Shown: piece after piece, positions 1-64,000 of the stretch
Position numbering within the stretch: the first letter of the stretch is position 1
Layout of the letters: each line of letters opens with the position of its first letter
Assembly (NCBI RefSeq): GCF_003569785.1
Contig: NZ_KZ983987.1
Span: forward strand, 186,001-250,000
Reading direction: 5' to 3'
Length of the DNA stretch: 64,000 nucleotides
DNA from: Leucobacter sp. wl10
Lineage (GTDB): Bacteria > Actinomycetota > Actinomycetes > Actinomycetales > Microbacteriaceae
Notes under the pieces: model-generated
Database searches by the model: none
What the model saw: the letters and a program-made list of their open reading frames with translations, nothing else
What the model was told of the DNA's origin: nothing
Translations under genes and position numbers: made by a program

Positions 1-7
1 GTCGAAG

Positions 8-1306
8 ATGACTGAAGAGACGCAAGCGCCCCGGAGGGTGAAGGAGCCGCCGCATCGCCGTGCCCTTGCTGCGAGCGTGAGCGGGCAAGCTCTGGAATGG
101 TACGACTTCGCGCTCTACGGCCTAGCCGCGGCGATCATCTTCCCCAGGATGTTCTTTCCGGATGCCGAGCCGGTAGTCGGGGTGCTCGCCTCGTTCGCCA
201 CCTTCGCGGTCGGATTCATCGCCCGACCCGTCGGCGGCTTCGTGTTCGGCCGGATGGGGGACAGGATCGGCCGTGCACGCACCCTCATGATCACCATCCT
301 GCTCATGGGCATCGGTACCATGTTGATCGGCGCGATCCCCTCGTTCGAATCGATCGGGCTGCTCGCTCCGATCCTCCTCGTGATGCTCCGCCTCATTCAG
401 GGGCTCGGCATCGGAGGCGAGTGGTCGGGCGCCGCCGTGCTCGTCGTTGAGACCTCGCCCCGGGAGCGCCGAGGTTTTCTCTCCTCGATGATCAACTCGG
501 GCGAGTACGTGGGCACCCTCGTCGCGTCGGGCCTGTTCGCGGTGCTCGCGCTGGTGATGCCCCAAGAGGCGTTTCAGACCTGGGGCTGGCGCGTTCCGTT
601 CCTGCTCAGCGGCGTCGGCGTGCTGATCTGCTGGGCGATCCGTCGAAGGCTCGAAGAGCCCGAGACGTTCACCGACGCCATCAGCGTCGTCGAGGCCCAG
701 CCGACCTTCATGCAGTCGATTCGGGCGGAGGGCCGTCACATTCTCGGCATCATCGGGCTCCGCATGTTCGAGAACGCGAGCGCCTACATCATCCTCGCCT
801 TCGCCGTCACCTATGCGGAGAGCGTCGGAGTGCCCACGAGCACGACGACCCTCGGCGTCTCCCTGGCCTCCGTGGTCGCGATCTTCTTGATCCCGGTGTT
901 CGGCGGGCTCTCCGACAGGATCGGCCGCCGCAAGACCTACACGATCGGTGCGGTGTTCCTGATCCTGTTCTTCTGGCCGTTCTTCCTGCTGCTCGACACC
1001 AACAACGCATTGCTGGTGTGGGTCGCGTTCGGCGTCGCCTACGGCCTCGGGATGTCGCCGATGCTCGCGGTCGCGCCGGCCTGGTTCGCGGAACTGTTCC
1101 CGACGCGGTTCCGCTACAGCGGCACCGCGATCAGCGCGAACATCGCCACTGTGCTGGCGGGCGGCCTGGCGCCGTTCATCGCCGTCGCCCTGATGGCGAT
1201 GAGCGGCAACCTGGTGCTCGTGATGGTCTATCTCGTGGCTCTCGCCGTGATCTCGTTGCTCGCGGCTCGACTCACTCCCGAGACCGCCGGCAGCGAGCTC
1301 CGTTGA
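8..1306 (+). CDS. MFS transporter, metabolite:H+ symporter (MHS) type
   Basis: This is a 432-aa inner-membrane secondary transporter, probably a proton symporter for an amino-acid-like or carboxylate substrate. An EWYDF motif lies at residues 30-34, before the first membrane segment, as in ProP/ShiA-type MHS transporters. The MFS loop 2-3 signature GRMGDRIGRA is at about 81-90, and its second-half repeat GGLSDRIGRR is near 300. About 12 hydrophobic segments span the protein, which is the usual family length. The ATG lies 7 bp from the window edge, so the upstream region is not visible. It is followed after 39 bp by the enolase-superfamily gene and probably forms an operon with it and the amidohydrolase. 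A hydroxyproline or betaine-like substrate is inferred from these neighbours only. Confidence 0.85.
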   Translation: MTEETQAPRRVKEPPHRRALAASVSGQALEWYDFALYGLAAAIIFPRMFFPDAEPVVGVLASFATFAVGFIARPVGGFVFGRMGDRIGRARTLMITILLMGIGTMLIGAIPSFESIGLLAPILLVMLRLIQGLGIGGEWSGAAVLVVETSPRERRGFLSSMINSGEYVGTLVASGLFAVLALVMPQEAFQTWGWRVPFLLSGVGVLICWAIRRRLEEPETFTDAISVVEAQPTFMQSIRAEGRHILGIIGLRMFENASAYIILAFAVTYAESVGVPTSTTTLGVSLASVVAIFLIPVFGGLSDRIGRRKTYTIGAVFLILFFWPFFLLLDTNNALLVWVAFGVAYGLGMSPMLAVAPAWFAELFPTRFRYSGTAISANIATVLAGGLAPFIAVALMAMSGNLVLVMVYLVALAVISLLAARLTPETAGSELR

Positions 1307-1345
1307 GCCCGGCCGTTCACCCCTGAAAACCCGAAGGAGAGAAGA

Positions 1346-2446
1346 GTGAAGGTCATTGGAATCGACCTGTTCGGATACGAACTGACGTACCGCCACGGCA
1401 CCTATGTGATGTCGGGCGGCCGTGCCGCCGCCGCGCAGGAGGCCACCGTGGTCGCCGTGCGCACCGATGAGGGGCTCACCGGTTACGGCGAGGTGTGCAC
1501 CCTCGGCGGCACCTACCTGCCTGCCTTCTCGGCGGCGGTGCGCGCGGGTATCGCGGAGATGGCCCCTGCGCTGATCGGCCGCGATCCGCTCGACATCCGC
1601 GGAGCGCTGCGGGTGATGGACGACGTGCTGCTCGAGCAGCGCGCGTCGAAGAGTCCGATCGACATCGCACTGTGGGATCTGCTGGGCCGGGTGACCGGGC
1701 AGCCGATCTCGGGTCTGACCGGCGGCATCCAGAATCGCGACTTCCCGCTCTACGAAGCCGTGCCGCTCGAGTCGCCCGAGCGGATGGTCGCATTCGTCGA
1801 GGCCCGCATGGCCGAGGGCATCAGACGGTTCCAGCTCAAGGTGGGCAACGAGCCCGAGCTCGATGCGGAGCGCACCCGCGCGGTCGCGGCGGCGGTACCC
1901 GACGACGTGGTGGTGCTGGCCGACTCGAACGGCGGCTGGGATGTTCACGACGCGATCAAGGCGGTCAAGCTGATCGGCGACATCCCGGTGTACGTCGAGC
2001 AGCCCTGCCGCAGCCTCGACGACAACATCCTCGTGGCGAAGCGCATGAGCCAGCAGCTGATTCTCGACGAGTGCATCGTCACGCTCGACGATCTGTATCG
2101 TGCGAAGTACGAGGCCGGAATCTCGGCGATCAACCTCAAGCTCTCGCGTGTGGGCGGCTTCAGCCGTGCTCTGCAGATTCGCGATGCGGCGCAGAGCCTC
2201 GGGCTCAAGGTCTCGATGGAGGACACGTGGGGCGGCGACGTGACCTCGGCAGCGGTGAACCATCTCGCCGCGACGACGGAGCCGGGCAAGCTCTTCAACG
2301 TGTCGTACTTCAACGACTGGACGAACGAGCACGTGGCGGGTCACCGGCCGCGGTCGGTCAACGGCCGCGGCAGCGCGATCACGGCCCCCGGCCTCGGTCT
2401 CGAGATCGACGAGAGCGGGATGGAGTTGCTGGCGGCGATCGAGTAG
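1346..2446 (+). CDS. Enolase-superfamily enzyme, cis-3-hydroxy-L-proline dehydratase / hydroxyproline-betaine epimerase type
   Basis: This 366-aa protein belongs to the mandelate racemase/muconate-lactonising subgroup of the enolase superfamily. Such enzymes abstract the alpha-proton of a carboxylate using paired lysines and one Mg2+. Visible residues are K165 (in FQLKVGN), metal ligands D193, E218 and D241, and K265 (in NLKLSRVGG). The N-terminal capping domain carries YGEVCTLGGTYLP, which I associate with the cis-3-hydroxyproline dehydratase and hydroxyproline-betaine epimerase group. The GTG start has a GAAGGAGAG ribosome site. The two catalytic Lys and the nearby proline-racemase gene support proline-derivative chemistry. 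The exact substrate (cis-3-hydroxyproline, prolyl betaine or another) cannot be fixed from sequence. Confidence 0.72.
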   Translation: MKVIGIDLFGYELTYRHGTYVMSGGRAAAAQEATVVAVRTDEGLTGYGEVCTLGGTYLPAFSAAVRAGIAEMAPALIGRDPLDIRGALRVMDDVLLEQRASKSPIDIALWDLLGRVTGQPISGLTGGIQNRDFPLYEAVPLESPERMVAFVEARMAEGIRRFQLKVGNEPELDAERTRAVAAAVPDDVVVLADSNGGWDVHDAIKAVKLIGDIPVYVEQPCRSLDDNILVAKRMSQQLILDECIVTLDDLYRAKYEAGISAINLKLSRVGGFSRALQIRDAAQSLGLKVSMEDTWGGDVTSAAVNHLAATTEPGKLFNVSYFNDWTNEHVAGHRPRSVNGRGSAITAPGLGLEIDESGMELLAAIE

Positions 2447-2720
2447 ACGGTCGGCGAATCAGCGAGGCGGGACTCGGTGGCGGGCATCCACGCCCGTGCT
2501 ACGGGCTGGGATACTTCTCGGCTATGCTCGCTTCGCCGCTTCGCCGCTTCGCCGCTCCGGCGACCGGGGCCTGGCTGGTCTGCGCGACGAGGGCCGCTCC
2601 CCGGGCGATCGCGGGCGGGAGCGAGGGAACGCCCGACCAGGTGGTGCTGAACCCCGGAACCCCTCGCGAGGTGGGTGCGGAGCGGCGGCTACAATCGGCA
2701 CGAGGAGAGGAGCGCAGCGG

Positions 2721-3902
2721 ATGCGAATGGGATCGCTGACCATCGCAGGGGCGATGATCTGGAACGGGGAGGGGTTCGTCGACGGGGACCTGCACATAGT
2801 CGGCGGGCGGGTGAGCGAAGCGCCCGGCGCGGGCGCAGAGGTGCTGGACGCCGGCGGAGGCTGGCTGATCCCGGGGCTCATCGACGCGCACTTCCACGCC
2901 TACGCGACGAGCATGGACGGGCTGGAGAACGAGCGCGGCCCGTTGAGCTTCGTCGCCATCAACGGGGCGCGCAGGCTCGAGAACGCGCTGCGGAGGGGGT
3001 TCACCACGGTGCGCGACGTGGCGGGCGGCGACATCGGCCTCGCCCGCGCCGTCGAGGACGGACTGTTCCCCTCGCCCCGGTACCTCTTCACGGGGCCGGC
3101 GCTGAGCCAGACCGGGGGCCACGGGGACCCGCGAGCCGCGCACGTCGACATCTGCTTCTCGCGCGGCCACATGTGCGAGATCGTCGACGGAGCGGATGCG
3201 CTGCGGCTCGCCGTGCGCAACAGATTGCGCACCGGAGCCCACGCCATCAAGGTGATGACCTCCGGTGGGGTGTTCTCGCTCGCCGACCCGATCCGGGTGC
3301 CGCAGTACTCCGCGGAGGAACTCGCGGCGGTCGTCGACGAAGCCGGTCGCCGCGGCAGCTACGTCGCCGCGCACGCCTATTCGCCGGAGGCGGTGCTGCA
3401 CTCGATCGAGCACGGCGTCCGGTCGATCGAGCACGGCAACCTCATCGATGCCGCCACAGCGAGGCGCATGGCCGAGCGTTCGGCGTTCCTCGTTCCCACG
3501 CTGGCGGCGTACGACGCGATGGATCGGCGGGGAGCGGGGATCGGGCTGAACGCGATCTCGCTGGCGAAGAACGCGGAGGTGCTCTCGAAGGGGCAGGAGG
3601 CCGTGCGGCTGGCGCTCGCCGCGGGCGTGCGCGTCGGCTTCGGCAGCGATCTCATGGGGGAGCTCGAGGACGATCAGCTCTGCGGGGTGCGGCTGCAGGT
3701 GGAGGCCGCCGGCGCGGCGGAGACGCTGCGATCGATGACCCGAGTGAACGCCGAACTCCTCGGAGACCCCGCGCTGGGGCACCTCGGGGCCGGAGCGCAC
3801 GGCGACGCCGTGCTGCTCTCGGCCGATCCGCTGGCCGACCCCGCGGCGCTCTGGGAGACGGAGGCCCGCCGCGCCGTGGTCCGGGCGGGGTGCGTGATCT
3901 GA
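2721..3902 (+). CDS. Amidohydrolase, imidazolonepropionase-like / prolidase-like
   Basis: This 393-aa metal-dependent hydrolase has the amidohydrolase TIM-barrel signatures. They are the HxH pair in LIDAHFHAY, a likely carboxylated Lys in HAIKVMTSGG, a His in YVAAHAYS and another in SIEHGN, and the catalytic Asp in GFGSDLMGE. This arrangement matches the Xaa-Pro/Xaa-Arg dipeptidase branch (imidazolonepropionase-like) of the family. The ATG at 2721 was chosen because GAGGAGAGGAG precedes it and a TACAAT box lies at 2690-2695; in-frame codons further upstream run through intergenic sequence. Beside the hydroxyproline-type genes, a role in releasing (hydroxy)proline or an arginine derivative from dipeptides is a reasonable inference. 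The gene converges with the epimerase gene 41 bp downstream. Confidence 0.75.
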   Translation: MRMGSLTIAGAMIWNGEGFVDGDLHIVGGRVSEAPGAGAEVLDAGGGWLIPGLIDAHFHAYATSMDGLENERGPLSFVAINGARRLENALRRGFTTVRDVAGGDIGLARAVEDGLFPSPRYLFTGPALSQTGGHGDPRAAHVDICFSRGHMCEIVDGADALRLAVRNRLRTGAHAIKVMTSGGVFSLADPIRVPQYSAEELAAVVDEAGRRGSYVAAHAYSPEAVLHSIEHGVRSIEHGNLIDAATARRMAERSAFLVPTLAAYDAMDRRGAGIGLNAISLAKNAEVLSKGQEAVRLALAAGVRVGFGSDLMGELEDDQLCGVRLQVEAAGAAETLRSMTRVNAELLGDPALGHLGAGAHGDAVLLSADPLADPAALWETEARRAVVRAGCVI

Positions 3903-3943
3903 CGCTCTCGCGGCCCGGCCCGCGGGAGCGTCACGAAGGCGGG

Positions 3944-4975
3944 TCAGCGCAGCACGAAGCCGTCGCCCAGAGGGTCCCGCGGGTCGAGCACGAAGCAGTG
4001 CTCGCCGGTGCGGAACGCCGTGCCCGAGACGCAGGGGATCACGGCGGGGACGCCGTTGTCGCGCGGGGGCGCCGGCTCCCAGCCGGCCCGGAACACCGTG
4101 TCCACGATGGAACGGTGCTCCAGCGACTCGCCCGCTCGCAGCGTGCCGTCGTCGGCCAGCAGCGCCACGCGGGCTCCCGTGCCGGATCCGCACGGCGAGC
4201 GATCCACCTCCCCGTCGGCGAAGACGACGACGTTGCGCTGCACGGGGCCCGTCGCACCGCGGCCGAGATCGTCCCACAGGATCGTCCCGTACACACCGGA
4301 GAGCCGGGGGTCGTCGGCGTGCCGCGCCCCGGGCGAATCGTCGAGCGCGCGCTTGACCTCGCGGCCGAGCGCGATGAGCTCCGGGTAGTGCTCCGGAGAC
4401 ACCGAGAGCCCGAGATCCGACGCCCGCACCGAGGCGTAGATCGCCCCGCTGAAGCTGAGATCCGCGAGCACCCGCCCTCGGCCCGTCTCGACCGGGATCC
4501 CGCGAGCGATCACGTGCGAGGCCACGTTGCGGAACGTCGCCTGCACCAACTCGCCGCCGCGACGTTCGACGAGCGCGGACACCCGGCCGGAGGGCACGTC
4601 GATGCGCACCTCGGTCACTCCGTCGGGGTCGCTCTCGACGACCCCGGTGTCGGTGGCCCACACGCCGAGAGCGATGGTGCCGTGCCCGCAGGCCGTCGAG
4701 AAGCCGTCCTTGTGCCAGAAGAGCACGCCGAGGTGGGCGCCGTCGTCATCGGGCGGCACGAGGAAGCCGCCGTACATGTCGGCGTGCCCCCGGGGCTCCT
4801 GGCACAGCAGCCGGCGCAGGGCGTCGGCGCCGTCGCCGTCCGCGATCGCGGAGAGGCGGCGCTCCGCCACCGTGAGCCCCGTCGGGAGCGGTGGGCGCTC
4901 GTGGACGATGCGGAACGGCTCGCCCGCCGTGTGGTAGTCCGTGGCGGTGATCGGGTGCGTCGGAGAGTCGGCCAT
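3944..4975 (-). CDS. Proline racemase family protein, probable 4-hydroxyproline 2-epimerase
   Basis: This 343-aa cytosolic enzyme of the proline racemase family is expected to invert the alpha-carbon of (hydroxy)proline by two-base catalysis without a cofactor. Both catalytic cysteines are present, C96 in the ACGHG motif and C262 in SPCGSGTG. The trans-3-hydroxyproline dehydratases of this family replace the second Cys by Thr, so this copy should be an epimerase or racemase. Length is normal (about 310-345 aa). It lies 17 bp downstream of the agmatine-deiminase gene and is probably co-transcribed with it. Together with the DapA-type and aldehyde dehydrogenase genes near 55-57 kb it could begin a trans-4-hydroxy-L-proline route, although those genes are 50 kb away. 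Confidence 0.8.
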   Translation of the reverse strand: MADSPTHPITATDYHTAGEPFRIVHERPPLPTGLTVAERRLSAIADGDGADALRRLLCQEPRGHADMYGGFLVPPDDDGAHLGVLFWHKDGFSTACGHGTIALGVWATDTGVVESDPDGVTEVRIDVPSGRVSALVERRGGELVQATFRNVASHVIARGIPVETGRGRVLADLSFSGAIYASVRASDLGLSVSPEHYPELIALGREVKRALDDSPGARHADDPRLSGVYGTILWDDLGRGATGPVQRNVVVFADGEVDRSPCGSGTGARVALLADDGTLRAGESLEHRSIVDTVFRAGWEPAPPRDNGVPAVIPCVSGTAFRTGEHCFVLDPRDPLGDGFVLR

Positions 4976-4992
4976 GGGGTTCCTCGGCGTGC

Positions 4993-6018
4993 TCAGGCGA
5001 CCTTCGGCTGCTGCTGCGTGATGCAGTGGATGCCGCCGCCGCGGGCGAAGAGCGGCCGGGCGTCGATGCCGATCACCTCGCGGCCGGGGTAGATCTCGCG
5101 CAGCACCGCCAGGGCCCGGTCGTCGGCGGGGTCATCGAACGAGCAGGCGAGCACCGCGCCGTTGATGACGACGTGGTTGATGTAGCTGTAGTCGACGAAG
5201 CCCTCCTCGTCGCGCAGGGTCTCCGGTGCTGGCAGGTCGAGGATCTCGAAGCCGGCCGACGTATCGACGCGGTACTGCTCGGCGACGGCGCGGTTGGTCT
5301 TCGCGATGAGGTGATCCGGGTGCGATTCGGCGTCCTGGCGGTGCATCAGCAGCACGTCCGGCGTCGCGAACGCGGCGAGGATATCGGAGTGGCCACGGGT
5401 GCCGAAGGTGTCGTGGTCGCGCGTCAGACCCCGGGGCAGCCACATGGCGCTCGTCGTCCCGATGGTGCGCTCGAGCTCGGCCTCGACCCGCTCCCGCGTC
5501 CAGCCGGGGTTGCGGCCCGGGTCGAGCTGCACGGTCTTCGTGAGGATCACGCGCCCGGTGCCATCGACCTGGATGCCGCCTCCCTCGTTGGTCATCTCGG
5601 AGTTCACCAGCTCGGCTCCGGCGGCCTCCGCGACGATGCGGCCGATGTGCTGATCCCTGTCCCACTGCGCCCAGTCCTGCGCGCCCCAGCCGTTGAACAC
5701 GAAGTCGACGGCGCCGAGCCGGCCGTCGTCCCCGATCACGAAGCTGGGCCCGATGTCGCGCATCCACGCGTCGTCGAGGGGCGCGGTGAGGCGGTCGATC
5801 TGCGCCGAGAGGTAGCTCGAGGCGATCTCCTCGTCGCCGGGGTTGACCACGACGGTCACCGGCTCGAACTCACTGGCGGCGTTGGCGACGGCCGCCCAGG
5901 TGGTGCGCGCCTCCTCGACCTCGGCCTCGGTCTCGCCGAGGGTGTACCCGCTCGTCGGCCACGCGAGCCACAGCCGATCCTGCTCGTGCCCCTCGATGGG
6001 CATGCGCCACGTCGTCAT
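4993..6018 (-). CDS. aguA: Agmatine deiminase family protein
   Basis: This 341-aa protein belongs to the peptidyl-arginine-deiminase-like guanidine-modifying family. The best-known bacterial member converts agmatine to N-carbamoylputrescine and ammonia. Visible hallmarks are the tryptophan-rich start with LAWPTSG, the substrate motif WMRDIGPSF near residue 85, ENEGGG-like NEGGGIQVDG near 145, the catalytic His in GHSDIL, and the nucleophilic C332 in GGGIHCITQQ. A TAGACT box upstream and a GAGGAG ribosome site precede the ATG. It is the first gene of a two-gene operon with the racemase/epimerase, so the substrate may be a guanidino or cyclic amino acid rather than agmatine. Confidence 0.85.
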   Translation of the reverse strand: MTTWRMPIEGHEQDRLWLAWPTSGYTLGETEAEVEEARTTWAAVANAASEFEPVTVVVNPGDEEIASSYLSAQIDRLTAPLDDAWMRDIGPSFVIGDDGRLGAVDFVFNGWGAQDWAQWDRDQHIGRIVAEAAGAELVNSEMTNEGGGIQVDGTGRVILTKTVQLDPGRNPGWTRERVEAELERTIGTTSAMWLPRGLTRDHDTFGTRGHSDILAAFATPDVLLMHRQDAESHPDHLIAKTNRAVAEQYRVDTSAGFEILDLPAPETLRDEEGFVDYSYINHVVINGAVLACSFDDPADDRALAVLREIYPGREVIGIDARPLFARGGGIHCITQQQPKVA

Positions 6019-6163
6019 CCGATGCTCCTCACGGTCGTGCCTGGTGGGTTGAGCGCCAGTCTACTGGTAGCCCGACCAATAGACGCGCCGCCCGATACCG
6101 TTCCGCCCCGCCCGCCCGGAGAGGGGGAAGCGCGATTTTCTCCACCCGTGGGCGTTCCGGGGT

Positions 6164-6169
6164 TATGAT
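6164..6169 (+). promoter_or_regulatory. -10 box of leaderless NTF2-like gene
   Basis: TATGAT lies 7 nt upstream of the ATG at 6177. This matches the spacing of at least five other start sites in the window. Confidence 0.5.
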
Positions 6170-6176
6170 GTGCAGC

Positions 6177-6530
6177 ATGAACGAGGCAGTGAGAGCGGCG
6201 GTTCAGAAGTACGTCGACGGCTGCGCCGCGGCCGATCCGGATCTGGTGCGCGATGCCTTCGACGAGCACGCGGTCATGTGGGGGTTCCTCGGCCCCGACT
6301 ATGTGACCATGAGCGGCGCCGACTTCGCGTCCGACGTGGTGGCCGCGGCGCAGCCCGCCGGCCCCGAGTACACCTGCGACATCCACGGCATCGAGGTGAC
6401 GGGCGACGTCGCCCGGGCCGTGCTCGACGAGAGGGGCTTCCTCGGCGCCGACTTCCGCAACCTCTTCGGGCTGGTCCGCCGCGACGGCGTGTGGCGCATC
6501 ACCAGCAAGGTCTTCACCACCGTCGGATAG
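6177..6530 (+). CDS. Small NTF2-like protein (putative lumazine-binding type)
   Basis: This 117-aa cytosolic protein has the cystatin-like/NTF2 fold signature. An N-terminal helix (AVRAAVQKYVDGCAA) is followed by FDEHAVMWG and a C-terminal strand pair with FRNLFGLVRRDGVWRI and TSKVF, which resembles the Lumazine_bd_2 family. The best start is the ATG at 6177, because a TATGAT -10 box (6164-6169) lies exactly 7 nt before it and no ribosome site is visible. The transcript would then be leaderless. ATG codons at 6165 and 6168 overlap that box and are less likely. The ligand or reaction is unknown. The gene stands alone between two catabolic islands. Confidence 0.7.
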   Translation: MNEAVRAAVQKYVDGCAAADPDLVRDAFDEHAVMWGFLGPDYVTMSGADFASDVVAAAQPAGPEYTCDIHGIEVTGDVARAVLDERGFLGADFRNLFGLVRRDGVWRITSKVFTTVG

Positions 6531-6568
6531 CCCCGGTTCCGCGCCGACCTCGCGCCGGTCTCACGGAG

Positions 6569-6659
6569 CGCCCCGCCGGCCGCGGAGGAGGAGTCCGCCT
6601 GCGCAGGGTGCTCCGCGATCGCCTCCTGCGCTCCGGCGCGCCGCGCGGCCGGCGGAGCG
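6569..6659. repeat. Large inverted repeat downstream of the NTF2-like gene
   Basis: The 16-nt arms at 6569-6584 and 6644-6659 match at 15 of 16 positions and can pair. The enclosed 59 nt carries a second GCGCAGG/CCTGCGC pair. There is no U-tract. It could act as a terminator or as the boundary of the accessory cluster that starts just downstream. Confidence 0.5.
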
Positions 6660-6698
6660 GTCCCGTCCGATCGTGATGCAGTGCGATCCGAATAATTC

Positions 6699-6716
6699 AT
6701 TCATATTTGCATGAAT
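6699..6716. promoter_or_regulatory. Candidate operator ATTCAT-N6-ATGAAT upstream of the APC permease
   Basis: This is a perfect 6-bp inverted repeat in an AT-rich island. It directly abuts TTGAGCG (6717-6723), an element also present upstream of the P450 promoter at nearly the same distance from the -35 box. Confidence 0.45.
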
Positions 6717-6761
6717 TTGAGCGTATTTATCGAATCGTCACCGATAGAGTCATTGAAATAC

Positions 6762-6790
6762 TTGCCTGAAAAAACATCTATATGTAGGTT
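6762..6790 (+). promoter_or_regulatory. Promoter of the APC permease gene
   Basis: The -35 box TTGCCT is at 6762-6767 and the -10 box TAGGTT at 6785-6790, with 17-bp spacing. The P450 promoter has TTGCGA, 17 bp and TAACTT. Both are preceded by GAAAT-R-C at the same place and by TTGAGCG 37-38 bp upstream of the -35 box, so shared control is likely. Confidence 0.6.
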
Positions 6791-6855
6791 GTATTTCGTG
6801 TTCCCGAAGTCGGGAGCGCGTTCCATCGGTGGAGTACAAGGGAGTACCAGCGACC

Positions 6856-8352
6856 ATGTCACACAACAGCACCGTCGTGGAGCACGACGAGGACGCCGCC
6901 CATCTCGCGTCACTCGGCTACTCGTACGACACGACCTTCAAGCGCGAGATGAGCTTCTGGGGCAACGTCTCGCTCGGGTTCACCTACCTCTCGCCCATCG
7001 CGGGCGTCTACTCGATGTTCGCGATCTCGCTCGGCCAGGCGGGACCGCCCATGGCCTGGGCGCTCATCATCGCACTCGCGGGGCAGTTCCTCGTCGCGCT
7101 CATCTTCGGCGAAGTGGTCTCCAACTACCCTGTGGCCGGCGGCGTCTACCCCTGGTCGCGCCGTCTCTGGGGGCGCAAGTGGGCGTGGATGAACGGCTGG
7201 ATCTACGTGGTCGCCCTGGTCGGCACGCTCGCCGCGGTGGCGTACGGCGCAGCACCGTTCGTGGCCTCGATCTTCGGCCGCAGTCTCGATGCGGGCGGCA
7301 CCGTGCTCGTGGCGCTGGGCACTCTCGTCATAGCCACGTTCCTCAATTTCTCGGGAACGAGGGTGCTGAGTATCGCCGCGACCGTCGGTCTCATCGCCGA
7401 GATGGTCGGCGCGGTCGGGATCAGCCTCTACCTGCTGCTCTTCCATCGCCAGCAGGACTGGTCTGTGGTCTTCGACAATCAGGGGATCGGCGACGACGCG
7501 GCCGGGGGCTACCTGGGTGCGTTCGCGGCGGCGGCCCTCATCGGCATGTTCGCATACTACGGATTCGAGGCGAACGGGGACGTGGCGGAGGAGATCAAGG
7601 ACCCGGGCCGTAAAGTGCCGAAGGCGATGCGCATGACGCTCTACATCGGCGGCTTCGCCGCGAACGTGCTCGTGTTCTCGCTCGTGTTCGCGGTGCCCGA
7701 CTTCGCCGCGGTGGCGAGCGGCGAGGTGGCCGATCCGATCGGCGAGGCGCTGCAGAACGCCTTCGGCCCGGTGTTCCCCTTGGTCATGCTCGTCGTGGTG
7801 ATCGCGTTCATCTCGTGCATCACAAGCCTGCAGGCCGCCGCGAGCCGCCTCGTGTACTCGATGGCCCGCGACGGGTTCCTGCCCGCTTCGGGTTTTCTCG
7901 CCCGCTTCAACGAGAAGCGCCACGTGCCGAGCAGTGCGCTGCTCACCGCCGCTTTCTTCCCCGCCGCGGTGGTGGTGCTCTCGTTGCTGCTCGAGGACGC
8001 GCTCACCGCGATGGTCGGCTTCGGCACCGTCGGCATCTACATCGGCTTCCAGATGGTGGTGCTCGCCGCGCTGCGCGCCCGTCTGATGGGATGGAGGCCC
8101 GCGGGCAAGTTCCGCCTCGGGGCCTGGGCGTACCCGGTCAACGTGCTCGCGCTGGTGTGGGGCATCGCGGCGGTGCTCAACATCCTGTGGCCGCGCCCCA
8201 CGGGCGGCGGCTGGGCCGAGGACTACCTGCTGATCATGACAACCGTAGGCGTGATCGTGGTCGGCTGGGTCTACATGCTCGCCTCGAAGGCGTACGCGAA
8301 AGGCGACGCTCCGGCCGGCGACGCGAGCGGGCCGGTCGAGGTCGTGGGCTGA
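6856..8352 (+). CDS. APC-family amino acid/amine permease
   Basis: This 498-aa integral membrane permease resembles the amino acid/polyamine/organocation family of GABA- and amine-type transporters. A short cytosolic N-terminus is followed by SFWGNVSLGFTYLSP, typical of the first discontinuous helix. The protein has about 12 hydrophobic segments and the conserved YYGFEANGDVAEEIKDPGRKVPKA stretch (positions 230-255, given here only in part) in the loop after helix 6. The ATG at 6856 was chosen over a GTG at 6829 because AAGGGAG precedes it. The leader shares GGGAGTAC with the P450 gene leader. As first gene of the accessory cluster it probably imports the substrate that the P450 and gamma-glutamyl enzymes process. 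The C26 hydrolase follows 103 bp downstream. Confidence 0.85.
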   Translation: MSHNSTVVEHDEDAAHLASLGYSYDTTFKREMSFWGNVSLGFTYLSPIAGVYSMFAISLGQAGPPMAWALIIALAGQFLVALIFGEVVSNYPVAGGVYPWSRRLWGRKWAWMNGWIYVVALVGTLAAVAYGAAPFVASIFGRSLDAGGTVLVALGTLVIATFLNFSGTRVLSIAATVGLIAEMVGAVGISLYLLLFHRQQDWSVVFDNQGIGDDAAGGYLGAFAAAALIGMFAYYGFEANGDVAEEIKDPGRKVPKAMRMTLYIGGFAANVLVFSLVFAVPDFAAVASGEVADPIGEALQNAFGPVFPLVMLVVVIAFISCITSLQAAASRLVYSMARDGFLPASGFLARFNEKRHVPSSALLTAAFFPAAVVVLSLLLEDALTAMVGFGTVGIYIGFQMVVLAALRARLMGWRPAGKFRLGAWAYPVNVLALVWGIAAVLNILWPRPTGGGWAEDYLLIMTTVGVIVVGWVYMLASKAYAKGDAPAGDASGPVEVVG

Positions 8353-8455
8353 CGCGGCCCCGCCGATTCACCGCTCGGGAGTCTTGTCGTGCCGCTCCGC
8401 ATGGACACGGTGCGACGGGGCTCCCGCGCACCCGCCGCAGTCGAAAGGATCCCCG

Positions 8456-9238
8456 ATGACCGACCTCGCGGTCGACCCGACCCCCTTTCTCGCCGTGGGC
8501 GACGAGGATCCGGGCGGTCCGCTGATCAGGATGGTGGTGTCGCTCACCTTCCCCGGAATGGACCGGCGCTCGCAGCGGCTGCAGGACGAGTTCACCCGGA
8601 TCGCGTTCGACGCCGTTCGCGCGGCGGGCGGGCGGCCGCGAATCGTGGATTCTGCGGCGGATCGCCTGGCGCCCGGGGACGAGGTCTTCGAGGCTGCGGG
8701 CGGCGTCGTGTTCCTCGGCGGCGGCGACGTCGACCCGGACTGCTACGGCTACGGCGGCGCCCCGCCCGAGAACCTCTACGGCGTGGATCGCCGGGCCGAC
8801 GACCACTGCATCGGCTTGATCCGCGAGGCGGCGCAGCGGGATCTGCCCACGCTCGCGATCTGCCGCGGCTCGCAACTGCTCAACGTCGCGTTCGGCGGCA
8901 CGCTGATCCCCGACATCGAGAACTGGCCGCTCCACAGGGGCGGGCGGGGGGAGCCGCTCTTCATCGACGAGGAGGTGCTGCTCGAGGCCGGCTCGGAGAT
9001 CGCGCGGATCTTCGGCCGCACGCGTGCGGCCGTGCGCAACGGGCACCATCAGGCCGTCGACGCGGTGGGGGCGGATCTGCGCGGGATCGCCCGCGCCCGC
9101 GACGGCATCGTTGAGGCGACGCAGCACCGCGACGCGACCTGGATGATCGGCGTGCAGTGGCACCCCGAGGAACCCGACGCCGATCCGCGCGACCGGGCCC
9201 TGCTCTTCGGCGAGCTGGTGAAGCGCGCCTCGGCCTGA
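8456..9238 (+). CDS. Gamma-glutamyl-gamma-aminobutyrate hydrolase-like protein (peptidase C26), copy 1
   Basis: This 260-aa class-I glutamine-amidotransferase-fold hydrolase is related to PuuD, which cleaves gamma-glutamyl amides to glutamate and the free amine product. The catalytic Cys lies in LAICRGSQLLN and the His-Glu pair in GVQWHPEE. The oxyanion region GGGDVDPDCYGY is typical of C26 enzymes. The ATG follows AAAGGA by 6 nt. It lies downstream of the permease on the same strand and converges with the flavodoxin gene. The GS-like ligase gene of the cluster supports a gamma-glutamyl amide as substrate, but which amide is unknown. A second homologue lies at 14799. Confidence 0.8.
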   Translation: MTDLAVDPTPFLAVGDEDPGGPLIRMVVSLTFPGMDRRSQRLQDEFTRIAFDAVRAAGGRPRIVDSAADRLAPGDEVFEAAGGVVFLGGGDVDPDCYGYGGAPPENLYGVDRRADDHCIGLIREAAQRDLPTLAICRGSQLLNVAFGGTLIPDIENWPLHRGGRGEPLFIDEEVLLEAGSEIARIFGRTRAAVRNGHHQAVDAVGADLRGIARARDGIVEATQHRDATWMIGVQWHPEEPDADPRDRALLFGELVKRASA

Positions 9239-9306
9239 TTCCGCATGCCGACGAGAGGGTCCCCTGCCGGGGCGTCGGCCGGGGACCGCCGTCCGCTCGA
9301 GAGGGC

Positions 9307-9765
9307 TTATACCCTCGCCGAGGCCGCCTCGAGCACGCCGGGCAGCCACTCGAGTGCGACGTCGCTGCCCATGTCCCACGAGGAGGCGTCGTGGCGGCCG
9401 TAGTCGCCCACTCGCTCGGCGCCCTGCTGCGCGAAACGGCGGTCGATGTGCTCGCTGCCCCGGCTGTACGTCTCCTCGTAGAAGGTGTCGCCGAGGCCGA
9501 ACATGGCGTAGCGCACGCCGGTGAGGTCGGGGAGCGCGTCGTCGAAGGCCTCGGCGAAGGGGATCGCCGTGTTGGGCAGATCGCCCTCGCCGTGGGTGGA
9601 GCACACCACGAGATAGAGGCGATCGGGGGTGAGGACGGCCGGATCGAAGTCCTGCAGGTCGAAGACCTCGACGTCGTCGTGGGTCTCGCGCAGCTTCGCG
9701 CCGAGATCTTCGGCGATGAGCTCGGAGTTGCCGGATTCGGTGCCGTAGAGAACCGTGAACTTCAC
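9307..9765 (-). CDS. Flavodoxin
   Basis: This 152-aa FMN-binding electron carrier starts with the beta-strand and phosphate loop VLYGTESGNS. It has the second FMN loop STHGEGDLPNTA and the third loop GLGDTFYEETYSRG, the usual short-chain flavodoxin layout. The GTG start overlaps the reductase stop (GTGA), so the two proteins are translationally coupled. Because it is paired with an FprA-type reductase and divergent from a P450 gene, I infer it passes electrons from NADPH through the reductase to that P450. Most bacterial class-I P450s use a ferredoxin; a dedicated flavodoxin partner is known (for example CinC for P450cin) but uncommon. Confidence 0.88.
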   Translation of the reverse strand: MKFTVLYGTESGNSELIAEDLGAKLRETHDDVEVFDLQDFDPAVLTPDRLYLVVCSTHGEGDLPNTAIPFAEAFDDALPDLTGVRYAMFGLGDTFYEETYSRGSEHIDRRFAQQGAERVGDYGRHDASSWDMGSDVALEWLPGVLEAASARV

Positions 9766-11093
9766 AGCTGGCTTCCTCTCTGATGGAGCGTTGCGCTCGA
9801 GGTTCGGGGGTCTTCCGCGGTCGCGCCGCGGGCGACGGCGACCATGAGCTCGTGGTCGGGGAGCTTGTGCCTGACGCGGCCCGAGTGTGCGATGGATCGC
9901 TCGTGCTCGTCGAGCCGGAGCCACTGCTCGTAGCCGATCGCGCGATCCCGCACCTCCGAGGGGAGTCCGTCGAAGCCGGGTGCGGACGAGGAGGCGGAGA
10001 GCGAGCCGTCGACCAGGTCGGCGGCGATCTCGTCGGCGACCGCCCTGGCGCAGGCCCGGTTCTCGGGTATGGCCCCGCGCGGCCCGCGCTTGGCCCAGCC
10101 GGTGCGGTAGAGGCCGGGCTCGATGCGGCCGGACTCCGCGCCCTCGGCCGTGAGCGCCGCGAGCGCGTGATCGCGTTGCGTCGCGAAGCCGATGGCCGTG
10201 ATCACCGAGGTGGCGGGCACCGCGACGACCTCGTCGTCGGCTGCGAACTCGACCGCCTCGACGCGGCGGTCTCCTCGCACGCGCAGCGGGATGAGGCCGA
10301 ATCGCAGGGTGACCTCGGGGCCGTCGAAGCGGGCCCGCTCGGGAGCGACCATCTCGGAGATGGCCGAGACTCGGCCGGCGGCGACGCGGGCGAGCCGTGC
10401 CGCGGCGCCGGGTGCGACGGGATCCGGCGAGCTGTAGACGGCGCGGGGGAGCGTCGCGAGCTCCTTGAGCATCTGCGGGTCCCCCTTGGAGTCGGGAGCG
10501 GCGGACCGGCTGACGAGGGTGACGCGCTCGGCGGGGGCGGCGAGGTAGGAGTCGAGCGCCGCGTCCGCGACGTCGCTGCCCTCGTAGTCGGCGCGGCCCT
10601 TCACGAGGAAGCGCAGCACGTCGAGGGCGACATTGCCGCCGCCGATGATCACGACGTCGGATCCGAGTTCGGGCAGTGCGGCGCCCTCGTCGGGGTGGGC
10701 GTTGAGGGCGCGGGTGATCGCCCCGGCGCCGATCACGCCGGGCAGTTCGGCGCCGGGAACGCCGAGCTCGCGGTCGGCGCTGAGGCCCGTGGCGATCACC
10801 ACGGCGTCGAAGAGATCGCGCAGCTCGTCGAGGGAGACGTCCCGGCCCACCTCGATGCCGCCGGCGAAGCGCACGGCGTCGTGCTGGAAGAGGCGGTCGA
10901 ACTGCCGGGTGATGGCCTTCGTGTGCTGGTGGTCGGCGGCGACGCCGTACCGAACGAGTCCGAAGGGCGAGGCGAGGCGGTCGAGGATCGCGATCTCGCA
11001 GTCGGGCGCGACGCGCAGCAGCGACTGAGCGAGGTAGCAGCCCGAGGGGCCGCTGCCGATCACGGCGATCTTCGGGGTCGTGGGTGACGACAT
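9762..11093 (-). CDS. Ferredoxin/flavodoxin-NADP reductase, FprA type
   Basis: This 443-aa adrenodoxin-reductase-like flavoprotein should move electrons from NADPH to the flavodoxin encoded next. The FAD motif IAVIGSGPSGCYLAQSLL is at about residues 9-26 and the NADPH motif IIGGGNVALDVLRFL near 150. A late GWAKRGPRGAIPENR segment is characteristic of FprA proteins. The ATG at 11093 has AAGGAG upstream. It is transcribed away from the P450 gene, and its predicted promoter (TTCACA-17-TACACT) overlaps one arm of an inverted repeat, so both directions are probably controlled together. Confidence 0.9.
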   Translation of the reverse strand: MSSPTTPKIAVIGSGPSGCYLAQSLLRVAPDCEIAILDRLASPFGLVRYGVAADHQHTKAITRQFDRLFQHDAVRFAGGIEVGRDVSLDELRDLFDAVVIATGLSADRELGVPGAELPGVIGAGAITRALNAHPDEGAALPELGSDVVIIGGGNVALDVLRFLVKGRADYEGSDVADAALDSYLAAPAERVTLVSRSAAPDSKGDPQMLKELATLPRAVYSSPDPVAPGAAARLARVAAGRVSAISEMVAPERARFDGPEVTLRFGLIPLRVRGDRRVEAVEFAADDEVVAVPATSVITAIGFATQRDHALAALTAEGAESGRIEPGLYRTGWAKRGPRGAIPENRACARAVADEIAADLVDGSLSASSSAPGFDGLPSEVRDRAIGYEQWLRLDEHERSIAHSGRVRHKLPDHELMVAVARGATAEDPRTSSATLHQRGSQL

Positions 11094-11184
11094 CGCAGCT
11101 CCTTCGCGTTGCGCCGAGGCGGTTGAGCGGCGGCGGACGCTCCGCCGCGATCCGGCGCCTCGGCGCGTTCCGGTCGATGCACCC

Positions 11185-11213
11185 AGTGTATCCATAAAAG
11201 ATAATTATGTGAA
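11185..11213 (-). promoter_or_regulatory. Promoter of the reductase-flavodoxin operon
   Basis: On the minus strand TTCACA (11208-11213) and TACACT (11185-11190) are separated by exactly 17 bp. The -35 box lies inside the left arm of the inverted repeat at 11208-11234. Confidence 0.6.
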
Positions 11214-11234
11214 TGTTTTTGAGCGATATTCACA
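11208..11234. promoter_or_regulatory. Candidate operator TGTGAAT-N13-ATTCACA between reductase and P450 promoters
   Basis: Two perfect 7-bp arms have centres 20 bp (two helical turns) apart. The left arm overlaps the -35 box of the reductase operon. The right arm ends 28 bp before the P450 -35 box. The spacer holds TTGAGCG (11219-11225), which is shared with the permease promoter. Confidence 0.55.
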
Positions 11235-11262
11235 CATTAGTCCTAAACTAACCCTGAAATGC

Positions 11263-11291
11263 TTGCGATATAAATCATTCATAGGTAACTT
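11263..11291 (+). promoter_or_regulatory. Promoter of the P450 gene
   Basis: TTGCGA (11263-11268) and TAACTT (11286-11291) are separated by 17 bp, and the layout matches the permease promoter. About 55 nt of leader follow, with GAGGGAG before the ATG. Confidence 0.6.
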
Positions 11292-11349
11292 ATTTACCAC
11301 CGGCCGCTCGCGAAATCGAGCGGAGACAGAATTCGACGAGGGAGTACGA

Positions 11350-12588
11350 ATGACCGGACAGGCGACCCAGGAGGACGTGCCGTATCTCGACACCGCCTCG
11401 ACCGACTTCGCCATGAACTCCGAGGCGGTGCGCGACGCCCGCGCGCGCAGCTGGTACGCGAAGACCAACTACGGCTACGGCGTGCTGCGATACCGGGAGG
11501 TCACCGAGCTGCTGAAGCACCCGAGCCTGGGCCAGGGCAGCGCGAGGTGGCCGGATCACCACGGCGTGCACTCCGGCATCTTCTACGAGTGGTGGGCGAA
11601 GAACCTGCTCGTGCTCGAGGGCGAGGAGCACCACCGCATCCGACGCCTGCTCAACCCGGCGTTCTCGCCCGGGGTGGCGCGCAGGCTCGAGCCAGAGTTC
11701 GCCGCGATCGCGGAAGAGCTCATCGAGGGCATGAAGCAGAAGCACGCCCGCGGCGAGCAGGTCGAGTTCGTCGCCGACTTCTCGGAACCCTTCGCCACCC
11801 GCGCGCTCTGCGCCATGATGGGCCTCGACCACGAGCACTGGCCATTCATCGCCTCGCGCGCCAACACGGTCGGCTACGCGCTCAGCATCACCATCAAGCA
11901 GGACATCGAGCGCATCGACGAGGCCGTTCGCGAGCTCTACGACTTCGTCGATCGCCTCGTCGACGAGCGCCGCGAGCGCCCCGGTGACGACGTGGTCTCC
12001 CGCCTCGTGCAGTTCTCGCAGGCCGGCGACAAGCTGAGCGACGCCGAACTGCGCAACGCCCTCGTGCTCATGCTGTTCGGCGGCATGGACACCACACGCA
12101 ACCAGATCGGCCTGCTGCTGCAGACCTTCATGCGCAACCCGGAGCAGTGGGAACTGCTGGCTCGGGATCCCGAGAGGTACGCCAAGCCCGCCCTCGAAGA
12201 GGGGCTGCGCGTCAATCCCACCACCCGGTGGGTGACTCGCGAGGCCCACGAGGACTTCGAGTTCCACGGACTCGAGATCGAGAAGGGCACCACGGTGCAC
12301 CTCTTCACCATGTCGAGCGGCACCGATCCCGAGGCGTTCCCCGACCCCGAGATCGACCTCAACGCGGGCAGCGGGCCGGGCAGTGAGAAGCGCAAGCAGC
12401 ACCACACCTTCGGCGGCGGCATCCACCACTGCCTCGGGCACTACATCGCCCGCGCCGACATGAGCGTCGCGCTGCCGCTGCTGGCCCAGGCCTTCACGAA
12501 CATCTCCTGCCCCGGCGGCGACGAGTGGCTGCCCGACTCCGGCAACCACGGCCCCGTGCGCCTGCCCATCGACTTCACCGTGCGCTGA
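11350..12588 (+). CDS. Cytochrome P450
   Basis: This 412-aa soluble bacterial P450 carries all core motifs. The I-helix motif is GGMDTT (residues 244-249), the ExxR pair is E284/R287, and the haem-binding loop FGGGIHHCLGH has the axial C361. Length is normal for class-I bacterial enzymes and there is no membrane anchor. Redox partners are encoded divergently (FprA-type reductase and flavodoxin). The GS-like gene follows 42 bp downstream. Known piperidine/morpholine-degrading mycobacterial clusters also place a P450 beside a GS-like gene, so oxidation or N-dealkylation of an amine is a fair hypothesis. I cannot assign a CYP family or substrate from sequence alone. Confidence 0.92.
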   Translation: MTGQATQEDVPYLDTASTDFAMNSEAVRDARARSWYAKTNYGYGVLRYREVTELLKHPSLGQGSARWPDHHGVHSGIFYEWWAKNLLVLEGEEHHRIRRLLNPAFSPGVARRLEPEFAAIAEELIEGMKQKHARGEQVEFVADFSEPFATRALCAMMGLDHEHWPFIASRANTVGYALSITIKQDIERIDEAVRELYDFVDRLVDERRERPGDDVVSRLVQFSQAGDKLSDAELRNALVLMLFGGMDTTRNQIGLLLQTFMRNPEQWELLARDPERYAKPALEEGLRVNPTTRWVTREAHEDFEFHGLEIEKGTTVHLFTMSSGTDPEAFPDPEIDLNAGSGPGSEKRKQHHTFGGGIHHCLGHYIARADMSVALPLLAQAFTNISCPGGDEWLPDSGNHGPVRLPIDFTVR

Positions 12589-12630
12589 CGTTCCGCGGGC
12601 ACCAGACCTTCCACAGACGAAAGGAACCAC

Positions 12631-14067
12631 ATGTCCGACCTCAAGACGGGAGGGCGCTTCGGCGCCGCCCTGCGCGAGATCCTCGCCGACGACACGGCGT
12701 TCTCGCGGCATCGGGAGGCGAATCTCCGGCCCGAGACCGTGCGGGCGCTCGGCGAGCGGATCCGCGAGACCGGCGTCAGGTACATCTACTACATGCTCCC
12801 CACCCTCGGCAGCCGCACGGTCGCCAAGGTGGTGCCGGCCGATCTGTTCGAGCGCATGCTGCGCAAGGGCATCGCCTTCCACCGCACCGCGCTCACCGAC
12901 CTGCAAACGAGCCGCGGGGGCGAGCTGATCGGCGGGGGCGTCGACGCCCACGAGTTCTGGGGGCTGCCCGAGCCCGAGACCTTCCAAGTGCTGCCCTGGG
13001 ATCCCGAGGTCGGCCGCATCTTCTGCACCGCCTACGATCCGCCGCACCTCGGCGAGGACGGAGGACGCCTCGTCGCGCTCGACACGCGCGCGCTCTTCAA
13101 GGCCGCCCACCGCGGCTTCACCGAGCGCACGGGGCTCGAGCTGCGCAGCGGCCTCGAGCCGGAGATGACCTGGACCGGCCCCGGCATCGAAGTCGTCGCC
13201 AAGGAGGATCAGAGCCCCGCCTACCAGGTCGAGAACCTCGAGAAGATGCGTCCCGTCTTCAAGCGGGTGATCAGCTACGGCCGCGCGCTCGACTTCACCA
13301 TGATCCAGGGCGACTACGAGGACGACGGACAGATCGAGCTCAACTGGGACTACGACCGCGCCGACCGCACCGCCGAGCGCATGACCGCCTACCGCCAGAT
13401 CTGCAAGCAGGTGGCCCGCGAGCTCGGCCTCGAGGCCAGCTTCATGGCGAAGCCCTACAACGGCAAGATGGGCAACGGCTGCCACCACAACCTCAGCCTG
13501 TGGCGCGTCGCCGACGACGGCTCGGCCGAGAATGTGATCGAGGACGGACGCGTCGAGCTGCACGCCACCGAGACGGCGCGGCACGCGATCGCCGGTATGC
13601 TGCTGCACGCCCCCGGATCGATGCTCGTGATGGCCTCCACCGTCAACTCCTACAAGCGCTACTGGGACGCCGGGCAGTTCGCCCCGTCGGGCGCCGACTG
13701 GGGCCTGGACACCCGGGGCGTCGCGATCCGCGTCTCCGCGAACGGCCGCATGGAGTACCGCCTGCCCGATGCGAGCGTGAACCCCTACCTCTCTCACCTC
13801 TACCTGCTCGCGGCCATCGAGCACGGCCTCGAGGCGCGGTTGGAGCCGGGCGATCCCGGGCAGCCGAGCGAGGCGCTGCAGGGCGTCGTCGTGCCCAACA
13901 CGCTCGGCATGGCCATCGATTCGTTCGAGGCCGACGAGTACCTCATGGGTGCGATGCCCGAGGAGCTCACGCGCATCTTCCTGCAGCTCAAGCGCGACGA
14001 GTGGGCGCGCTACTGCGGGATCATCACGCAGTGGGAGTTCGATCAGTACTGGGAGGCGATCCCGTGA
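12631..14067 (+). CDS. Glutamine-synthetase-like gamma-glutamylamide ligase
   Basis: This 478-aa protein has the glutamine synthetase fold and active-site signatures. They are LEPEMTW (about 175-181), QIELNWDY (234-241), the ATP/metal loop NGCHHNLSLW (282-291), NSYKRYW (339-345), and EYRLPDASVNPYL near 375 with the family Arg. Sequence around these motifs departs from housekeeping GlnA and fits PuuA/IpuC/GlnA4-like enzymes, which ligate glutamate to amines. The context (P450 upstream, C26 hydrolase downstream, amine-type permease) supports a catabolic gamma-glutamylation step. The stop overlaps the next gene (GTGA). The accepted amine is unknown. Confidence 0.85.
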   Translation: MSDLKTGGRFGAALREILADDTAFSRHREANLRPETVRALGERIRETGVRYIYYMLPTLGSRTVAKVVPADLFERMLRKGIAFHRTALTDLQTSRGGELIGGGVDAHEFWGLPEPETFQVLPWDPEVGRIFCTAYDPPHLGEDGGRLVALDTRALFKAAHRGFTERTGLELRSGLEPEMTWTGPGIEVVAKEDQSPAYQVENLEKMRPVFKRVISYGRALDFTMIQGDYEDDGQIELNWDYDRADRTAERMTAYRQICKQVARELGLEASFMAKPYNGKMGNGCHHNLSLWRVADDGSAENVIEDGRVELHATETARHAIAGMLLHAPGSMLVMASTVNSYKRYWDAGQFAPSGADWGLDTRGVAIRVSANGRMEYRLPDASVNPYLSHLYLLAAIEHGLEARLEPGDPGQPSEALQGVVVPNTLGMAIDSFEADEYLMGAMPEELTRIFLQLKRDEWARYCGIITQWEFDQYWEAIP

Positions 14068-14798
14068 CCGCCGCGTACGCCGACGGGCGGACCATCCGCC
14101 TCGCGTGCATCGACTCGGAGGCCACGCCGCTCTTCTCGAAGAGTCCCGACGGCCGCACCCGCGGGGGCTACGAGCCCGAGGCGGCCGCGCTCGTGATGTC
14201 GCGGCTCGCCGGTGGAGCCGCCGACATCGAGTGGGTGATGGTGCCCTGGGAGGAGATGATCCCCTCGGTGCGCCGAGGCGACGCCGACGCCGTGTGGTGC
14301 GGCCAGGGCATCACCCCCGAGCGCTCCGCGCAGGTCGACTTCACGCGGCCCTACGCCGTGTTCAACGAGACCCTCGTCGTGCGATCAGGCGATCCCGCCC
14401 GCTCGCCCGAGCGGCTCGCGGGCTACCGGATCGGCGCGATCGCGGGCTCCACCAACATGAAGCTCGCCGAGACCTTTCCCGGCGTCGAGCTCGTGGGCTT
14501 CGGCGCGAGCGACGACGTCTTCGGCGACATGATCGAGGCGACCCGCTCGGGCGCGATCGACGGCTTCGTGGACGACGACGTGGTGATGATCCCGCTCGCC
14601 CGGGAGAACCACGACCTCGCGGAGGCGTTCACCGTGCAGACGCGCAATCGCTGGGGCGTCGGCGTCGCGCCGGGCGACGACCGGCTGCGCGAGGAGATCG
14701 ATCGCGCGATCGAGCAAGTCGTCGCCGACGGCTCGCTCGAGGCGGTCTGGCGCAGGTGGATGCCGCTGCTCGCCTTCCCGCTCGCGAGCGGGGCGTAG
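14064..14798 (+). CDS. Solute-binding-protein family 3-like protein without signal peptide
   Basis: This 244-aa protein has the bilobed SBP_bac_3 fold. Its start (IRLACIDSEATPLF), the central TRPYAVFNETLVV, the hinge region with GYRIGAIAGSTN, and the C-terminal helix with EAVWRRWMP follow the family order. It begins at a GTG that overlaps the GS-like stop codon. No secretion signal or lipobox precedes the fold, although ABC-transport binding proteins are normally exported, and no ABC permease or ATPase genes are nearby. It may therefore be a cytosolic enzyme (PheC-type dehydratases arose from this fold) or a ligand sensor. Its function is unknown. Confidence 0.75.
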   Translation: MTAAYADGRTIRLACIDSEATPLFSKSPDGRTRGGYEPEAAALVMSRLAGGAADIEWVMVPWEEMIPSVRRGDADAVWCGQGITPERSAQVDFTRPYAVFNETLVVRSGDPARSPERLAGYRIGAIAGSTNMKLAETFPGVELVGFGASDDVFGDMIEATRSGAIDGFVDDDVVMIPLARENHDLAEAFTVQTRNRWGVGVAPGDDRLREEIDRAIEQVVADGSLEAVWRRWMPLLAFPLASGA

Positions 14799-15515
14799 AT
14801 GGGCGCGCTCCGCGGCGACCGCGTGCCGCGCATCGGGGTCACGGGCATGTGGTCGAAGCAGATCCGCGGCCTGCGCTTCGACGGCAGTGCGGTCGCGGCG
14901 GCGGTGCTGCGCTCGGTGATCCGCGCGGGCGGAGAGCCGCTCGCCCTGTTCGCCGAGAGCGTGATGCAGCCCGAGGAGCGGCTGCGCGGCCTCGACGCGC
15001 TGCTCGTGCCGGGCGGGTCGGACGTCGATCCGCGCCGCTACGGGCAGCGGCCCCTCGAGGCGACCTCGCCCGCCGACTTCGCTGCGCAGGACGGCTTCGA
15101 GGCCGGGATGATGGCGGCCGCGATCCGGATCGGCCTGCCGACGCTCGCGATCTGCCGCGGATTCCAGTTGCTGAACGTCGAGCACGGCGGCACGCTGGTG
15201 CAGGATCTCGACGCCCACAGCGTGCACCGCGACGCGGTGCACGCTGTGGGCGTCGATCCCGGATCGGCGCTCGCCGCGGCGAGCGGCGCCTCGGAGCTGT
15301 CGGTGTCGTCCTATCATCATCAGGCGATCGACCGCGTCGGGGAGGGGCTCCGCGTCACCGGGCGCGCGCCCGACGGGGTCGTCGAGGCGCTCGAGCATCC
15401 CTCCGCACCGCTGATCGCGGTGCAGTGGCACCCCGAGGACGGCGCGGGCGAGGACGAGCGGCAGCACGCCCTCTTCGTCTGGCTCGTCGACGAGGCACGG
15501 GCGAGAATGGCATGA
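14799..15515 (+). CDS. Gamma-glutamyl-gamma-aminobutyrate hydrolase-like protein (peptidase C26), copy 2
   Basis: This 238-aa hydrolase has the catalytic Cys in LAICRGFQLLN and the His-Glu pair in AVQWHPEDGA. PGGSDVDPRRYG precedes them, and SYHHQAIDRVGEGL is a C26-typical stretch. The ATG begins directly after the stop of the SBP-like gene with no gap, so translation is coupled. It is a diverged homologue of the protein at 8456. Their shared cluster suggests either two gamma-glutamyl intermediates or a forward and a salvage hydrolase. Acting on a gamma-glutamyl amide made by the GS-like enzyme is inferred from context. Confidence 0.82.
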   Translation: MGALRGDRVPRIGVTGMWSKQIRGLRFDGSAVAAAVLRSVIRAGGEPLALFAESVMQPEERLRGLDALLVPGGSDVDPRRYGQRPLEATSPADFAAQDGFEAGMMAAAIRIGLPTLAICRGFQLLNVEHGGTLVQDLDAHSVHRDAVHAVGVDPGSALAAASGASELSVSSYHHQAIDRVGEGLRVTGRAPDGVVEALEHPSAPLIAVQWHPEDGAGEDERQHALFVWLVDEARARMA

Positions 15516-15585
15516 ACCCGCGACGGCATCGCGCGCGAGCGCACCGACCCGGGCATGAGGGAACGACACGCGAGGGGAGAACGGG

Positions 15586-16338
15586 ATGACCGGCGCACGA
15601 GTGCTCGTGGTCGAGCACCAGGGCAACGCCGGCCTGGGGCAGCTGTCCGATCGGCTGACCCGGAGCGGACTGCGGCTCGACACCGTCGGACCGGACGCGG
15701 GAGCCTCCGTGCCCGACTCGCTCGACGGCTACGACGCCCTGATCGTGCTGGGCGGAGCCACGGGCCCGACCGACGACGACGCCGCGCCCTGGCTGCCCGC
15801 GACGCGCAGGCTGCTCGCCGGCGGAGCGGAGCTGGGCGTGCCCACGCTCGGCATCTGCCTCGGCGCGCAGCTGCTCGCGACGGCGACCGGCGGCCGCGTG
15901 CGCGCGATGCCGGACGGCCCGGAGGTGGGGCTCTGCGACGTCGACTTCGGTTCGGCCGCGGCGACCGATCCGCTCTTCAGCGGACTCGCCGGCCGCTCGG
16001 CGCCGGCCGTGCAGTGGCACTGGCTCGAGGCCGACCGGCTGCCCGCGGGGGCCCGCGTGCTCGCCTCGAGCCCCGCCTGTCGCAACCAGGCCTTCCGGAT
16101 CGGCGACGCAGCGTGGGGCGTGCAGTTCCATCTCGAGGCGCTCGGGGCGACCGCGCAGGACTGGGTCGACGAGGATCGGCGGAGCCTCGACGAACTCGGG
16201 CTCGACGGGGCCGCGCTCGTGCGCGAGGTGCGCGACGCCGAGCCGCGGCTGGGCGCGGTGTGGCTGCCGATCGCCGACCGCTTCGCAGACATCGCGAAGC
16301 GGCCGGCCGGCCGGCCGGATCAGCCGACGGCGCGGTAG
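15586..16338 (+). CDS. Class-I glutamine amidotransferase-like protein
   Basis: This 250-aa protein resembles stand-alone GuaA-type amidotransferase domains. The nucleophilic Cys is in LGICLGAQLLATATGG, the catalytic His in VQFHLEA, and the oxyanion strand is VLGGATGPTDDD. It has no synthetase domain, so it may hydrolyse a gamma-glutamyl compound on its own. It is the third such triad hydrolase in the cluster. It follows copy 2 of the C26 genes after 70 bp on the same strand. Its 3' end overlaps the convergent Cache-protein gene by 19 bp. Confidence 0.8.
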   Translation: MTGARVLVVEHQGNAGLGQLSDRLTRSGLRLDTVGPDAGASVPDSLDGYDALIVLGGATGPTDDDAAPWLPATRRLLAGGAELGVPTLGICLGAQLLATATGGRVRAMPDGPEVGLCDVDFGSAAATDPLFSGLAGRSAPAVQWHWLEADRLPAGARVLASSPACRNQAFRIGDAAWGVQFHLEALGATAQDWVDEDRRSLDELGLDGAALVREVRDAEPRLGAVWLPIADRFADIAKRPAGRPDQPTAR

Positions 16339-17030
16339 AGCAGCTCCACCTCGGCGCCCTCGGGGCCGAGCCGCCTGCGGGTGAAGCCGTCGAGCGCGTC
16401 GGGCACGAACAGCCCGGGCAGCAGCCGCGAGGAGTTGCCGACCAGCACGTTGCCGTGGCGGCCCACCAGGGCCATCTCGACACCGCTCCGCTGCAGCACG
16501 GGCAGCAGTTCCGTCTCGAGATCGGCCACCTGGAGGTCGTTGCCGACGGCGCCCACGCGCACGCCGTCGACGGCGGCCGGAACGGTGAGGGTGAGCACGT
16601 ACGCCTCGACGCCGAGGTAGTCGATGTAGGGGCCCACGAGCGCGGGGACGCCATCCTGGAACGCTCGGGTGAACCACTCGTGGTGCTCGTAGTCGTAGTA
16701 GCGGTCGGCGCCGGGCACCACCCCGAAGGAGTAGCGGGCGAAGCGCGACTCGTCCTCGCGCACCCACCACTCCAGGTGTCCGCGCTCGAAGCTGAGCGCG
16801 GAGCGCGCGAAGATTAGACCGCAACCGTCGACGACCGCATTGTCGGCCAGGTAGCGCACCGCGAGCGCGCGCAGACGCCGGCGCACGGACTCGCCGAGGT
16901 CGAGCCGCGCCGACTCGTCGAGCCTCAGCAGCGCGATGAAGTCCTCGGCCAGCTTCTCGAGGTGGGAGAAGCGGTCGTCCAGCCACTCGTCGATGGTCGC
17001 GATGACCGCCGAGACCTCCGCCGTCGTCAT
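16320..17030 (-). CDS. Soluble Cache-domain protein, probable ligand sensor
   Basis: This 236-aa protein starts with a helical region (about 1-60) followed by a Cache/PDC-like fold. The fold is marked by RYYDYEHHEWFTRA, LVGPYIDYLG, VLTLTVPA and VGNDLQVADLE, and then a late VGRHGNVLVGNSS strand pair. Cache domains are usually extracellular sensor parts of receptors, but this one has no membrane segment, signal peptide or output domain. Its ATG overlaps the stop of the GntR gene (ATGA), so the two are made together. I infer that it binds the pathway substrate or intermediate and works with the regulator. This is not proven. Confidence 0.7.
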   Translation of the reverse strand: MTTAEVSAVIATIDEWLDDRFSHLEKLAEDFIALLRLDESARLDLGESVRRRLRALAVRYLADNAVVDGCGLIFARSALSFERGHLEWWVREDESRFARYSFGVVPGADRYYDYEHHEWFTRAFQDGVPALVGPYIDYLGVEAYVLTLTVPAAVDGVRVGAVGNDLQVADLETELLPVLQRSGVEMALVGRHGNVLVGNSSRLLPGLFVPDALDGFTRRRLGPEGAEVELLYRAVG

Positions 17031-17788
17031 CGCGCGGCTCCCGCGCCGTCCTCGTCGAGGGCGAGCTTGCCGTCGATGATGAGCCGCATGTTCCCCCTGA
17101 CGTGCTGGACGGCGAGGCGCTCCGCCTCGTCCGCCTGCTGCTGCTCGATCGCCATCACGATCGCGAGGTGCTCGGTGAAGGCCTGCTGCACCGAGGCGCG
17201 GCAGATCTCGTCGCACCACAGGAACGGCGACAGCTCGGAGTGCAGCCGCTGCTCACCCGAGAGCAGGCGCCTGGAGTGGCTGAGCACGGCGATCTCGAAG
17301 TGGAAACGGCTGTCGGCCAGCGAGCGCTCCCGCGCGTTGCGTCCCTCGCGGGCCTCGAACGCGAACTCGGCGAGCCGGGTGCGCAGGCCGGGCTGCGTGC
17401 GCTCCGCCGCAAGCCGAGCGGCCATGCCCGAGACGGCGGCGTGCTCGTCGAAGAAGTCCCGCAGGGCGACGAGGCTCGTACGCGCGAGCGAGGAGCGCAG
17501 CTCCTGCGGCGACGGGAACGGCGCCTGCGCCACGAAGGTGCCCCCGTTACGCCCCCGCCGCGTCTCCACGATGCCCTGGGCGCGCAGCTCCGCGAGGGCT
17601 TTGCGCAGGGTCGCCACCGCGACCCCGAACTGGTTCGCGAGCTCGGTTTCGACGGGCAGGCGCTCGCCGACCGTCAGCACGCCCATCGAGATCGCCGCGG
17701 CGATCCGCTGAGCGATCCCGCCGACGCTCGGGCCTGCGGGATCCCTCTCGCCGTGCTGCGGGGAATGCCCCAACGGGGGGTTCTGCAA
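17027..17788 (-). CDS. GntR/FadR-family transcriptional regulator
   Basis: This 253-aa regulator has an N-terminal winged helix (about residues 20-85; IAQRIAAAI, then LPVETELANQFGVAVATLRKAL and GGTFVAQ) and a C-terminal FCD-like helical ligand domain. The start is a TTG at 17788. A strong GAGGGGG ribosome site lies 5 nt upstream, and later in-frame Met codons would delete the DNA-binding domain. It begins 10 bp after the odhA stop, so it may be read through from odhA as well as from its own promoter. Its overlap with the Cache gene and its position at the cluster end make it the leading candidate to bind the operators at 6.7 and 11.2 kb. Confidence 0.83.
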   Translation of the reverse strand: MQNPPLGHSPQHGERDPAGPSVGGIAQRIAAAISMGVLTVGERLPVETELANQFGVAVATLRKALAELRAQGIVETRRGRNGGTFVAQAPFPSPQELRSSLARTSLVALRDFFDEHAAVSGMAARLAAERTQPGLRTRLAEFAFEAREGRNARERSLADSRFHFEIAVLSHSRRLLSGEQRLHSELSPFLWCDEICRASVQQAFTEHLAIVMAIEQQQADEAERLAVQHVRGNMRLIIDGKLALDEDGAGAAR

Positions 17789-17798
17789 GCGCGCCCCC

Positions 17799-20700
17799 TC
17801 AGGACTTGTCGTCGAAGCGCAGCGCCCGCGCGATGAGCGCCTCCTGTTCGACGGCGTGCACCTTGGCCGATCCCGTCGAGGGAGCGGCGGATGCGGCGCG
17901 CGAGACCACGCGCATGCGGTCGTTCGCCAGGTGCTTCGACAGCTCGAGCGAGATGAACGGCCAGGCGCCCTGGTTCTCGGGCTCGTCCTGCACCCACACC
18001 AGCTCGGCGCCCCCGTACTGCGCCAGCACCCGGCCGATCTGGGCACCGGGGATGGGGTAGAACTGCTCGACCCGCACCAGGGCGATGCGCGGGTCGGGGC
18101 GCTTCTCGAGCGCCGTGCGCAGGTCGTAGTAGACCTTGCCGGAGACGAGGAGCACCCGCTCGACGCCCTGCCGGTGCTCGACGCTCGGATCGTCGATCAC
18201 CGGCTGGAAGGTGCCGGTGGTGAAATCCTCGACCGGGGAGGTCGCGCCCCGCAGACGCAGCATCGACTTCGGCGTGAAGACGATGAGCGGCTTGCGGGGG
18301 CGGGCGTAGGCCTGGCGGCGCAGCAGGTGGAAGTAGTTCGCGGGCGTCGACGGCCGGGCGACGATCATGTTGTCCTCGGCGCACAGCTGCAGGTAGCGCT
18401 CGATGCGGGCCGAGGAGTGGTCGGGGCCCTGGCCCTCGTAGCCGTGCGGCAGCAGCAGCACAACCGAGGACTGCTGGCCCCACTTCTGCTCGGCGGCGGC
18501 GATGTACTCGTCGATCACCGCCTGCGCGGTGTTGGCGAAGTCGCCGAACTGCGCCTCCCACAGCACGAGCGCGTCCTCCCGCTGCAGCGAGTAGCCGTAC
18601 TCGAACGCGAGGGCGGCGTACTCCGAGAGCAGCGAGTCGTAGATCCAGAACCGCGCCTGCTCCTCGGAGAGGTTGAGCAGCGGGATCCACTCCTGGCCGT
18701 TCGCCCGGTCGTGGAAGACCGCGTGCCGCTGCGCGAAGGTGCCGCGGCGCGCGTCCTGCCCGACGAAGCGCACGGCGGTGCCCTCGACGAGGAGCGAGCC
18801 CAGCGCCAGCAGCTCGCCGAAGCCCCAGTCGATGCCGCCCTCGCGGCTCATCTCGAAGCGCTTGTTGAGCAGCTGCTGCAGCTTCTGGTGCACCGTGAAG
18901 CCGTCGGGCTTGTTGGCGAAGGCGTCGCCGACCCGCTCGATCACGCTGCGATCCACCGCGGTCTCGAGCGGGGCGGGGCCGGGCCCCCCGGCCTCGGCGA
19001 CCTCGCCGATGCCGCTCGTGTCGATGATCGGGATCGAGCCGGTCTGCGCCGCGTGCGTCTCCTGGAAGGCTCGCTCCAGGCGATCCTGGAAGTCCTGCTT
19101 CGCCTTCTCGTACTCCTCCTCGGTGATGTCGCCGCGACCGACGAGCGCGCTCGTGTACAGGCGACGGGTGGAGCGCTTGGCCTCGATGAGGTCGGTCATG
19201 AGGGGCTGGGTCATCGAGGGGTCGTCGCCCTCGTTGTGGCCGCGGCGACGGTAGCACACGAGGTCGACGATGACGTCGATGTGGAAGCGCTGGCGGAACT
19301 CGTAGGCGAGCTTCGCGACGCGCACCACCGATTCGGGATCGTCGCCGTTCACGTGGAAGATGGGCGCCTGCACCACCTTGCCCACCTCGGACGAGTAGAT
19401 GCCCGAGCGCGAATCGAGCGGCAGCGTGGTGAAGCCGACCTGGTTGTTGATGATGATGTGGATCGTGCCGCCCGTGCGGTAGCCGCGCAGCTGCGACATC
19501 TGCAGCGTCTCGTAGACGATGCCCTGCCCGGCCATCGCGGCGTCGCCGTGGATGAGGACCGGCAGAGTGGTGAAGGATCCGATGGGCTTCAGATCCTGCT
19601 TGGCGCGCACGATGCCCTCGAGCACGCCGTCGACGGTCTCGAGGTGCGACGGGTTGGCGGCGAGGTGGATCGGCACCTGCGTGCTGTTCGGGGCGGTGAA
19701 GACTCCGGAGGTGCCGAGGTGGTACTTGACGTCGCCCGATCCGCCCTTCTGCGCTTGGGCCCCCTCGAACTCGCGGAAGATCTGGCCGTAGGTCTTGCCC
19801 GCGATGTTCGAGAGCACGTTGAGACGGCCGCGGTGGGCCATGCCGATGTCCACGCTGTCGACGCCGTCCTCGGCCGCGTCGATGAGCATCGCGTCGAGCA
19901 GCGGGATCACCGACTCGCTGCCCTCGAGACTGAAGCGCTTCTGGCCGACGTACTTCGTCTGCAGGAAGGTCTCGAAGGCCTCGGCCTCGTTGAGCTTCTC
20001 GAGGATGCGCATCTGCTCGTCGTGGCTCGGCTTGGCGTACGGCACCTCCAGCTGCTCGCGCAGCCACAGGCGCTGCGCCGGATCCTGGATGTGCATGTAC
20101 TCGATGCCGATCTTGCGGCAGTAGGAATCGCGCAGCACGCCGAGGATGTCGCGCAGCTTCATGGCGCGCTTGCCGCCGATGCCGCCGGTCACGAACTCGC
20201 GGTCGAGGTCCCAGAAGGTGAGGCCGTGGGACTCGATCTCGAGGTCGGGGTGGGTGCGCTGCTGGTACTCGAGCGGGTCGATGTCGGCCATCATGTGCCC
20301 GCGCACGCGGAAGGAGTTGATGAGCTCCTGCACGCGAGCCGTCTTGTCGACGGCGCCCGAGATGTCGACGTGGATGTCAGAGGCCCACTGCACGGGCTTG
20401 TAGGGGATGCGCAGCGCGGCGAAGATCTCCTCGTAGAACCGATGACCGCCGATCAGCCGCTCGTGCACGAGCTTGAGGAACTCGCCCGACCCGGCGCCCT
20501 GGATGACGCGGTGGTCGTAGGTGCTCGTGAGCGTGATGGTCTTGCCGATGCCGAGATTGGTCAGCACCTCCTGGGAGGCCCCCTGGAACTCGGCGGGGTA
20601 CTCGAGCGCGCCCGCTCCGATGATGCAGCCCTGTCCCTGCATGAGGCGGGGCACCGAGTGCACGGTGCCGATGCCGCCCGGGTTGGTGAGCGAGAGGGTG

Positions 20701-21494
20701 GTGCCCTGGAAATCGGTCGCGGTGAGCTTGTTGTCGCGGGTGCGCTTCACCAGGTCCTCGTAGGCGGCGAGGTACTCGTTGAAGTCGAGCCTCTCGGCGT
20801 GCTTGATCGAGGGGACCATGAGCGAGCGGGTGCCGTCGGGCTTGGGCACGTCGATCGCGATCCCGAGGCCCACGTGCGCGTGGGCGACGACGGAGGGCTT
20901 GCCGTCGATCTCGGCGTAGGAGACGTTCTGGCTGGGGAACTCCTTGAGCGACTGGATCAGCGCCCAGCCGATGAGGTGGGTGAAGGAGACCTTGCCGCCG
21001 CGACTGCGGCGCAGGTGGTTGTTGATGACGATGCGGTTGTCGATGAGCAGCTTGGCCGGAATGGTGCGCACGCTGGTGGCGGTGGGCACGGTGAGGCTCT
21101 GATCCATGTTCTTGGAGAGCGTGCGGGCCATGCCCCTGAGCGGCGTGACGGCGTCCTCCTGCGAGTCCACCGCGTCGGCGCGGGGTGCGGTGTGCGGGGC
21201 GTCGGCGGGGATCGGCGTCTCGCGGGGGGCCGCGTTGGTGGTGCGCGCCGGCTGGGCGGGGGTGGTGATGGGGGTGGTCGATGGGCCCACGGCCACCGCG
21301 GGCTGGCCCTGGGCGGGCGTCGGGGCGGAGGGGGCGGCCGACGCCCCGTACTGCTCGAGCACCGGCCACCACGAGCGATCCACCGAATTCTTGTCGACCT
21401 GATACTGCTTCCACAGCTCATCGACGAGCCACTCGTTCGCACCGAAATCTTCTGCGGGACCAGCCTGTCCGGTGGTCTCCGTTCGCTCCGCCAA
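17799..21494 (-). CDS. odhA: Multifunctional 2-oxoglutarate dehydrogenase E1 fused to E2 succinyltransferase domain
   Basis: This protein of about 1231 aa is the actinobacterial Kgd/OdhA fusion. It decarboxylates 2-oxoglutarate in the TCA cycle and carries a succinyltransferase domain lacking its own lipoyl domain. The order is an N-terminal FGANEWLVDELW, a Pro/Ala linker, the E2 catalytic domain (about 100-350) with DHRVIQG, and the thiamine-diphosphate E1 part with MAHRGRLNVLSN and the cofactor segment HGDAAMAGQGI. The TTG at 21494 is preferred because AGAGGA precedes it and homologues also start about 10-20 residues before FGxNEWL. ATG 21515 and ATG 21557 are in-frame alternatives. Confidence 0.95.
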   Translation of the reverse strand: MAERTETTGQAGPAEDFGANEWLVDELWKQYQVDKNSVDRSWWPVLEQYGASAAPSAPTPAQGQPAVAVGPSTTPITTPAQPARTTNAAPRETPIPADAPHTAPRADAVDSQEDAVTPLRGMARTLSKNMDQSLTVPTATSVRTIPAKLLIDNRIVINNHLRRSRGGKVSFTHLIGWALIQSLKEFPSQNVSYAEIDGKPSVVAHAHVGLGIAIDVPKPDGTRSLMVPSIKHAERLDFNEYLAAYEDLVKRTRDNKLTATDFQGTTLSLTNPGGIGTVHSVPRLMQGQGCIIGAGALEYPAEFQGASQEVLTNLGIGKTITLTSTYDHRVIQGAGSGEFLKLVHERLIGGHRFYEEIFAALRIPYKPVQWASDIHVDISGAVDKTARVQELINSFRVRGHMMADIDPLEYQQRTHPDLEIESHGLTFWDLDREFVTGGIGGKRAMKLRDILGVLRDSYCRKIGIEYMHIQDPAQRLWLREQLEVPYAKPSHDEQMRILEKLNEAEAFETFLQTKYVGQKRFSLEGSESVIPLLDAMLIDAAEDGVDSVDIGMAHRGRLNVLSNIAGKTYGQIFREFEGAQAQKGGSGDVKYHLGTSGVFTAPNSTQVPIHLAANPSHLETVDGVLEGIVRAKQDLKPIGSFTTLPVLIHGDAAMAGQGIVYETLQMSQLRGYRTGGTIHIIINNQVGFTTLPLDSRSGIYSSEVGKVVQAPIFHVNGDDPESVVRVAKLAYEFRQRFHIDVIVDLVCYRRRGHNEGDDPSMTQPLMTDLIEAKRSTRRLYTSALVGRGDITEEEYEKAKQDFQDRLERAFQETHAAQTGSIPIIDTSGIGEVAEAGGPGPAPLETAVDRSVIERVGDAFANKPDGFTVHQKLQQLLNKRFEMSREGGIDWGFGELLALGSLLVEGTAVRFVGQDARRGTFAQRHAVFHDRANGQEWIPLLNLSEEQARFWIYDSLLSEYAALAFEYGYSLQREDALVLWEAQFGDFANTAQAVIDEYIAAAEQKWGQQSSVVLLLPHGYEGQGPDHSSARIERYLQLCAEDNMIVARPSTPANYFHLLRRQAYARPRKPLIVFTPKSMLRLRGATSPVEDFTTGTFQPVIDDPSVEHRQGVERVLLVSGKVYYDLRTALEKRPDPRIALVRVEQFYPIPGAQIGRVLAQYGGAELVWVQDEPENQGAWPFISLELSKHLANDRMRVVSRAASAAPSTGSAKVHAVEQEALIARALRFDDKS

Positions 21495-21738
21495 AGCGAC
21501 GTCCTCTCGTCTCATGCCTGGGTGAGGCAATCGTGTAGTAGCCGGGTGGGGCTCCATAGCCGTACCTCGAACAAGCCTACGCCTTTCGACGTGATCGTGC
21601 GGTAATACTCCCAGCAGAATCTGCGGCCCGGCCTGCTAGTGTGGAATACGCTATGGACGCAGACTCTCGAAGACCGGCAGACCCCCCGAGTACCGGCCGC
21701 GCTGAGGCGCGGCACCCCGCATCCAATGGGAGCTGTCG

Positions 21739-23079
21739 GTGAACGACTGGCTCCTCCTCCTCACCGGTATCCTGCTCACCGTCGGCACGGGCATCTTCGT
21801 GGCCGCCGAGTTCTCGCTCGTGGCGCTCGACCGTCAGGATCTCGAACGGCGCAGGTCCGCCGGCGAACGCGGTCTCGACCGCGTGATCCGCGGCCTCTCG
21901 ATCACCTCGACCCACCTGTCCAGCGCGCAGCTGGGCATCACGCTCACCACGCTGCTCACGGGCTACACGCTCGAACCCGCCATCAGCGGCTTCCTGGACG
22001 GGCCGCTCGGCGCGCTCGGCGTCCCCGACGAGCTGCGGCGCGCCATCAGCGCCCCGATCGCGATGGCGCTGGCCACCGTCTTCTCGATGATCGTGGGCGA
22101 GCTGGTGCCCAAGAACTTCGCGCTGTCGAAGCCCCTGGCCACCGCCCGGATCGTGATGCCGGCGCAGGGGGCCTTCACCGCGACCTTCAAGCCCGCGATC
22201 CTCGGGCTGAACGGCAGCGCGAACGGGATCCTCCGCTCCATCGGCATCGAGCCGAAGGAGGAGCTCTCGGGCACGCGGTCGGCGGAGGAGCTCTCGTCGC
22301 TCGTGCGCCACTCGGCGAGCGCGGGACTGCTCGAGGCAGACACGGCGACGCTGCTTGACCGCACACTGCGCTTCGCCGAGCTCACGGCCGCCGACGTGAT
22401 GACGCCGCGGCTCAAGGTCGAGAGCCTGCAGCGGCTCGAGCCGGCGCAGGCGGTGCTCGAGCTGTCGGGCCGCACCGGGTTCTCGCGGTTTCCGGTGATC
22501 GACGAGGACCGCGACGACGTCGTCGGCGTCGTGCACGTGAAGCAGGCCGTGGCCGTCCCCCGCGCGAAGCGCGCGGAGGTGCCGGTGGCTGCGCTCGCCG
22601 AAGACCTGGTGCGCGTGCCCGAGACCATGCGGCTCGACCAGCTGCTCGAGGAGCTGCGCTCCACCGGCTTCCAGCTGGCCATCGTGGTCGACGAGTACGG
22701 AGGCACCGCGGGCATCGTGACGCTCGAGGACCTGGTCGAGGAGATCGTGGGCGAGGTGGCCGACGAGCACGACCGCGCGGCGGCCGGCGTGGTGGGCACC
22801 GCCGAGGAGATGACCTTCCCCGCCGACCTGCGACCCGACGAGGTGCGCGACCAGACCGGCATCGCGATCCCCGACAGCGATGAGTACGACACCGTTGCGG
22901 GCTTCGTGCTGCGCGAGTTCGGCCGCATCCCGCAGCGGGGCGACGAGACGCGGCTCGCCGACGGCGGCATCCTGCGCGTCGAGCGCATGGATGGGCGCCG
23001 CATCGCCCGCCTGCGCTACACGAGCGCGCCGCTGCCCGAGGGCGCCGGCGAGGGCGACGAGAGGGAGGCGCACCGATGA
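21739..23079 (+). CDS. Hemolysin-family protein (CNNM/DUF21, CBS pair, transporter-associated domain)
   Basis: This 446-aa membrane protein has a DUF21 core of about four membrane segments (residues 1-190, including EFSLVALDRQ), two CBS domains (about 210-330; DVMTPR and FSRFPVIDEDRDDVVG) and a C-terminal CorC/HlyC domain ending near 430. Family members are linked to Mg2+ or Co2+ efflux rather than haemolysis. The GTG start has GGGAG 6 nt upstream. The stop overlaps the start of a second family member, so the pair probably works as a heteromeric transporter or arose by old duplication. Confidence 0.88.
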   Translation: MNDWLLLLTGILLTVGTGIFVAAEFSLVALDRQDLERRRSAGERGLDRVIRGLSITSTHLSSAQLGITLTTLLTGYTLEPAISGFLDGPLGALGVPDELRRAISAPIAMALATVFSMIVGELVPKNFALSKPLATARIVMPAQGAFTATFKPAILGLNGSANGILRSIGIEPKEELSGTRSAEELSSLVRHSASAGLLEADTATLLDRTLRFAELTAADVMTPRLKVESLQRLEPAQAVLELSGRTGFSRFPVIDEDRDDVVGVVHVKQAVAVPRAKRAEVPVAALAEDLVRVPETMRLDQLLEELRSTGFQLAIVVDEYGGTAGIVTLEDLVEEIVGEVADEHDRAAAGVVGTAEEMTFPADLRPDEVRDQTGIAIPDSDEYDTVAGFVLREFGRIPQRGDETRLADGGILRVERMDGRRIARLRYTSAPLPEGAGEGDEREAHR

Positions 23080-24122
23080 GCGACTGGATGGGCATCGTCT
23101 GGCTCGTCGTGCTGCTCGCCGCCAACGCCTTCTTCGTCGCCGCCGAGTTCGCGGTGATCTCGGCGCGACGCTCCCAGATCGAACCGAAGGCCGAGGCGGG
23201 ATCGAAGCGCGCGAAAACCGCGCTCTACGCGATGGAGCACGCCACACTCATGCTGGCGACCAGCCAGCTGGGCATCACGGTGTGCTCGCTGCTGATCCTG
23301 AATGTCTCGGAGCCGGCGATCAAGGCGCTGCTCAAGGAGCCGCTCGGCTGGACCGGGCTCCCCTACGAGGCGGCGAGCGTCATCGCGTTCATCCTGGCGC
23401 TGCTGGGCGTCTCGTACCTCCACGTGGTGTTCGGCGAGATGGTGCCGAAGAACGCGGCGTTCTCGATGCCGGATCAGGCCGTGCTGCTGCTCGCCCCGCC
23501 GCTCGTCGCGGTGTCGCGGCTGCTCGGGCCCGTGATCCACGGGCTGAACGCGGTGGCGAACAGCGTGCTGAGGCTCTTCGGGGTCGAACCCAAGGCGGAG
23601 ACCAACAGCACCTACACGCTCGAGGAGGTCGCGAGCATCGTGAGCCACTCGACGCGCGAGGGCGTGCTCCAGGACCGCAGCGGCGCGCTCGTCGCGGCGT
23701 TCGAGTTCACGACGAAGCGGGCCGAGGATCTGCTCGTGCCGCTCGAGCGTCTCGTGGTGCTGCCGGTCGGATCGACGCCGGGCGACGTCGAGGCGGCGGT
23801 CGCGAGGCACGGGTTCTCGCGCTACCCGATCGCGGGCGCGGAGGGCGAGCTGGCCGGCTACGTGCACATCAAGGACCTCGTGCGTCTCGGGGAGGAGCGG
23901 ATCGCCGAACCGATCCCGTCGAAGCGCATCCGGGAGATGGTCTCGATCCATGCGGCCACCGAGCTCGAGGACGTGCTCGCGCGCATGCAGGCGCGCGGGA
24001 TCCACCTCGCCCGCATCCACGACTCGGAGGGGCTCGAGCTCGGCGTCGTCTTCCTCGAAGACGTCATCGAGGAGCTCGTCGGCGAGGTCCACGACGCGAC
24101 CCGGAGGCAGCGCTTCCGGTAG
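23076..24122 (+). CDS. Hemolysin-family protein (CNNM/DUF21, CBS pair), second copy
   Basis: This 348-aa partner of the upstream gene has the same DUF21 membrane core (EFAVISARRSQIE near residue 24, SQLGITVCSLLIL near 62) and two CBS domains with YPIAGAEGELAGYVHIKDL. It lacks the C-terminal CorC domain and is about 100 aa shorter than its neighbour. Its ATG overlaps the upstream stop (ATGA), which is typical for this gene pair in Actinobacteria. A role in divalent metal homeostasis is known for the family; the pair's ion is not known. Confidence 0.87.
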   Translation: MSDWMGIVWLVVLLAANAFFVAAEFAVISARRSQIEPKAEAGSKRAKTALYAMEHATLMLATSQLGITVCSLLILNVSEPAIKALLKEPLGWTGLPYEAASVIAFILALLGVSYLHVVFGEMVPKNAAFSMPDQAVLLLAPPLVAVSRLLGPVIHGLNAVANSVLRLFGVEPKAETNSTYTLEEVASIVSHSTREGVLQDRSGALVAAFEFTTKRAEDLLVPLERLVVLPVGSTPGDVEAAVARHGFSRYPIAGAEGELAGYVHIKDLVRLGEERIAEPIPSKRIREMVSIHAATELEDVLARMQARGIHLARIHDSEGLELGVVFLEDVIEELVGEVHDATRRQRFR

Positions 24123-24139
24123 CCGGGGGGCGGGCGGGA

Positions 24140-24718
24140 TCAGCGGGCGGCGAACACGAGGTGCGCCGAGATCTCATCGAGAGGGAGTTCGGTGCCCGCG
24201 ATGAGCGGGTTGTCCGGCACGCTCATCGTGACGTCGAATTCGGCCGTGTCCTCGTTCAGCAGGGTCGGCGTGAGGCGCACGTTCGTGGTGCCGCGCACGC
24301 TCCCGTCCACCGAGAGCGACCCGGTGGCGGTCACCGTGTCGACCTCGCTGTCCTGCCGGCGCAGCACCGTCGGCTCGCTGAGCACGAACTGCGCGTCGGG
24401 CAGGCCCTCGGCGCGCACCTCGTACTGGGCCTCGGTGATGACACCGTCTTCGAGCACGATGTAGCCGGACGTCGACACCCGGTCGTCGATCAGGGAGCGG
24501 AGGGTCGGGGAGTCGACCGGCGACAGCAGCTGCGTGTCGGACACGTCGTAGACGCGGACGACGGGCATCTCCAGCAGGTCGGAGTCGACGGCGGCGCGCA
24601 GCTCGGCGGCCTGCACGTCTGCGCTCGGGGTGGAGTTGCACCCCGCGAAGCCCAGCGGCAGCGCGGTCGACACGATCGCGACGACCCCGATGGTCCGCAC
24701 GGAGCGGCCTGCCAGCAC
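24140..24718 (-). CDS. Putative lipoprotein of unknown function
   Basis: This 192-aa exported protein has a basic N-terminus, a hydrophobic stretch (IGVVAIVSTALPLG) and the lipobox GFAGC, so it should be lipid-anchored on the outer face of the membrane. The mature part is mixed beta-strand with no motif I recognise. The GTG at 24718 was chosen because a TAGATT box lies 7 nt upstream, in the leaderless pattern seen elsewhere here. A TTG at 24727 is possible. It converges on the CNNM gene pair. Confidence 0.7.
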   Translation of the reverse strand: MLAGRSVRTIGVVAIVSTALPLGFAGCNSTPSADVQAAELRAAVDSDLLEMPVVRVYDVSDTQLLSPVDSPTLRSLIDDRVSTSGYIVLEDGVITEAQYEVRAEGLPDAQFVLSEPTVLRRQDSEVDTVTATGSLSVDGSVRGTTNVRLTPTLLNEDTAEFDVTMSVPDNPLIAGTELPLDEISAHLVFAAR

Positions 24719-24881
24719 CACAGCCAATCTATCGACCCTTCATACTCGACAATACCCGCCGAGACTACGCTCCGAAGGTGGGAGGCCGCCTAACGTGGCG
24801 CGGGGGAGGATGCGGCGCGAGCGGCGGGGCGGTGCCCGATGCGGACGCGCCCGGGCGCTGTGCACGCTCGGAACGCGCGGA

Positions 24882-26087
24882 TCACGCCTCCAGCAGCCGG
24901 GCGAGCTGCTCGCCGACCCTCTCGAACTCGATGAGGAACGCGTCGTGCCCGAAGGGGGAGTCGATGCGCGTGGCGCGATCGCCGTCGAGGCTGCCGGGGG
25001 TGTGGCGGGCAATCTCGTCCTGCCCGTCGAGGGTGAAGAGGCGGTCGCTCGGGATCCCGAGCACGAGCGTCGGCAGCTCGATCGTCGAGAGCGCCGCGCG
25101 CACCCCGCCCCGGCCCCGGCCCACGTCGTGCGAGTTCATCGCCTGCACCAGCGTGACGTAGCTGCCCGCGTCGAAGCGGCGCGTGAACTTGTTGCCGTGG
25201 AAGTCGAGGTACGACTCCACGGCGAAGCGCCCGCCGCCGCCCAGCGGGCTCACCGCCGACTGCCAGGCCCGGCCGAAGCGCTCGTCGAGCTCGGTGTTGC
25301 TGCGGTAGTTGAGCAGGGCGAGGCGCCGCGCGGTCGCGAGACCGTGATGGGGGCCGACGCCGTCGGGGGCGTCGTAGTAGTTGCCGCCGCGGTAGCAGGG
25401 GTCGGAGCGGATCGCCTCCAGCTGCACCAGGTTGAGGCCGATCTGGTCGGCCGTCGTCACGGGCGGCGCCGCGATCACCGCGAGCCGGGCCGCCCGATCC
25501 TGATGGGAGATGCCCCACTCGAGCACGTGCATGCCGCCCATCGAACCGCCGATGACGGCGGCGAAGCGCTCGATCCCGAGCTCCTCGGCGAAGCGCGCCG
25601 TCGCCGCCACCTGATCGCGGATCGTGAGGTACGGGAAGCGCCCGCCCCACTCGCGGCCAGTCGGGTCGAGCGAGCCGGGCCCAGTCGACCCCTGGCAGCC
25701 GCCCAGCACGTTGGGCGCGACGACGCAGTACCGGTTCGTGTCGAGCGGGCGCCCCGGGCCCACGATCTCCGACCACCAGCCGTCGGTCGGGTGGCCGGGG
25801 CCCGCCGTGCCCACCAGGTGGCTGTCGCCCGTGAGCGCGTGGAACACGAGGATCGCGTTGTCCCGGCGCTCGTTCAGCTCGCCGAAGGCCTCGTAGGCGA
25901 TGCGCGCGTTCGGGATCTCGACACCGGCCTCCGTGGTGAGCGCTCCGATCGACACGAACCGCCGCTCGCCCACGGGGTCGCCGTCGCGCCAGCCGCCCGA
26001 GATCGGGGGCCGCCCCATCAGCGCGCGCAGCTGCGCGTCGGTGATGAAGTCGGTGGGAAACGAGTCCTCGGGCGTCTGCCAGTCCAT
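24882..26087 (-). CDS. metX: Homoserine O-acetyltransferase
   Basis: This 401-aa alpha/beta-hydrolase-fold enzyme acetylates L-homoserine in methionine synthesis. The nucleophile elbow is GGSMGGMHVLEWG, the Asp lies in GIPSDRLFTL near the C-terminus, and the His in SPFGHDAFLIE. NVLGGCQGSTGP is a MetX hallmark. It sits downstream of metY on the same strand, separated by 166 bp that contain a 19-bp inverted repeat. Read-through from metY is possible but the hairpin may limit it. Confidence 0.95.
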   Translation of the reverse strand: MDWQTPEDSFPTDFITDAQLRALMGRPPISGGWRDGDPVGERRFVSIGALTTEAGVEIPNARIAYEAFGELNERRDNAILVFHALTGDSHLVGTAGPGHPTDGWWSEIVGPGRPLDTNRYCVVAPNVLGGCQGSTGPGSLDPTGREWGGRFPYLTIRDQVAATARFAEELGIERFAAVIGGSMGGMHVLEWGISHQDRAARLAVIAAPPVTTADQIGLNLVQLEAIRSDPCYRGGNYYDAPDGVGPHHGLATARRLALLNYRSNTELDERFGRAWQSAVSPLGGGGRFAVESYLDFHGNKFTRRFDAGSYVTLVQAMNSHDVGRGRGGVRAALSTIELPTLVLGIPSDRLFTLDGQDEIARHTPGSLDGDRATRIDSPFGHDAFLIEFERVGEQLARLLEA

Positions 26088-26177
26088 AGCTCTCCATTCT
26101 GCCCGTCTCCGGCGCGGCCCGCGTGAATGTTACGGGTCGGAGCCGGGCTCGCGGGATCCGGCCCGGCCGCAAAGCAG

Positions 26178-26226
26178 GTGCGCCGTTCGGGCGCTCGTGG
26201 AAGGCCTGAGCGCCCGAACGGCGCAC
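26178..26226. repeat. Perfect 19-bp inverted repeat between metY and metX
   Basis: The arms at 26178-26196 and 26208-26226 are perfectly complementary with an 11-nt loop. The core GGTGCGCC followed by TTCGGG is shared with the hairpin at 29285-29335. There is no U-tract. It may be a terminator or a small dispersed palindrome. Confidence 0.6.
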
Positions 26227-26253
26227 ACCGATTACGGGCCGGAAACGGGGCGG

Positions 26254-27582
<1,329 letters not shown>

Positions 27583-27757
27583 GGATGCTCCTCGATGAGT
27601 GGACGGGGCGGCGGGGCGCGTGGTCGCGCTGGTGAAGAGACTACGAAGCCCGCCTGGGAACGACAACGGGATCAGACACGGTGCGTAACCTGGCGGGGGG
27701 CGAGGCGGCGATAGGATCGGGGTCGAACGGGATCTGCGCCGACGGAGGGAGTCGAAG

Positions 27758-28531
27758 ATGCTGAAGCGCGTGGTGGTGACGGGCGCGAGCTCCGGGATCG
27801 GAGCCGCGTCGGTGCGGCGGTTCGTCGAGCTCGGCTGGGAGACCGTCGCCGTCGCGCGGCGCGGGGATCGGCTGCGCGCGCTCGCGGAGGAGACGGGGGC
27901 GCACGCCGTCGTCTGCGACGTGACCGACGAGGAGCAGGTGTCGCGCCTCGCCGCCGAGGTGGCCGCGACCGGCGGCGCCACGGGACTCGTGAACAACGCG
28001 GGCGGGGCGATCGGCACGGAGTCGGTGGAGCACTCGTCGAACGACGACTGGCGGAGCATGTTCGAGGTCAACGTGCTGGGCCTGCGGGCCGTGACGGCGG
28101 CGATGCTGCCGGTGCTGCGCGAGGGCGCCCGGCGCACGGGGTGGGCGTCGATCCTCAACCTCACATCGACCGCCGGGCTCGACGTGTACGCCGGGGGCGG
28201 CGGCTACAACGCCGCGAAGTACGCGGCGCACGCGGTGACGGGCGTGCTGCGGCTGGAGCTCGCGGGCGAGCCGATCCGGGTCATGGAGCTCGCCCCCGGC
28301 CTCGTCCGCACCGAGGAGTTCACGCTCAACCGTCTGCGAGGCGACGCGGCCGCCGCGGCGAAGCCCTACGCCGACGTCATTCCGCTGCGGGCGGAGGACG
28401 TGGCGCGGGTGCTGGTGGGGGCCTTCGAGCAGCCGCCGCACGTGAACCAGGACCTCATCGTGCTGCGCCCCGTGGCTCAGTCGAGCGTGTCCCACACGCA
28501 CCGCGGACCGCTGGCGCCGAAAGCGGAGTGA
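27758..28531 (+). CDS. Short-chain dehydrogenase/reductase
   Basis: This 257-aa NAD(P)-dependent Rossmann oxidoreductase has the glycine motif [12 protein letters not shown] (about 8-19), the NNAG motif in [11 protein letters not shown] near 85, the catalytic Ser in LNLTSTAGL, and YNAAKYA with the catalytic Tyr and Lys near 150. It fits the classical YdfG-like group acting on small hydroxy acids or alcohols. The ATG follows GGAGGGAG, and a TAGGAT box lies upstream. The stop overlaps a possible GTG start of ung. The substrate is unknown. Confidence 0.85.
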
Positions 28532-28575
28532 GCGCGGATGCGCACGAGGTCGATGGACGGAGCGGGATCTTGGCG

Positions 28576-29262
28576 ATGACCTTGGGGGAGATGGCGGAGA
28601 ACGGGTACATCGCGGCGGACTGGGCCGCGGTGCTCGAACCGATGGGGGATCGCCTGGCGGAGCTGGGCCGCTTCCTCAACGCGGAGCGGCAGGCGGGCCG
28701 TCGGGTGCTGCCGGCCGGCGACCGGATCCTCGCGGCCTTCCAGCGGCCGCTCGCCGACGTGCGGGTGCTCATCGTGGGGCAGGATCCGTATCCGACTCCG
28801 GGGCACCCGATCGGGCTCTCGTTCGCGACCGCGCCCGAGGTGCGGCCGATCCCGCGCAGCCTGCAGAACATCTATCGCGAGCTGCAGGACGACCTCGGGA
28901 TCCCGCCCGCCCCGCACGGCGACCTCACCGCGTGGGCCGACCACGGTGTCATGCTGCTCAACCGCGTGCTCACGGTGCGGGCCGGAGCGCCCGCCTCGCA
29001 CCGCGGCGAGGGGTGGGAGGCGTTCACCGAGCACGCGATCCGCGCCCTCGTGGCGCGCGGAGGCCCGCTCGTCGCCGTTCTGTGGGGCAGCGACGCGCGC
29101 TCCCTCGGTCCGATGCTCGGTTCGACGCCGCGCATCGAGAGCCCCCACCCCTCGCCGCTGTCGGCGTCGCGCGGCTTCTTCGGCTCGCGCCCCTTCAGCC
29201 GCGCGAACGAGGCGCTGCGGGCGCAGGGCGCCGACCCCGTCGACTGGGCGCTCGCTCGCTGA
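28576..29262 (+). CDS. ung: Uracil-DNA glycosylase, family 1
   Basis: This 228-aa DNA repair enzyme removes uracil from DNA. The catalytic water-activating motif GQDPYPTPG is near residue 73, the uracil-binding segment is MLLNRVLTV, and the minor-groove loop [17 protein letters not shown] lies near 190. ATG 28576 is taken as the start. A GTG at 28528, overlapping the SDR stop, would add 16 residues and cannot be excluded. Length is normal for the family. Confidence 0.95.
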
Positions 29263-29284
29263 GGGATCCTGCCGCACCGATCCG

Positions 29285-29335
29285 GGTGCGCCTTTCGGGG
29301 GCCTGCTCTCGGTTCGGACCCCGAAAAGGCGCACC
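29285..29335. terminator. Hairpin between convergent ung and hutG
   Basis: The arms 29285-29300 and 29319-29335 pair over 16 bp with one bulged A, and CCGATC/GATCGG just outside extends the stem. It probably serves as a bidirectional terminator. Its core matches the metY-metX hairpin. Confidence 0.55.
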
Positions 29336-29378
29336 TCGATCGGCTGCGGCGGCGGCGGCGGGGTCGCCGGCCGGCGGA

Positions 29379-30341
29379 TCAGCGGCCGAGGCGCTGGGCG
29401 ACGCCCGCGGCGGCCTCGAGCACGAGGAGCGCGGCCAGACGCACCGTGCGGCCGTCGGCGGCATCGGCCGCGGCGTCCACCTCGGCGATGTCGACGCCGC
29501 GCACGCGCGGATCGGCGACCAGCAGCCGGGTGATGCGGCGCAGCTCGTGCGCCTCGAGTCCGCCCGGGATCGAGGCCGGGCAGCCGGGCGCGACCGAGCG
29601 GTCGCAGACGTCGACGTCGAGGTCGACGTGGATCGGCCCGCCGCCGGCGCCCGCGACGTGCAGCGCCTCGTCGACCACCTCGCGCAGCGGCCGATCGTGC
29701 AGCTCGTCGCGGTGGATCACGGTGATGCCGAGCTCCCGGGCGCGCCGCCGGTACGCGCGCGAGTTGGCGAAGTCCGCGATGCCGATCTGCACGATGCGGT
29801 GGGGATTGAGGCCGGCCTCCACGAGCCGCCGCACGGGCGAGCCGTTGCTGCGGCCGTCCCGCAGGTCGTGGTGAGCGTCGAGGGTGATGAGCCCCGCGGT
29901 GCCGAGCGACGTGCCCGCCACGCCGAGCGCGGCGGGCACCGTGAGCGCGTTGTCGCCGCCGAGCGCGACGACGAGCCCGGTGCGGGCGGCGAGCTCCGCG
30001 ATCCGCGCGGTGGCGCCGGCCTCGCCGTCGTCCGAGTCGGGCTCCTCGACATCGCCCGCGTCGACGATGCGCAGGGCCTCGTCGAGCACCAGCTCGGCCT
30101 CGCCGCCGCGACTGCCCGGGTTGCCGAGGGCGACCAGGTGCGAGGAGTAGCGCCGCAGCGCCGCGCGCACCGCGGCCGGGGTCTCGTGGGCGTTCGACGG
30201 CGACAGCGAGGTGCGCGACGTCGGCACCCCGATGATCGCGAGGTCCGCGGCGGGCTCCGTCGCGTCAGGCGCCGGCCAGCCGCCCGTGCGCGGCCAGGCC
30301 GGGTCGTGCGACAGGGGCGGGGATGCGGCTTCAGCGCTCAT
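29379..30341 (-). CDS. hutG: Arginase-family formimidoylglutamase
   Basis: This 320-aa ureohydrolase-fold protein is expected to split N-formimidoyl-L-glutamate in histidine breakdown, as suggested by the divergent hutH. Metal-site motifs are ITLDAHHDLRDG near residue 150 and PIHVDLDVDVCDRS near 240. The first motif reads LGGDNALT, so the usual His ligand of GGDHS is Asn. I believe actinobacterial HutG-like proteins can show this change, but it makes the exact metal set uncertain. ATG 30341 was chosen because further upstream codons run into the hutH promoter region. Confidence 0.78.
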   Translation of the reverse strand: MSAEAASPPLSHDPAWPRTGGWPAPDATEPAADLAIIGVPTSRTSLSPSNAHETPAAVRAALRRYSSHLVALGNPGSRGGEAELVLDEALRIVDAGDVEEPDSDDGEAGATARIAELAARTGLVVALGGDNALTVPAALGVAGTSLGTAGLITLDAHHDLRDGRSNGSPVRRLVEAGLNPHRIVQIGIADFANSRAYRRRARELGITVIHRDELHDRPLREVVDEALHVAGAGGGPIHVDLDVDVCDRSVAPGCPASIPGGLEAHELRRITRLLVADPRVRGVDIAEVDAAADAADGRTVRLAALLVLEAAAGVAQRLGR

Positions 30342-30595
30342 ACCTGCGACGGTATCAAGAGCCCGCCTCGCCCTGCCAGTGCTCGTGGGGTCGTTGTGCG
30401 GGATCCCGGACGGGTCGCCGCGGCGGATCGGATCACCGCGCCCGGTCGTCGGCGACGACGCGGATCGGCTCGGTGTGATCGACCAGCTGGTGCGGCCTGC
30501 GCCCCCCGACCGCGCACCAGACGAGGAGCGCGGTTCAGCAGAGTACCGGTTCGGGATTCCAGAAACGGCGGAAAAGCCGGAGCCCTCGTGTAGGA

Positions 30596-30611
30596 GTCCG
30601 GTATTCCGGAC
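30596..30611. promoter_or_regulatory. Candidate hut operator GTCCGG-TATT-CCGGAC
   Basis: This perfect 16-bp palindrome lies in the 325-bp hutG-hutH divergent region, 56 bp before hutH. The rest of that region (30342-30595) shows no gene or clear RNA element. It may be bound by the IclR-type regulator encoded at 32417. Confidence 0.4.
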
Positions 30612-30666
30612 AATGGGGGCGGTGAGCGTATCGCCCCGAGCGTCGGCTTCGGATGAAATCGAGGAC

Positions 30667-32247
30667 ATGAGCAGTTCTCCTTCCCCCGCCCCCGCCGTCG
30701 TGATCGGTGCCGCCCCGCTGACCATCGCCGACGTCGTCGCCGTCGCCCGCGGCGGCGCGACCGTCGAACTTGCGGCCGAGGCGCTCCAGCGCGTCGCGGC
30801 GAGCTCGCGGATCATCTCAGAGCTCGCGAACGACAGCCGACCCCACTACGGGGTCTCCACGGGCTTCGGCGCCCTCGCCAAGGTGCAGATCCCGGCACCG
30901 AAGCGCCAGCAGCTGCAGCGCAGCCTCATCCGCTCCCATGCGGCGGGCGCCGGCCCCGAGGTGGAGTGCGAGGTGGTGCGCGCGCTGATGCTGCTGCGAC
31001 TGAACACTCTCGCGAGCGGTCGCACGGGCGTGCGCCCCGCCGTGGTCGAGACCTACGCCGCGATCCTCAACGCCGGCGTCACCCCGGTGGTGCACGAGTA
31101 CGGCTCGCTCGGCTGCTCGGGCGACCTCAGCCCCCTCGCGCACTGCGCGCTCACGCTGATGGGCGAGGGCGAGGTGCGGGTGGATCGGGATCCGCACGCC
31201 GCGCCGGTGCCCGCCGCCGAGGCGCTCGCCGAGGCGGGCATCGAGCCCCTCGTGCTGGCCGAGAAGGAGGGGCTCGCCCTCATCAACGGCACCGACGGCA
31301 TGCTCGGCATGCTCTGCCTCGCGCTCCACGACCTCACGGACCTGCTGAGCGTCGCCGACGTCGCGGCCGCCGCGAGCGTCGAGGCGCTCACCGGGACCGA
31401 CGCCGTGTTCGCCGACGACCTGCAGGCGCTGCGCCCGCACCCGGGCCAGGCCGCCGCCGCGGCCAACATGCGCAGCGTGCTCGACGGCTCGGGCCTGATC
31501 CAGCGCCCGCGCGAGGGCGAGTTCACGCGCGTGCAGGACGCGTACTCGCTGCGCTGCGCCCCGCAGGTGCACGGCGCGGCCCGCGACACCGCCGACCACG
31601 CGGCCCGCGTCGCCGCGATCGAGCTGCGCTCCGCGATCGACAACCCCGTCGTCACCCTCGACGGCCGGGTCGAGTCGAACGGCAACTTCCACGGCGCCCC
31701 GGTCGCCTACGTGCTCGACTTCCTCGCCATCGCGGTCGCCGACCTCGCCTCGATCAGCGAGCGGCGCACCGACCGCTTCCTCGACGTGGCGCGCAACCAC
31801 GGCCTGCCGCCGTTCCTCGCGGCCGACGCCGGCCTCGACTCCGGCCTCATGATCGCGCAGTACACGGCGGCGGGCATCGTATCCGAGCTCAAGCGCCTCG
31901 CGGCGCCCGCCTCGGTCGACTCGATCCCGTCGTCGGCCATGCAGGAGGACCACGTGTCGATGGGATGGGCCGCCGGGCGCAAGCTGCGCCGCGCGATCGA
32001 CGGGCTGACCCGCGTGCTGGGCATCGAGCTGCTCGCCTCGACGCGTGCTCTCGACTTCCGCGCGGCGGCGGGCGAGGGAGCGCCCGCGCCGGCCACGGCG
32101 GCGGTGCACGCGCTGTTCCGCACGCGCGTCTCGGAACCCGACACCGACTCGTTCCTCTCACCGGCCATCGCGGCGGCCCACGACTTCGTGGCGAGCGGGG
32201 CCGTGCTCGCCGAGGCGGAGCGCGCGGTCGGCGTCCCGCTCGCATGA
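30667..32247 (+). CDS. hutH: Histidine ammonia-lyase
   Basis: This 526-aa cytosolic enzyme converts L-histidine to urocanate and ammonia, the first step of histidine use. The MIO prosthetic group should form within GSLGCSGDLSPLAH near residue 150. The first residue of the usual Ala-Ser-Gly is Cys here, a variant I recall from actinobacterial HutH. Other hallmarks are HYGVSTGFGALA near 60 and QDAYSLRCAPQVHGA near 297. The ATG at 30667 follows GAGG. It is slightly longer than the common 510 aa. It is divergent from hutG and followed by an IclR regulator; hutU and hutI are not in the window. Confidence 0.95.
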   Translation: MSSSPSPAPAVVIGAAPLTIADVVAVARGGATVELAAEALQRVAASSRIISELANDSRPHYGVSTGFGALAKVQIPAPKRQQLQRSLIRSHAAGAGPEVECEVVRALMLLRLNTLASGRTGVRPAVVETYAAILNAGVTPVVHEYGSLGCSGDLSPLAHCALTLMGEGEVRVDRDPHAAPVPAAEALAEAGIEPLVLAEKEGLALINGTDGMLGMLCLALHDLTDLLSVADVAAAASVEALTGTDAVFADDLQALRPHPGQAAAAANMRSVLDGSGLIQRPREGEFTRVQDAYSLRCAPQVHGAARDTADHAARVAAIELRSAIDNPVVTLDGRVESNGNFHGAPVAYVLDFLAIAVADLASISERRTDRFLDVARNHGLPPFLAADAGLDSGLMIAQYTAAGIVSELKRLAAPASVDSIPSSAMQEDHVSMGWAAGRKLRRAIDGLTRVLGIELLASTRALDFRAAAGEGAPAPATAAVHALFRTRVSEPDTDSFLSPAIAAAHDFVASGAVLAEAERAVGVPLA

Positions 32248-32299
32248 GTGGAGGCGATCCCGGGCCGGGCGATCCCGAGCCTGCTCGACCCGCATGCCC

Positions 32300-32357
32300 G
32301 CGAGAGTGGAGTTTCCCGGCTGTTTTCGCGGGATCGACCGGGAAACTCTACTCTCGC
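32300..32357. terminator. Long hairpin after hutH
   Basis: The 20-nt arms 32300-32319 and 32338-32357 pair with 19 Watson-Crick pairs and one G-U pair around an 18-nt loop. It separates hutH from the leaderless IclR gene and is a likely terminator. Confidence 0.55.
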
Positions 32358-32404
32358 AAGGGGCCAGAGGGGATGAGAGAGAGGGAGGTGGCGTCCGGAG
32401 CGGG

Positions 32405-32410
32405 TAGGCT
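32405..32410 (+). promoter_or_regulatory. -10 box of leaderless IclR gene
   Basis: TAGGCT lies exactly 6 nt before the GTG start at 32417, and no ribosome site is visible. Confidence 0.5.
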
Positions 32411-32416
32411 GCGAGC

Positions 32417-33199
32417 GTGAGCGCACCGAAGGTTCCGGCGGCCGATCAGACGCTGCGGATTCTGAGCCTGCTGGCCGGATCCCGCGGCCCGATGGCGGCC
32501 AGCATGATCGCGAGCCGGCTCGAGCTGCCGCGATCCACCGTCTACCAGCTGCTCGCCGCGCTGCAGCAGCACGGCTTCGTGATGCACCTGCCGGAGGAGA
32601 AGCGGTACGGCCTCGGCATCGCCGCCGTCGAGCTGAGCTCGGCCTACGCGCGGCAGGAGCCGCTCGCGCGCATCGGCCGCCCGCTCGTGACGGCGCTGGT
32701 CGACCGGGTGCGCCAGAGCTGCCACCTCGCGGTGCCGCACGGCCGGGACGTGCTGTACGTCATCGAGGAGCGCGCGCCCGGCTCGCCCCACCTGGTCACC
32801 GACGTGGACGTGCGGCTGCCGATGCAGCTCACGGCGAGCGGGCGGGCGATCCTCGCCGCGCTGCCGAAGGCGCAGGTGCGCGCGCTGTTTCCGGATCGCG
32901 GCTCGTTCGTGCACCGTCACGCCGACGGCGCCGACGGCATCGATCGGTACTCGCGGCTGCGCGCGGTGCTCGACGAGACCCGGACGCGGGGCTTCGCGCT
33001 GGAGCTGGGCTCGGTGACGACCGGGCTGGCGTCCATCGGCGTGCCCGTGCTCGATCACCGCGGCTGGCCGGTGGCGGCGCTCGCGGTGACCTTCGCGGAG
33101 GGCGCGGTCGCCGAGGAGCGGTTCGCTGGTCTGGCCCGGGAGGTGCGCCGCACGGCCGAGGCGCTCTCCGTCAGGATCCACGGCCGCGCCGCGAGCTGA
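32417..33199 (+). CDS. IclR-family transcriptional regulator, probable hut regulator
   Basis: This 260-aa regulator has an N-terminal winged helix (about residues 8-70; RILSLLAGS, then ASMIASRLELPRSTVYQLLAAL) and a C-terminal IclR ligand domain (about 80-255), with ITASG-like LTASGRAILA and a late SIGVPVLD. The GTG start is leaderless by its TAGGCT box. The position after hutH suggests control of histidine use with urocanate or histidine as ligand; this is inferred from neighbours. Confidence 0.85.
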   Translation: MSAPKVPAADQTLRILSLLAGSRGPMAASMIASRLELPRSTVYQLLAALQQHGFVMHLPEEKRYGLGIAAVELSSAYARQEPLARIGRPLVTALVDRVRQSCHLAVPHGRDVLYVIEERAPGSPHLVTDVDVRLPMQLTASGRAILAALPKAQVRALFPDRGSFVHRHADGADGIDRYSRLRAVLDETRTRGFALELGSVTTGLASIGVPVLDHRGWPVAALAVTFAEGAVAEERFAGLAREVRRTAEALSVRIHGRAAS

Positions 33200-33414
33200 T
33201 CCGGCCACCGCGCCCGCACGACTGCCGCTCCGACCGAGGGCGCCCGCCCCGCTCGATGCGCCGAGACGCCCGAAGACCGCGCGATCCCGGTGGCGTCCCG
33301 GCGCGAAGCCGGGAGTAACACGCCTGGGCGGCGGCGCGCGAGCAGGATAGGTTGAGGTTCGGAGGCGGCCGCCCGAGCGGGGGCCGGAGATCACCGGGAG
33401 CGAAGGGGGCGGAG

Positions 33415-34213
33415 ATGGCGACGAACGCGGAGACGGCGCGGCGGGCCGCAGAGCCGGCGGAGGGCGGTTTCGAGGCGGACTGGCGGGAGTGGCAGCGGCA
33501 GCGGTTCGAGGCCGTCGCCGCGCCGTACGGCCCGGCGGCGCTGACGCTCACGCACTGGTTGACCGACGAGCCGCGGGAGGCGCCCGGGCTGACGGGGAGG
33601 TGGCGGTCGCGCGGCGGGAGCATCGTCGGCACCGGCCTCGCCGCCGGCGAGTACGCGCGGCTCGACGGCGCGCCCGTGGAGGACGAGGCGGTGGTGGCGG
33701 CGGGCGGCGAGCTGCGGGCCGGGGAGCGCGCGATCCGCCGCTTCGAGCGAGACGGCAAGATCGCGCTGCGCGTCTTCGACCCCGCGGACGAGAGGCGCGC
33801 GCCTGCGCGGGATCGAGGCGTACGCGCCGCACGAGGCGTGGCGCCTCGGCGCGCGGTTCGACCCCGAGGCCGCGGAGCGGCGGATCGAACTCGTCGATGG
33901 ATACGTGGCGACGCGGGAGACCTCCGGCTCGGTGGTGTTCGAGCTCGACGGCGTCGAGCGGAGGCTGACCGGCACGCTGGGCCCCGGCGGGATCACGGTG
34001 GTGTTCGGCGACGCCACAAACGGTGCCGAGAGCTACGGGTTCCGCTTCGTCGTCGCCCCGCTGCCTGACGATCGGGGCGCCACCGTGATCGACTTCAACC
34101 GCGCCTTCCTGCCTCCGTGCGCGTTCAGCGACCAGTTCGTGTGCCCGCTTCCCACGCCGGAGAACCGGCTGCCGGTGCCGATCCGGGCGGGCGAGCGCCT
34201 GGTGCGTCGGTAG
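33415..34213 (+). pseudogene. DUF1684 domain protein, frameshifted
   Basis: Two adjoining reading frames together give one DUF1684 protein of about 265 aa. The first runs from ATG 33415 with FEADWREWQRQR and ends its meaningful part at RVFDPADER. The second continues with LRGIEAYAPHEAWRLG and keeps the conserved late motifs TNGAESYGFRF, IDFNRAFLPPCAFSD and CPLPTPENRLPVPI. The switch lies near 33796-33804 within alternating G and C, where one extra base (probably a C at 33802-33803) would explain it. Either the gene has recently been lost or the base call is wrong. The biochemical function of the family is not settled. Confidence 0.75.
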
Positions 34214-34347
34214 GGCTGCCGCGAAGGACCCGGGATCGGCGGGGTCGTGTCGAGGCGGGGCCCTGCGTGCCGGGCGGGCCCGAGTGCCGGGCGGCGGGCG
34301 GTTCGCACGGCTCGATCATGTAGAATGATGAGCTGTACTTCGGCGAG

Positions 34348-34368
34348 GGGCGCTCAGCGCCCGTGATC
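34348..34368 (+). other. rplY leader hairpin and motif shared with eno leader
   Basis: GGGCGC-TCA-GCGCCC forms a tight hairpin 21 nt after a TAGAAT box (34321-34326). The 14-nt CAGCGCCCGTGATC (34355-34368) recurs exactly in the enolase leader. No gene lies in 34214-34485. Confidence 0.4.
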
Positions 34369-34485
34369 GACGCGGGACGGACTGCCTCAGCGGGCCATCT
34401 TGCTGCGTTGCAACGCAAGTGCGAGACACCAATCCTGGCGGCACGGCCGCCCTCATTGGGCGAGAGCCCGCAAGGAGAGAACACC

Positions 34486-35079
34486 ATGAGCGAGACCAAT
34501 CAGCTGGTCGCCACCGTCCGCGAGAGCTTCGGCAAGGGCGCGGCCCGCAAGCTGCGCGCCACGGGCCAGACCCCGGCCGTCGTCTACGGCCACGGCACCG
34601 ACCCCGTGCACATCGCCGTCGAGACCCACCCGCTGAGCCTCATCGTGCGCCACGCGAACGCGCTCATCGAGCTCGACATCGCGGGCAAGCCGCAGCTCGT
34701 GCTCGTCAAGGACGTGCAGAAGGATCCGGTGCGCCAGATCATCGAGCACGTCGACCTGCTCGTCGTGAAGAAGGGCGAGACCGTCGACGTCGAGGTGCCG
34801 GTGCACGTCGCGGGCGAGTCGTTCCCGGGCACCAACGCGCTGCAAGAGCTCAACACGCTGCACCTCAGCGTGCCCGCGACCGCCATCCCGGAGCACGTCG
34901 AGGTGAGCGTGGAGGGCCTCGAGGAGGGCGCGCAGATCCTCGCCGGCGCCGTCGAGCTGCCGAAGGGCGCGACGCTGCTGACGGATGCCGAGCAGCTCGT
35001 CGTGCACGTGGTGGTGCCGCGCGCCGCCGCCGCCGATGACGAGGCGGAGGAGACGGCCGAGGAAACGGCCGCCGAGTAG
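34486..35079 (+). CDS. rplY: 50S ribosomal protein L25/general stress protein Ctc
   Basis: This 197-aa protein binds 5S rRNA. The N-terminal L25 domain (about 1-95) has VRESFGKGAARKLRATG and AVVYGHG, followed by the TL5/Ctc beta domain (about 100-180) and an acidic Ala/Glu tail. This two-domain form is normal in Actinobacteria. ATG 34486 follows AAGGAGAGA. A leader of about 150 nt with a GC hairpin precedes it, and a strong terminator-like stem follows. Confidence 0.95.
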   Translation: MSETNQLVATVRESFGKGAARKLRATGQTPAVVYGHGTDPVHIAVETHPLSLIVRHANALIELDIAGKPQLVLVKDVQKDPVRQIIEHVDLLVVKKGETVDVEVPVHVAGESFPGTNALQELNTLHLSVPATAIPEHVEVSVEGLEEGAQILAGAVELPKGATLLTDAEQLVVHVVVPRAAAADDEAEETAEETAAE

Positions 35080-35093
35080 TCGACCGCGATTCT

Positions 35094-35129
35094 CGGGCCC
35101 GTCGCAGCAGCACCTGCTCGACGGGCCCG
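35094..35129 (+). terminator. Terminator-like stem between rplY and pth
   Basis: CGGGCCCGTCG at 35094-35104 pairs perfectly with 35119-35129. An inner AGCAG/CTGCT pair gives about 16 bp in all, followed by TTCGCGTTCT. Confidence 0.65.
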
Positions 35130-35152
35130 TTCGCGTTCTGCGAGGATGATCG

Positions 35153-35779
35153 ATGTTCTGGCGCAAGCGGAGGAAAACGGAGGATCGCGTGGCGGCTGAC
35201 AGCTGGCTCGTCGTCGGCCTGGGCAACCCCGGGGCGCAGTACGAGGCGACACGGCACAACGTGGGGCAGATGGCGCTCGACGTGCTCGCCGACCGCATGG
35301 GCGCGCGGTTCTCGTCGCACAGGACGGGGGCGCGGATCGCCGACGGACGCGTGCGCCCGGGCGGGCCGAGGCTGATCCTCGCGAAGTCCAACGGCTACAT
35401 GAACGCCTCGGGCGGCCCCGTCTCGGCCCTCGCCAGGTACTTCGACGTGCCGCCCGCCCGCGTCGTCGTGATCCACGACGAGCTCGACCTGCCGTTCGAC
35501 ACCCTCAGGCTGAAGCAGGGCGGCGGCCACGGCGGTCACAACGGTCTGCGCGACATCGCGAAGGCGCTCGGCACGCCCGACTTCCTGCGAGTGCGGGTGG
35601 GCATCGGTCGCCCGCCCGGGCAGCAGGACGCGGCGGACTACGTGCTGCGGCCCTTCGGGTCGGGGGAGCGGGGCGCGCTGCCGGTGCTGCTCGAGGACGC
35701 CGCCGACGCGGCGGAGTCGCTCGTCGACGAGGGGCTGCTCGCGGCGCAGCAGCGTTTTCACGGGCGGGCCGCCAGGTGA
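35153..35779 (+). CDS. pth: Peptidyl-tRNA hydrolase
   Basis: This 208-aa enzyme frees tRNA from dropped peptidyl-tRNA. Conserved active-site positions are visible: Asn in GLGNPGAQYE, His in TRHNVGQMALD, Asp in VIHDELDLP and Asn in GGHGGHNGLRD. The first about 12 residues (WRKRRKTED) are a short basic extension. A GTG start for VAADSWLVVG is a possible alternative. The stop overlaps the mfd GTG, so pth and mfd form an operon. Confidence 0.95.
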   Translation: MFWRKRRKTEDRVAADSWLVVGLGNPGAQYEATRHNVGQMALDVLADRMGARFSSHRTGARIADGRVRPGGPRLILAKSNGYMNASGGPVSALARYFDVPPARVVVIHDELDLPFDTLRLKQGGGHGGHNGLRDIAKALGTPDFLRVRVGIGRPPGQQDAADYVLRPFGSGERGALPVLLEDAADAAESLVDEGLLAAQQRFHGRAAR

Positions 35780-38700
35780 CGCTGCGCGGGATCGATCGTC
35801 TGCTCGAGGCCTCGCCGTCGTTCGCGGGGGCGCTCGATGCGAGCGGATCCGACGCCGAGTTCTCGGTGGCCGAGGGCCTGCGAGCGCCGCTCATCGCGGG
35901 GCTGCTGCGTCGTCGCCGCGAGGCGGGGGATCGGGGCGCCCTGCTGGTGATCGCGGCGACGAGCCGCGAGGCCGACGCGCTGCGCTCGGCGCTCGCCTCG
36001 CTCGTGCCGGAGGCCGTGACGGCCGAGTTCCCCGCCTGGGAGACGCTGCCCCACGAACGGCTGAGCCCGAGCGCCGAGACCGTCGGGCGCCGCGCCGAGG
36101 CCCTGCGGCTGCTGCGCGAGCACTCCGGATCTGCGCCGCTCATCCTCGTGGCCTCGGTGCGCGCCGCCCTGCAACCGGTGTCGCCGCACGCGGCGCGCGC
36201 CGAGCCGCTCGTGCTGGTCGCGGGCGAGGAGGCGGAGGCGCGCGGCGAGCTCGGGCTCGAGGCCGTCGCGCGCGAGCTGGTGCTGCGGGCCTACACCCGC
36301 GTGGACATGGTGACGCGCCGCGGGGAGTTCGCCGTTCGCGGCGGGATCCTCGACGTGTTCCCGCCCACGGCGGAGCAGGCGCTCCGGGTCGACTTCTTCG
36401 GCGACGAGGTCGACCAGATCCGGCGCTTCGCGGTCTCCGATCAGCGCAGCGCGGGCGATCCGCTGCCCGAGCTGGAGCTGTGGCCGGCGCGGGAGCTGCT
36501 GCTCACGGACGAGGTGCGCGCTCGGGCGGGCGAGCTGCTGCGGGACTCTTCTGCGCTGGCCGGGGCTGTGGCCCCGGCGCAGAAAACGGAGGAACGCTCC
36601 GCGTTCTCATCACAGTTCTCTGCGCTGCTCGAGAAGATGAGCCAGGGCATCCCGGTCGAGGGCATGGAGAGCCTGCTGCCGCAGCTGGTGCCCGGACTCC
36701 GGCCACTGACCGCGCTGCTGCCCGACGGCGGCGCCGTGCTGGTCGCCTCTCCCGAGCGCGTGGCGGGGCGCGCCGTGAGCCTGGCCGAGACCAACCGCGA
36801 GTTTCTCGAAGCGGCCTGGAGCGCGGCCACCGCGGGCGCCGACGCGCCGGTGCCGACCGACGACAGCGGCATGCTGTCGATCGCCGAACTGCGGGCGACC
36901 TCGCGCGGACGCCCGTGGTGGACGGTGTCGACCTTCGTCGCGGGGGAGGACGAGGCGCCGTCGGTCGACCCGCTCGCCATCGACGTGGCGGGAGCCCGCT
37001 TCCCGCGCCCGGCGAGCGGTGCCGACGCGACGGGCTCCGCGATCCGCCTCTTCTCCGATCGTTTGCGCGAGGGCTGGCGCGTGATCGTCACGGCGCAGGG
37101 AGCGGGGCTCGTGGAGCGCGCGCGCGACGTGCTCGCCGAGGCCGGCGCCGCCGCCCGCATGGTCGACGAGCTGCCCGAGCGGCTCGAGAGAGGCGTCGTC
37201 TACCTCGTCGTCGGCACCGCGTGGTCGGGCTTCGAGAGCGCCGAGGCGGAGCTGCTGCTGGCCACCGAGGCCGAGTTCTTCGGCCGTTCGGTGGGGTCGC
37301 AGGCCGCGAGCGGCCAGAAGCTCGCGAAGCGGCGCGGCAGGAACGTGGTGGATCCGCTGCAGCTCGTGGCCGGCGACTACGTGGTGCACGAGACGCACGG
37401 CATCGGGCGGTTCGTCGAGCTCACGCAGCGCATGGTGCCGACCGGGCCTTCGGCGGGCACGGGAGCCGGGAAGGGCAAGGCGCTGCGCGAGTACCTGGTG
37501 CTCGAGTACGCCTCGACGAAGCGCGGCATGCCCCGGGACAAGCTCTACGTGCCCACCGACCAGCTCGACCAGCTGTCGCGCTACGTCGGCGGTGAGGCCC
37601 CCGCGCTCTCGAAGATGGGCGGCAGCGACTGGGCCAACGCGAAGAAGAAGGCCCGCAAGGCCGTGCGCGACATCGCGGTCGAGCTGGTCAAGCTCTACTC
37701 GGCCCGCGTCGCATCGAAGGGGCACGCCTTCTCGCCCGACACCCCGTGGCAGCACGAGCTCGAAGAGGCCTTCCCCTACGCCGAGACCCTCGACCAGCTC
37801 ACCACCATCGACGAGGTGAAGCGGGACATGGAGCGGCCGATCCCCATGGACCGCCTCATCGCGGGCGACGTGGGCTTCGGCAAGACCGAGGTGGCCGTGC
37901 GCGCCGCGTTCAAGGCGGTGCAGGACGGCAAGCAGGTCGCCATGCTGGTGCCGACGACGCTGCTCGTGAACCAGCACCTCGAGACGTTCCAGGACCGCTT
38001 CGCGGGCTTCCCGGTGCGCCTCCGTGCGCTCAGCCGCTTCCAGAGCGACCGGGAGGCGCGGGACACGACCGAGGGTCTCGCCGCGGGCACGGTCGACGTG
38101 GTCATCGGCACCCACAGGCTGCTCTCCGAGAGCATCGTCTACAAGGATCTGGGCCTCCTCATCATCGACGAGGAGCAGCGCTTCGGCGTCGAGCACAAGG
38201 ACGCGCTGAAGAAGCTCAAGACGGGCGTCGACATCCTCGCGATGAGCGCGACGCCGATCCCTCGCACCCTCGAGATGGCGGTGACCGGCATCCGCGAGAT
38301 GTCGACGCTCGCCACACCGCCCGAGGACCGGCACCCGATCCTCACCTTCGTCGGGCCGCGCAGCGACAAGCAGATCACGGCCGCGATCCGCCGCGAGATG
38401 CTGCGCGAGGGGCAGGTGTTCTTCGTGCACAACCGCGTGCAGTCGATCGGTCGCGTCGCGGCGCGCATCTCCGAGCTCGTGCCCGAGGCGCGAGTGGCGG
38501 TCGCGCACGGCCGGCTGGGGGAGCACCAGCTGGAGCAGGTGGTCCAGGACTTCTGGGAGCGCAGGTTCGACGTGCTCGTGTCGACCACCATCATCGAGAC
38601 CGGGCTCGACATCTCCAACGCCAACACGATCATCATCGACTCGGCCGACAAGTACGGGCTCAGTCAGCTGCACCAGCTGCGCGGTCGCGTGGGGCGCAGC

Positions 38701-39474
38701 CGCGAGCGCGCCTACGCCTACTTCCTCTACGACCCGGACAGGCCGCTCACCGAGCACGCGCACGAGCGGCTCGAGACGCTCGCGACCAACAACGAGCTCG
38801 GCTCGGGCATGCAGGTGGCGCTCAAGGACCTCGAGTTGCGCGGGGCGGGCAACCTGCTGGGCGGCGAGCAGTCGGGGCACATCGCCGGCGTCGGCTTCGA
38901 TCTGTACCTGCGCATGATCGGCGAGGCCGTCAGCACCTTCAAGGGAGAGGAGTCGACGGGCCCCGTCGAGCTGGTGCTCGAGCTGCCGGTCGACGCGCAC
39001 ATCCCCGAGGAGTACGTGGAGAGCGAGCGGCTGCGCCTCGAGGCGTACCAGAAGTTCTCGGCCGCCTCGCACCCGCAGGCGCCTGAGGACCACGTCGAGC
39101 TCGTGCTCGAGGAGCTCGCCGACCGCTACGGTGAGCCGCCGGCCGAGGTGCAGCGACTCGCCGCCGTCTCGGCCCTGCGACGCCGCGCCGCGAAGCTCGG
39201 CCTCTCGAAGGTCGTCGCCGCGGGCCCGGCGCTGCGCGTCGAGCCGGTCAAGCTGCTCGACTCGCGTCGCATGCGCATGAACCGCATGTACCCCGGCGCG
39301 CGCTACACCGAGGCGACGCGGACGCTGCAGATCCCGCTGCCGGGCGGCACCGCGTCGTCGCGCAGTCCGCTTGCGGGCGTGGGGCAGCGCCGGACCGGCG
39401 ATGAGGGCGACATCGTCGCCTGGACGGGCCGGGCGCTCGCGACGCTGCTCGAGGAGGATCCGCCGGCGGCGTGA
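35776..39474 (+). CDS. mfd: Transcription-repair coupling factor
   Basis: This 1232-aa DNA translocase removes stalled RNA polymerase and recruits the UvrAB repair proteins. The order is the UvrB-like D1-D3 region (about 1-380), the RNA-polymerase-binding domain (about 530-610; DYVVHETHGIGRF), the helicase core (about 650-1020) with Walker A GDVGFGKTEVAVRA and box II IIDEEQRFG, and the C-terminal TRCF domain. The GTG start overlaps the pth stop. The low-conservation segment near residue 260 is encoded by a GC palindrome (36549-36584). Confidence 0.97.
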   Translation: MTLRGIDRLLEASPSFAGALDASGSDAEFSVAEGLRAPLIAGLLRRRREAGDRGALLVIAATSREADALRSALASLVPEAVTAEFPAWETLPHERLSPSAETVGRRAEALRLLREHSGSAPLILVASVRAALQPVSPHAARAEPLVLVAGEEAEARGELGLEAVARELVLRAYTRVDMVTRRGEFAVRGGILDVFPPTAEQALRVDFFGDEVDQIRRFAVSDQRSAGDPLPELELWPARELLLTDEVRARAGELLRDSSALAGAVAPAQKTEERSAFSSQFSALLEKMSQGIPVEGMESLLPQLVPGLRPLTALLPDGGAVLVASPERVAGRAVSLAETNREFLEAAWSAATAGADAPVPTDDSGMLSIAELRATSRGRPWWTVSTFVAGEDEAPSVDPLAIDVAGARFPRPASGADATGSAIRLFSDRLREGWRVIVTAQGAGLVERARDVLAEAGAAARMVDELPERLERGVVYLVVGTAWSGFESAEAELLLATEAEFFGRSVGSQAASGQKLAKRRGRNVVDPLQLVAGDYVVHETHGIGRFVELTQRMVPTGPSAGTGAGKGKALREYLVLEYASTKRGMPRDKLYVPTDQLDQLSRYVGGEAPALSKMGGSDWANAKKKARKAVRDIAVELVKLYSARVASKGHAFSPDTPWQHELEEAFPYAETLDQLTTIDEVKRDMERPIPMDRLIAGDVGFGKTEVAVRAAFKAVQDGKQVAMLVPTTLLVNQHLETFQDRFAGFPVRLRALSRFQSDREARDTTEGLAAGTVDVVIGTHRLLSESIVYKDLGLLIIDEEQRFGVEHKDALKKLKTGVDILAMSATPIPRTLEMAVTGIREMSTLATPPEDRHPILTFVGPRSDKQITAAIRREMLREGQVFFVHNRVQSIGRVAARISELVPEARVAVAHGRLGEHQLEQVVQDFWERRFDVLVSTTIIETGLDISNANTIIIDSADKYGLSQLHQLRGRVGRSRERAYAYFLYDPDRPLTEHAHERLETLATNNELGSGMQVALKDLELRGAGNLLGGEQSGHIAGVGFDLYLRMIGEAVSTFKGEESTGPVELVLELPVDAHIPEEYVESERLRLEAYQKFSAASHPQAPEDHVELVLEELADRYGEPPAEVQRLAAVSALRRRAAKLGLSKVVAAGPALRVEPVKLLDSRRMRMNRMYPGARYTEATRTLQIPLPGGTASSRSPLAGVGQRRTGDEGDIVAWTGRALATLLEEDPPAA

Positions 39475-39501
39475 CGCGGCTCCCGTGCGCACTCGCTGAT
39501 C

Positions 39502-39564
39502 GCGCAAGGGGACGAGGATCGGGGCCTGAAGCTCGGCCAGACCTCGATCCGCGTCCCCTTGCGC
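39502..39564. terminator. Long hairpin between convergent mfd and lipoprotein gene
   Basis: The 23-nt arms 39502-39524 and 39542-39564 match at 21 of 23 positions around a 17-nt loop. This is a likely bidirectional terminator. Confidence 0.6.
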
Positions 39565-39576
39565 TGGGAAGGGCGC

Positions 39577-40059
39577 TCAGCCCGCGTTGCAGGTCTTCTG
39601 CAGGTTCTGACCGGCCTTCGTCAGCGAATCGGCCTGACCCTGCACCTTCGTGCTGAGCTCCTGCGCCTGCGTCTGCATCTCGTCGAGCTTGGCCATCGCC
39701 TCGGGGTCGGTCGGATCGATGCTGCTCATGTCGGGCATCTTGAAGTCCTTCATGGTGGCGCTGAGCGCCGAGAACTCGTCGCTGACCTTCTTCAGCGCGG
39801 TCGAGACCTCCTCGTTGGTGACCTTCCCCTGGGCCTCCTTGAGTGCCGCGTTGATCGGGTCGAACATGGTGGACATGTCGCCCTTGCCGGACATCGCGTC
39901 GCTCATGAGGCCCTGCATTTTGCTGGTCGCATCATTGACTGTCGAGTTCGCGACCTTGCACGCCTCGGCGACGCTCTGCCCGCCCGAGCATGATGCGAGG
40001 CCGAACACGAGCCCGGCTGCGGCTAGGATCGCTCCGGTGCGGCGAACGGTCGAGTTCAT
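39577..40059 (-). CDS. Small lipoprotein with helical mature domain
   Basis: This 160-aa exported protein has a lipobox (GLASC) after a hydrophobic signal. The mature part is rich in Met, Lys, Asp and helix-formers and ends with LTKAGQNLQKTCNAG. The late Cys, together with a Cys near residue 34, could form a disulfide. It resembles the next lipoprotein (40227) in layout and in the C-terminal LxKxGQxLQxxC motif, so the two are probably paralogues. The ATG follows GGAAGG. Function is unknown; binding at the cell surface is only a guess. Confidence 0.75.
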   Translation of the reverse strand: MNSTVRRTGAILAAAGLVFGLASCSGGQSVAEACKVANSTVNDATSKMQGLMSDAMSGKGDMSTMFDPINAALKEAQGKVTNEEVSTALKKVSDEFSALSATMKDFKMPDMSSIDPTDPEAMAKLDEMQTQAQELSTKVQGQADSLTKAGQNLQKTCNAG

Positions 40060-40226
40060 AAGTTGATTCCTTCCCCCTGTGTGATGGGCGCCCGACCGGG
40101 CGCCCCGGGAAGTCTATCGAGCCGTGGCGCGAGATTCGAAACCGCGACCGCGGGCCGCAGAGCCGGAGTCGTTGCGGATCGGCCCTGCGGCGGGCGATCA
40201 CGGCACGGGCGGCCCGGCCGCGCCCC

Positions 40227-40775
40227 TCACTGGGCCGCGCAGGCCTGCTGCAGTTTCTGCCCGCTCTTCTGCAGGGCGGGCAGGCGCTCGGTGAACAGGG
40301 CCGACAGCTGGGTGCCGTACTCCTGCAGGCCCCCCAGCTGCGAGAGCGACCCGAGGTTGCCGAGGTCGATGCCGCTGAGGTCCGGCGCCTTGAGCGCCTG
40401 GATGTCCGCCGCCAGCTGATCCCACTCGGCCCGGGCCCCGTCGATCGCCTTGAGCACAGCGGGGTCGGTCGTGTTCCTGGCTGCCTCGTCGAGCGACTGC
40501 AGCACGGGGTCCACGATCCCGGCCGCGTCGAGCGACTGCCCGGACAGCGCGCGCTCGATGAGCTGCGGCACCCCAGCCTGCGCGTCGGCGATGACCTGGT
40601 TGATCGCCTCGGTGGCCACCTGGCAGCCGCCGCCCGCCCCGGGGGTGCTGCTGCTGCCGCTGCTCGGCGGTTGCTGCCCGGGAATCGTCAGGCCCGCACA
40701 GGAGGCGAGCGGCAGCGCCAGCAGCGAGACGAACACGGTTGCGGCGAGTCGAGCGCGGCGTGTTGCGATGGGCAT
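40227..40775 (-). CDS. Small lipoprotein, paralogue of the neighbouring one
   Basis: This 182-aa protein has a signal sequence with lipobox PLASC, a Gly/Ser/Pro-rich linker after the anchor, and an alpha-helical mature domain ending LQKSGQKLQQACAAQ. That end matches the neighbouring lipoprotein. A Cys near position 51 (GGGCQVATEAIN) and the C-terminal Cys are conserved between the two. It lies upstream of its paralogue on the minus strand with 167 bp between them. No known domain was recognised. Confidence 0.75.
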   Translation of the reverse strand: MPIATRRARLAATVFVSLLALPLASCAGLTIPGQQPPSSGSSSTPGAGGGCQVATEAINQVIADAQAGVPQLIERALSGQSLDAAGIVDPVLQSLDEAARNTTDPAVLKAIDGARAEWDQLAADIQALKAPDLSGIDLGNLGSLSQLGGLQEYGTQLSALFTERLPALQKSGQKLQQACAAQ

Positions 40776-40862
40776 GAGGCGTCCCCTCCCGTTGACGGTG
40801 GTGCGGTCAGTTTACGGTCCCCGCCCGGGACGGCTCTGAGAGGATCTCGGAACTGTCGGCGT

Positions 40863-40868
40863 TAGGCT
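40863..40868 (+). promoter_or_regulatory. -10 box of leaderless mazG
   Basis: TAGGCT lies 7 nt before ATG 40876. Confidence 0.45.
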
Positions 40869-40875
40869 GGGAAGT

Positions 40876-41622
40876 ATGGAGAGCGTGCGCGACGAGGCCG
40901 AGAATCCCGTCCTGGAAGGGGCGCCGTCGGCCGCCGCGACGGGGGGCGCGGCCCTGGCACGGGTCGCCGAGACGGTGCGCACCATGGTGCGGCCCGGCGG
41001 CTGCGCCTGGCACGCAGCGCAGACCCACGAGTCGCTCACGCGCTACCTGGTCGAGGAGACGGCGGAGCTGATCGACGCGATCGAACGGGAGCTGCCCGCC
41101 GAGGAGGTCCGCTCCGAGCTCGGCGACGTGCTGTACCAGGTGCTCTTCCACGCGGCCCTCGCCGAGCGGGACGGCGAGGCGTACGATCTCGCCGCGGTCG
41201 CCGACGCCCTGAACGAGAAGCTCGTCGCGCGCCACCCGCACGTCTTCGGCGATCGAGGATACATGTCCGTCGAGGAGCTGAACGTCGAATGGGAGCGTCT
41301 CAAAGAGGACGCGGCGGGGGAGGATCGGGGCTCGCGCAGCCCCCTCGACGGCATCCCCGCGGGCATGCCGTCGCTCGCCCGCGCGGCGAAGGTGGTGGAC
41401 CGGCTGCGGCGCGCCGGACTCATCGAACCCGCCGTGACCGAGCGGTCGCCGGAGGATCCGCTCGCCGCGATCACCGGCCCGGACGAGCAGCGCCTGGCGG
41501 AGTTCGGGATCGGCGACGCCATGCTCGCGCTCGTGCTGCGGGCGGGCGCCGCGGGCGTGGATCCGGATCGCGCGCTGCGGCTCGCGGTCGACCGCCTCGC
41601 GGCGCGGGCCATGCACGACTGA
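40876..41622 (+). CDS. mazG: Nucleoside triphosphate pyrophosphohydrolase, MazG family
   Basis: This 248-aa enzyme hydrolyses (d)NTPs to monophosphates and pyrophosphate, a house-cleaning role. The metal-binding EExxE is in VEETAELIDAIE (near residue 57) and ExxD in SELGDVLYQVLFHA (near 79). HPHVFGD follows at about 116 and a second helical module to the end. It has one complete MazG module plus a degenerate C-terminal one, which is common in Actinobacteria. The predicted transcript is leaderless. Confidence 0.9.
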   Translation: MESVRDEAENPVLEGAPSAAATGGAALARVAETVRTMVRPGGCAWHAAQTHESLTRYLVEETAELIDAIERELPAEEVRSELGDVLYQVLFHAALAERDGEAYDLAAVADALNEKLVARHPHVFGDRGYMSVEELNVEWERLKEDAAGEDRGSRSPLDGIPAGMPSLARAAKVVDRLRRAGLIEPAVTERSPEDPLAAITGPDEQRLAEFGIGDAMLALVLRAGAAGVDPDRALRLAVDRLAARAMHD

Positions 41623-41936
41623 GCATTGAACGCGGAGGGTCAGGGTTCGGGATCCGACCACAGCGCGCGCAGCACCGCGACGGGGCGGGATCCGGCACTT
41701 CACCGGTTCTCGTGTTGCAAAAGCAGCGAACATCGTGCTCCTTGCGCGGCACAAGTTCTTCGACGCGCCCGTGCCCGTCGCCCGGGAGCACCGATCTGCC
41801 CAAAAGCACCCGTTGTTCTGCAGAAGGAGGTGCTCCGAGGCGGATCGGTGCGCGTGGGTGAAGCGGAGGCGCCGCGCGTCCGACGGAAGCGGGGTCGCGA
41901 CCGGAGTACGCCGCGCGCATGGAAGAATGGGTGACC
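41623..41936. other. Intergenic region before hisS with imperfect repeats
   Basis: No gene is evident in these 314 bp. Related stretches around GTGCTCC/GGAGCACC occur at about 41730, 41788 and 41831 and can pair with one another. No T-box or known riboswitch core was recognised. The region presumably holds the hisS promoter. Confidence 0.4.
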
Positions 41937-43235
41937 ATGGCCAACCCCGTGAACCCGCCGCGCGGCATGCGCGACTTCCTCCCCGCAGACAAGGCCCGCC
42001 GCGAGCACGCGCTCGCCGTCGTCAGGGACGTCTACCGCGCGCACGGCTTCGACGAGATCGAGACCCCCGTGGTCGAGGACTACGGCCGCCTCCACGCCGG
42101 CCTCGGCGGCGACAACGAGAAGCTCAGCTTCTCCATTCTGAAGCGCGGGATCCGGCCCGAGCAGTTGCGGGAGGCCGCCGATGCCGGCGACGCCGAGCGG
42201 CTCGCCGACCTGGGGCTCCGATTCGACCTCACGGTGCCGCTCACCCGCTTCTACGCGAGCCATCGCGCCGAGCTGCCGCCCGTCTTCCGCGCTCTCCAGA
42301 TCGCGCCGGTCTGGCGCGCCGAGCGGCCCCAGAAGGGGCGCTACCGGCAGTTCGTGCAGGCCGACATCGACGTCATCGGCGAGCCGGGCCTGCTCGCGGA
42401 GATCGAGCTCGTGACCGCGACGTCGCACGCGCTCGCGGCGCTGGGGCTCGACGGCTGCGTGATCCGCGTCAACGACCGGCGCATCCTCTTCGGCCTGCTC
42501 GAGCACTGCGGCTTCCCGGCCGAGACCCACGATCGCGCGCTCATCACCGTCGACAAGCTCGACAAGATCGGCGCGGACGGCGTGGTCGAGGAGCTGCGCG
42601 AGATCGAGGGCGCGGCGGCGGAGCGGCTCGGCGCGGTGCTCGCCGCGGCGGCGCCCGCGATCGCGGGGGGCGGGATCCCGCTCACCCGCGAGGGCATCGA
42701 TGCCGTGCTGCCCGCGGGAGCGGCGGCGGACGGGATCGCGAATCTGTCGGCGCTCGGCGAAGCGCTCGTCGGCGCCCTGCCCGAGGGCGTCGCCGTGCGC
42801 TTCGACCCCACGCTCGTGCGCGGCATGGGCTACTACACCGGCACCATCTTCGAGGTGGCGCACCCGGGATCGGGCAGCTCGGTGGGCGGCGGCGGCCGCT
42901 ACGACGGGATGGTGGGCCGCTTTCTCGGGCAGGACGTGCCCGCGGTCGGCTTCTCGATCGGCTTCGAGCGTGTGGTGGACCTCATCGCGCTGCCCGAGTC
43001 GACGGGTCCGGAGGCGGTCGCGCTCGTGCACGACGCCGACGCGGCGCTCCAGGACCTGGCGGCGCTCAAGCGCGAGCTCGTGGAGCGCGGGCATCGCGTG
43101 CGCCTGGAGCGGCGGCAGAAGAACATGAAGGCGCTGCTCGCCCGCGTCGCGGACGAGGGCTTCACGAGCTTCGCCAACGTGCGCGCCGGGGTGCGCGAGG
43201 TCGACGCGCTGGAGTTGCGCCCGCTCGCCGGCTGA
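41937..43235 (+). CDS. hisS: Histidine-tRNA ligase
   Basis: This 432-aa class-II aminoacyl-tRNA synthetase charges tRNA-His. Motif 1 begins near PPRGMRDFLP, motif 2 includes APVWRAERPQKGRYRQF, and GGGGRYDGMVGRF and GFSIGFERV form the histidine-binding and motif-3 parts. A C-terminal anticodon-binding domain follows (about 335-430). ATG 41937 gives the common MANPVNPPRG start; ATG 41919 is a 6-residue longer alternative. Confidence 0.95.
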   Translation: MANPVNPPRGMRDFLPADKARREHALAVVRDVYRAHGFDEIETPVVEDYGRLHAGLGGDNEKLSFSILKRGIRPEQLREAADAGDAERLADLGLRFDLTVPLTRFYASHRAELPPVFRALQIAPVWRAERPQKGRYRQFVQADIDVIGEPGLLAEIELVTATSHALAALGLDGCVIRVNDRRILFGLLEHCGFPAETHDRALITVDKLDKIGADGVVEELREIEGAAAERLGAVLAAAAPAIAGGGIPLTREGIDAVLPAGAAADGIANLSALGEALVGALPEGVAVRFDPTLVRGMGYYTGTIFEVAHPGSGSSVGGGGRYDGMVGRFLGQDVPAVGFSIGFERVVDLIALPESTGPEAVALVHDADAALQDLAALKRELVERGHRVRLERRQKNMKALLARVADEGFTSFANVRAGVREVDALELRPLAG

Positions 43236-43384
43236 GCTCCCGGGGGGTGCTCGATCCCCGGTTCTCGGCGAATCGGGGCGCTCGCGCCTCGTCAGGGGCA
43301 TCTCGGGGCGAGCGGGCTGTGGCGGATCGGTGAGGTCACCGGGTGCACGGGCGGTTGCCCGGAGAACACCGTAAACTAGGTCGC

Positions 43385-44712
<1,328 letters not shown>

Positions 44713-44734
44713 CCGGTCCCGCACGGAGCGCGCG

Positions 44735-45286
44735 GTGAGACGCTGGGGCGAGAGGGCCTCCGACGGCCCTGCCTCCGGGGAGGCCGCGCTCGGAACGTGG
44801 GCCTCGAGTCTGCGCTTCAGCGGCTTCACCGTGCTCGTCGTGGTGCTGGTGATCGCGGGCGCGCTGATTCTGAGCCCGACCCTCTCCACCTACGTGCAGC
44901 AGCGGCGCGAGATCGCCGAGCTGCGCGAGAGCGTGCGCCAGCACCAGGAGGCCGTCAACGAGATCGATGCCGAGCGCGCGAAGTGGAAGGATCCCGTCTA
45001 CGTGCGCTCCCAGGCCCGCGACCGCCTGTTCTACGTGATGCCGGGCGAGACCCAGCTCAACGTGATCGACGACATCGTGCTGCCCGTCGAGTCCGAGCAG
45101 GAGACGAGCGCCCAGCTCTCCCGCATCGAGAGCACCTGGGCGCGCAGCCTCGCGTCCTCCTTCTTGAGTGCCGGGACCACCGACGCGACGCCGGAGGAGC
45201 TCGCGGGCGAGGCGGATCCCGGGCAGACCGCGCCGACCGACCCCGCAGCAGACCCCGCCACAGGCACCGAGGAGCCCCAGCCATGA
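44735..45286 (+). CDS. Septum formation initiator family protein (DivIC/FtsB-like)
   Basis: This 183-aa bitopic membrane protein has a cytosolic N-terminus of about 30 residues, one membrane helix (FTVLVVVLVIAGALIL), a coiled coil (about 55-95; QQRREIAELRESVRQHQEAV), the conserved WKDPVYVRSQARDRLFYVMPGE block (positions 97-118, partly quoted), and a long acidic Thr/Pro tail. It probably helps assemble the divisome with the FtsL/FtsQ equivalents. The GTG start has GGAG 6 nt upstream. Confidence 0.85.
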   Translation: MRRWGERASDGPASGEAALGTWASSLRFSGFTVLVVVLVIAGALILSPTLSTYVQQRREIAELRESVRQHQEAVNEIDAERAKWKDPVYVRSQARDRLFYVMPGETQLNVIDDIVLPVESEQETSAQLSRIESTWARSLASSFLSAGTTDATPEELAGEADPGQTAPTDPAADPATGTEEPQP

Positions 45287-45765
45287 GCCGCCCGCCGTAC
45301 ACCGAACCCACCGAGGCCGACATCGCCGCGGTGAGCGAGCAACTCGGCCGAGAGGCCCGCGGCGTGGTCGGGATCGCGGCCCGGGCCTCGGACGGCAGCC
45401 CGGCGGTCGTGGCGACCGCGCCGCGGCTGCCGGACGGATCTCCGTTCCCCACCTTCTACTACCTGTGCCACCCCGAGGCCGTCGCGGCTGCCTCGCGGCT
45501 CGAGGCGGCCGGGGTGATGAACGAGTTCAACGAACTGCTGGCCTCGGACGAGGAGGTGCGCGCCCGATACGCGCGCGCACACGGGGCGTACATCGCGGAC
45601 CGCGACAGCGTGGGCGAGGTACCCGAGCTCTCGGGGGTGAGCGCGGGCGGCATGCCGACGCGCGTCAAGTGCCTGCACGCGCTCATCGGGCACGCGCTGG
45701 CTGCCGGGCCCGGAGTGAACCCCATCGGCGATCTCGCGCTCGAGCGGTGCGACTGGGGCGGTTGA
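45283..45765 (+). CDS. DUF501 domain-containing protein
   Basis: This 160-aa cytosolic protein of the DUF501 family is a regular companion of eno and divIC in Actinobacteria. Conserved features are LGREARGVVGIAAR near the start, FPTFYYLCHP near 60, MNEFNELLASDEEVR and the CxxxHALIGHALA motif (KCLHALIGHALAAG near 133). The ATG overlaps the upstream stop (ATGA). No reaction is established for the family. Confidence 0.88.
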   Translation: MSRPPYTEPTEADIAAVSEQLGREARGVVGIAARASDGSPAVVATAPRLPDGSPFPTFYYLCHPEAVAAASRLEAAGVMNEFNELLASDEEVRARYARAHGAYIADRDSVGEVPELSGVSAGGMPTRVKCLHALIGHALAAGPGVNPIGDLALERCDWGG

Positions 45766-45811
45766 GACCGCGGGGCGAGGGCGGCGCACAGGGCTCTCGT
45801 CGTCATCGCGT

Positions 45812-45859
45812 GTTTTTCTCCGGCGTCCCCGCCGATGTGGCGGTGACGGCGGGAAAAAC
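45812..45859. repeat. Imperfect hairpin downstream of the DUF501 gene
   Basis: GTTTTTC near 45812 and GAAAAAC near 45859 close a GC stem (arms 45812-45833 and 45839-45859) with a 5-nt loop. No U-tract follows it. Confidence 0.4.
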
Positions 45860-45878
45860 GGGGTAGAGTTGTCTGCGT

Positions 45879-45901
45879 GGGCGCAAGGCGCCCGCTTTTT
45901 T
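45879..45901 (+). terminator. Intrinsic terminator (eno operon end or ndh leader)
   Basis: GGGCGC-AAG-GCGCCC followed by GC and six T is the only textbook rho-independent terminator I found. It closes the eno operon, or acts as an attenuator, because a TAGAGT box (45864-45869) lies just upstream and ndh begins 56 bp downstream. Confidence 0.75.
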
Positions 45902-45956
45902 CTGTGCCCGCGAGTCGGGCTCACAATCCCGATCATTGCATCAAGGAGATCGCTTC

Positions 45957-47288
45957 GTGGCGAAGAAGATTCTGATCGTCGGTGGTGGCTACGCCGGCTT
46001 CTACACCGCATGGAAGCTCGAGAAACTGCTGCGGGCGGGCGAGGCCGAGGTGACGATCGTCGACCCCCTGCCGTACATGGCCTACCTGCCGTTCCTGCCC
46101 GAGGTGGCGTCGGGCTCGATCGAGCCGCGTCACGCGGTCGTGGCGCGCCGTCGCCACCTGACCAGCACGGCGAACATCGCGGGCAAGGTGACGGGCATCT
46201 CCCACGCGGCGAAGACCGCGACCGTCGTTCCCAACGTCGGTGAGCCCTTCGACTTCCAGTACGACCACATCGTCGTCACCACGGGCTCGGTTTCGCGCAC
46301 GTTCCCCATCGCGGGCATCGCCGACAACGCGATCGGCATGAAGACCATCGAGGAGGCCATCGCGGTGCGCGATCGTCTCGTCGGCAACTTCGAGCGCGCG
46401 GCGTCGCTGCCGAAGGGCTCGGACGAGCGCGCCCGCCTGCTCACCGTGACCGTCGTGGGCGGCGGCTTCGCGGGCATCGAGACCATCTCCGAACTGCGGT
46501 CCTTCGCGACCTCGCTGCTGCGTCGCTACCCCGAGATCGACTTCGACGAGACCGTCTTCCACCTGGTCGAGGCCATGGGCCGCATCATGCCCGAGGTGTC
46601 CGAGAAGACCGCGGACTGGGTGGTCAAGGACCAGACCCGTCGCGGCGTCGAGATCCACCTCGACACGCAGCTCTCGTCGGCCGTCGACGGCAGGATCGAG
46701 CTTTCCACCGGCGAGCACTACGAGTCGGACCTCATCGTGTGGACCGCGGGGGTCATGCCCCGCCCGTTCCTGCGCGGCACGGACCTGCCCATCGGACCCC
46801 GCGGCCACGTCATCGGCAGCCCCAACCTCCGCATCACCACGGAGGAGGGGCAGGAGCTCGAGGGCGCCTGGACCGCGGGCGATACGTCGCAGGTGCCCGA
46901 CATCTCGCCGACTCCCGGACCGGGCGGCTTCTGCGTGCCCAACGCGCAGCACGCGGTGCGGCAGGGCAAGCTGCTCGCCAAGAACATCGCCGCCGACCTG
47001 CGCGGCGAGGGCGTGCGCGAGTACAACCACAAGAACGCGGGCGCGGTCGCCGGTCTCGGCGTCAACACGGGCGTGTTCCAGTCGGGCGGTTTCGCCCTGA
47101 AGGGCTACTTCGCCTGGCTCGCGCACCGGTTCTACCACGGCCTCGCGATCCCCTCGTGGGAGCGCAAGTGGCGCGTGTTCGGCGGCTGGGTGGGCCACTT
47201 CTTCCTGGGTCGCGACATCGTCAACATCGAGGCCGCGCAGCGGCCGCGCGAGATCTTCGAGGAGTTCGCCGCCCGCCCCAGGGCGTAG
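45957..47288 (+). CDS. ndh: Type II NADH dehydrogenase
   Basis: This 443-aa peripheral-membrane flavoenzyme passes electrons from NADH to menaquinone without pumping protons. The FAD motif ILIVGGGYAGFYTAWKL is at about 5-21, the NAD motif VTVVGGGFAGIETISEL near 165, and WTAGDTSQVPD near 312 is the second FAD contact. The C-terminal amphipathic region includes GYFAWLAHRFYHG. The GTG start is fixed by AAGGAG 6 nt upstream; a TTG at 45936 overlaps that ribosome site. Confidence 0.93.
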   Translation: MAKKILIVGGGYAGFYTAWKLEKLLRAGEAEVTIVDPLPYMAYLPFLPEVASGSIEPRHAVVARRRHLTSTANIAGKVTGISHAAKTATVVPNVGEPFDFQYDHIVVTTGSVSRTFPIAGIADNAIGMKTIEEAIAVRDRLVGNFERAASLPKGSDERARLLTVTVVGGGFAGIETISELRSFATSLLRRYPEIDFDETVFHLVEAMGRIMPEVSEKTADWVVKDQTRRGVEIHLDTQLSSAVDGRIELSTGEHYESDLIVWTAGVMPRPFLRGTDLPIGPRGHVIGSPNLRITTEEGQELEGAWTAGDTSQVPDISPTPGPGGFCVPNAQHAVRQGKLLAKNIAADLRGEGVREYNHKNAGAVAGLGVNTGVFQSGGFALKGYFAWLAHRFYHGLAIPSWERKWRVFGGWVGHFFLGRDIVNIEAAQRPREIFEEFAARPRA

Positions 47289-47344
47289 GCGGGATCCGCG
47301 CCTGCGGCGCCCTGCGTCCGCGCGCCGTTCAAGCAGGCGACCCG

Positions 47345-47386
47345 CGCTCAGGAGGACAAGAACTCAGATTCTGTCCTCTCTGAGCG
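47345..47386. terminator. Hairpin between convergent ndh and ramB-like gene
   Basis: CGCTCAG plus GAGGACA pairs with TGTCCTCTCTGAGCG at 47372-47386, with one bulge, around a loop of about 13 nt. It is a likely bidirectional terminator. Confidence 0.5.
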
Positions 47387-47443
47387 TCGATCGCCCTGTC
47401 GGGCTGCGCGGGGCGAGCGTGCGGGGGAGGCTGGGCAGACCGT

Positions 47444-48913
47444 CTACTCGGCGGGAGCGTGCCTCGAGAGGAACTTGTACATCTCCGTATCGTCGACGCC
47501 GGGAAAGCTGCCGGTCGGCAGCGGCGACAGCACGTGCGCGTGCATGCGGGCGCTGGGCCAGGCCTTCCCCTGCCAGCGGGCCAGCAGGTCCGGGCTGGGG
47601 GTGCGGCAGCAGCTCTCGTCGGGGCAGGTCGACACGCGGCGCTCGCCCGTGTCGCGCCCGCGGAACCACTTCGCGTCGTCGAAGGGAACGCCGCACGCGA
47701 TCGCGAACGCTCCCTGCTCGGCCTCCCCGGTCTGCACGCTCGACCAGTAGGTGCCGGCCGGCGTGTCGGTGTACTGGTAGAACTCGCTGGTGCGGTTGGT
47801 GCGGTTGAACGCCGTGCGGCCCCCCCACTTGTGGCACAGCGGCTCGCCCTCGATCGATCCGGAGTCGTCGCTGGGGAAGGGCAGGCCGTCGTTCTCGTAG
47901 CCGCGCACCAGCGCGCCGGCGCCGTCGGCGCGGTAGTGGTGCACCCGCAGGTCGAGGTGCCGGGTCGCGAGGTTGGTGAAGCGGTGCGCAGCCGCCTCGT
48001 GTGTCACCCCGAATGCGTCGCGCAGATCCTCGATCGCCAGATTGCGGTTGCGCTTGGCCTGTTGCAGAGAGTCGACCGCGCGCGCCTCGGGCATGAGGCA
48101 CGCCGCAGCGAAGTAGTTGATCTGCAGCCGCTGCTCGAGAAACTCCGCGTAGCTCGACGGCTCCGCGTGCCCGAGCACCCGGTGCGCCATGGCCTGCAGC
48201 GCGAGCGAGCGCAGGCCGTGACCGCCCGGGATCGACGCGGGCGGCAGGTAGATGCGCCCGTTCTCGAGGTCGGTGATGCTGCGGGTGTTGGAGGGCAGCT
48301 CGTCGACGAAGATGAGGGTGAAGCCCAGCAGTTCGGCGGCGATGGCGACCTCGCGGTGCGTGACCGCCCCCGCCCCGTGCCCGATGCGGCGCATGAGGTC
48401 GGACGCCACGAGCTCGATCTCGTGGATGTAGTTGTCGCGCTCGCGCATCTGCATCCGGATGGCGGTGTTGGCGCGTCGGGCCTCTTCCGATGTGGTGGCC
48501 GCTGCGCGGGATCGCCTCGCGAGTTCGCGGTGCAGGCCGACGAGGGACTCGAGGGTGTCGTCGCCGAGGGTGCGCGGCGCGCGCACGTGCGGGAGGCCCA
48601 GGCGCAGATAGCTGGGAGCGCTCTGCGCCCGCTCGAGTTCGATCTCGAGCGCGCTGCGACGATCCGGGGGCTCCCGCTTCAGCAGCTCGGAGGGATCGAC
48701 CTCGAGCTCGCGGGCCACCGCCTGCAGCAGCCCGAGTCTCGGTTCGCGGCGGCCGTTCTCGACGAGGGAGAGCTGGCTGGCCGCGACGCCCACCCGCTCG
48801 CCGAGCTGGTCGAGCGTGAGGCCCGCCCGCGTGCGGAAGTGCCGGAGGCGCTTGCCGAGCAGCATCCGGTCGAGTTCCGCCTCGCTCTGCGTCGGGGTTG
48901 CATCGGGAGTCAC
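47444..48913 (-). CDS. ramB: RamB/ScfR-type transcriptional regulator (HTH, IrrE-like, DUF2083)
   Basis: This 489-aa regulator has an N-terminal XRE helix-turn-helix (about residues 18-75; LTLDQLGERVGVAASQLSLVE), a middle IrrE/ImmA-like peptidase-fold region (about 200-320; AMAHRVLGHAE) and a C-terminal DUF2083 domain with Cys-rich motifs (ACGVPFDDAKWF and CPDESCCR). Corynebacterial RamB controls acetate metabolism and the glyoxylate cycle; the divergent pckG fits a gluconeogenic role. The start is taken as GTG 48913 because TATAGT lies 6 nt upstream on the minus strand (leaderless). TTG 48931 is an alternative. The symbol is given by similarity only. Confidence 0.82.
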   Translation of the reverse strand: MTPDATPTQSEAELDRMLLGKRLRHFRTRAGLTLDQLGERVGVAASQLSLVENGRREPRLGLLQAVARELEVDPSELLKREPPDRRSALEIELERAQSAPSYLRLGLPHVRAPRTLGDDTLESLVGLHRELARRSRAAATTSEEARRANTAIRMQMRERDNYIHEIELVASDLMRRIGHGAGAVTHREVAIAAELLGFTLIFVDELPSNTRSITDLENGRIYLPPASIPGGHGLRSLALQAMAHRVLGHAEPSSYAEFLEQRLQINYFAAACLMPEARAVDSLQQAKRNRNLAIEDLRDAFGVTHEAAAHRFTNLATRHLDLRVHHYRADGAGALVRGYENDGLPFPSDDSGSIEGEPLCHKWGGRTAFNRTNRTSEFYQYTDTPAGTYWSSVQTGEAEQGAFAIACGVPFDDAKWFRGRDTGERRVSTCPDESCCRTPSPDLLARWQGKAWPSARMHAHVLSPLPTGSFPGVDDTEMYKFLSRHAPAE

Positions 48914-48919
48914 ATCTTG

Positions 48920-48925
48920 ACTATA
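48920..48925 (-). promoter_or_regulatory. -10 box of the leaderless ramB-like gene
   Basis: TATAGT on the minus strand lies 6 nt before the GTG. It sits in an AT-rich strip (48920-48960), unlike the surrounding sequence. Confidence 0.5.
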
Positions 48926-49043
48926 CGGCAAAAATCCTAAAAATTAACACCCGGATTGGTGAGTGAACGATGGATCGCTTGCCGAGAATGGATATGTCAC
49001 CGATCTTCACCGACACAGTGTGAACCCGAGGAGAGCAACCGTC

Positions 49044-50891
49044 ATGAGCGCCACCCAGGTCATCGAAGCCGAGACCACTATCGCCGATCTCGTGCGTGAG
49101 AACGCCACCACGTCCAACGAGGACGTGCTGCGGTGGGTGACCGAGATCGCCGAACTGACCGGACCGGCCGAGGTGATCTGGTGCGACGGCTCGCAGGAGG
49201 AGTGGAACCGCATCACGACCGAGATGGTCGAGGCGGGCTCGCTGATCCCGCTCAACAAGGATCTGCGCCCCGGCAGCTTCCTGGCCCGCTCGCACCCCGC
49301 CGACGTGGCGCGCGTCGAGGATCGCACCTTCATCTGCTCCGAGACGGAGGAGGACGCGGGCCCGACGAACAACTGGGTCGCGCCCGCCGATATGAAGGCG
49401 GAGCTCATGCCGCTCTTCGACGGCTCCATGCGGGGCCGCACGATGTACGTGGTGCCGTTCTCGATGGGCCCGGTCGGCGGCGCCATCACCCAGCTCGGGA
49501 TCGAGATCACCGACTCGCCGTACGCCGTGCTCAACATGCGCATCATGACGCGCATGGGCCAGACCGCCCTCGACGGCATCACCCCGGGCAGCGAGTGGGT
49601 GCGCACCGTGCACTCGGTCGGCGCTCCGCTCGAGGCGGACGCGATCGACGTCGCGTGGCCCTGCAACGACACCAAGTACATCTCCCACTTCCCGGAGACC
49701 CTCGAGGTGTGGTCGTACGGCTCCGGCTACGGCGGCAACGCCCTGCTCTCGAAGAAGTGCTTCGCGCTGCGCATCGCCTCGGTGATGGGCCGCAACGAGG
49801 GGTGGCTCGCCGAGCACATGCTGCTGCTCAAGCTCACCGACACCGCGACCGGCAAGGCCTACCACCTCTCGGCGGCGTTCCCCTCCGCCTGCGGCAAGAC
49901 CAACCTCGCCATGCTGCAGCCGACCATCCCCGGTTGGAAGGTGGAGACCATCGGCGACGACATCGCGTGGCTGCGCCCCGGCAAGGACGGGCGGCTCTAC
50001 GCCATCAACCCCGAGGCCGGCTTCTTCGGCGTCGCCCCCGGCACCGGCGAGTCGACCAACCCGGTGGCCATGGAGACGCTCTGGGGCAACACCGTCTTCA
50101 CCAACGTCGCGCTGACCGACGACGGCGACGTGTGGTGGGAGGGCAAGACCGACGAGGTGCCCGCGCACCTGATCGACTGGCAGGGCAACGACTGGACGCC
50201 GGACGCGGATCGCCCCGCCGCGCACCCCAACTCGCGCTTCACCGTGCCGATCCAGCAGACCCCGACGCTCGCGCAGGACTGGTACGAGCAGGACGGCGTG
50301 CCCCTCGACGCGATCCTGTTCGGCGGCCGCCGCGCCACCAACGTGCCGCTCGTCGCGCAGTCGATGTCGTGGGAGCACGGCGTGTTCATGGGCGCCACCA
50401 TCTCCTCGGAGAAGACGGCCGCCCAGGAGGGCACGGTGGGCGAGCTGCGCCGCGATCCCTTCGCCATGCTGCCCTTCTGCGGGTACAACATGGCCGACTA
50501 CTGGGGCCACTGGCTCGAGATGGGCGAGAGGCTCGGCGACAGGGCGCCGCAGATCTTCCAGGTCAACTGGTTCCGCAAGGGCGCCGACGGCCGCTTCCTG
50601 TGGCCCGGCTTCGGCGACAACTCGCGCGTGATCGACTGGATCATCCGCCGCGTCGAGGGCGAGGCCCGGGGGCGCGAGACCCCGATCGGCACCGTGCCCG
50701 CCGCGGGAGAGCTCAACCTCGACGGCATCGAGGTGCCCGAGACCGCCCTCGAGGAGCTGTTCTCCATCGACCCGGCGTCGTGGCTCGCCGAGGCCGACCT
50801 CACCGAGGAGTTCTTCGCGCGGTTCGGCGACCGCGTGCCGGCGGCGCTGCGAGGGCAGCTCGCCGGTCTGCGCGAGCGCCTCGGCGCGTAA
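49044..50891 (+). CDS. pckG: Phosphoenolpyruvate carboxykinase (GTP)
   Basis: This 615-aa gluconeogenic enzyme converts oxaloacetate to phosphoenolpyruvate with GTP. The GTP-class hallmark is the P-loop [13 protein letters not shown] near residue 282, with the reactive Cys. Others are [12 protein letters not shown] near 132, [17 protein letters not shown] near 225, and FGGRR near 428. Length is normal. ATG 49044 has GAGGAGAG upstream. It is divergent from the RamB-like regulator. Confidence 0.96.
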
Positions 50892-50910
50892 CCCGCGCCC
50901 CCGAACCAGT

Positions 50911-50942
50911 AAGCCCCGCCGTTCTGCCCGACGGCGGGGCTT
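50911..50942. terminator. Terminator hairpin after pckG
   Basis: The perfect 12-bp arms 50911-50922 and 50931-50942 close an 8-nt loop and are followed by TGCTCTG. It lies between convergent genes. Confidence 0.65.
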
Positions 50943-50986
50943 GCTCTGTGCGGCATCGGCCGACTGCCGTCGAGGCGGCTCCCCGT

Positions 50987-51433
50987 TCAGGGGATCGTGA
51001 TGACGACGGTCGGGGATGCGGACGGATACCCCGGGGACGTCGCGGTGACCGTGACGGCAGCCGACGCCTGGGTCGGGCCGACGCAGGAGAAATAGATGAC
51101 GTTGTTGCTCGAGCCTGCCGGCAGGTCCCGGGTCAGGTAGCCCCCGTCCGCCGTCCAATCGGCGGTCCACGACCCGGGGGTGACGCTCGCTACTCGGATG
51201 CCGGCGCCGAACTGGGTGGGGATGAACACGGTCATGCGCAGGACTGCTGCGGTCGGGTTGTTCGCGGTGAAGATCATGTCGGCAGTACCGGTGCTGTACC
51301 GGTACGCCTGCAGGTCTACGTCCAGACCGAGCGTCGAGGCGGCACTCATCGGAGTCGCGACGGCGAGCGCGACCACCGGCGCTGACCACGCCGCGGTCTT
51401 CAGCACAGCCCGACGCCCGATCTCTTCCCCCAC
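50987..51433 (-). CDS. Tat-type secreted protein of unknown function
   Basis: This 148-aa protein begins with a twin-arginine signal. GRRAVLKT is followed by SAPVVALAVATP and a cleavage-like MSAAS. The mature part of about 110 aa looks like a beta-sandwich with alternating hydrophobic and Thr/Ser strands. The GTG at 51433 is preferred: on the minus strand TTGACA (51465-51470), 17 bp, CACAAT (51442-51447) and an 8-nt gap lead directly to it. TTG 51460 is an alternative that would overlap the promoter. I do not recognise the family. Confidence 0.65.
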   Translation of the reverse strand: MGEEIGRRAVLKTAAWSAPVVALAVATPMSAASTLGLDVDLQAYRYSTGTADMIFTANNPTAAVLRMTVFIPTQFGAGIRVASVTPGSWTADWTADGGYLTRDLPAGSSNNVIYFSCVGPTQASAAVTVTATSPGYPSASPTVVITIP

Positions 51434-51441
51434 GAGGCCAT

Positions 51442-51470
51442 ATTGTGTCAGCGGTGGCAAACCCTGTCAA
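51442..51470 (-). promoter_or_regulatory. Consensus promoter of the Tat-secreted protein gene
   Basis: TTGACA, 17 bp and CACAAT on the minus strand lie 8 nt before the GTG. Confidence 0.5.
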
Positions 51471-51582
51471 CGCCGAAATCACCCGGTGGATCGCGTCAGT
51501 ACGCCCCCGGATGTCGGCGGCGAGCACGGCGCGATTGCGTGCGTCGACGCGCAGCCGTGAGGGCCTGATCGCGTGTTCCGAG

Positions 51583-51656
51583 TCCCCCCACTGGGATTCG
51601 AACCCAGACTGTGCCGATTTTAAGTCGGCTGCCTCTGCCGGTTGGGCTATGGGGGG
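51583..51656 (-). tRNA. tRNA-Leu(UAA) with short variable loop (class-I shape)
   Basis: A full cloverleaf of 74 nt can be drawn. The acceptor is CCCCCCA/TGGGGGG, the D-stem GCC/GGC, and the anticodon stem GCCGA/TCGGC encloses loop CTTAAAA (anticodon UAA). A 5-nt variable loop ACAGT follows, then T-stem CTGGG/CCCAG with TTCGAAT, and discriminator A. CCA is not encoded. Leucine tRNAs normally have a long variable arm, so this shape is odd. The first pair is C1-G72. I recall similar sequences in other Actinobacteria, so it is probably a conserved actinobacterial tRNA rather than an error. Confidence 0.88.
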
Positions 51657-51721
51657 CAACGTCTATCCTCCCACGGCCGCCGCCCCGAGGCCGTTGCGAA
51701 AGCCACTCCTCGAGTGCCCGG

Positions 51722-51727
51722 TAGGCT
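51722..51727 (+). promoter_or_regulatory. -10 box of leaderless small membrane protein gene
   Basis: TAGGCT lies 6 nt before the GTG at 51734. Confidence 0.45.
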
Positions 51728-51733
51728 GGGAGG

Positions 51734-51883
51734 GTGGGATTCGCCAAGTTCGTGCTCGTCGCGCTGATCGTCGTCGTGGTGCTGCTCACCGTGTACCTGC
51801 GGGTGCGTGCGTGGCGCGCGCGTCGCGCCGCGGAGCGAGCGGCTTGGGAGGCGGAGATCGAGCGGGATCTGCGCGACGGGTGA
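51734..51883 (+). CDS. Small single-span membrane protein (49 aa)
   Basis: A GTG start at 51734 gives a 49-aa protein with one hydrophobic helix (residues 6-22, FVLVALIVVVVLLTVYL) and then a basic-to-acidic amphipathic tail (RARRAAERAAWEAEIERD). The TAGGCT box 6 nt upstream supports a leaderless transcript, and GGGAGG also abuts the start. It lies between the tRNA and lemA. Function is unknown; membrane localisation is the only safe prediction. Confidence 0.6.
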   Translation: MGFAKFVLVALIVVVVLLTVYLRVRAWRARRAAERAAWEAEIERDLRDG

Positions 51884-52008
51884 CGACGAGCGCAGACGAG
51901 CGCGCGGGTGCTGCGAGGAGCACCCGGCGGCATGCGTCTCGCCGGCGCCGCCCTCGGGACTGCGCCGGACGCGGCAGCGAAGCACAGGGCTTTCCTGGGC
52001 GAAACGGA

Positions 52009-52014
52009 TAGGAT
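52009..52014 (+). promoter_or_regulatory. -10 box of leaderless lemA
   Basis: TAGGAT lies 6 nt before ATG 52021. Confidence 0.5.
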
Positions 52015-52020
52015 GCGCCC

Positions 52021-52590
52021 ATGACTGGTGGATTGATTGCCGCGCTCATCGCGGCCGGTGTTCTCGTCCTGCTGATCGGGTACGTCTGGATCACTTACAA
52101 CTCCCTCGTCACGCTGCGCGTGCGCGTCGATGAGGCATGGAGCGACATCACCGTGCAGTTGAAGCGCCGGGCCGACCTCATTCCAGCGCTCATCGAGACG
52201 GTCAAGGGCTACGCCGCCCACGAGAGGGGCGTCTTCGAGGCGGTGACGAAGGCGCGCGCGGAGACCATCTCCGCCGAGGGCCCCGCCGAAGCGTCGGTCG
52301 CCGAGAACCACATGCAACAGGCGCTCAAGAGCATCTTCGCGGTCGCCGAGGCGTATCCCCAGCTGCAGGCGAGTCAGAACTTCCTGCAGCTGCAGAGCGA
52401 GCTGGTCGACACGGAGAACAAGATCCAGGCCGCCCGGCGCTTCTACAACGGCGGTGTGCGCGAGTACAACACCAAGATCCAGGTGTTCCCGAACACCGTC
52501 TTCGTGCGTGCGATGGGCTTCACCGAGCGCGAGTTCTTCGAGGTGGACGACGTCGCCTCGATCTCGGAGCCGCCGCGCATCCAGTTCTAG
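52021..52590 (+). CDS. lemA: LemA family protein
   Basis: This 189-aa protein has an N-terminal membrane helix (about 4-24, LIAALIAAGVLVLLIGYVW) followed by YNSLVTLRVRVDEAWSDI, typical of LemA. The rest is a long helical bundle with LKRRADLIPALIETVKGYA and ARRFYNGGVREYNTKI. It probably faces the outside of the membrane. It precedes htpX by 12 bp; the two commonly pair in membrane-stress operons. A biochemical role is not established. Confidence 0.92.
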   Translation: MTGGLIAALIAAGVLVLLIGYVWITYNSLVTLRVRVDEAWSDITVQLKRRADLIPALIETVKGYAAHERGVFEAVTKARAETISAEGPAEASVAENHMQQALKSIFAVAEAYPQLQASQNFLQLQSELVDTENKIQAARRFYNGGVREYNTKIQVFPNTVFVRAMGFTEREFFEVDDVASISEPPRIQF

Positions 52591-52602
52591 TCGGGGCGGG
52601 CC

Positions 52603-53475
52603 GTGTACAGCGCCATACGCCGCAACAAGGTCAACAGCTTCCTCATCATCCTGCTGTTCGTCGCCGTCGTGGGCGGGCTGGGTTGGCTCGCGTCGTACAT
52701 CTACGACTCGACGGGCGTCGTCATCGCGGTGGTGGCCTTCGCCGTCGCGTACGCCGCGTTCCAGTACTTCGCGGCCGGGCGGCAGGCCATCTCGATGAGC
52801 GGGGCGAAGCGCATCACCGAGGCCGACAACCCGCGCCTCTACCGCATCGTCGAGAACCTGTCGATCACCACCGGCACCCCCATGCCGGAGGTGTACGTGG
52901 TGAGCGATCCGGCGCCGAACGCCTTCGCGACGGGGCGGGATCCCGAGCACGCGATGGTCGCGGCCACCACGGGCTTGCTCGAGATCATGACCGACTCGGA
53001 GCTCGAGGGCGTCATGGCGCACGAGCTGGGTCACGTGCGCAACTACGATATCCGCGTTTCGATGATCGTCTACGGTCTCGTGGTCGCCGTCGGCATGATC
53101 TCCGATGTGCTCGTGCGCATGGCCTTCTTCGGCCGCAGCAACAACAACGGCAACCCGGTGATGCTGATCTTCGGGCTCGTTGCGATGATCGTCGCCCCGC
53201 TCATCGCCACGATCGTGCAGCTCGCCGTCTCCCGGCAGCGGGAGTACCTCGCCGATGCGACCGGCGTGCTCACGACCCGCCACCCGGAGGCCCTCGCGAG
53301 CGCGCTGCACAAGCTCTCCGAGCACGGCCGGCCGCTGCAGAAGCAGCAGTCGAGCATGGCGCACCTGTGGATCGCCGACCCGCTCAAACCGGGCGTCGTG
53401 CAGCGGCTCTTCGCCACGCACCCGCCGATCCCGGATCGCATCCGGAGGCTGCTCGACATGGGCGGCAAGTTCTAG
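52603..53475 (+). CDS. htpX: M48-family membrane metalloprotease, HtpX-like
   Basis: This 290-aa zinc protease of the membrane has two N-terminal hydrophobic segments (about 15-60), the zinc motif HELGHV near residue 138, two further hydrophobic segments, and the third ligand Glu in SRQREYLADATG near 212. It should degrade misfolded membrane proteins. The GTG start follows GGGGCGG and lies 12 bp after lemA, so the two are one operon. Confidence 0.92.
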   Translation: MYSAIRRNKVNSFLIILLFVAVVGGLGWLASYIYDSTGVVIAVVAFAVAYAAFQYFAAGRQAISMSGAKRITEADNPRLYRIVENLSITTGTPMPEVYVVSDPAPNAFATGRDPEHAMVAATTGLLEIMTDSELEGVMAHELGHVRNYDIRVSMIVYGLVVAVGMISDVLVRMAFFGRSNNNGNPVMLIFGLVAMIVAPLIATIVQLAVSRQREYLADATGVLTTRHPEALASALHKLSEHGRPLQKQQSSMAHLWIADPLKPGVVQRLFATHPPIPDRIRRLLDMGGKF

Positions 53476-53612
53476 GCTCCGGCTCGGTCGGGCGGGCGAA
53501 GCCCGTCGGGACCGGTGCGACCGGATCGGCCTCGGCGCTGCGCCCTCTGCGCGGGGGTTCTGCGCGGGGGTAGGGTAGACGGGGATGCCAAGCCGAGGAG
53601 GTCGCCCGCTCC

Positions 53613-55055
53613 GTGTCGAACATGTTCCGCTCGCTCGCCGTACGCAACTACCGCATCTGGTTCGTCGGCGCGCTCGTCTCGAACATCGGCGCGTGGATGC
53701 AGGCGACCACTCAGAACTGGGTGGTGCTCACCGAGCTCACCGACAACAACGCTTCGGCGGTCGGCATCACCATGGCGCTGCAGTTCGGCCCGCAGCTGCT
53801 GCTCGTGCCGTTCAGCGGAGCGGTGGCGGATCGCTTCGACCGGCGGCGCGTGCTGCTCGTCACGCAGTCGCTGCTGATGCTGCTCGCGGTGGGTCTGGGC
53901 GTGCTGCTCGTCACCGGGCAGGCGCACCTCTGGCATCTGTACGGCTTCGCGCTCGCGCTCGGCATCGTGAACGCCTTCGATACGACCTCGCGGCAGGCGT
54001 TCGTCTCCGACCTCGTCGGCACGAGTCAGCTCTCCAACGCGGTGGCGCTCAACTCGGCCTCGTTCAACTCGGCGCGGCTCGTCGGCCCGGCGGTGGCGGG
54101 CGTGCTCATCGCGGTGGTCGGCTCGGGCTGGGTGTTCCTCATCAACGCGGCCTCGTTCCTCGCGGTGCTCGGCGCGCTGCTGCTCATCGACGCTCGCCCG
54201 GCGCCGGCGCCGGCCTCGTCTCGCCGCGAATCGCAGCTGCGTCAGCTCTCGGCGGGCTTCCGCTACGTGCGCCGGCGCCACGACCTGCTGGTGATCTTCG
54301 TGATCGTGTTCCTCGTCGGCGCGTTCAGCATGAACTTCCCGGTCATCTCGTCGACCATGGCGGTCGAGTTCGGGCGGGGGGCGAGCGACTACGGCCTGCT
54401 CTCGTCGATCCTCGCGGTCGGCTCGCTCGCGGGCGCCCTGCTCTCGGCGCGGCGTCCGGATGCCCGCATGCGCGTCATCATCATCGCCGTCGGCGGCGTC
54501 GGCGTCGTGAGTCTCGTGGCCGCCTTCATGCCGACCTTCTGGAGCTTCGCCGCGACGCTCGTGTTCTTCGGCCTCGCGATCTCGACGATGCTCACCACCG
54601 CCAACGGCTTCGTGCAGACCACGGCGGACCCGGCGGTGAGAGGGCGCGTGCTCGCGCTCTACATGGCCATCCTCATGGGAGGCACTCCGGTGGGCGCGCC
54701 GCTCGTGGGGGTGGCGGCCGACGCGCTCGGACCCAGGTCGACGCTCATCATCAGCGCTGCGGCCGGCCTGCTCGCCTTCGGGGTCGGGATCGCCTGGTTG
54801 TTCACGGATCGGCGCCTGCGCTTCCACCGCGAGCGCGGACTGCACTTCGCCGTCACGCACGCGGGGCGGCCGGGGCTCGACGATGACCCGGGCAAGCAGA
54901 CGGAGACGCTCACGGCGCCGATCTCGATCCTGCGACGCGGCGATGCGGCGCTCGGGGCGGGGGAGTCGGCGCCGATCGAGGGATCGAGCGCCTCGGCTAC
55001 GGGCGCGATCCGGGTCGATGACGGAGAGGACCCGGAGCGGCCCCCCGCGAAGTGA
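53613..55055 (+). CDS. MFS exporter (EntS/DHA3-like)
   Basis: This 480-aa transporter has about 12 membrane segments over its first 410 residues and a polar C-terminal tail of about 70. The start SLAVRNYRIWFVGALVSNIG and loop 2-3 AVADRFDRRRVLL are typical of the DHA3/MFS_3 group, which exports drugs or siderophores. The GTG start follows GAGGAGG by 11 nt; ATG 53622 is an alternative. The substrate is unknown. It converges on the aldehyde dehydrogenase gene. Confidence 0.83.
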   Translation: MSNMFRSLAVRNYRIWFVGALVSNIGAWMQATTQNWVVLTELTDNNASAVGITMALQFGPQLLLVPFSGAVADRFDRRRVLLVTQSLLMLLAVGLGVLLVTGQAHLWHLYGFALALGIVNAFDTTSRQAFVSDLVGTSQLSNAVALNSASFNSARLVGPAVAGVLIAVVGSGWVFLINAASFLAVLGALLLIDARPAPAPASSRRESQLRQLSAGFRYVRRRHDLLVIFVIVFLVGAFSMNFPVISSTMAVEFGRGASDYGLLSSILAVGSLAGALLSARRPDARMRVIIIAVGGVGVVSLVAAFMPTFWSFAATLVFFGLAISTMLTTANGFVQTTADPAVRGRVLALYMAILMGGTPVGAPLVGVAADALGPRSTLIISAAAGLLAFGVGIAWLFTDRRLRFHRERGLHFAVTHAGRPGLDDDPGKQTETLTAPISILRRGDAALGAGESAPIEGSSASATGAIRVDDGEDPERPPAK

Positions 55056-55152
55056 GCCGGGTGGCGGCGCTCGGGCGTCTCACGAAGGCGACCAGGAATC
55101 GCAACGGGCCGCCGGATGCGGCCTCGCGCTGTCGTGCTCGTTTGGGTCTGCG

Positions 55153-56634
55153 TCAGTCGAGGTCGAGCCAGATGGTCTTCAGCTGCGTGTACTGGTCGTG
55201 GGCGTGGGTCGAGTTGTCGCGGCCGCCGAAGCCCGACTGCTTGTAGCCGCCGAACGGGGTGGTGATGTCGCCCTCGCCGAAGCTGTTGACGGTGACGGTG
55301 CCGGCTCGCAGCATGCGTGCGCCGCGGAGGGCGCGTTTGCCGTTGGCGGAGAAGATCGAGGCCGCGAGGCCGTACTCGGTGTCGTTGGCGACCGCGATGG
55401 CCTCTTCGAAGGTGTCGACCGTGATCACGCTGAGGATCGGGCCGAAGATCTCCTCGGTCGCCAGACGGGAGCCGTGTGCGGTCTCGACGATCGTGGGTTC
55501 GACGAACCCCTCGGCCGGGATGCCGCCGCCCAGTATGACGGTCTCGTCGTTCGCGAGATCCAGGTAGCCGCCGACCTTCTCGAAGTGCGTCTCCGAGACC
55601 AGGGCCCCGACCCGCACGGCCGGGTCGAGCGGGTCTCCGACGCGCCACTGCGCGGCCGCGGCCTCGACGCGTTCGAGCAGGCGATCCCTGATGCCGCGCT
55701 GCACGATCAGGCGCGACGCGGCGGAGCAGTTCTCGCCCATGTTCCAGAAGGCCCCGTTGACGACGTGCTCGGCCACGGCGTCGAGATCCTCGGCGTCGTC
55801 GAGCACCACGCAGGGGTTCTTGCCGCCGAGCTCGAGCACGATGTCCTTGATGTTGCTGTCGGCTGAGTAGTGCAGGAAGCGGCGCCCAGTCGCGGTCGAG
55901 CCGGTGAAGCTCACCATGTCGATGCCGGGGTGCAGCCCGATCGGCCGGCCGACCTCGGATCCCGAGCCCGGTACGACGTTCAGCACGCCCGCCGGGATCC
56001 CGGCCTCCGCGGCCAGCTCTGCGACGCGCAGCGCGGTCAGCGTCGTCTCGCCGGCCGGCTTGAGCACCACCGAGCAGCCGGCGGCCAGGGCCGGTCCGAT
56101 CTTCCAGGCGAGCATGAGCAGGGGGAAGTTCCAAGGCAGTACGAGGCCGACGACGCCGACCGGCTCGCGCACGACCATCGCGATGTGGGAGTCGGAGGCG
56201 GGGGAGACCTGGTCGTAGATCTTGTCGATCAGTTCCGCGTGCCACCTGATGACCGAGATCGTCTCGGGCACGTCGACGGTCTCGCAGTCGAGGATCGTCT
56301 TGCCGCTGTCGATGCTCTCCATGACCGCCAGTTCGCGCGCGTGCTCCTCCAGGAGCGACGCGAGCCGCAGCAGAGCGTCCTTGCGCTCGGCCGGGTGCAG
56401 CCGCGACCAGCGGCCGTCATCGAACGATGCGCGTGCGGCCGCGACCGCGAGGTCCACGTCCTCGGCCGCGCAGGCGGCGATCTCGGTCAGGGGCGCGCCC
56501 GTCGCGGGATTGACGGTGCCGAAGGTCCTCCCCGACAGCGCAGGCCGGAAGGCCCCGTCGATGAAGGCCTCTCCCGGCAGGGTCAGACCCGCAGCTATCT
56601 CACGGTACTCCTCCATGCTGAGCAGCTCACTCAT
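55153..56634 (-). CDS. Aldehyde dehydrogenase (NAD(P)-dependent)
   Basis: This 493-aa enzyme is the third gene of the amine oxidase operon. The catalytic Glu is in LELGGKNPCVVLDD near residue 263 and the nucleophilic Cys in NMGENCSAASRL near 297. The coenzyme region VLPWNFPLLMLAWKIGPAL is near 165. The substrate could be 2-oxoglutarate semialdehyde, given the DapA-type gene beside it, or an aldehyde released by the amine oxidase. The ATG at 56634 follows GGAGA; it begins 23 bp after the DapA-type gene. Confidence 0.88.
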   Translation of the reverse strand: MSELLSMEEYREIAAGLTLPGEAFIDGAFRPALSGRTFGTVNPATGAPLTEIAACAAEDVDLAVAAARASFDDGRWSRLHPAERKDALLRLASLLEEHARELAVMESIDSGKTILDCETVDVPETISVIRWHAELIDKIYDQVSPASDSHIAMVVREPVGVVGLVLPWNFPLLMLAWKIGPALAAGCSVVLKPAGETTLTALRVAELAAEAGIPAGVLNVVPGSGSEVGRPIGLHPGIDMVSFTGSTATGRRFLHYSADSNIKDIVLELGGKNPCVVLDDAEDLDAVAEHVVNGAFWNMGENCSAASRLIVQRGIRDRLLERVEAAAAQWRVGDPLDPAVRVGALVSETHFEKVGGYLDLANDETVILGGGIPAEGFVEPTIVETAHGSRLATEEIFGPILSVITVDTFEEAIAVANDTEYGLAASIFSANGKRALRGARMLRAGTVTVNSFGEGDITTPFGGYKQSGFGGRDNSTHAHDQYTQLKTIWLDLD

Positions 56635-56657
56635 GGTCTGCGTCTCCTCTCCGGTGG

Positions 56658-57545
56658 TCAGTTCGCCTGGAACGGTGCGAGCGCGGCCTCGATGCGGTTC
56701 CGCACCTCCGCCGTGGCGGGGGCGAGTGGCGCGCGCGGGAGGCCGACGGGCAGGCCCCGCAATTCGAGCCCGGCCTTGACGGCCTGGATGAAGGGAGCCG
56801 ATAGCATGGCGTCGATGACCGGGTAGAGCCGTCGCCACTCGTCGAGCGCGCCGTCGAGATCGCCGGCTCGGATCTTGCCCGCGACGGCGACGATCTCCTC
56901 CGGCACGACGTTGGCCGCTCCCGCCATGACGCCCGCGGCGCCCTCGGCCAGCGCGCCGAAGAGGTAGCTGTCCCAGCCGATGAAGGTGCCGATCTCGTCG
57001 CCGTGGTGGTGGATCAGCTGGAGCGCCTGCTCCCAGTCGGCCGACGAATCCTTGACGTATCTGACGTGCGGTATCTCGGCGGCGAGGGAGGCGATGGTGT
57101 CCGGATCGAGGTTGACCCCGGTAGCGGCGGGGATGTTGTAGAGCATGATGGGGATCTCGACCGCCGCCGCGACGTCCTTGATGTAGCTCACCGTCTCCTC
57201 GAGGCTCAGCGGCTCGTAGTAGGGCGTGACGAGCATCAGCACGTCGGCGCCGCCCGCCTGCGCGGCGCGGGAGAGGCTGATCGCGGCTCTCGTGGTCGTG
57301 GCGCCGGTCTGGGCGATCACCGGAACGCGGCCGGCGGTGTGCTCGATCACGGTGTCCACGAGCAGCCGGCGCTCGTCCGAGTCGAGGGCCGAGAACTCGC
57401 CGGTGGAGCCTCCGGCGACGACGCCGTCGACCCCGGCGTCGACGGACCGGTCGACGACCTTGCGCAGCAGGCGGAGGTCGAGGTTCTCGTCGGCGTCGAA
57501 CGGGGTGGCCAGGGCGGTGAGCACACCGCTGAGGTTCTGTGTCAT
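56658..57545 (-). CDS. Dihydrodipicolinate synthase/N-acetylneuraminate lyase family protein
   Basis: This 295-aa class-I aldolase-fold enzyme has the carboxylate-binding GGSTGEF motif near residue 45, Tyr in MLYNIPAATGV near 137, and the Schiff-base Lys in VRYVKDSSA near 165. Catabolic members include 4-hydroxy-1-pyrroline-2-carboxylate deaminase and 5-dehydro-4-deoxyglucarate dehydratase, both of which yield 2-oxoglutarate semialdehyde. The adjacent aldehyde dehydrogenase fits either. It is the middle gene of a three-gene operon. A biosynthetic DapA role is unlikely in this context. Confidence 0.85.
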   Translation of the reverse strand: MTQNLSGVLTALATPFDADENLDLRLLRKVVDRSVDAGVDGVVAGGSTGEFSALDSDERRLLVDTVIEHTAGRVPVIAQTGATTTRAAISLSRAAQAGGADVLMLVTPYYEPLSLEETVSYIKDVAAAVEIPIMLYNIPAATGVNLDPDTIASLAAEIPHVRYVKDSSADWEQALQLIHHHGDEIGTFIGWDSYLFGALAEGAAGVMAGAANVVPEEIVAVAGKIRAGDLDGALDEWRRLYPVIDAMLSAPFIQAVKAGLELRGLPVGLPRAPLAPATAEVRNRIEAALAPFQAN

Positions 57546-57587
57546 GGGGTGTCCTGTTCGGTTGCTGGTGGATGGAGCGGTCGGGGT

Positions 57588-58952
57588 TCAGAGCAGTGCG
57601 CGCGACTGGCGCTCGGATGCGAGGGCGCTCATCGCGCGCTGGGCGGCGGTGAAGCCGGAGGAGATCGCGGTCTCCGTGTAGAGGGTGCCGAGGAAGTCGC
57701 CAGCCAGGAAGATCCGGTCGGTCGGGCGGGTGAGCGCGGGCTGCAGCTTTCTGCGTCCGGGGAAGCAGTAGGGGGAGCCGAACTCGAACTTCTCGATGCG
57801 CGCCTCGGTTACGAGCCCGCGGAAACCGGGGAAGATCTCGTCGAGGTCCCTGAGATGGATGTCGATGATCTCGTCCTCGGGAAGGTCGAACAGTCTGCGC
57901 CCGAGGCTCGCGGGCGAGAAGGTCATCATGCTGCCTCCGCGGCGGCGGGCGGAGGAGGCCCCGTGCACGAGATTGCCCTGGTTGAGGGCGACGGTGAAGG
58001 AGCGGTTGGGCGTCGCGATGCCGTAGATGCGGTCGTAGGGCATCGGGTCCTCCTCGTCGGTGAGGAATGCGCCCGCGACGTGGGGGCCGTACTCGATCCT
58101 GGAGAGCGCATCGCGCAGCTCCTCCGGCAGATCGACCGCGATGCGGCGGGTGATCGGCGCGGGCGTCGCGATCACGGCCGTGCGCGCGGCGACCTCGTGC
58201 GCGCTGCCGTGCTGCGTGTAGCGGACCACCACGTGATCGGCGTGCGAGACGACCTCCTCGACCCGCGCGCCGAGGTCGACGCGCTCCCGCACCGTCTGGG
58301 CGATGCCCTCGGTCATCGTCGAGGCTCCTCCGACGATCGCGTTGCCGAGCCCCTGTCCGATGTCCCAGATGAGGCTGAAGTAGCCGATGCCGGCGCCGGC
58401 GGCGATCTGATCGGGGTCAGCGGTCGAGCGCATGACGACGGGAAAGTAGAAGTCTTTCGCCGCCTTCGGGATGTCGCCCATGTACTCTGCGAAGGTGCGG
58501 TCGTTCTCGAAGTCGAAGATGCGCTGCTGCCTGTCCTCGGGCGACTCGCCGGAGCGCGTGCGCACGGCCGCCGCGTAGCGGAGCACGTCGACGCTGAGCC
58601 TGGTGCCGGCCCTGAGGATCGCGAACCGATCCGACGCGCTCATCGGGATCCGGAGCGGGTAGGCCTGGATCGGCCCGCTCGTCAAGAACTTTCCGTTCAT
58701 GGCCATGCCCTGGAGTGAACCGGGGATGCGCATCGCGCGGGTGCCGGTCTCGGAGAGGAGCTGCTGGGTGGAGCTGCCCTCGCCCGCGTACATGTGCCCG
58801 CCCCAGTTGAGCACGTAGGGGCCGCGCGTCTCGCTGTGGACCCGCCCGCCCACGCGTCCGGCGGCCTCGAGCACCTGGATGTCCCAGTGCCGGAGCCGCC
58901 AGGCGGCGGAGAGGCCCGCGAGGCCCCCACCGATGATGATGGTGTCCTTCAT
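57588..58952 (-). CDS. FAD-dependent amine oxidase/protoporphyrinogen-oxidase-like protein
   Basis: This 454-aa flavoprotein has the dinucleotide motif IIIGGGLAGLSAAWRL at about 5-20, the FAD-contacting GRVGGRVHSE near 38, and a C-terminal FAD segment with RIFLAGDFLGTLYTETA near 410. The middle holds a substrate-binding domain with no recognised specificity motif. It begins an operon with the DapA-type and aldehyde dehydrogenase genes and probably oxidises a C-N bond. The promoter TTGACA-17-CATCAT and a palindromic operator lie 90-145 bp upstream. Confidence 0.82.
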   Translation of the reverse strand: MKDTIIIGGGLAGLSAAWRLRHWDIQVLEAAGRVGGRVHSETRGPYVLNWGGHMYAGEGSSTQQLLSETGTRAMRIPGSLQGMAMNGKFLTSGPIQAYPLRIPMSASDRFAILRAGTRLSVDVLRYAAAVRTRSGESPEDRQQRIFDFENDRTFAEYMGDIPKAAKDFYFPVVMRSTADPDQIAAGAGIGYFSLIWDIGQGLGNAIVGGASTMTEGIAQTVRERVDLGARVEEVVSHADHVVVRYTQHGSAHEVAARTAVIATPAPITRRIAVDLPEELRDALSRIEYGPHVAGAFLTDEEDPMPYDRIYGIATPNRSFTVALNQGNLVHGASSARRRGGSMMTFSPASLGRRLFDLPEDEIIDIHLRDLDEIFPGFRGLVTEARIEKFEFGSPYCFPGRRKLQPALTRPTDRIFLAGDFLGTLYTETAISSGFTAAQRAMSALASERQSRALL

Positions 58953-59040
58953 TGGACCGCCTTTCGAGTGGAGCGCGGGCGAGGATGGCTGCGACGACGC
59001 CCGGATGCGATGTCGATCCGGGATACTCTGGCGCACGAAG

Positions 59041-59055
59041 ATGATCAAGGATCAT
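59041..59055. promoter_or_regulatory. Operator palindrome 1 (ATGATC-AAG-GATCAT)
   Basis: This perfect 6-3-6 palindrome lies 12 bp downstream of the -10 box of the amine oxidase operon. An identical-arm copy lies at 59216. The layout suits repression by a GntR-family protein. Confidence 0.7.
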
Positions 59056-59067
59056 CTATTGGCTTCA

Positions 59068-59096
59068 ATGATGTGGTTTTCCGGGGAGTGTGTCAA
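59068..59096 (-). promoter_or_regulatory. Promoter of the amine oxidase-dapA-aldh operon
   Basis: On the minus strand TTGACA (59091-59096), 17 bp and CATCAT (59068-59073) are present. Confidence 0.55.
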
Positions 59097-59177
59097 GCGA
59101 GCCAGCAGGGTGCTGCTGAAGCCCGTGATGTTCGCCAGTACGGCGAGTCGCTCGACGCCGCATTCGCGCCGCTGGGG

Positions 59178-59206
59178 TTGACAGGCGTGCGGACGTACCC
59201 GATGAT
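59178..59206 (+). promoter_or_regulatory. Promoter of the MFS gene
   Basis: TTGACA (59178-59183), 17 bp and GATGAT (59201-59206) mirror the divergent promoter. Confidence 0.55.
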
Positions 59207-59215
59207 TGGTCGCGG

Positions 59216-59230
59216 ATGATCAAAGATCAT
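59216..59230. promoter_or_regulatory. Operator palindrome 2 (ATGATC-AAA-GATCAT)
   Basis: This perfect copy of the same palindrome starts 9 bp after the -10 box of the MFS gene. The remaining 59231-59402 is a leader with no convincing gene. Confidence 0.7.
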
Positions 59231-59402
59231 TCATGTAGTCGATTGACGGACGCGATGAGGTGGCTGTTCCGCCTCGACTGTTTCTCTTTTGGCCGCAGGC
59301 CCACCCCCGCCGGGGCGCGGGCTGAGCACCCATATTTCGATCAACAATGCGCGATGAGGCGCTCGGGACTCGTGCGGGCCGTTGCGCAGGAAGGGCAGCA
59401 CC

Positions 59403-60815
59403 ATGAATAGACCCCTCGATGACGTGGGCTCCATCAGCGACGCGAGAACCGGTGACTCCACTCCTCGGTTCAAGCGTCGCTTCATGGCGAGGCTCATCGC
59501 CGTGCTCGTCGGCGGCATGATCCTCGACGGTTACATCCTGGGCATCCTGGGGCCGATCACCGGCTTGATCCGCGAGGACGCTCGGCTCGACGACTTCTGG
59601 ATCGGGGCGATCGCGGCCGCTCCGCTCTTCGGGATCTTCGTCGGCTCGCCGCTGGCCGGTTGGGCCACGGACAAGTTCGGTCGCAAGCCTATGTTCATCG
59701 TCGACATGGGGCTCTTCCTCGTCGCCTCGGCCCTGCAGTTCTTCGTGTCCTCGGGCGACGCGGCCGCTGTGCAGCTGTTCGCGATCCGGTTCCTCATGGG
59801 CGTCGCGATCGGCGGCGAGTACGCGATCGGGTGGCCGCTCATGTCGGAGTTCGCGCCGCCCAAGCTCCGGGGGCGCCTCCTCGGCGTGACCGTGGTCGCC
59901 TGGTACGTCGGCTTCATGATCGCGTTCGTCGTCGGCACCTCCATGCAGCAGGCCGGAGTGCCGTGGCGGATCATCCTCGGCTCCAGCACCCTGCTCGCAC
60001 TCGTCCTGTTCCTCGCGCGACTCGGCCTCCCCGAATCGCCGAGCTGGCTCATCACCAAGGGGCGCCGCGATGAGGCGCTGGTCGTCGCGCGGCGCTACAT
60101 CGGATCCTCGGAGATGCACGAGAGCATCACCCAGGAGATCGACCTGAGGATGATCCAGGAGGCGCGGGCCGCCAAGGAGCAGCGAGTGCTCAGGAGCGCC
60201 TCGTTCGGCACCCTGTTCTCGCCCGGTTACTGGCGCGCGACGCTCTTCACCGCCGGCTTCTGGCTCTGCGCGGTGACGCCGTACTTCGCGATCGCGACGT
60301 TCGCCGTCGAGGTGCTCAAGAAGTACGGCCTCGACAACGAGTGGGTCAGCGGCGTGGGGCTATCGGCGCTCGCGGCTGCCGGCGTCGTCACGAGCGTGCT
60401 GCTCGTCGACAAGGTCGGCCGGCGCGTGCTCACGGTTCCCACGCAGTGGGCGGCCACGGTGCTGCTGCTGGTCATCGGTCTCTGGTCGGGCGCGCCGCCG
60501 GCGCTGGTGCTCACGATGTTCCTGGCGTTCTCGTTCATCAACGCGATGTACAACACGCTCACGCAGATCTACCCCTCGGAGCTGTTCCCCAGCGAGGTGC
60601 GAGGCATCGGCATGGGGTTCGCCGCCGCGATCAGCCGGATCGGCGCCGCGCTGGGCACATTCGCGCTGCCGTGGTCGATGACGAATCTCGGGGCGAGCAC
60701 CACCATGGTCATCGCGGCGGTCATCGCGCTCGCCGGCGCGCTGCTCTCGCAGTGGCTCGCGCCCGAGACGAAGGGCAAGACGCTGGCCGAGACGGCTCAG
60801 GGCTTCTCGCACTGA
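59403..60815 (+). CDS. MFS transporter (sugar-porter/AAHS-like)
   Basis: This 470-aa uptake transporter has about 12 membrane segments. The first loop motif is GWATDKFGRKPMF near residue 86, and the central loop carries RMIQEARAAKEQR. LPESPSWLITKGR near 205 is the PESP motif of sugar and aromatic-acid porters, and the second half has LVDKVGRR. ATG 59403 follows GGAAGGG by 7 nt. Divergence from the amine oxidase operon with shared operators suggests that it brings in that operon's substrate. The GntR gene follows on the same strand. Confidence 0.87.
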   Translation: MNRPLDDVGSISDARTGDSTPRFKRRFMARLIAVLVGGMILDGYILGILGPITGLIREDARLDDFWIGAIAAAPLFGIFVGSPLAGWATDKFGRKPMFIVDMGLFLVASALQFFVSSGDAAAVQLFAIRFLMGVAIGGEYAIGWPLMSEFAPPKLRGRLLGVTVVAWYVGFMIAFVVGTSMQQAGVPWRIILGSSTLLALVLFLARLGLPESPSWLITKGRRDEALVVARRYIGSSEMHESITQEIDLRMIQEARAAKEQRVLRSASFGTLFSPGYWRATLFTAGFWLCAVTPYFAIATFAVEVLKKYGLDNEWVSGVGLSALAAAGVVTSVLLVDKVGRRVLTVPTQWAATVLLLVIGLWSGAPPALVLTMFLAFSFINAMYNTLTQIYPSELFPSEVRGIGMGFAAAISRIGAALGTFALPWSMTNLGASTTMVIAAVIALAGALLSQWLAPETKGKTLAETAQGFSH

Positions 60816-60937
60816 CCCCGGGGCCGCCTGCTTGAATCGGGGTGGCCCGGGATCCGCGCGGATTCCAGGCGGCCCCGTCCGAGGCGGCCGGTCGATGGAG
60901 CCCTCCTCGATGCGCGGATCCTCCGTCGGAGCTGGGC

Positions 60938-60943
60938 TAAAAT
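60938..60943 (+). promoter_or_regulatory. -10 box of leaderless GntR gene
   Basis: TAAAAT lies 7 nt before ATG 60951 and overlaps the ATG at 60942, which argues against that earlier start. Confidence 0.5.
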
Positions 60944-60950
60944 GGCCATC

Positions 60951-61622
60951 ATGGCTCTGGAGAGGATCGACGCGACGCCGCGCGTGGGGGACCGCGCGTT
61001 CGATGTGCTCCACTCCGCCATCATGAGCGGCCGGTTCCCGCCGGGTCAGCGCCTGCAGCCGGGGGAGCTCTCGGCCCAGCTCGGCATCAGCACGATGCCG
61101 ATCCGGGAAGCGGTCAAGCGGCTCAAAGCCCTGGGGCTCGTCGAGGATCTGCCGCACCGCGGCACCGTGGTGAAGGTGCTGAGCGGTGAGGAGCTGCTGC
61201 ACATCTATCAGGTGAGGGCGGTGCTCGAGATCGAGGCCACGAGGCTCGGGGCGCCGCACATGACAGAGGAGGCCCTGCTCGACGCGGAGGTCGCGTATGC
61301 GCAGATGGCGCGTGCGCTGCAGAGGCAGGACGTCGTGGAGTACACCGATCGCGACGAGGAGATCCTCGCGCTGGTGTACGAGGCTTCGGGCAATCCCGTG
61401 CTCCTCGAGACCATCCGCCATCTGTGGTCGCGCTGCCGCTCGTTCAAGATCGTGGGAGTGCGCCAGCAGATCGAGTCGGGCGAGCGGGAGCCGCTGCTCG
61501 TGCACCAGCGACGTCTCATCGAGGCGATCCGCCGGGGCGATGCCGCTGAGGCGGGCCGGATCACGGCAGAGTCGCTCGACGCGGCGATCGAGCGGATCAC
61601 GAGCGCGATCGACGAGGGGTAG
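60951..61622 (+). CDS. GntR/FadR-family transcriptional regulator (catabolic operon)
   Basis: This 223-aa regulator has an N-terminal winged helix (about 10-75; LGISTMPIREAVKRLKALGLVE, quoted in part by position 44-65) and a C-terminal FCD helical domain with metal-site-type His and Asp. The likely start is ATG 60951, leaderless by its -10 box. It is next to the MFS gene, so it or its convergent neighbour should bind the two ATGATC-N3-GATCAT operators. Ligand unknown. Confidence 0.85.
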   Translation: MALERIDATPRVGDRAFDVLHSAIMSGRFPPGQRLQPGELSAQLGISTMPIREAVKRLKALGLVEDLPHRGTVVKVLSGEELLHIYQVRAVLEIEATRLGAPHMTEEALLDAEVAYAQMARALQRQDVVEYTDRDEEILALVYEASGNPVLLETIRHLWSRCRSFKIVGVRQQIESGEREPLLVHQRRLIEAIRRGDAAEAGRITAESLDAAIERITSAIDEG

Positions 61623-61659
61623 CGGGTCGCGAGGGCGGCCCCGGGGGCACCGCCGCCCG

Positions 61660-62307
61660 TTACAGCACCGAGCGCACCGTGTCCTCGAAGTGTCGCACGT
61701 GCGCCTCGGAGAGCGCAGCGGCGCGATCAGCGTCCCCGTCGAGGATCGCGCGCAGCAGCTCGACGTGCTCGCCCACGTGCGCGCTGATGTCGGGGATCCG
61801 ATCGCGGACCAGGCCCCAGATGCGGGTGGCGAGATCATCGAGCCGTGTGAGCGTGGCCGCGAGGTGGTGATTGCCCACCGCGCGGTAGACGAGTCGATGC
61901 ACCCTGAGGTCGTGCTCGAGCATCCGTCGCTGATCGGCGCCGGAGCCGACCCCCTCCAGCTCGCGCACGACGGCCTCGAACTCGAGTCGCAGCTCCGGGT
62001 CGAGCGCCGCCGCGGCCGCCTTGCGCGCGGCGAGCGGTTCGAGCACCTCGCGCATCTCCGAGATCTCGGCCAGGTCGGTGATGTCGACACCGGTGGCGAA
62101 GGTGCCGCGGCGGGGATAGAAGGCGACGAGGCGGTCGCTCTCGAGTCGCTTGAGGGCTTCGCGAATGGGGGTGCGACCGAGGCCGAGCTCCGAGCTGAGC
62201 GCAACCTCGTTGATCGCGTCTCCGGGGGCGATGTCGAGCAGGATGAGCCGGTGCTTCAACTCGCGGTAGGCGCGGTCGGCCTTCGACTCCTCGGTCGTCG
62301 GCTTCAT
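61660..62307 (-). CDS. GntR/FadR-family transcriptional regulator (glyA-sox side)
   Basis: This 215-aa regulator has a winged helix with LGLGRTPIREALKRLESDRL (about 40-59) and GTFATG, then an FCD domain (about 80-210; DLRVHRLVYRAVGNHHLA). It is convergent with the other GntR gene and divergent from glyA-soxB, so control of sarcosine/glycine use is the simplest guess. Its ATG is fixed by loss of homology upstream. Ligand unknown. Confidence 0.84.
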   Translation of the reverse strand: MKPTTEESKADRAYRELKHRLILLDIAPGDAINEVALSSELGLGRTPIREALKRLESDRLVAFYPRRGTFATGVDITDLAEISEMREVLEPLAARKAAAAALDPELRLEFEAVVRELEGVGSGADQRRMLEHDLRVHRLVYRAVGNHHLAATLTRLDDLATRIWGLVRDRIPDISAHVGEHVELLRAILDGDADRAAALSEAHVRHFEDTVRSVL

Positions 62308-62379
62308 GGCGGTCCTCGTGATCGTGCGGTCGCAGCCCGGGCGGGCGCGGTTTCGAGAGTCGTGCGCCCCCGACTCGCG

Positions 62380-62408
62380 GCTTGACGCTGCTGCTCGCTT
62401 CGAATACT
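62380..62408 (+). promoter_or_regulatory. Promoter of the glyA-sox operon
   Basis: TTGACG (62380-62385), 17 bp and TACTCT (62403-62408) form a strong promoter. CTCT-ACA-AGAG (62405-62415) overlaps the -10 box and may be an operator. Confidence 0.55.
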
Positions 62409-62486
62409 CTACAAGAGGCCGACTGATATATGAGTTGACGATCAGAGTGGCGCTGCGGATCCCGCCCCTGAGACGAAGGAGTTCCC

Positions 62487-63821
62487 ATGACACGGTCCCC
62501 GGTATTCGCCCCGCGCCTTCCGCGCGAGCTCGACGCGCCGATCGCGGAGCTCGACCCGGAGATCGCGATGCGGATCGACGCGGAGCTCGCGAGGCAGCGC
62601 AGCGGACTCGAGATGATCGCGTCCGAGAACCACACCGCACGAGCCGTCATGCAGGCGCAGGGCTCGGTGCTCACCAACAAGTACGCCGAAGGGTATCCCG
62701 GGCGTCGGTACTACGGCGGCTGCGAGGAGGTCGACGCCATCGAGACCCTCGCCATCGGCCGCGCCAAGGAGCTCTTCGGTGCCGCTTTCGCCAACGTGCA
62801 GCCCCACTCGGGGGCGCAGGCGAACGCATCGGTCATGCACGCGCTCATCCGGCCGGGCGACACCGTGCTGGGGCTCGACCTCGCGCACGGCGGCCACCTC
62901 ACCCACGGCATGAAGCTCAACTTCTCGGGCAGGCTGTACAACATCGTGCCCTACGGCGTCGACGCCGAGACCCACCGCGTCGACATGGTCGAGGTCGAGC
63001 GCCTGGCGGAGGAGCACCGTCCGCGGCTCATCATCGCGGGCTGGTCGGCCTACCCCCGGCAGCTCGACTTCGAGCGGTTCCGCAGCATCGCCGACGAGGT
63101 GGGCGCCCTGCTCATGGTGGACATGGCCCACTTCGCCGGTCTCGTCGCCGCAGGCCTCCATCCGAGCCCGGTGCCGCACGCGCACGTGACCACCTCGACC
63201 ACCCACAAGACGCTCGGCGGGCCCCGCGGCGGCATCATCCTCACGAACGACGCGGACATCGCCAAGAAGGTCGACTCCGCTGTGTTCCCGGGGCAGCAGG
63301 GCGGGCCGCTCGAGCACGTCATCGCGGGCAAGGCGGTGTCGTTCAAGATCGCCGCGAGCGACGGCTTCGCGGAGCGGCAGCGGCGCACCCTCGAGGGAGC
63401 CCGGATCCTCGCTGAGCGGCTCTCCCGGCCCGACATCGCCGATCGCGGCGTCTCGGTGCTCACCGGCGGCACCGACGTGCACCTCGTGCTCGTCGACCTG
63501 CGCCGCTCCGAGCTCGACGGGCGGGCCGCCGAGGATCTGCTGGCCGCGATCGACATCACCGTCAACCGCAACGCTGTTCCGTTCGACCCGCGCCCGCCCA
63601 TGGTCACCTCGGGCCTGCGCATCGGCACACCCGCGCTCGCGACGCGCGGGTTCGGCGACGAGGCCTTCGCCGAGGCGGCTGACGTCATCGCCGAGGCGCT
63701 CGTCGAGGGCACGGAGCCGGGCGGCCCCGACGCCGAGGCGCTCGCACTCCTGCGCGATCGCGTGCGCGCTCTCGCCGACGCGCATCCCCTCTACCCCGCA
63801 CTCGACCCGATGGGAGCGTAG
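62487..63821 (+). CDS. glyA: Serine hydroxymethyltransferase
   Basis: This 444-aa PLP enzyme interconverts serine and glycine using tetrahydrofolate. The PLP Lys is in [15 protein letters not shown] near residue 237. Other marks are MIASENHTA near 48, [14 protein letters not shown] near 71, and [12 protein letters not shown] near 208. The ATG follows AAGGAG. Location directly before soxB indicates the catabolic copy, which consumes the methylene-tetrahydrofolate and glycine made by sarcosine oxidase. Confidence 0.95.
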
Positions 63822-63823
63822 TC

Positions 63824-64000
63824 ATGGCCGATCTGCTACCTGAGCACCCGGACTTCCTCTGGCGCAACCCCGACCCCGGGCCCGGCTACGACGCGGTGAT
63901 CGTGGGCGGCGGCGGCCACGGTCTCGCCACCGCCTACTATCTGGCGAAGAACCACGGCATGACGAACATCGCCGTGCTCGAGCGGGGCTGGCTCGCGGGC
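63824..64000 (+). CDS. soxB: Sarcosine oxidase beta subunit (5' end only)
   Basis: The first 59 codons are visible before the window ends. They include [13 protein letters not shown] and the FAD motif [20 protein letters not shown], both typical of heterotetrameric sarcosine oxidase beta subunits. ATG 63824 lies 2 bp after glyA, so they are one operon. soxD, soxA and soxG would be expected next. The enzyme demethylates sarcosine to glycine. Confidence 0.9.

Follow-up and report, generated by a model that had tools for sequence, protein, structure and literature searches.

We found that eleven neighbouring genes of Leucobacter sp. wl10, located in a stretch of 64,000 nucleotides (hereafter the window), form a cluster that is real and conserved among related bacteria, and that its parts belong together. 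The cluster is most likely a relative of the known piperidine and morpholine pathways, with unexpected extra parts. We lean, with moderate confidence, towards reading it as an inducible cluster that serves the catabolism of a small secondary amine, probably a cyclic one; its core is shared with clusters of two mycolate-type genomes, and it stands close to the PipA/MorA systems. Its newest aspects are an SBP-like protein that is conserved and seems to reside in the cytosol, and a set of exchangeable electron carriers akin to their counterparts in the RDX-degrading XplA/XplB. With this cluster, the inventory of parts for the use of cyclic amines by bacteria, a process that bears on solvents, pharmaceuticals and herbicides, becomes more complete, and a possible reason emerges for the presence of a glutamine synthetase (GS)-like gene beside a P450.

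Gene content and conservation

All eleven genes that the preliminary description had placed together were recovered as intact reading frames at the positions given there (Table 1), and the GntR/FCD and Cache genes overlap by 4 bases. The claim that the cluster lacks an aldehyde dehydrogenase and an aminotransferase also stood, as neither family was matched by any of the eleven proteins in a family scan, and Pfam gave no ABC permease among the ten cluster proteins scanned. A consensus promoter scan gave one site where 0.6 would be expected, and the single terminator-like site stood against an expectation of 2.7; neither count exceeds that of shuffled sequences.

Table 1. Genes and operator-like elements of the cluster, in window positions
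Feature	Position	Strand	Basis or remark
Weak operator-like motif copy upstream of permease	6693..6703	+	Motif scan; 2 mismatches
APC family permease	6856..8352	+	Pfam AA_permease_2, 155.7 bits; proposed amine importer
C26 gamma-glutamyl hydrolase a (PuuD-like)	8456..9238	+	Pfam Peptidase_C26; Cys136/His236/Glu238
Flavodoxin	9307..9765	-	Pfam Flavodoxin_1; proposed P450 electron carrier
FprA/adrenodoxin-reductase-like reductase	9762..11093	-	PDB sequence matches 1cjc, FprA 1lqt
Operator-like element, reductase/flavodoxin unit	11195..11220	-	Core motif 11210-11220, 1 mismatch
Operator-like element, P450 unit	11271..11296	+	Core motif 11271-11281, 1 mismatch; imperfect 26-base palindrome
Cytochrome P450	11350..12588	+	Pfam p450; PipA/MorA-like by neighbourhood and relatives' reported identities
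GS-like gamma-glutamyl amine ligase (putative)	12631..14067	+	Pfam Gln-synt_C
SBP family 3 protein, apparently cytosolic	14064..14798	+	Pfam SBP_bac_3
C26 gamma-glutamyl hydrolase b	14799..15515	+	Pfam; Cys119/His211/Glu213
Class-I glutamine-amidotransferase-like hydrolase	15586..16338	+	Pfam GATase
Cache protein, proposed amine sensor	16320..17030	-	dCache_1 similarity below Pfam cut-off
GntR/FCD transcription regulator	17027..17788	-	Pfam GntR and FCD

Among 299 Microbacteriaceae genomes (ligase at E <= 1e-110, P450 at E <= 1e-60), 21 carried the P450 and 18 the ligase; all 18 ligase genomes also had the P450 (Fisher p = 4e-26, a value that ignores relatedness), and the two genes adjoined in each of them. 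Two of the 21 P450 genomes had no neighbouring ligase, which counts against our main reading, and a third held just a ligase piece at a contig end; the separation of P450 and gamma-glutamyl genes in most relatives, which had been named as evidence against the proposal, was thus not found. From 63 P450 loci, covering several families, 56 non-redundant loci remained after near-identical P450s were dropped. The ligase was matched in 50 of them, in 47 at no more than 2 kb from the P450, followed by the SBP-like protein (43), GntR (41), APC permease (40) and Cache protein (39), some of the non-matches being contig ends. The comparison of gene order in other Actinobacteria, as originally suggested, revealed a core of P450, ligase, SBP-like protein, C26 hydrolases, Cache/GntR pair and APC permease common to Leucobacter, Arthrobacter, Paeniglutamicibacter, Kocuria and the two mycolate-type genomes. 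The latter, of family f6 and classed as mycolate-type by their arabinosyltransferases, carry the ligase (52/53% identity), SBP-like protein (56/46%), P450 (52/50%), C26, Cache, GntR and APC genes together; over all comparisons with P450s of these two genomes, identities ranged over 50-55%. More widely, the P450 occurred in 3/396 genomes of the phylum at E <= 1e-90, the window's own genome counted, and in 2/151 genomes of family f6; in both searches P450-rich genomes were scored for 4 to 12 first-look candidates, so that some copies may have been missed. The scan of named genomes used exact peptide patterns, whose reach is close relatives.

The ligase, the P450 and related amine systems

The residues of the ligase support its assignment as a gamma-glutamyl amine ligase of the PuuA/GmaS/IpuC kind. 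For the residue counts, 44 of the 50 matching loci reached at least 45% identity and 400 bits, leaving 43 without the KTR9 fusion and 44 rows with the window added; four alphaproteobacterial ligases, two contig-end pieces, a misframed GlnA2 translation and the L004 paralog are outside the counts. With GS residue numbers and roles that we take to apply to these columns, both ammonia-site residues were replaced in 44/44 rows (Asp50 by Gly and Glu327 by Phe), the Asp50 column being less sure than Glu327 because the alignment is gapped around it. Catalytic and ATP-site residues E129, E212, H269 and R321 were kept in 44/44 rows, R344 and E357 in 43/44, R339 in 40/44 (Lys in 3) and R359 in 38/44 (Lys in 5); E131 fell within a gap, and the Y179 and N264 positions were not kept. 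The nearest PDB sequences were 7cql, titled type III glutamate--ammonia ligase, and the glutamate--methylamine ligase 9qur. A PuuA-like paralog in the same genome also has Phe at the Glu327 position. Genes for a C26 hydrolase and an aldehyde dehydrogenase lie next to it; the NCBIfam model that fits the latter best is aminobutyraldehyde dehydrogenase, with a score under that model's cut-off.

Ordinary nitrogen assimilation, with a glutamine synthetase lying beside an unrelated P450 by chance, is therefore extremely improbable in our view. The protein does belong to the glutamine synthetase family, and the paper on Gulosibacter takes its ligase homologues as serving ammonium assimilation (PMC9477822). 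However, Asp50 and Glu327 are altered throughout, a separate GlnA that retains both is encoded in the genome, and at the thresholds used the ligase never occurred without the P450 in the 299 genomes. An enzyme acting only as ordinary glutamine synthetase, the other finding that had been named as contrary to the proposal, was accordingly rejected. Amine catabolism through a gamma-glutamyl ligase, as first suggested, agrees with the ligase pocket, the hydrolase residues, the Cache protein and the co-occurrence of ligase and P450.

In the P450, the heme Cys, ExxR motif and Thr were present in 57/57 rows, and the acid was Asp in 55/57 and Glu in 2. The pip/mor systems of mycobacteria presumably consist of a P450, a GntR regulator, a carrier and a GS-like gene. 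These elements, in part as described in PMC9477822, are shared with the present cluster, in which a GntR regulator and a GS-like gene lie with the P450 and are conserved across loci. The proposed link of the P450 to PipA/MorA comes from the same paper, which lists PipA and MorA under AAD28344.1 and AAV54064.1; it reports that Gulosibacter P450s are 52-53% identical to PipA/MorA and that MorA with its partners oxidised morpholine (PMC9477822). In Gulosibacter molinativorax ON4 (BioI/PipA; molinate/azepane), P450, ferredoxin reductase, carrier and glutamine synthetase have adjacent locus numbers (PMC9477822). During growth on molinate a strong increase was seen for one such P450, whereas the one named pipA did not increase significantly (PMC9477822), a result that counts against our main reading. 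A term search of the main text of that paper gave no C26 hydrolase, permease or Cache protein. The P450 of Paracoccus sp. TOH is 51% identical to that of the window, and a cited title reads 'Degradation of piperazine by Paracoccus sp. TOH'. In the Paracoccus and Rhizobium clusters the ligases form a different pair, at most 37-38% identical, and no match to the SBP-like protein was obtained; the link to piperazine therefore applies to the present cluster only to a limited extent.

Two earlier suggestions were not supported by these comparisons, namely that no known pathway combines all of these parts and that the system may be of a new kind. The cluster resembles the PipA/MorA clusters, the Gulosibacter P450-ligase neighbourhood has been published (PMC9477822), and the isopropylamine (Ipu) cluster on plasmid pTC1 of Paenarthrobacter aurescens TC1 combines the parts with the same logic and distant sequences. 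Ipu shares a permease, P450, ferredoxin, ferredoxin reductase, ligase and amidotransferases with the Leucobacter cluster, but its P450 is only 27% and its IpuC ligase 26% identical, on which ground an Ipu orthologue was rejected, and no SBP or Cache gene is annotated in the stretch.

Ipu suggests another order of events, a serious possibility that we nevertheless hold unlikely. In this order, a primary amine would be glutamylated, the resulting gamma-glutamyl amide would be hydroxylated by the P450 while the SBP-like protein holds it, and the hydrolases would free the hydroxylated amine. In pTC1 the gene order of the same parts is P450, ferredoxin, reductase, ligase; PMC6776027, whose pathway assignment draws on previous studies, describes the P450 as acting on gamma-glutamyl-isopropylamide. 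The Atd and Npa systems for aniline and 1-naphthylamine likewise glutamylate first and share the GS-like ligase, a GAT-like hydrolase and an oxygenase, the last being of the Rieske type and the substrates aromatic in their case (PMC11335346). Such an order would also fit the amino-acid headgroup residues kept in the SBP pocket, and the cluster would need no aldehyde dehydrogenase. Against it are the low identities to Ipu compared with those of the two mycolate-type genomes, the reported oxidation of free morpholine by MorA, and the aldehyde dehydrogenases adjoining the cluster in some relatives.

The Puu pathway for putrescine employs an APC permease, a ligase, a C26 hydrolase and an amine oxidase. 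The present cluster shares the permease, ligase and hydrolase logic; here the P450 replaces the amine oxidase, and no aldehyde dehydrogenase is included.

Detoxification or biosynthesis rather than growth, with P450 and ligase tailoring an amine-containing metabolite, appears improbable. A 50% identical P450 of Streptomyces sp. NBC_00111 does sit among ectoine-type biosynthesis genes; in contrast, the Leucobacter cluster itself provides for import, has a regulator pair that resembles amine sensors, and encodes gamma-glutamyl hydrolases. For none of the eleven proteins was a biosynthetic family the best match over cut-off.

Electron carriers and regulation

The best PDB match of the flavodoxin by sequence was cindoxin (4oxx), and it is 42% identical to the flavodoxin domain of XplA. 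Adrenodoxin reductase and FprA were the closest solved structures to the reductase by sequence, which is 41% identical to XplB and 29% to an FprA-like paralog in its own genome. The two f6 loci carry a ferredoxin and a ferredoxin reductase in place of the flavodoxin and FprA-like reductase found here. The P450s were placed on a quick tree in which 16 of 55 inner branches are open, and the carrier count omits 10 rows that have no carrier label. The RDX cluster on plasmid pGKT2 of Gordonia sp. KTR9 is related in its GntR (43%), Cache protein (31%) and P450 (48%), and its ligase (54%) lies in one frame with the XplB-like reductase (41%). There, the flavodoxin forms one protein with a different P450 (XplA), whereas it is a separate gene in Leucobacter; the 29 kb stretch of pGKT2 gave no C26, SBP or APC match. 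These similarities suggest a possible source of the electron carriers of the RDX-degrading P450; searches of open-licence papers listed none that states such an origin in its title or abstract opening.

The Cache protein was modelled with a pLDDT of 92.8, amine receptors lead its fold matches, and no obvious membrane segment was found. In dCache_1AA sensors, Arg126 (PctA numbering) binds the amino-acid carboxylate, according to PMC10104139. This position is Arg in just 1/40 rows, while the amine-end residues are kept; the comparison covered the positions of the amino-acid motif, to which the dCache_1AM amine motif adds an R103/D133 insertion (PctD numbering). An amino acid sensor of the dCache_1AA type is therefore not supported, and we propose from the predicted structure that the protein resembles amine sensors.

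A single operator-like motif is shared by the promoters of the P450 and the reductase, and a weak copy precedes the permease (Table 1). It has three matches in the window where 0.55 are expected, and 0/100 shuffles reached three; a longer pattern also had three matches, reached in 1/100 shuffles. Across 19 loci, exact copies numbered 19 in the 4,366 bases between reductase and P450 and two before the permease, with none in the remainder of the 378,463 bases; at up to 2 mismatches, 31 lay between reductase and P450, 9 before the permease and 14 elsewhere. A motif in the same direction before the P450 was absent in 5/20 loci with a similar P450, and outside that group it occurred (up to 1 mismatch, 300 bases before the P450) in just 7/36 loci.

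The hydroxyproline genes and agmatine deiminase lying upstream were considered as members of the system and rejected: AguA occurred in 9/56 loci, with the motif upstream of it in just 1/9, and t3-hydroxyproline dehydratase in 3/56.

Proposed pathway and handling of the intermediate

Considering the above results, we have proposed a plausible pathway for a substrate that may be of the pyrrolidine, piperidine, piperazine, azepane or morpholine type. The amine would be imported by the APC permease and sensed by the Cache protein, which together with GntR/FCD may free the promoters bearing the observed motif. NADPH would supply the electrons, relayed first by the FprA-like reductase and then by the flavodoxin, with which the P450, by analogy with MorA/PipA, would hydroxylate the carbon adjoining the nitrogen and thereby convert the ring to an omega-aminoaldehyde. 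We infer that the P450 acts before the ligase and that the other steps follow in the order given. The GS-like ligase would then join glutamate to the freed amino group, so that the capped aminoaldehyde could not re-close to the cyclic imine. Searches of open-licence papers listed none whose title or abstract opening states such a gamma-glutamyl route for cyclic amines.

The SBP-like protein has amino-acid headgroup residues Arg87 and Asp170-172, with Arg and three Asp in 44/44 rows (those above 40% identity), and its predicted model (pLDDT 92.4) has supporting fold matches. By inspection of 17 rows, its N-termini are short and have no hydrophobic stretch. The cluster thereby draws attention to both an SBP and a Cache protein in a setting that is unusual and apparently cytosolic. 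The kept Arg and Asp suggest that it may grip the gamma-glutamyl intermediate by its amino-acid end. We tentatively put forward a joint proposal, which we think rather unlikely as a whole: the SBP-fold protein would be an intracellular carrier, or an enzyme derived from a binding protein, that hands the gamma-glutamyl-capped aminoaldehyde from ligase to hydrolase; electron carriers would have been swapped repeatedly within this core; and XplA/XplB would have drawn their flavodoxin and reductase from the same carrier lineage. If the SBP-like protein is such a carrier, the pathway would shield a reactive ring-opened intermediate by capping and handover.

The aldehyde would be oxidised to the acid by an aldehyde dehydrogenase encoded elsewhere in the genome. 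In 9/56 related loci such a gene lies 167-219 bases from the GntR gene, and both of those scanned were SSADH-like, below cut-off. The C26 and GATase-like hydrolases would finally free glutamate and an omega-amino acid, e.g., GABA. Cys and His of hydrolase a were present in 38/38 rows and Glu in 37/38 (Asp in 1), the Cys-His-Glu triad of hydrolase b in 34/34, and the triad of the class-I GATase-like hydrolase in 22/22; the PDB matches of hydrolase b include PuuD (6vtv).

As a separate observation, two C26 hydrolases and a GATase exceed the need of a single cap removal, which counts against our main reading.

The genome also encodes a GABA aminotransferase, GabT (over cut-off), adjoining an SSADH-like gene (below cut-off), and enzymes of this kind may use the product.

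Gene content and conservation

The eleven genes assigned to the cluster in the preliminary description (Table) are all intact. They form three same-direction groups: the permease with C26a, the reductase with the flavodoxin in the opposite direction, and the P450, ligase, SBP-like, C26b and GATase genes, the last group being faced by the Cache and GntR genes. The Leucobacter genome carrying them comprises 3.8 Mb in 64 contigs, and among named genomes the closest P450 is that of L. chironomi DSM 19883 (91%).

Table. Locations of the cluster, its neighbors and the loci compared with it
Feature	Record	Positions
Eleven-gene P450–ligase cluster	window	6856-17788
MFS transporter, enolase-family, amidohydrolase and proline-racemase-family genes	window	8-4975
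Agmatine-deiminase-like gene	window	4993-6018
RDX-type cluster	L079, Gordonia KTR9 pGKT2	12470-19481
P450 with ferredoxin and reductase	L081, Streptomyces sp. NBC_00111 plasmid	7949-13113
PuuA-like paralog with C26 hydrolase, aldehyde dehydrogenase and ethanolamine-permease-like genes	L107, G000 contig 6	4082-10224
Second P450 copy of a mycolate-type genome	L092, G713 contig 13	

The clustering of these genes is more than chance. In 299 Microbacteriaceae genomes (E <= 1e-60 for the P450, E <= 1e-110 for the ligase), the P450 was found in 21 and the ligase in 18, always together with the P450 (18/18) and no more than about 1.6 kb away (Fisher p 4e-26, a value that ignores relatedness). Among the 21 P450-bearing genomes, a nearby ligase was not found in G049 and G223, and G038 has only a piece of the ligase at a contig end. 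Sixty-three loci were collected from genomes and plasmid records, and 56 were kept after removal of near-copies. The ligase was matched in 50 of them, less than 2 kb from the P450 in 47, with four alphaproteobacterial matches reaching only 37-38%; SBP, GntR, APC and Cache genes were matched in 43, 41, 40 and 39 loci, respectively. Of the 42 loci having both SBP and ligase, 41 show them less than 300 bases apart, the exception being L051, whose ligase match is split in two pieces. Most or all of the core is common to Leucobacter, Pseudoclavibacter, Arthrobacter, Paeniglutamicibacter, Kocuria and two genomes of family f6, which we took as mycolate-type because they carry an arabinosyltransferase family matched, among 14 controls, in Corynebacterium glutamicum alone. 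The P450 was present in three of the seven Leucobacter-genus genomes listed, and the cluster is therefore accessory in the genus. Four alphaproteobacterial versions (L080, L082, L075 and L077) have two adjacent GS-like ligases and no SBP match. In one mycolate-type genome, the SBP gene comes directly after a second P450 copy, and no ligase match was found in that stretch.

Predicted functions of the ligase and binding proteins

The ligase was compared with the genome's own GlnA in 44 rows, window included. The positions for glutamate, metal and ATP are largely kept, and the ammonia-site positions are changed in all 44 rows (Asp50 to Gly, Glu327 to Phe); the Glu327 change is the firmer, because the alignment near Asp50 is gapped. 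The genome's own PuuA-like paralog also has Phe at position 327. The nearest PDB sequences are 7cql, a gamma-glutamylmethylamide synthetase titled type III glutamate--ammonia ligase, and 9qur, titled glutamate--methylamine ligase. From these comparisons we infer that the window ligase is a gamma-glutamyl amine ligase. The PuuA-like paralog itself has C26 hydrolase, aldehyde dehydrogenase and ethanolamine-permease-like genes as neighbors.

In 44/44 rows the SBP-like protein retains the Arg and three Asp by which members of the SBP family bind the carboxylate and amino ends of amino acids, and a secretion signal was not evident in the 17 rows inspected. Its AlphaFold model (pLDDT 92.4) best matches amino-acid and opine-type binders, among them SocA with glucopine or deoxyfructosylglutamine (Z 27.6, rmsd 2.2, 228-229 aligned) and the glutamate binder 5eyf (Z 27.2), rows within 1 being tied; the fold alone says little, because all 1000 compared chains reach Z 8 or more. 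Since a gamma-glutamyl compound would expose the same amino-acid end, we propose such a compound as the ligand.

Inspection by eye revealed no hydrophobic segment in the Cache protein, in which Tyr144 (38/40 rows), Asp146 (40/40) and Asp173 (40/40) are kept. The Arg equivalent to PctA R126, which holds the carboxylate in amino-acid sensors according to PMC10104139, is lost in 39/40 rows. The Cache model (pLDDT 92.8) best matched McpU with putrescine (Z 20.3, rmsd 3.3, 222 aligned). Nine of the first 11 rows of the fold ranking are amine-linked receptors by their titles or by PMC10104139, the other two could not be assigned, and the first amino-acid receptor stands at rank 12 (Z 18.1; rows within 1 tied). 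Amine receptors are among the best Foldseek matches as well. Because the fold is shared, the apparent resemblance to amine sensors is a lead.

P450 partners and the putative route

All 57 P450 rows retain the heme Cys and ExxR; the acid residue is Asp in 55 of them and Glu in the other 2. Four carrier types were scored on a quick 58-row P450 tree (flavodoxin with FprA-like reductase, ferredoxin with reductase, ferredoxin alone, and CPR-like fusion), giving five changes against a possible minimum of 3 and a shuffled mean of 21.4. With so few changes, the core seems to keep its partners, and the carriers to be swapped occasionally.

Gordonia KTR9 has related GntR, Cache and P450 genes next to a ligase that shares one frame with an XplB-like reductase, and XplA comes after these; the names XplA and XplB are absent from the record itself. 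XplB shares 41% identity with the window reductase and 29% with the FprA-like paralog of the Leucobacter genome; for the XplA flavodoxin domain, identity with flavodoxins of the clusters is 39-50%, the window's being at 42%. On the same quick tree, the KTR9 P450 is placed together with one ferredoxin-type f6 row and one Streptomyces row (SH-aLRT 98), a placement suggesting that its carriers and P450 may have separate histories. This RDX-type cluster has GntR, Cache and P450 in common with the window system, as well as the ligase, which in KTR9 is in one frame with the reductase. PMC4226467 cites a plasmid from Gordonia that carries xplA and xplB. The Streptomyces plasmid P450 (50% identical), with its ferredoxin and reductase, has ectA/ectB-type genes on one side and an ectoine-synthase gene on the other, and this locus is possibly a biosynthetic relative.

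Morpholine oxidation by MorA with its partners and induction of PipA on piperidine are reported in PMC9477822. In Paracoccus sp. TOH, a piperazine degrader by the title of a cited work, a CPR-like fusion accompanies the P450 (51% identical), and the locus also has two ligases, a C26 hydrolase, a GATase and two aldehyde dehydrogenases. In the route we favor, the P450 would open the ring first, the ligase would then cap the product, oxidation would follow, and uncapping would come last. The main alternative, a plausible one, is a ligase-first order, as in the isopropylamine and aniline pathways. In 9/56 loci there is an aldehyde dehydrogenase gene at 167-219 bases from GntR, and in the Leucobacter genome GabT adjoins an SSADH-like gene that is below its model's cut-off. 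The preliminary description of a candidate new amine-degradation system was right in kind (amine, gamma-glutamyl) but not as to newness: the system is a variation on a known kind, with an enlarged parts list.

Promoter motif and neighboring genes

The motif TAAAACATTCA occurs between the reductase and P450 genes, one copy per direction. In 19 relatives with the same arrangement, exact copies numbered 19 in 4,366 intergenic bases, 2 before the permease and 0 in the rest of the 378,463 bases; the corresponding counts were 27, 2 and 3 with up to one mismatch and 31, 9 and 14 with up to two. As these loci were the source of the motif, the intergenic count is a non-independent test, but the scarcity of copies elsewhere does carry information. 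Upstream of the P450, a same-direction copy was present in 15/20 loci and a reverse copy in 16/20. The window holds three copies with up to two mismatches, all in cluster promoters, against 0.55 expected (three were reached in 0/100 shuffles), and a longer version of the pattern gives a weaker result. In several more distant loci, the motif lies within a 26-base palindrome upstream of the P450. It is rare before GntR (1/19), AguA (1/9), the ligase (0/20) and C26a (0/18). Binding by GntR would be a guess.

Upstream of the cluster, the enolase-family and proline-racemase-family proteins are most like cis-3-hydroxyproline and trans-3-hydroxyproline dehydratase, respectively; both, like the MFS transporter and the Xaa-Pro-dipeptidase-like amidohydrolase encoded with them, are below NCBIfam cut-offs, and these genes are a possible hydroxyproline-use cluster. 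The agmatine-deiminase-like gene has matches in 9/56 related loci, and in each of these nine the P450 is 77% identical or more.
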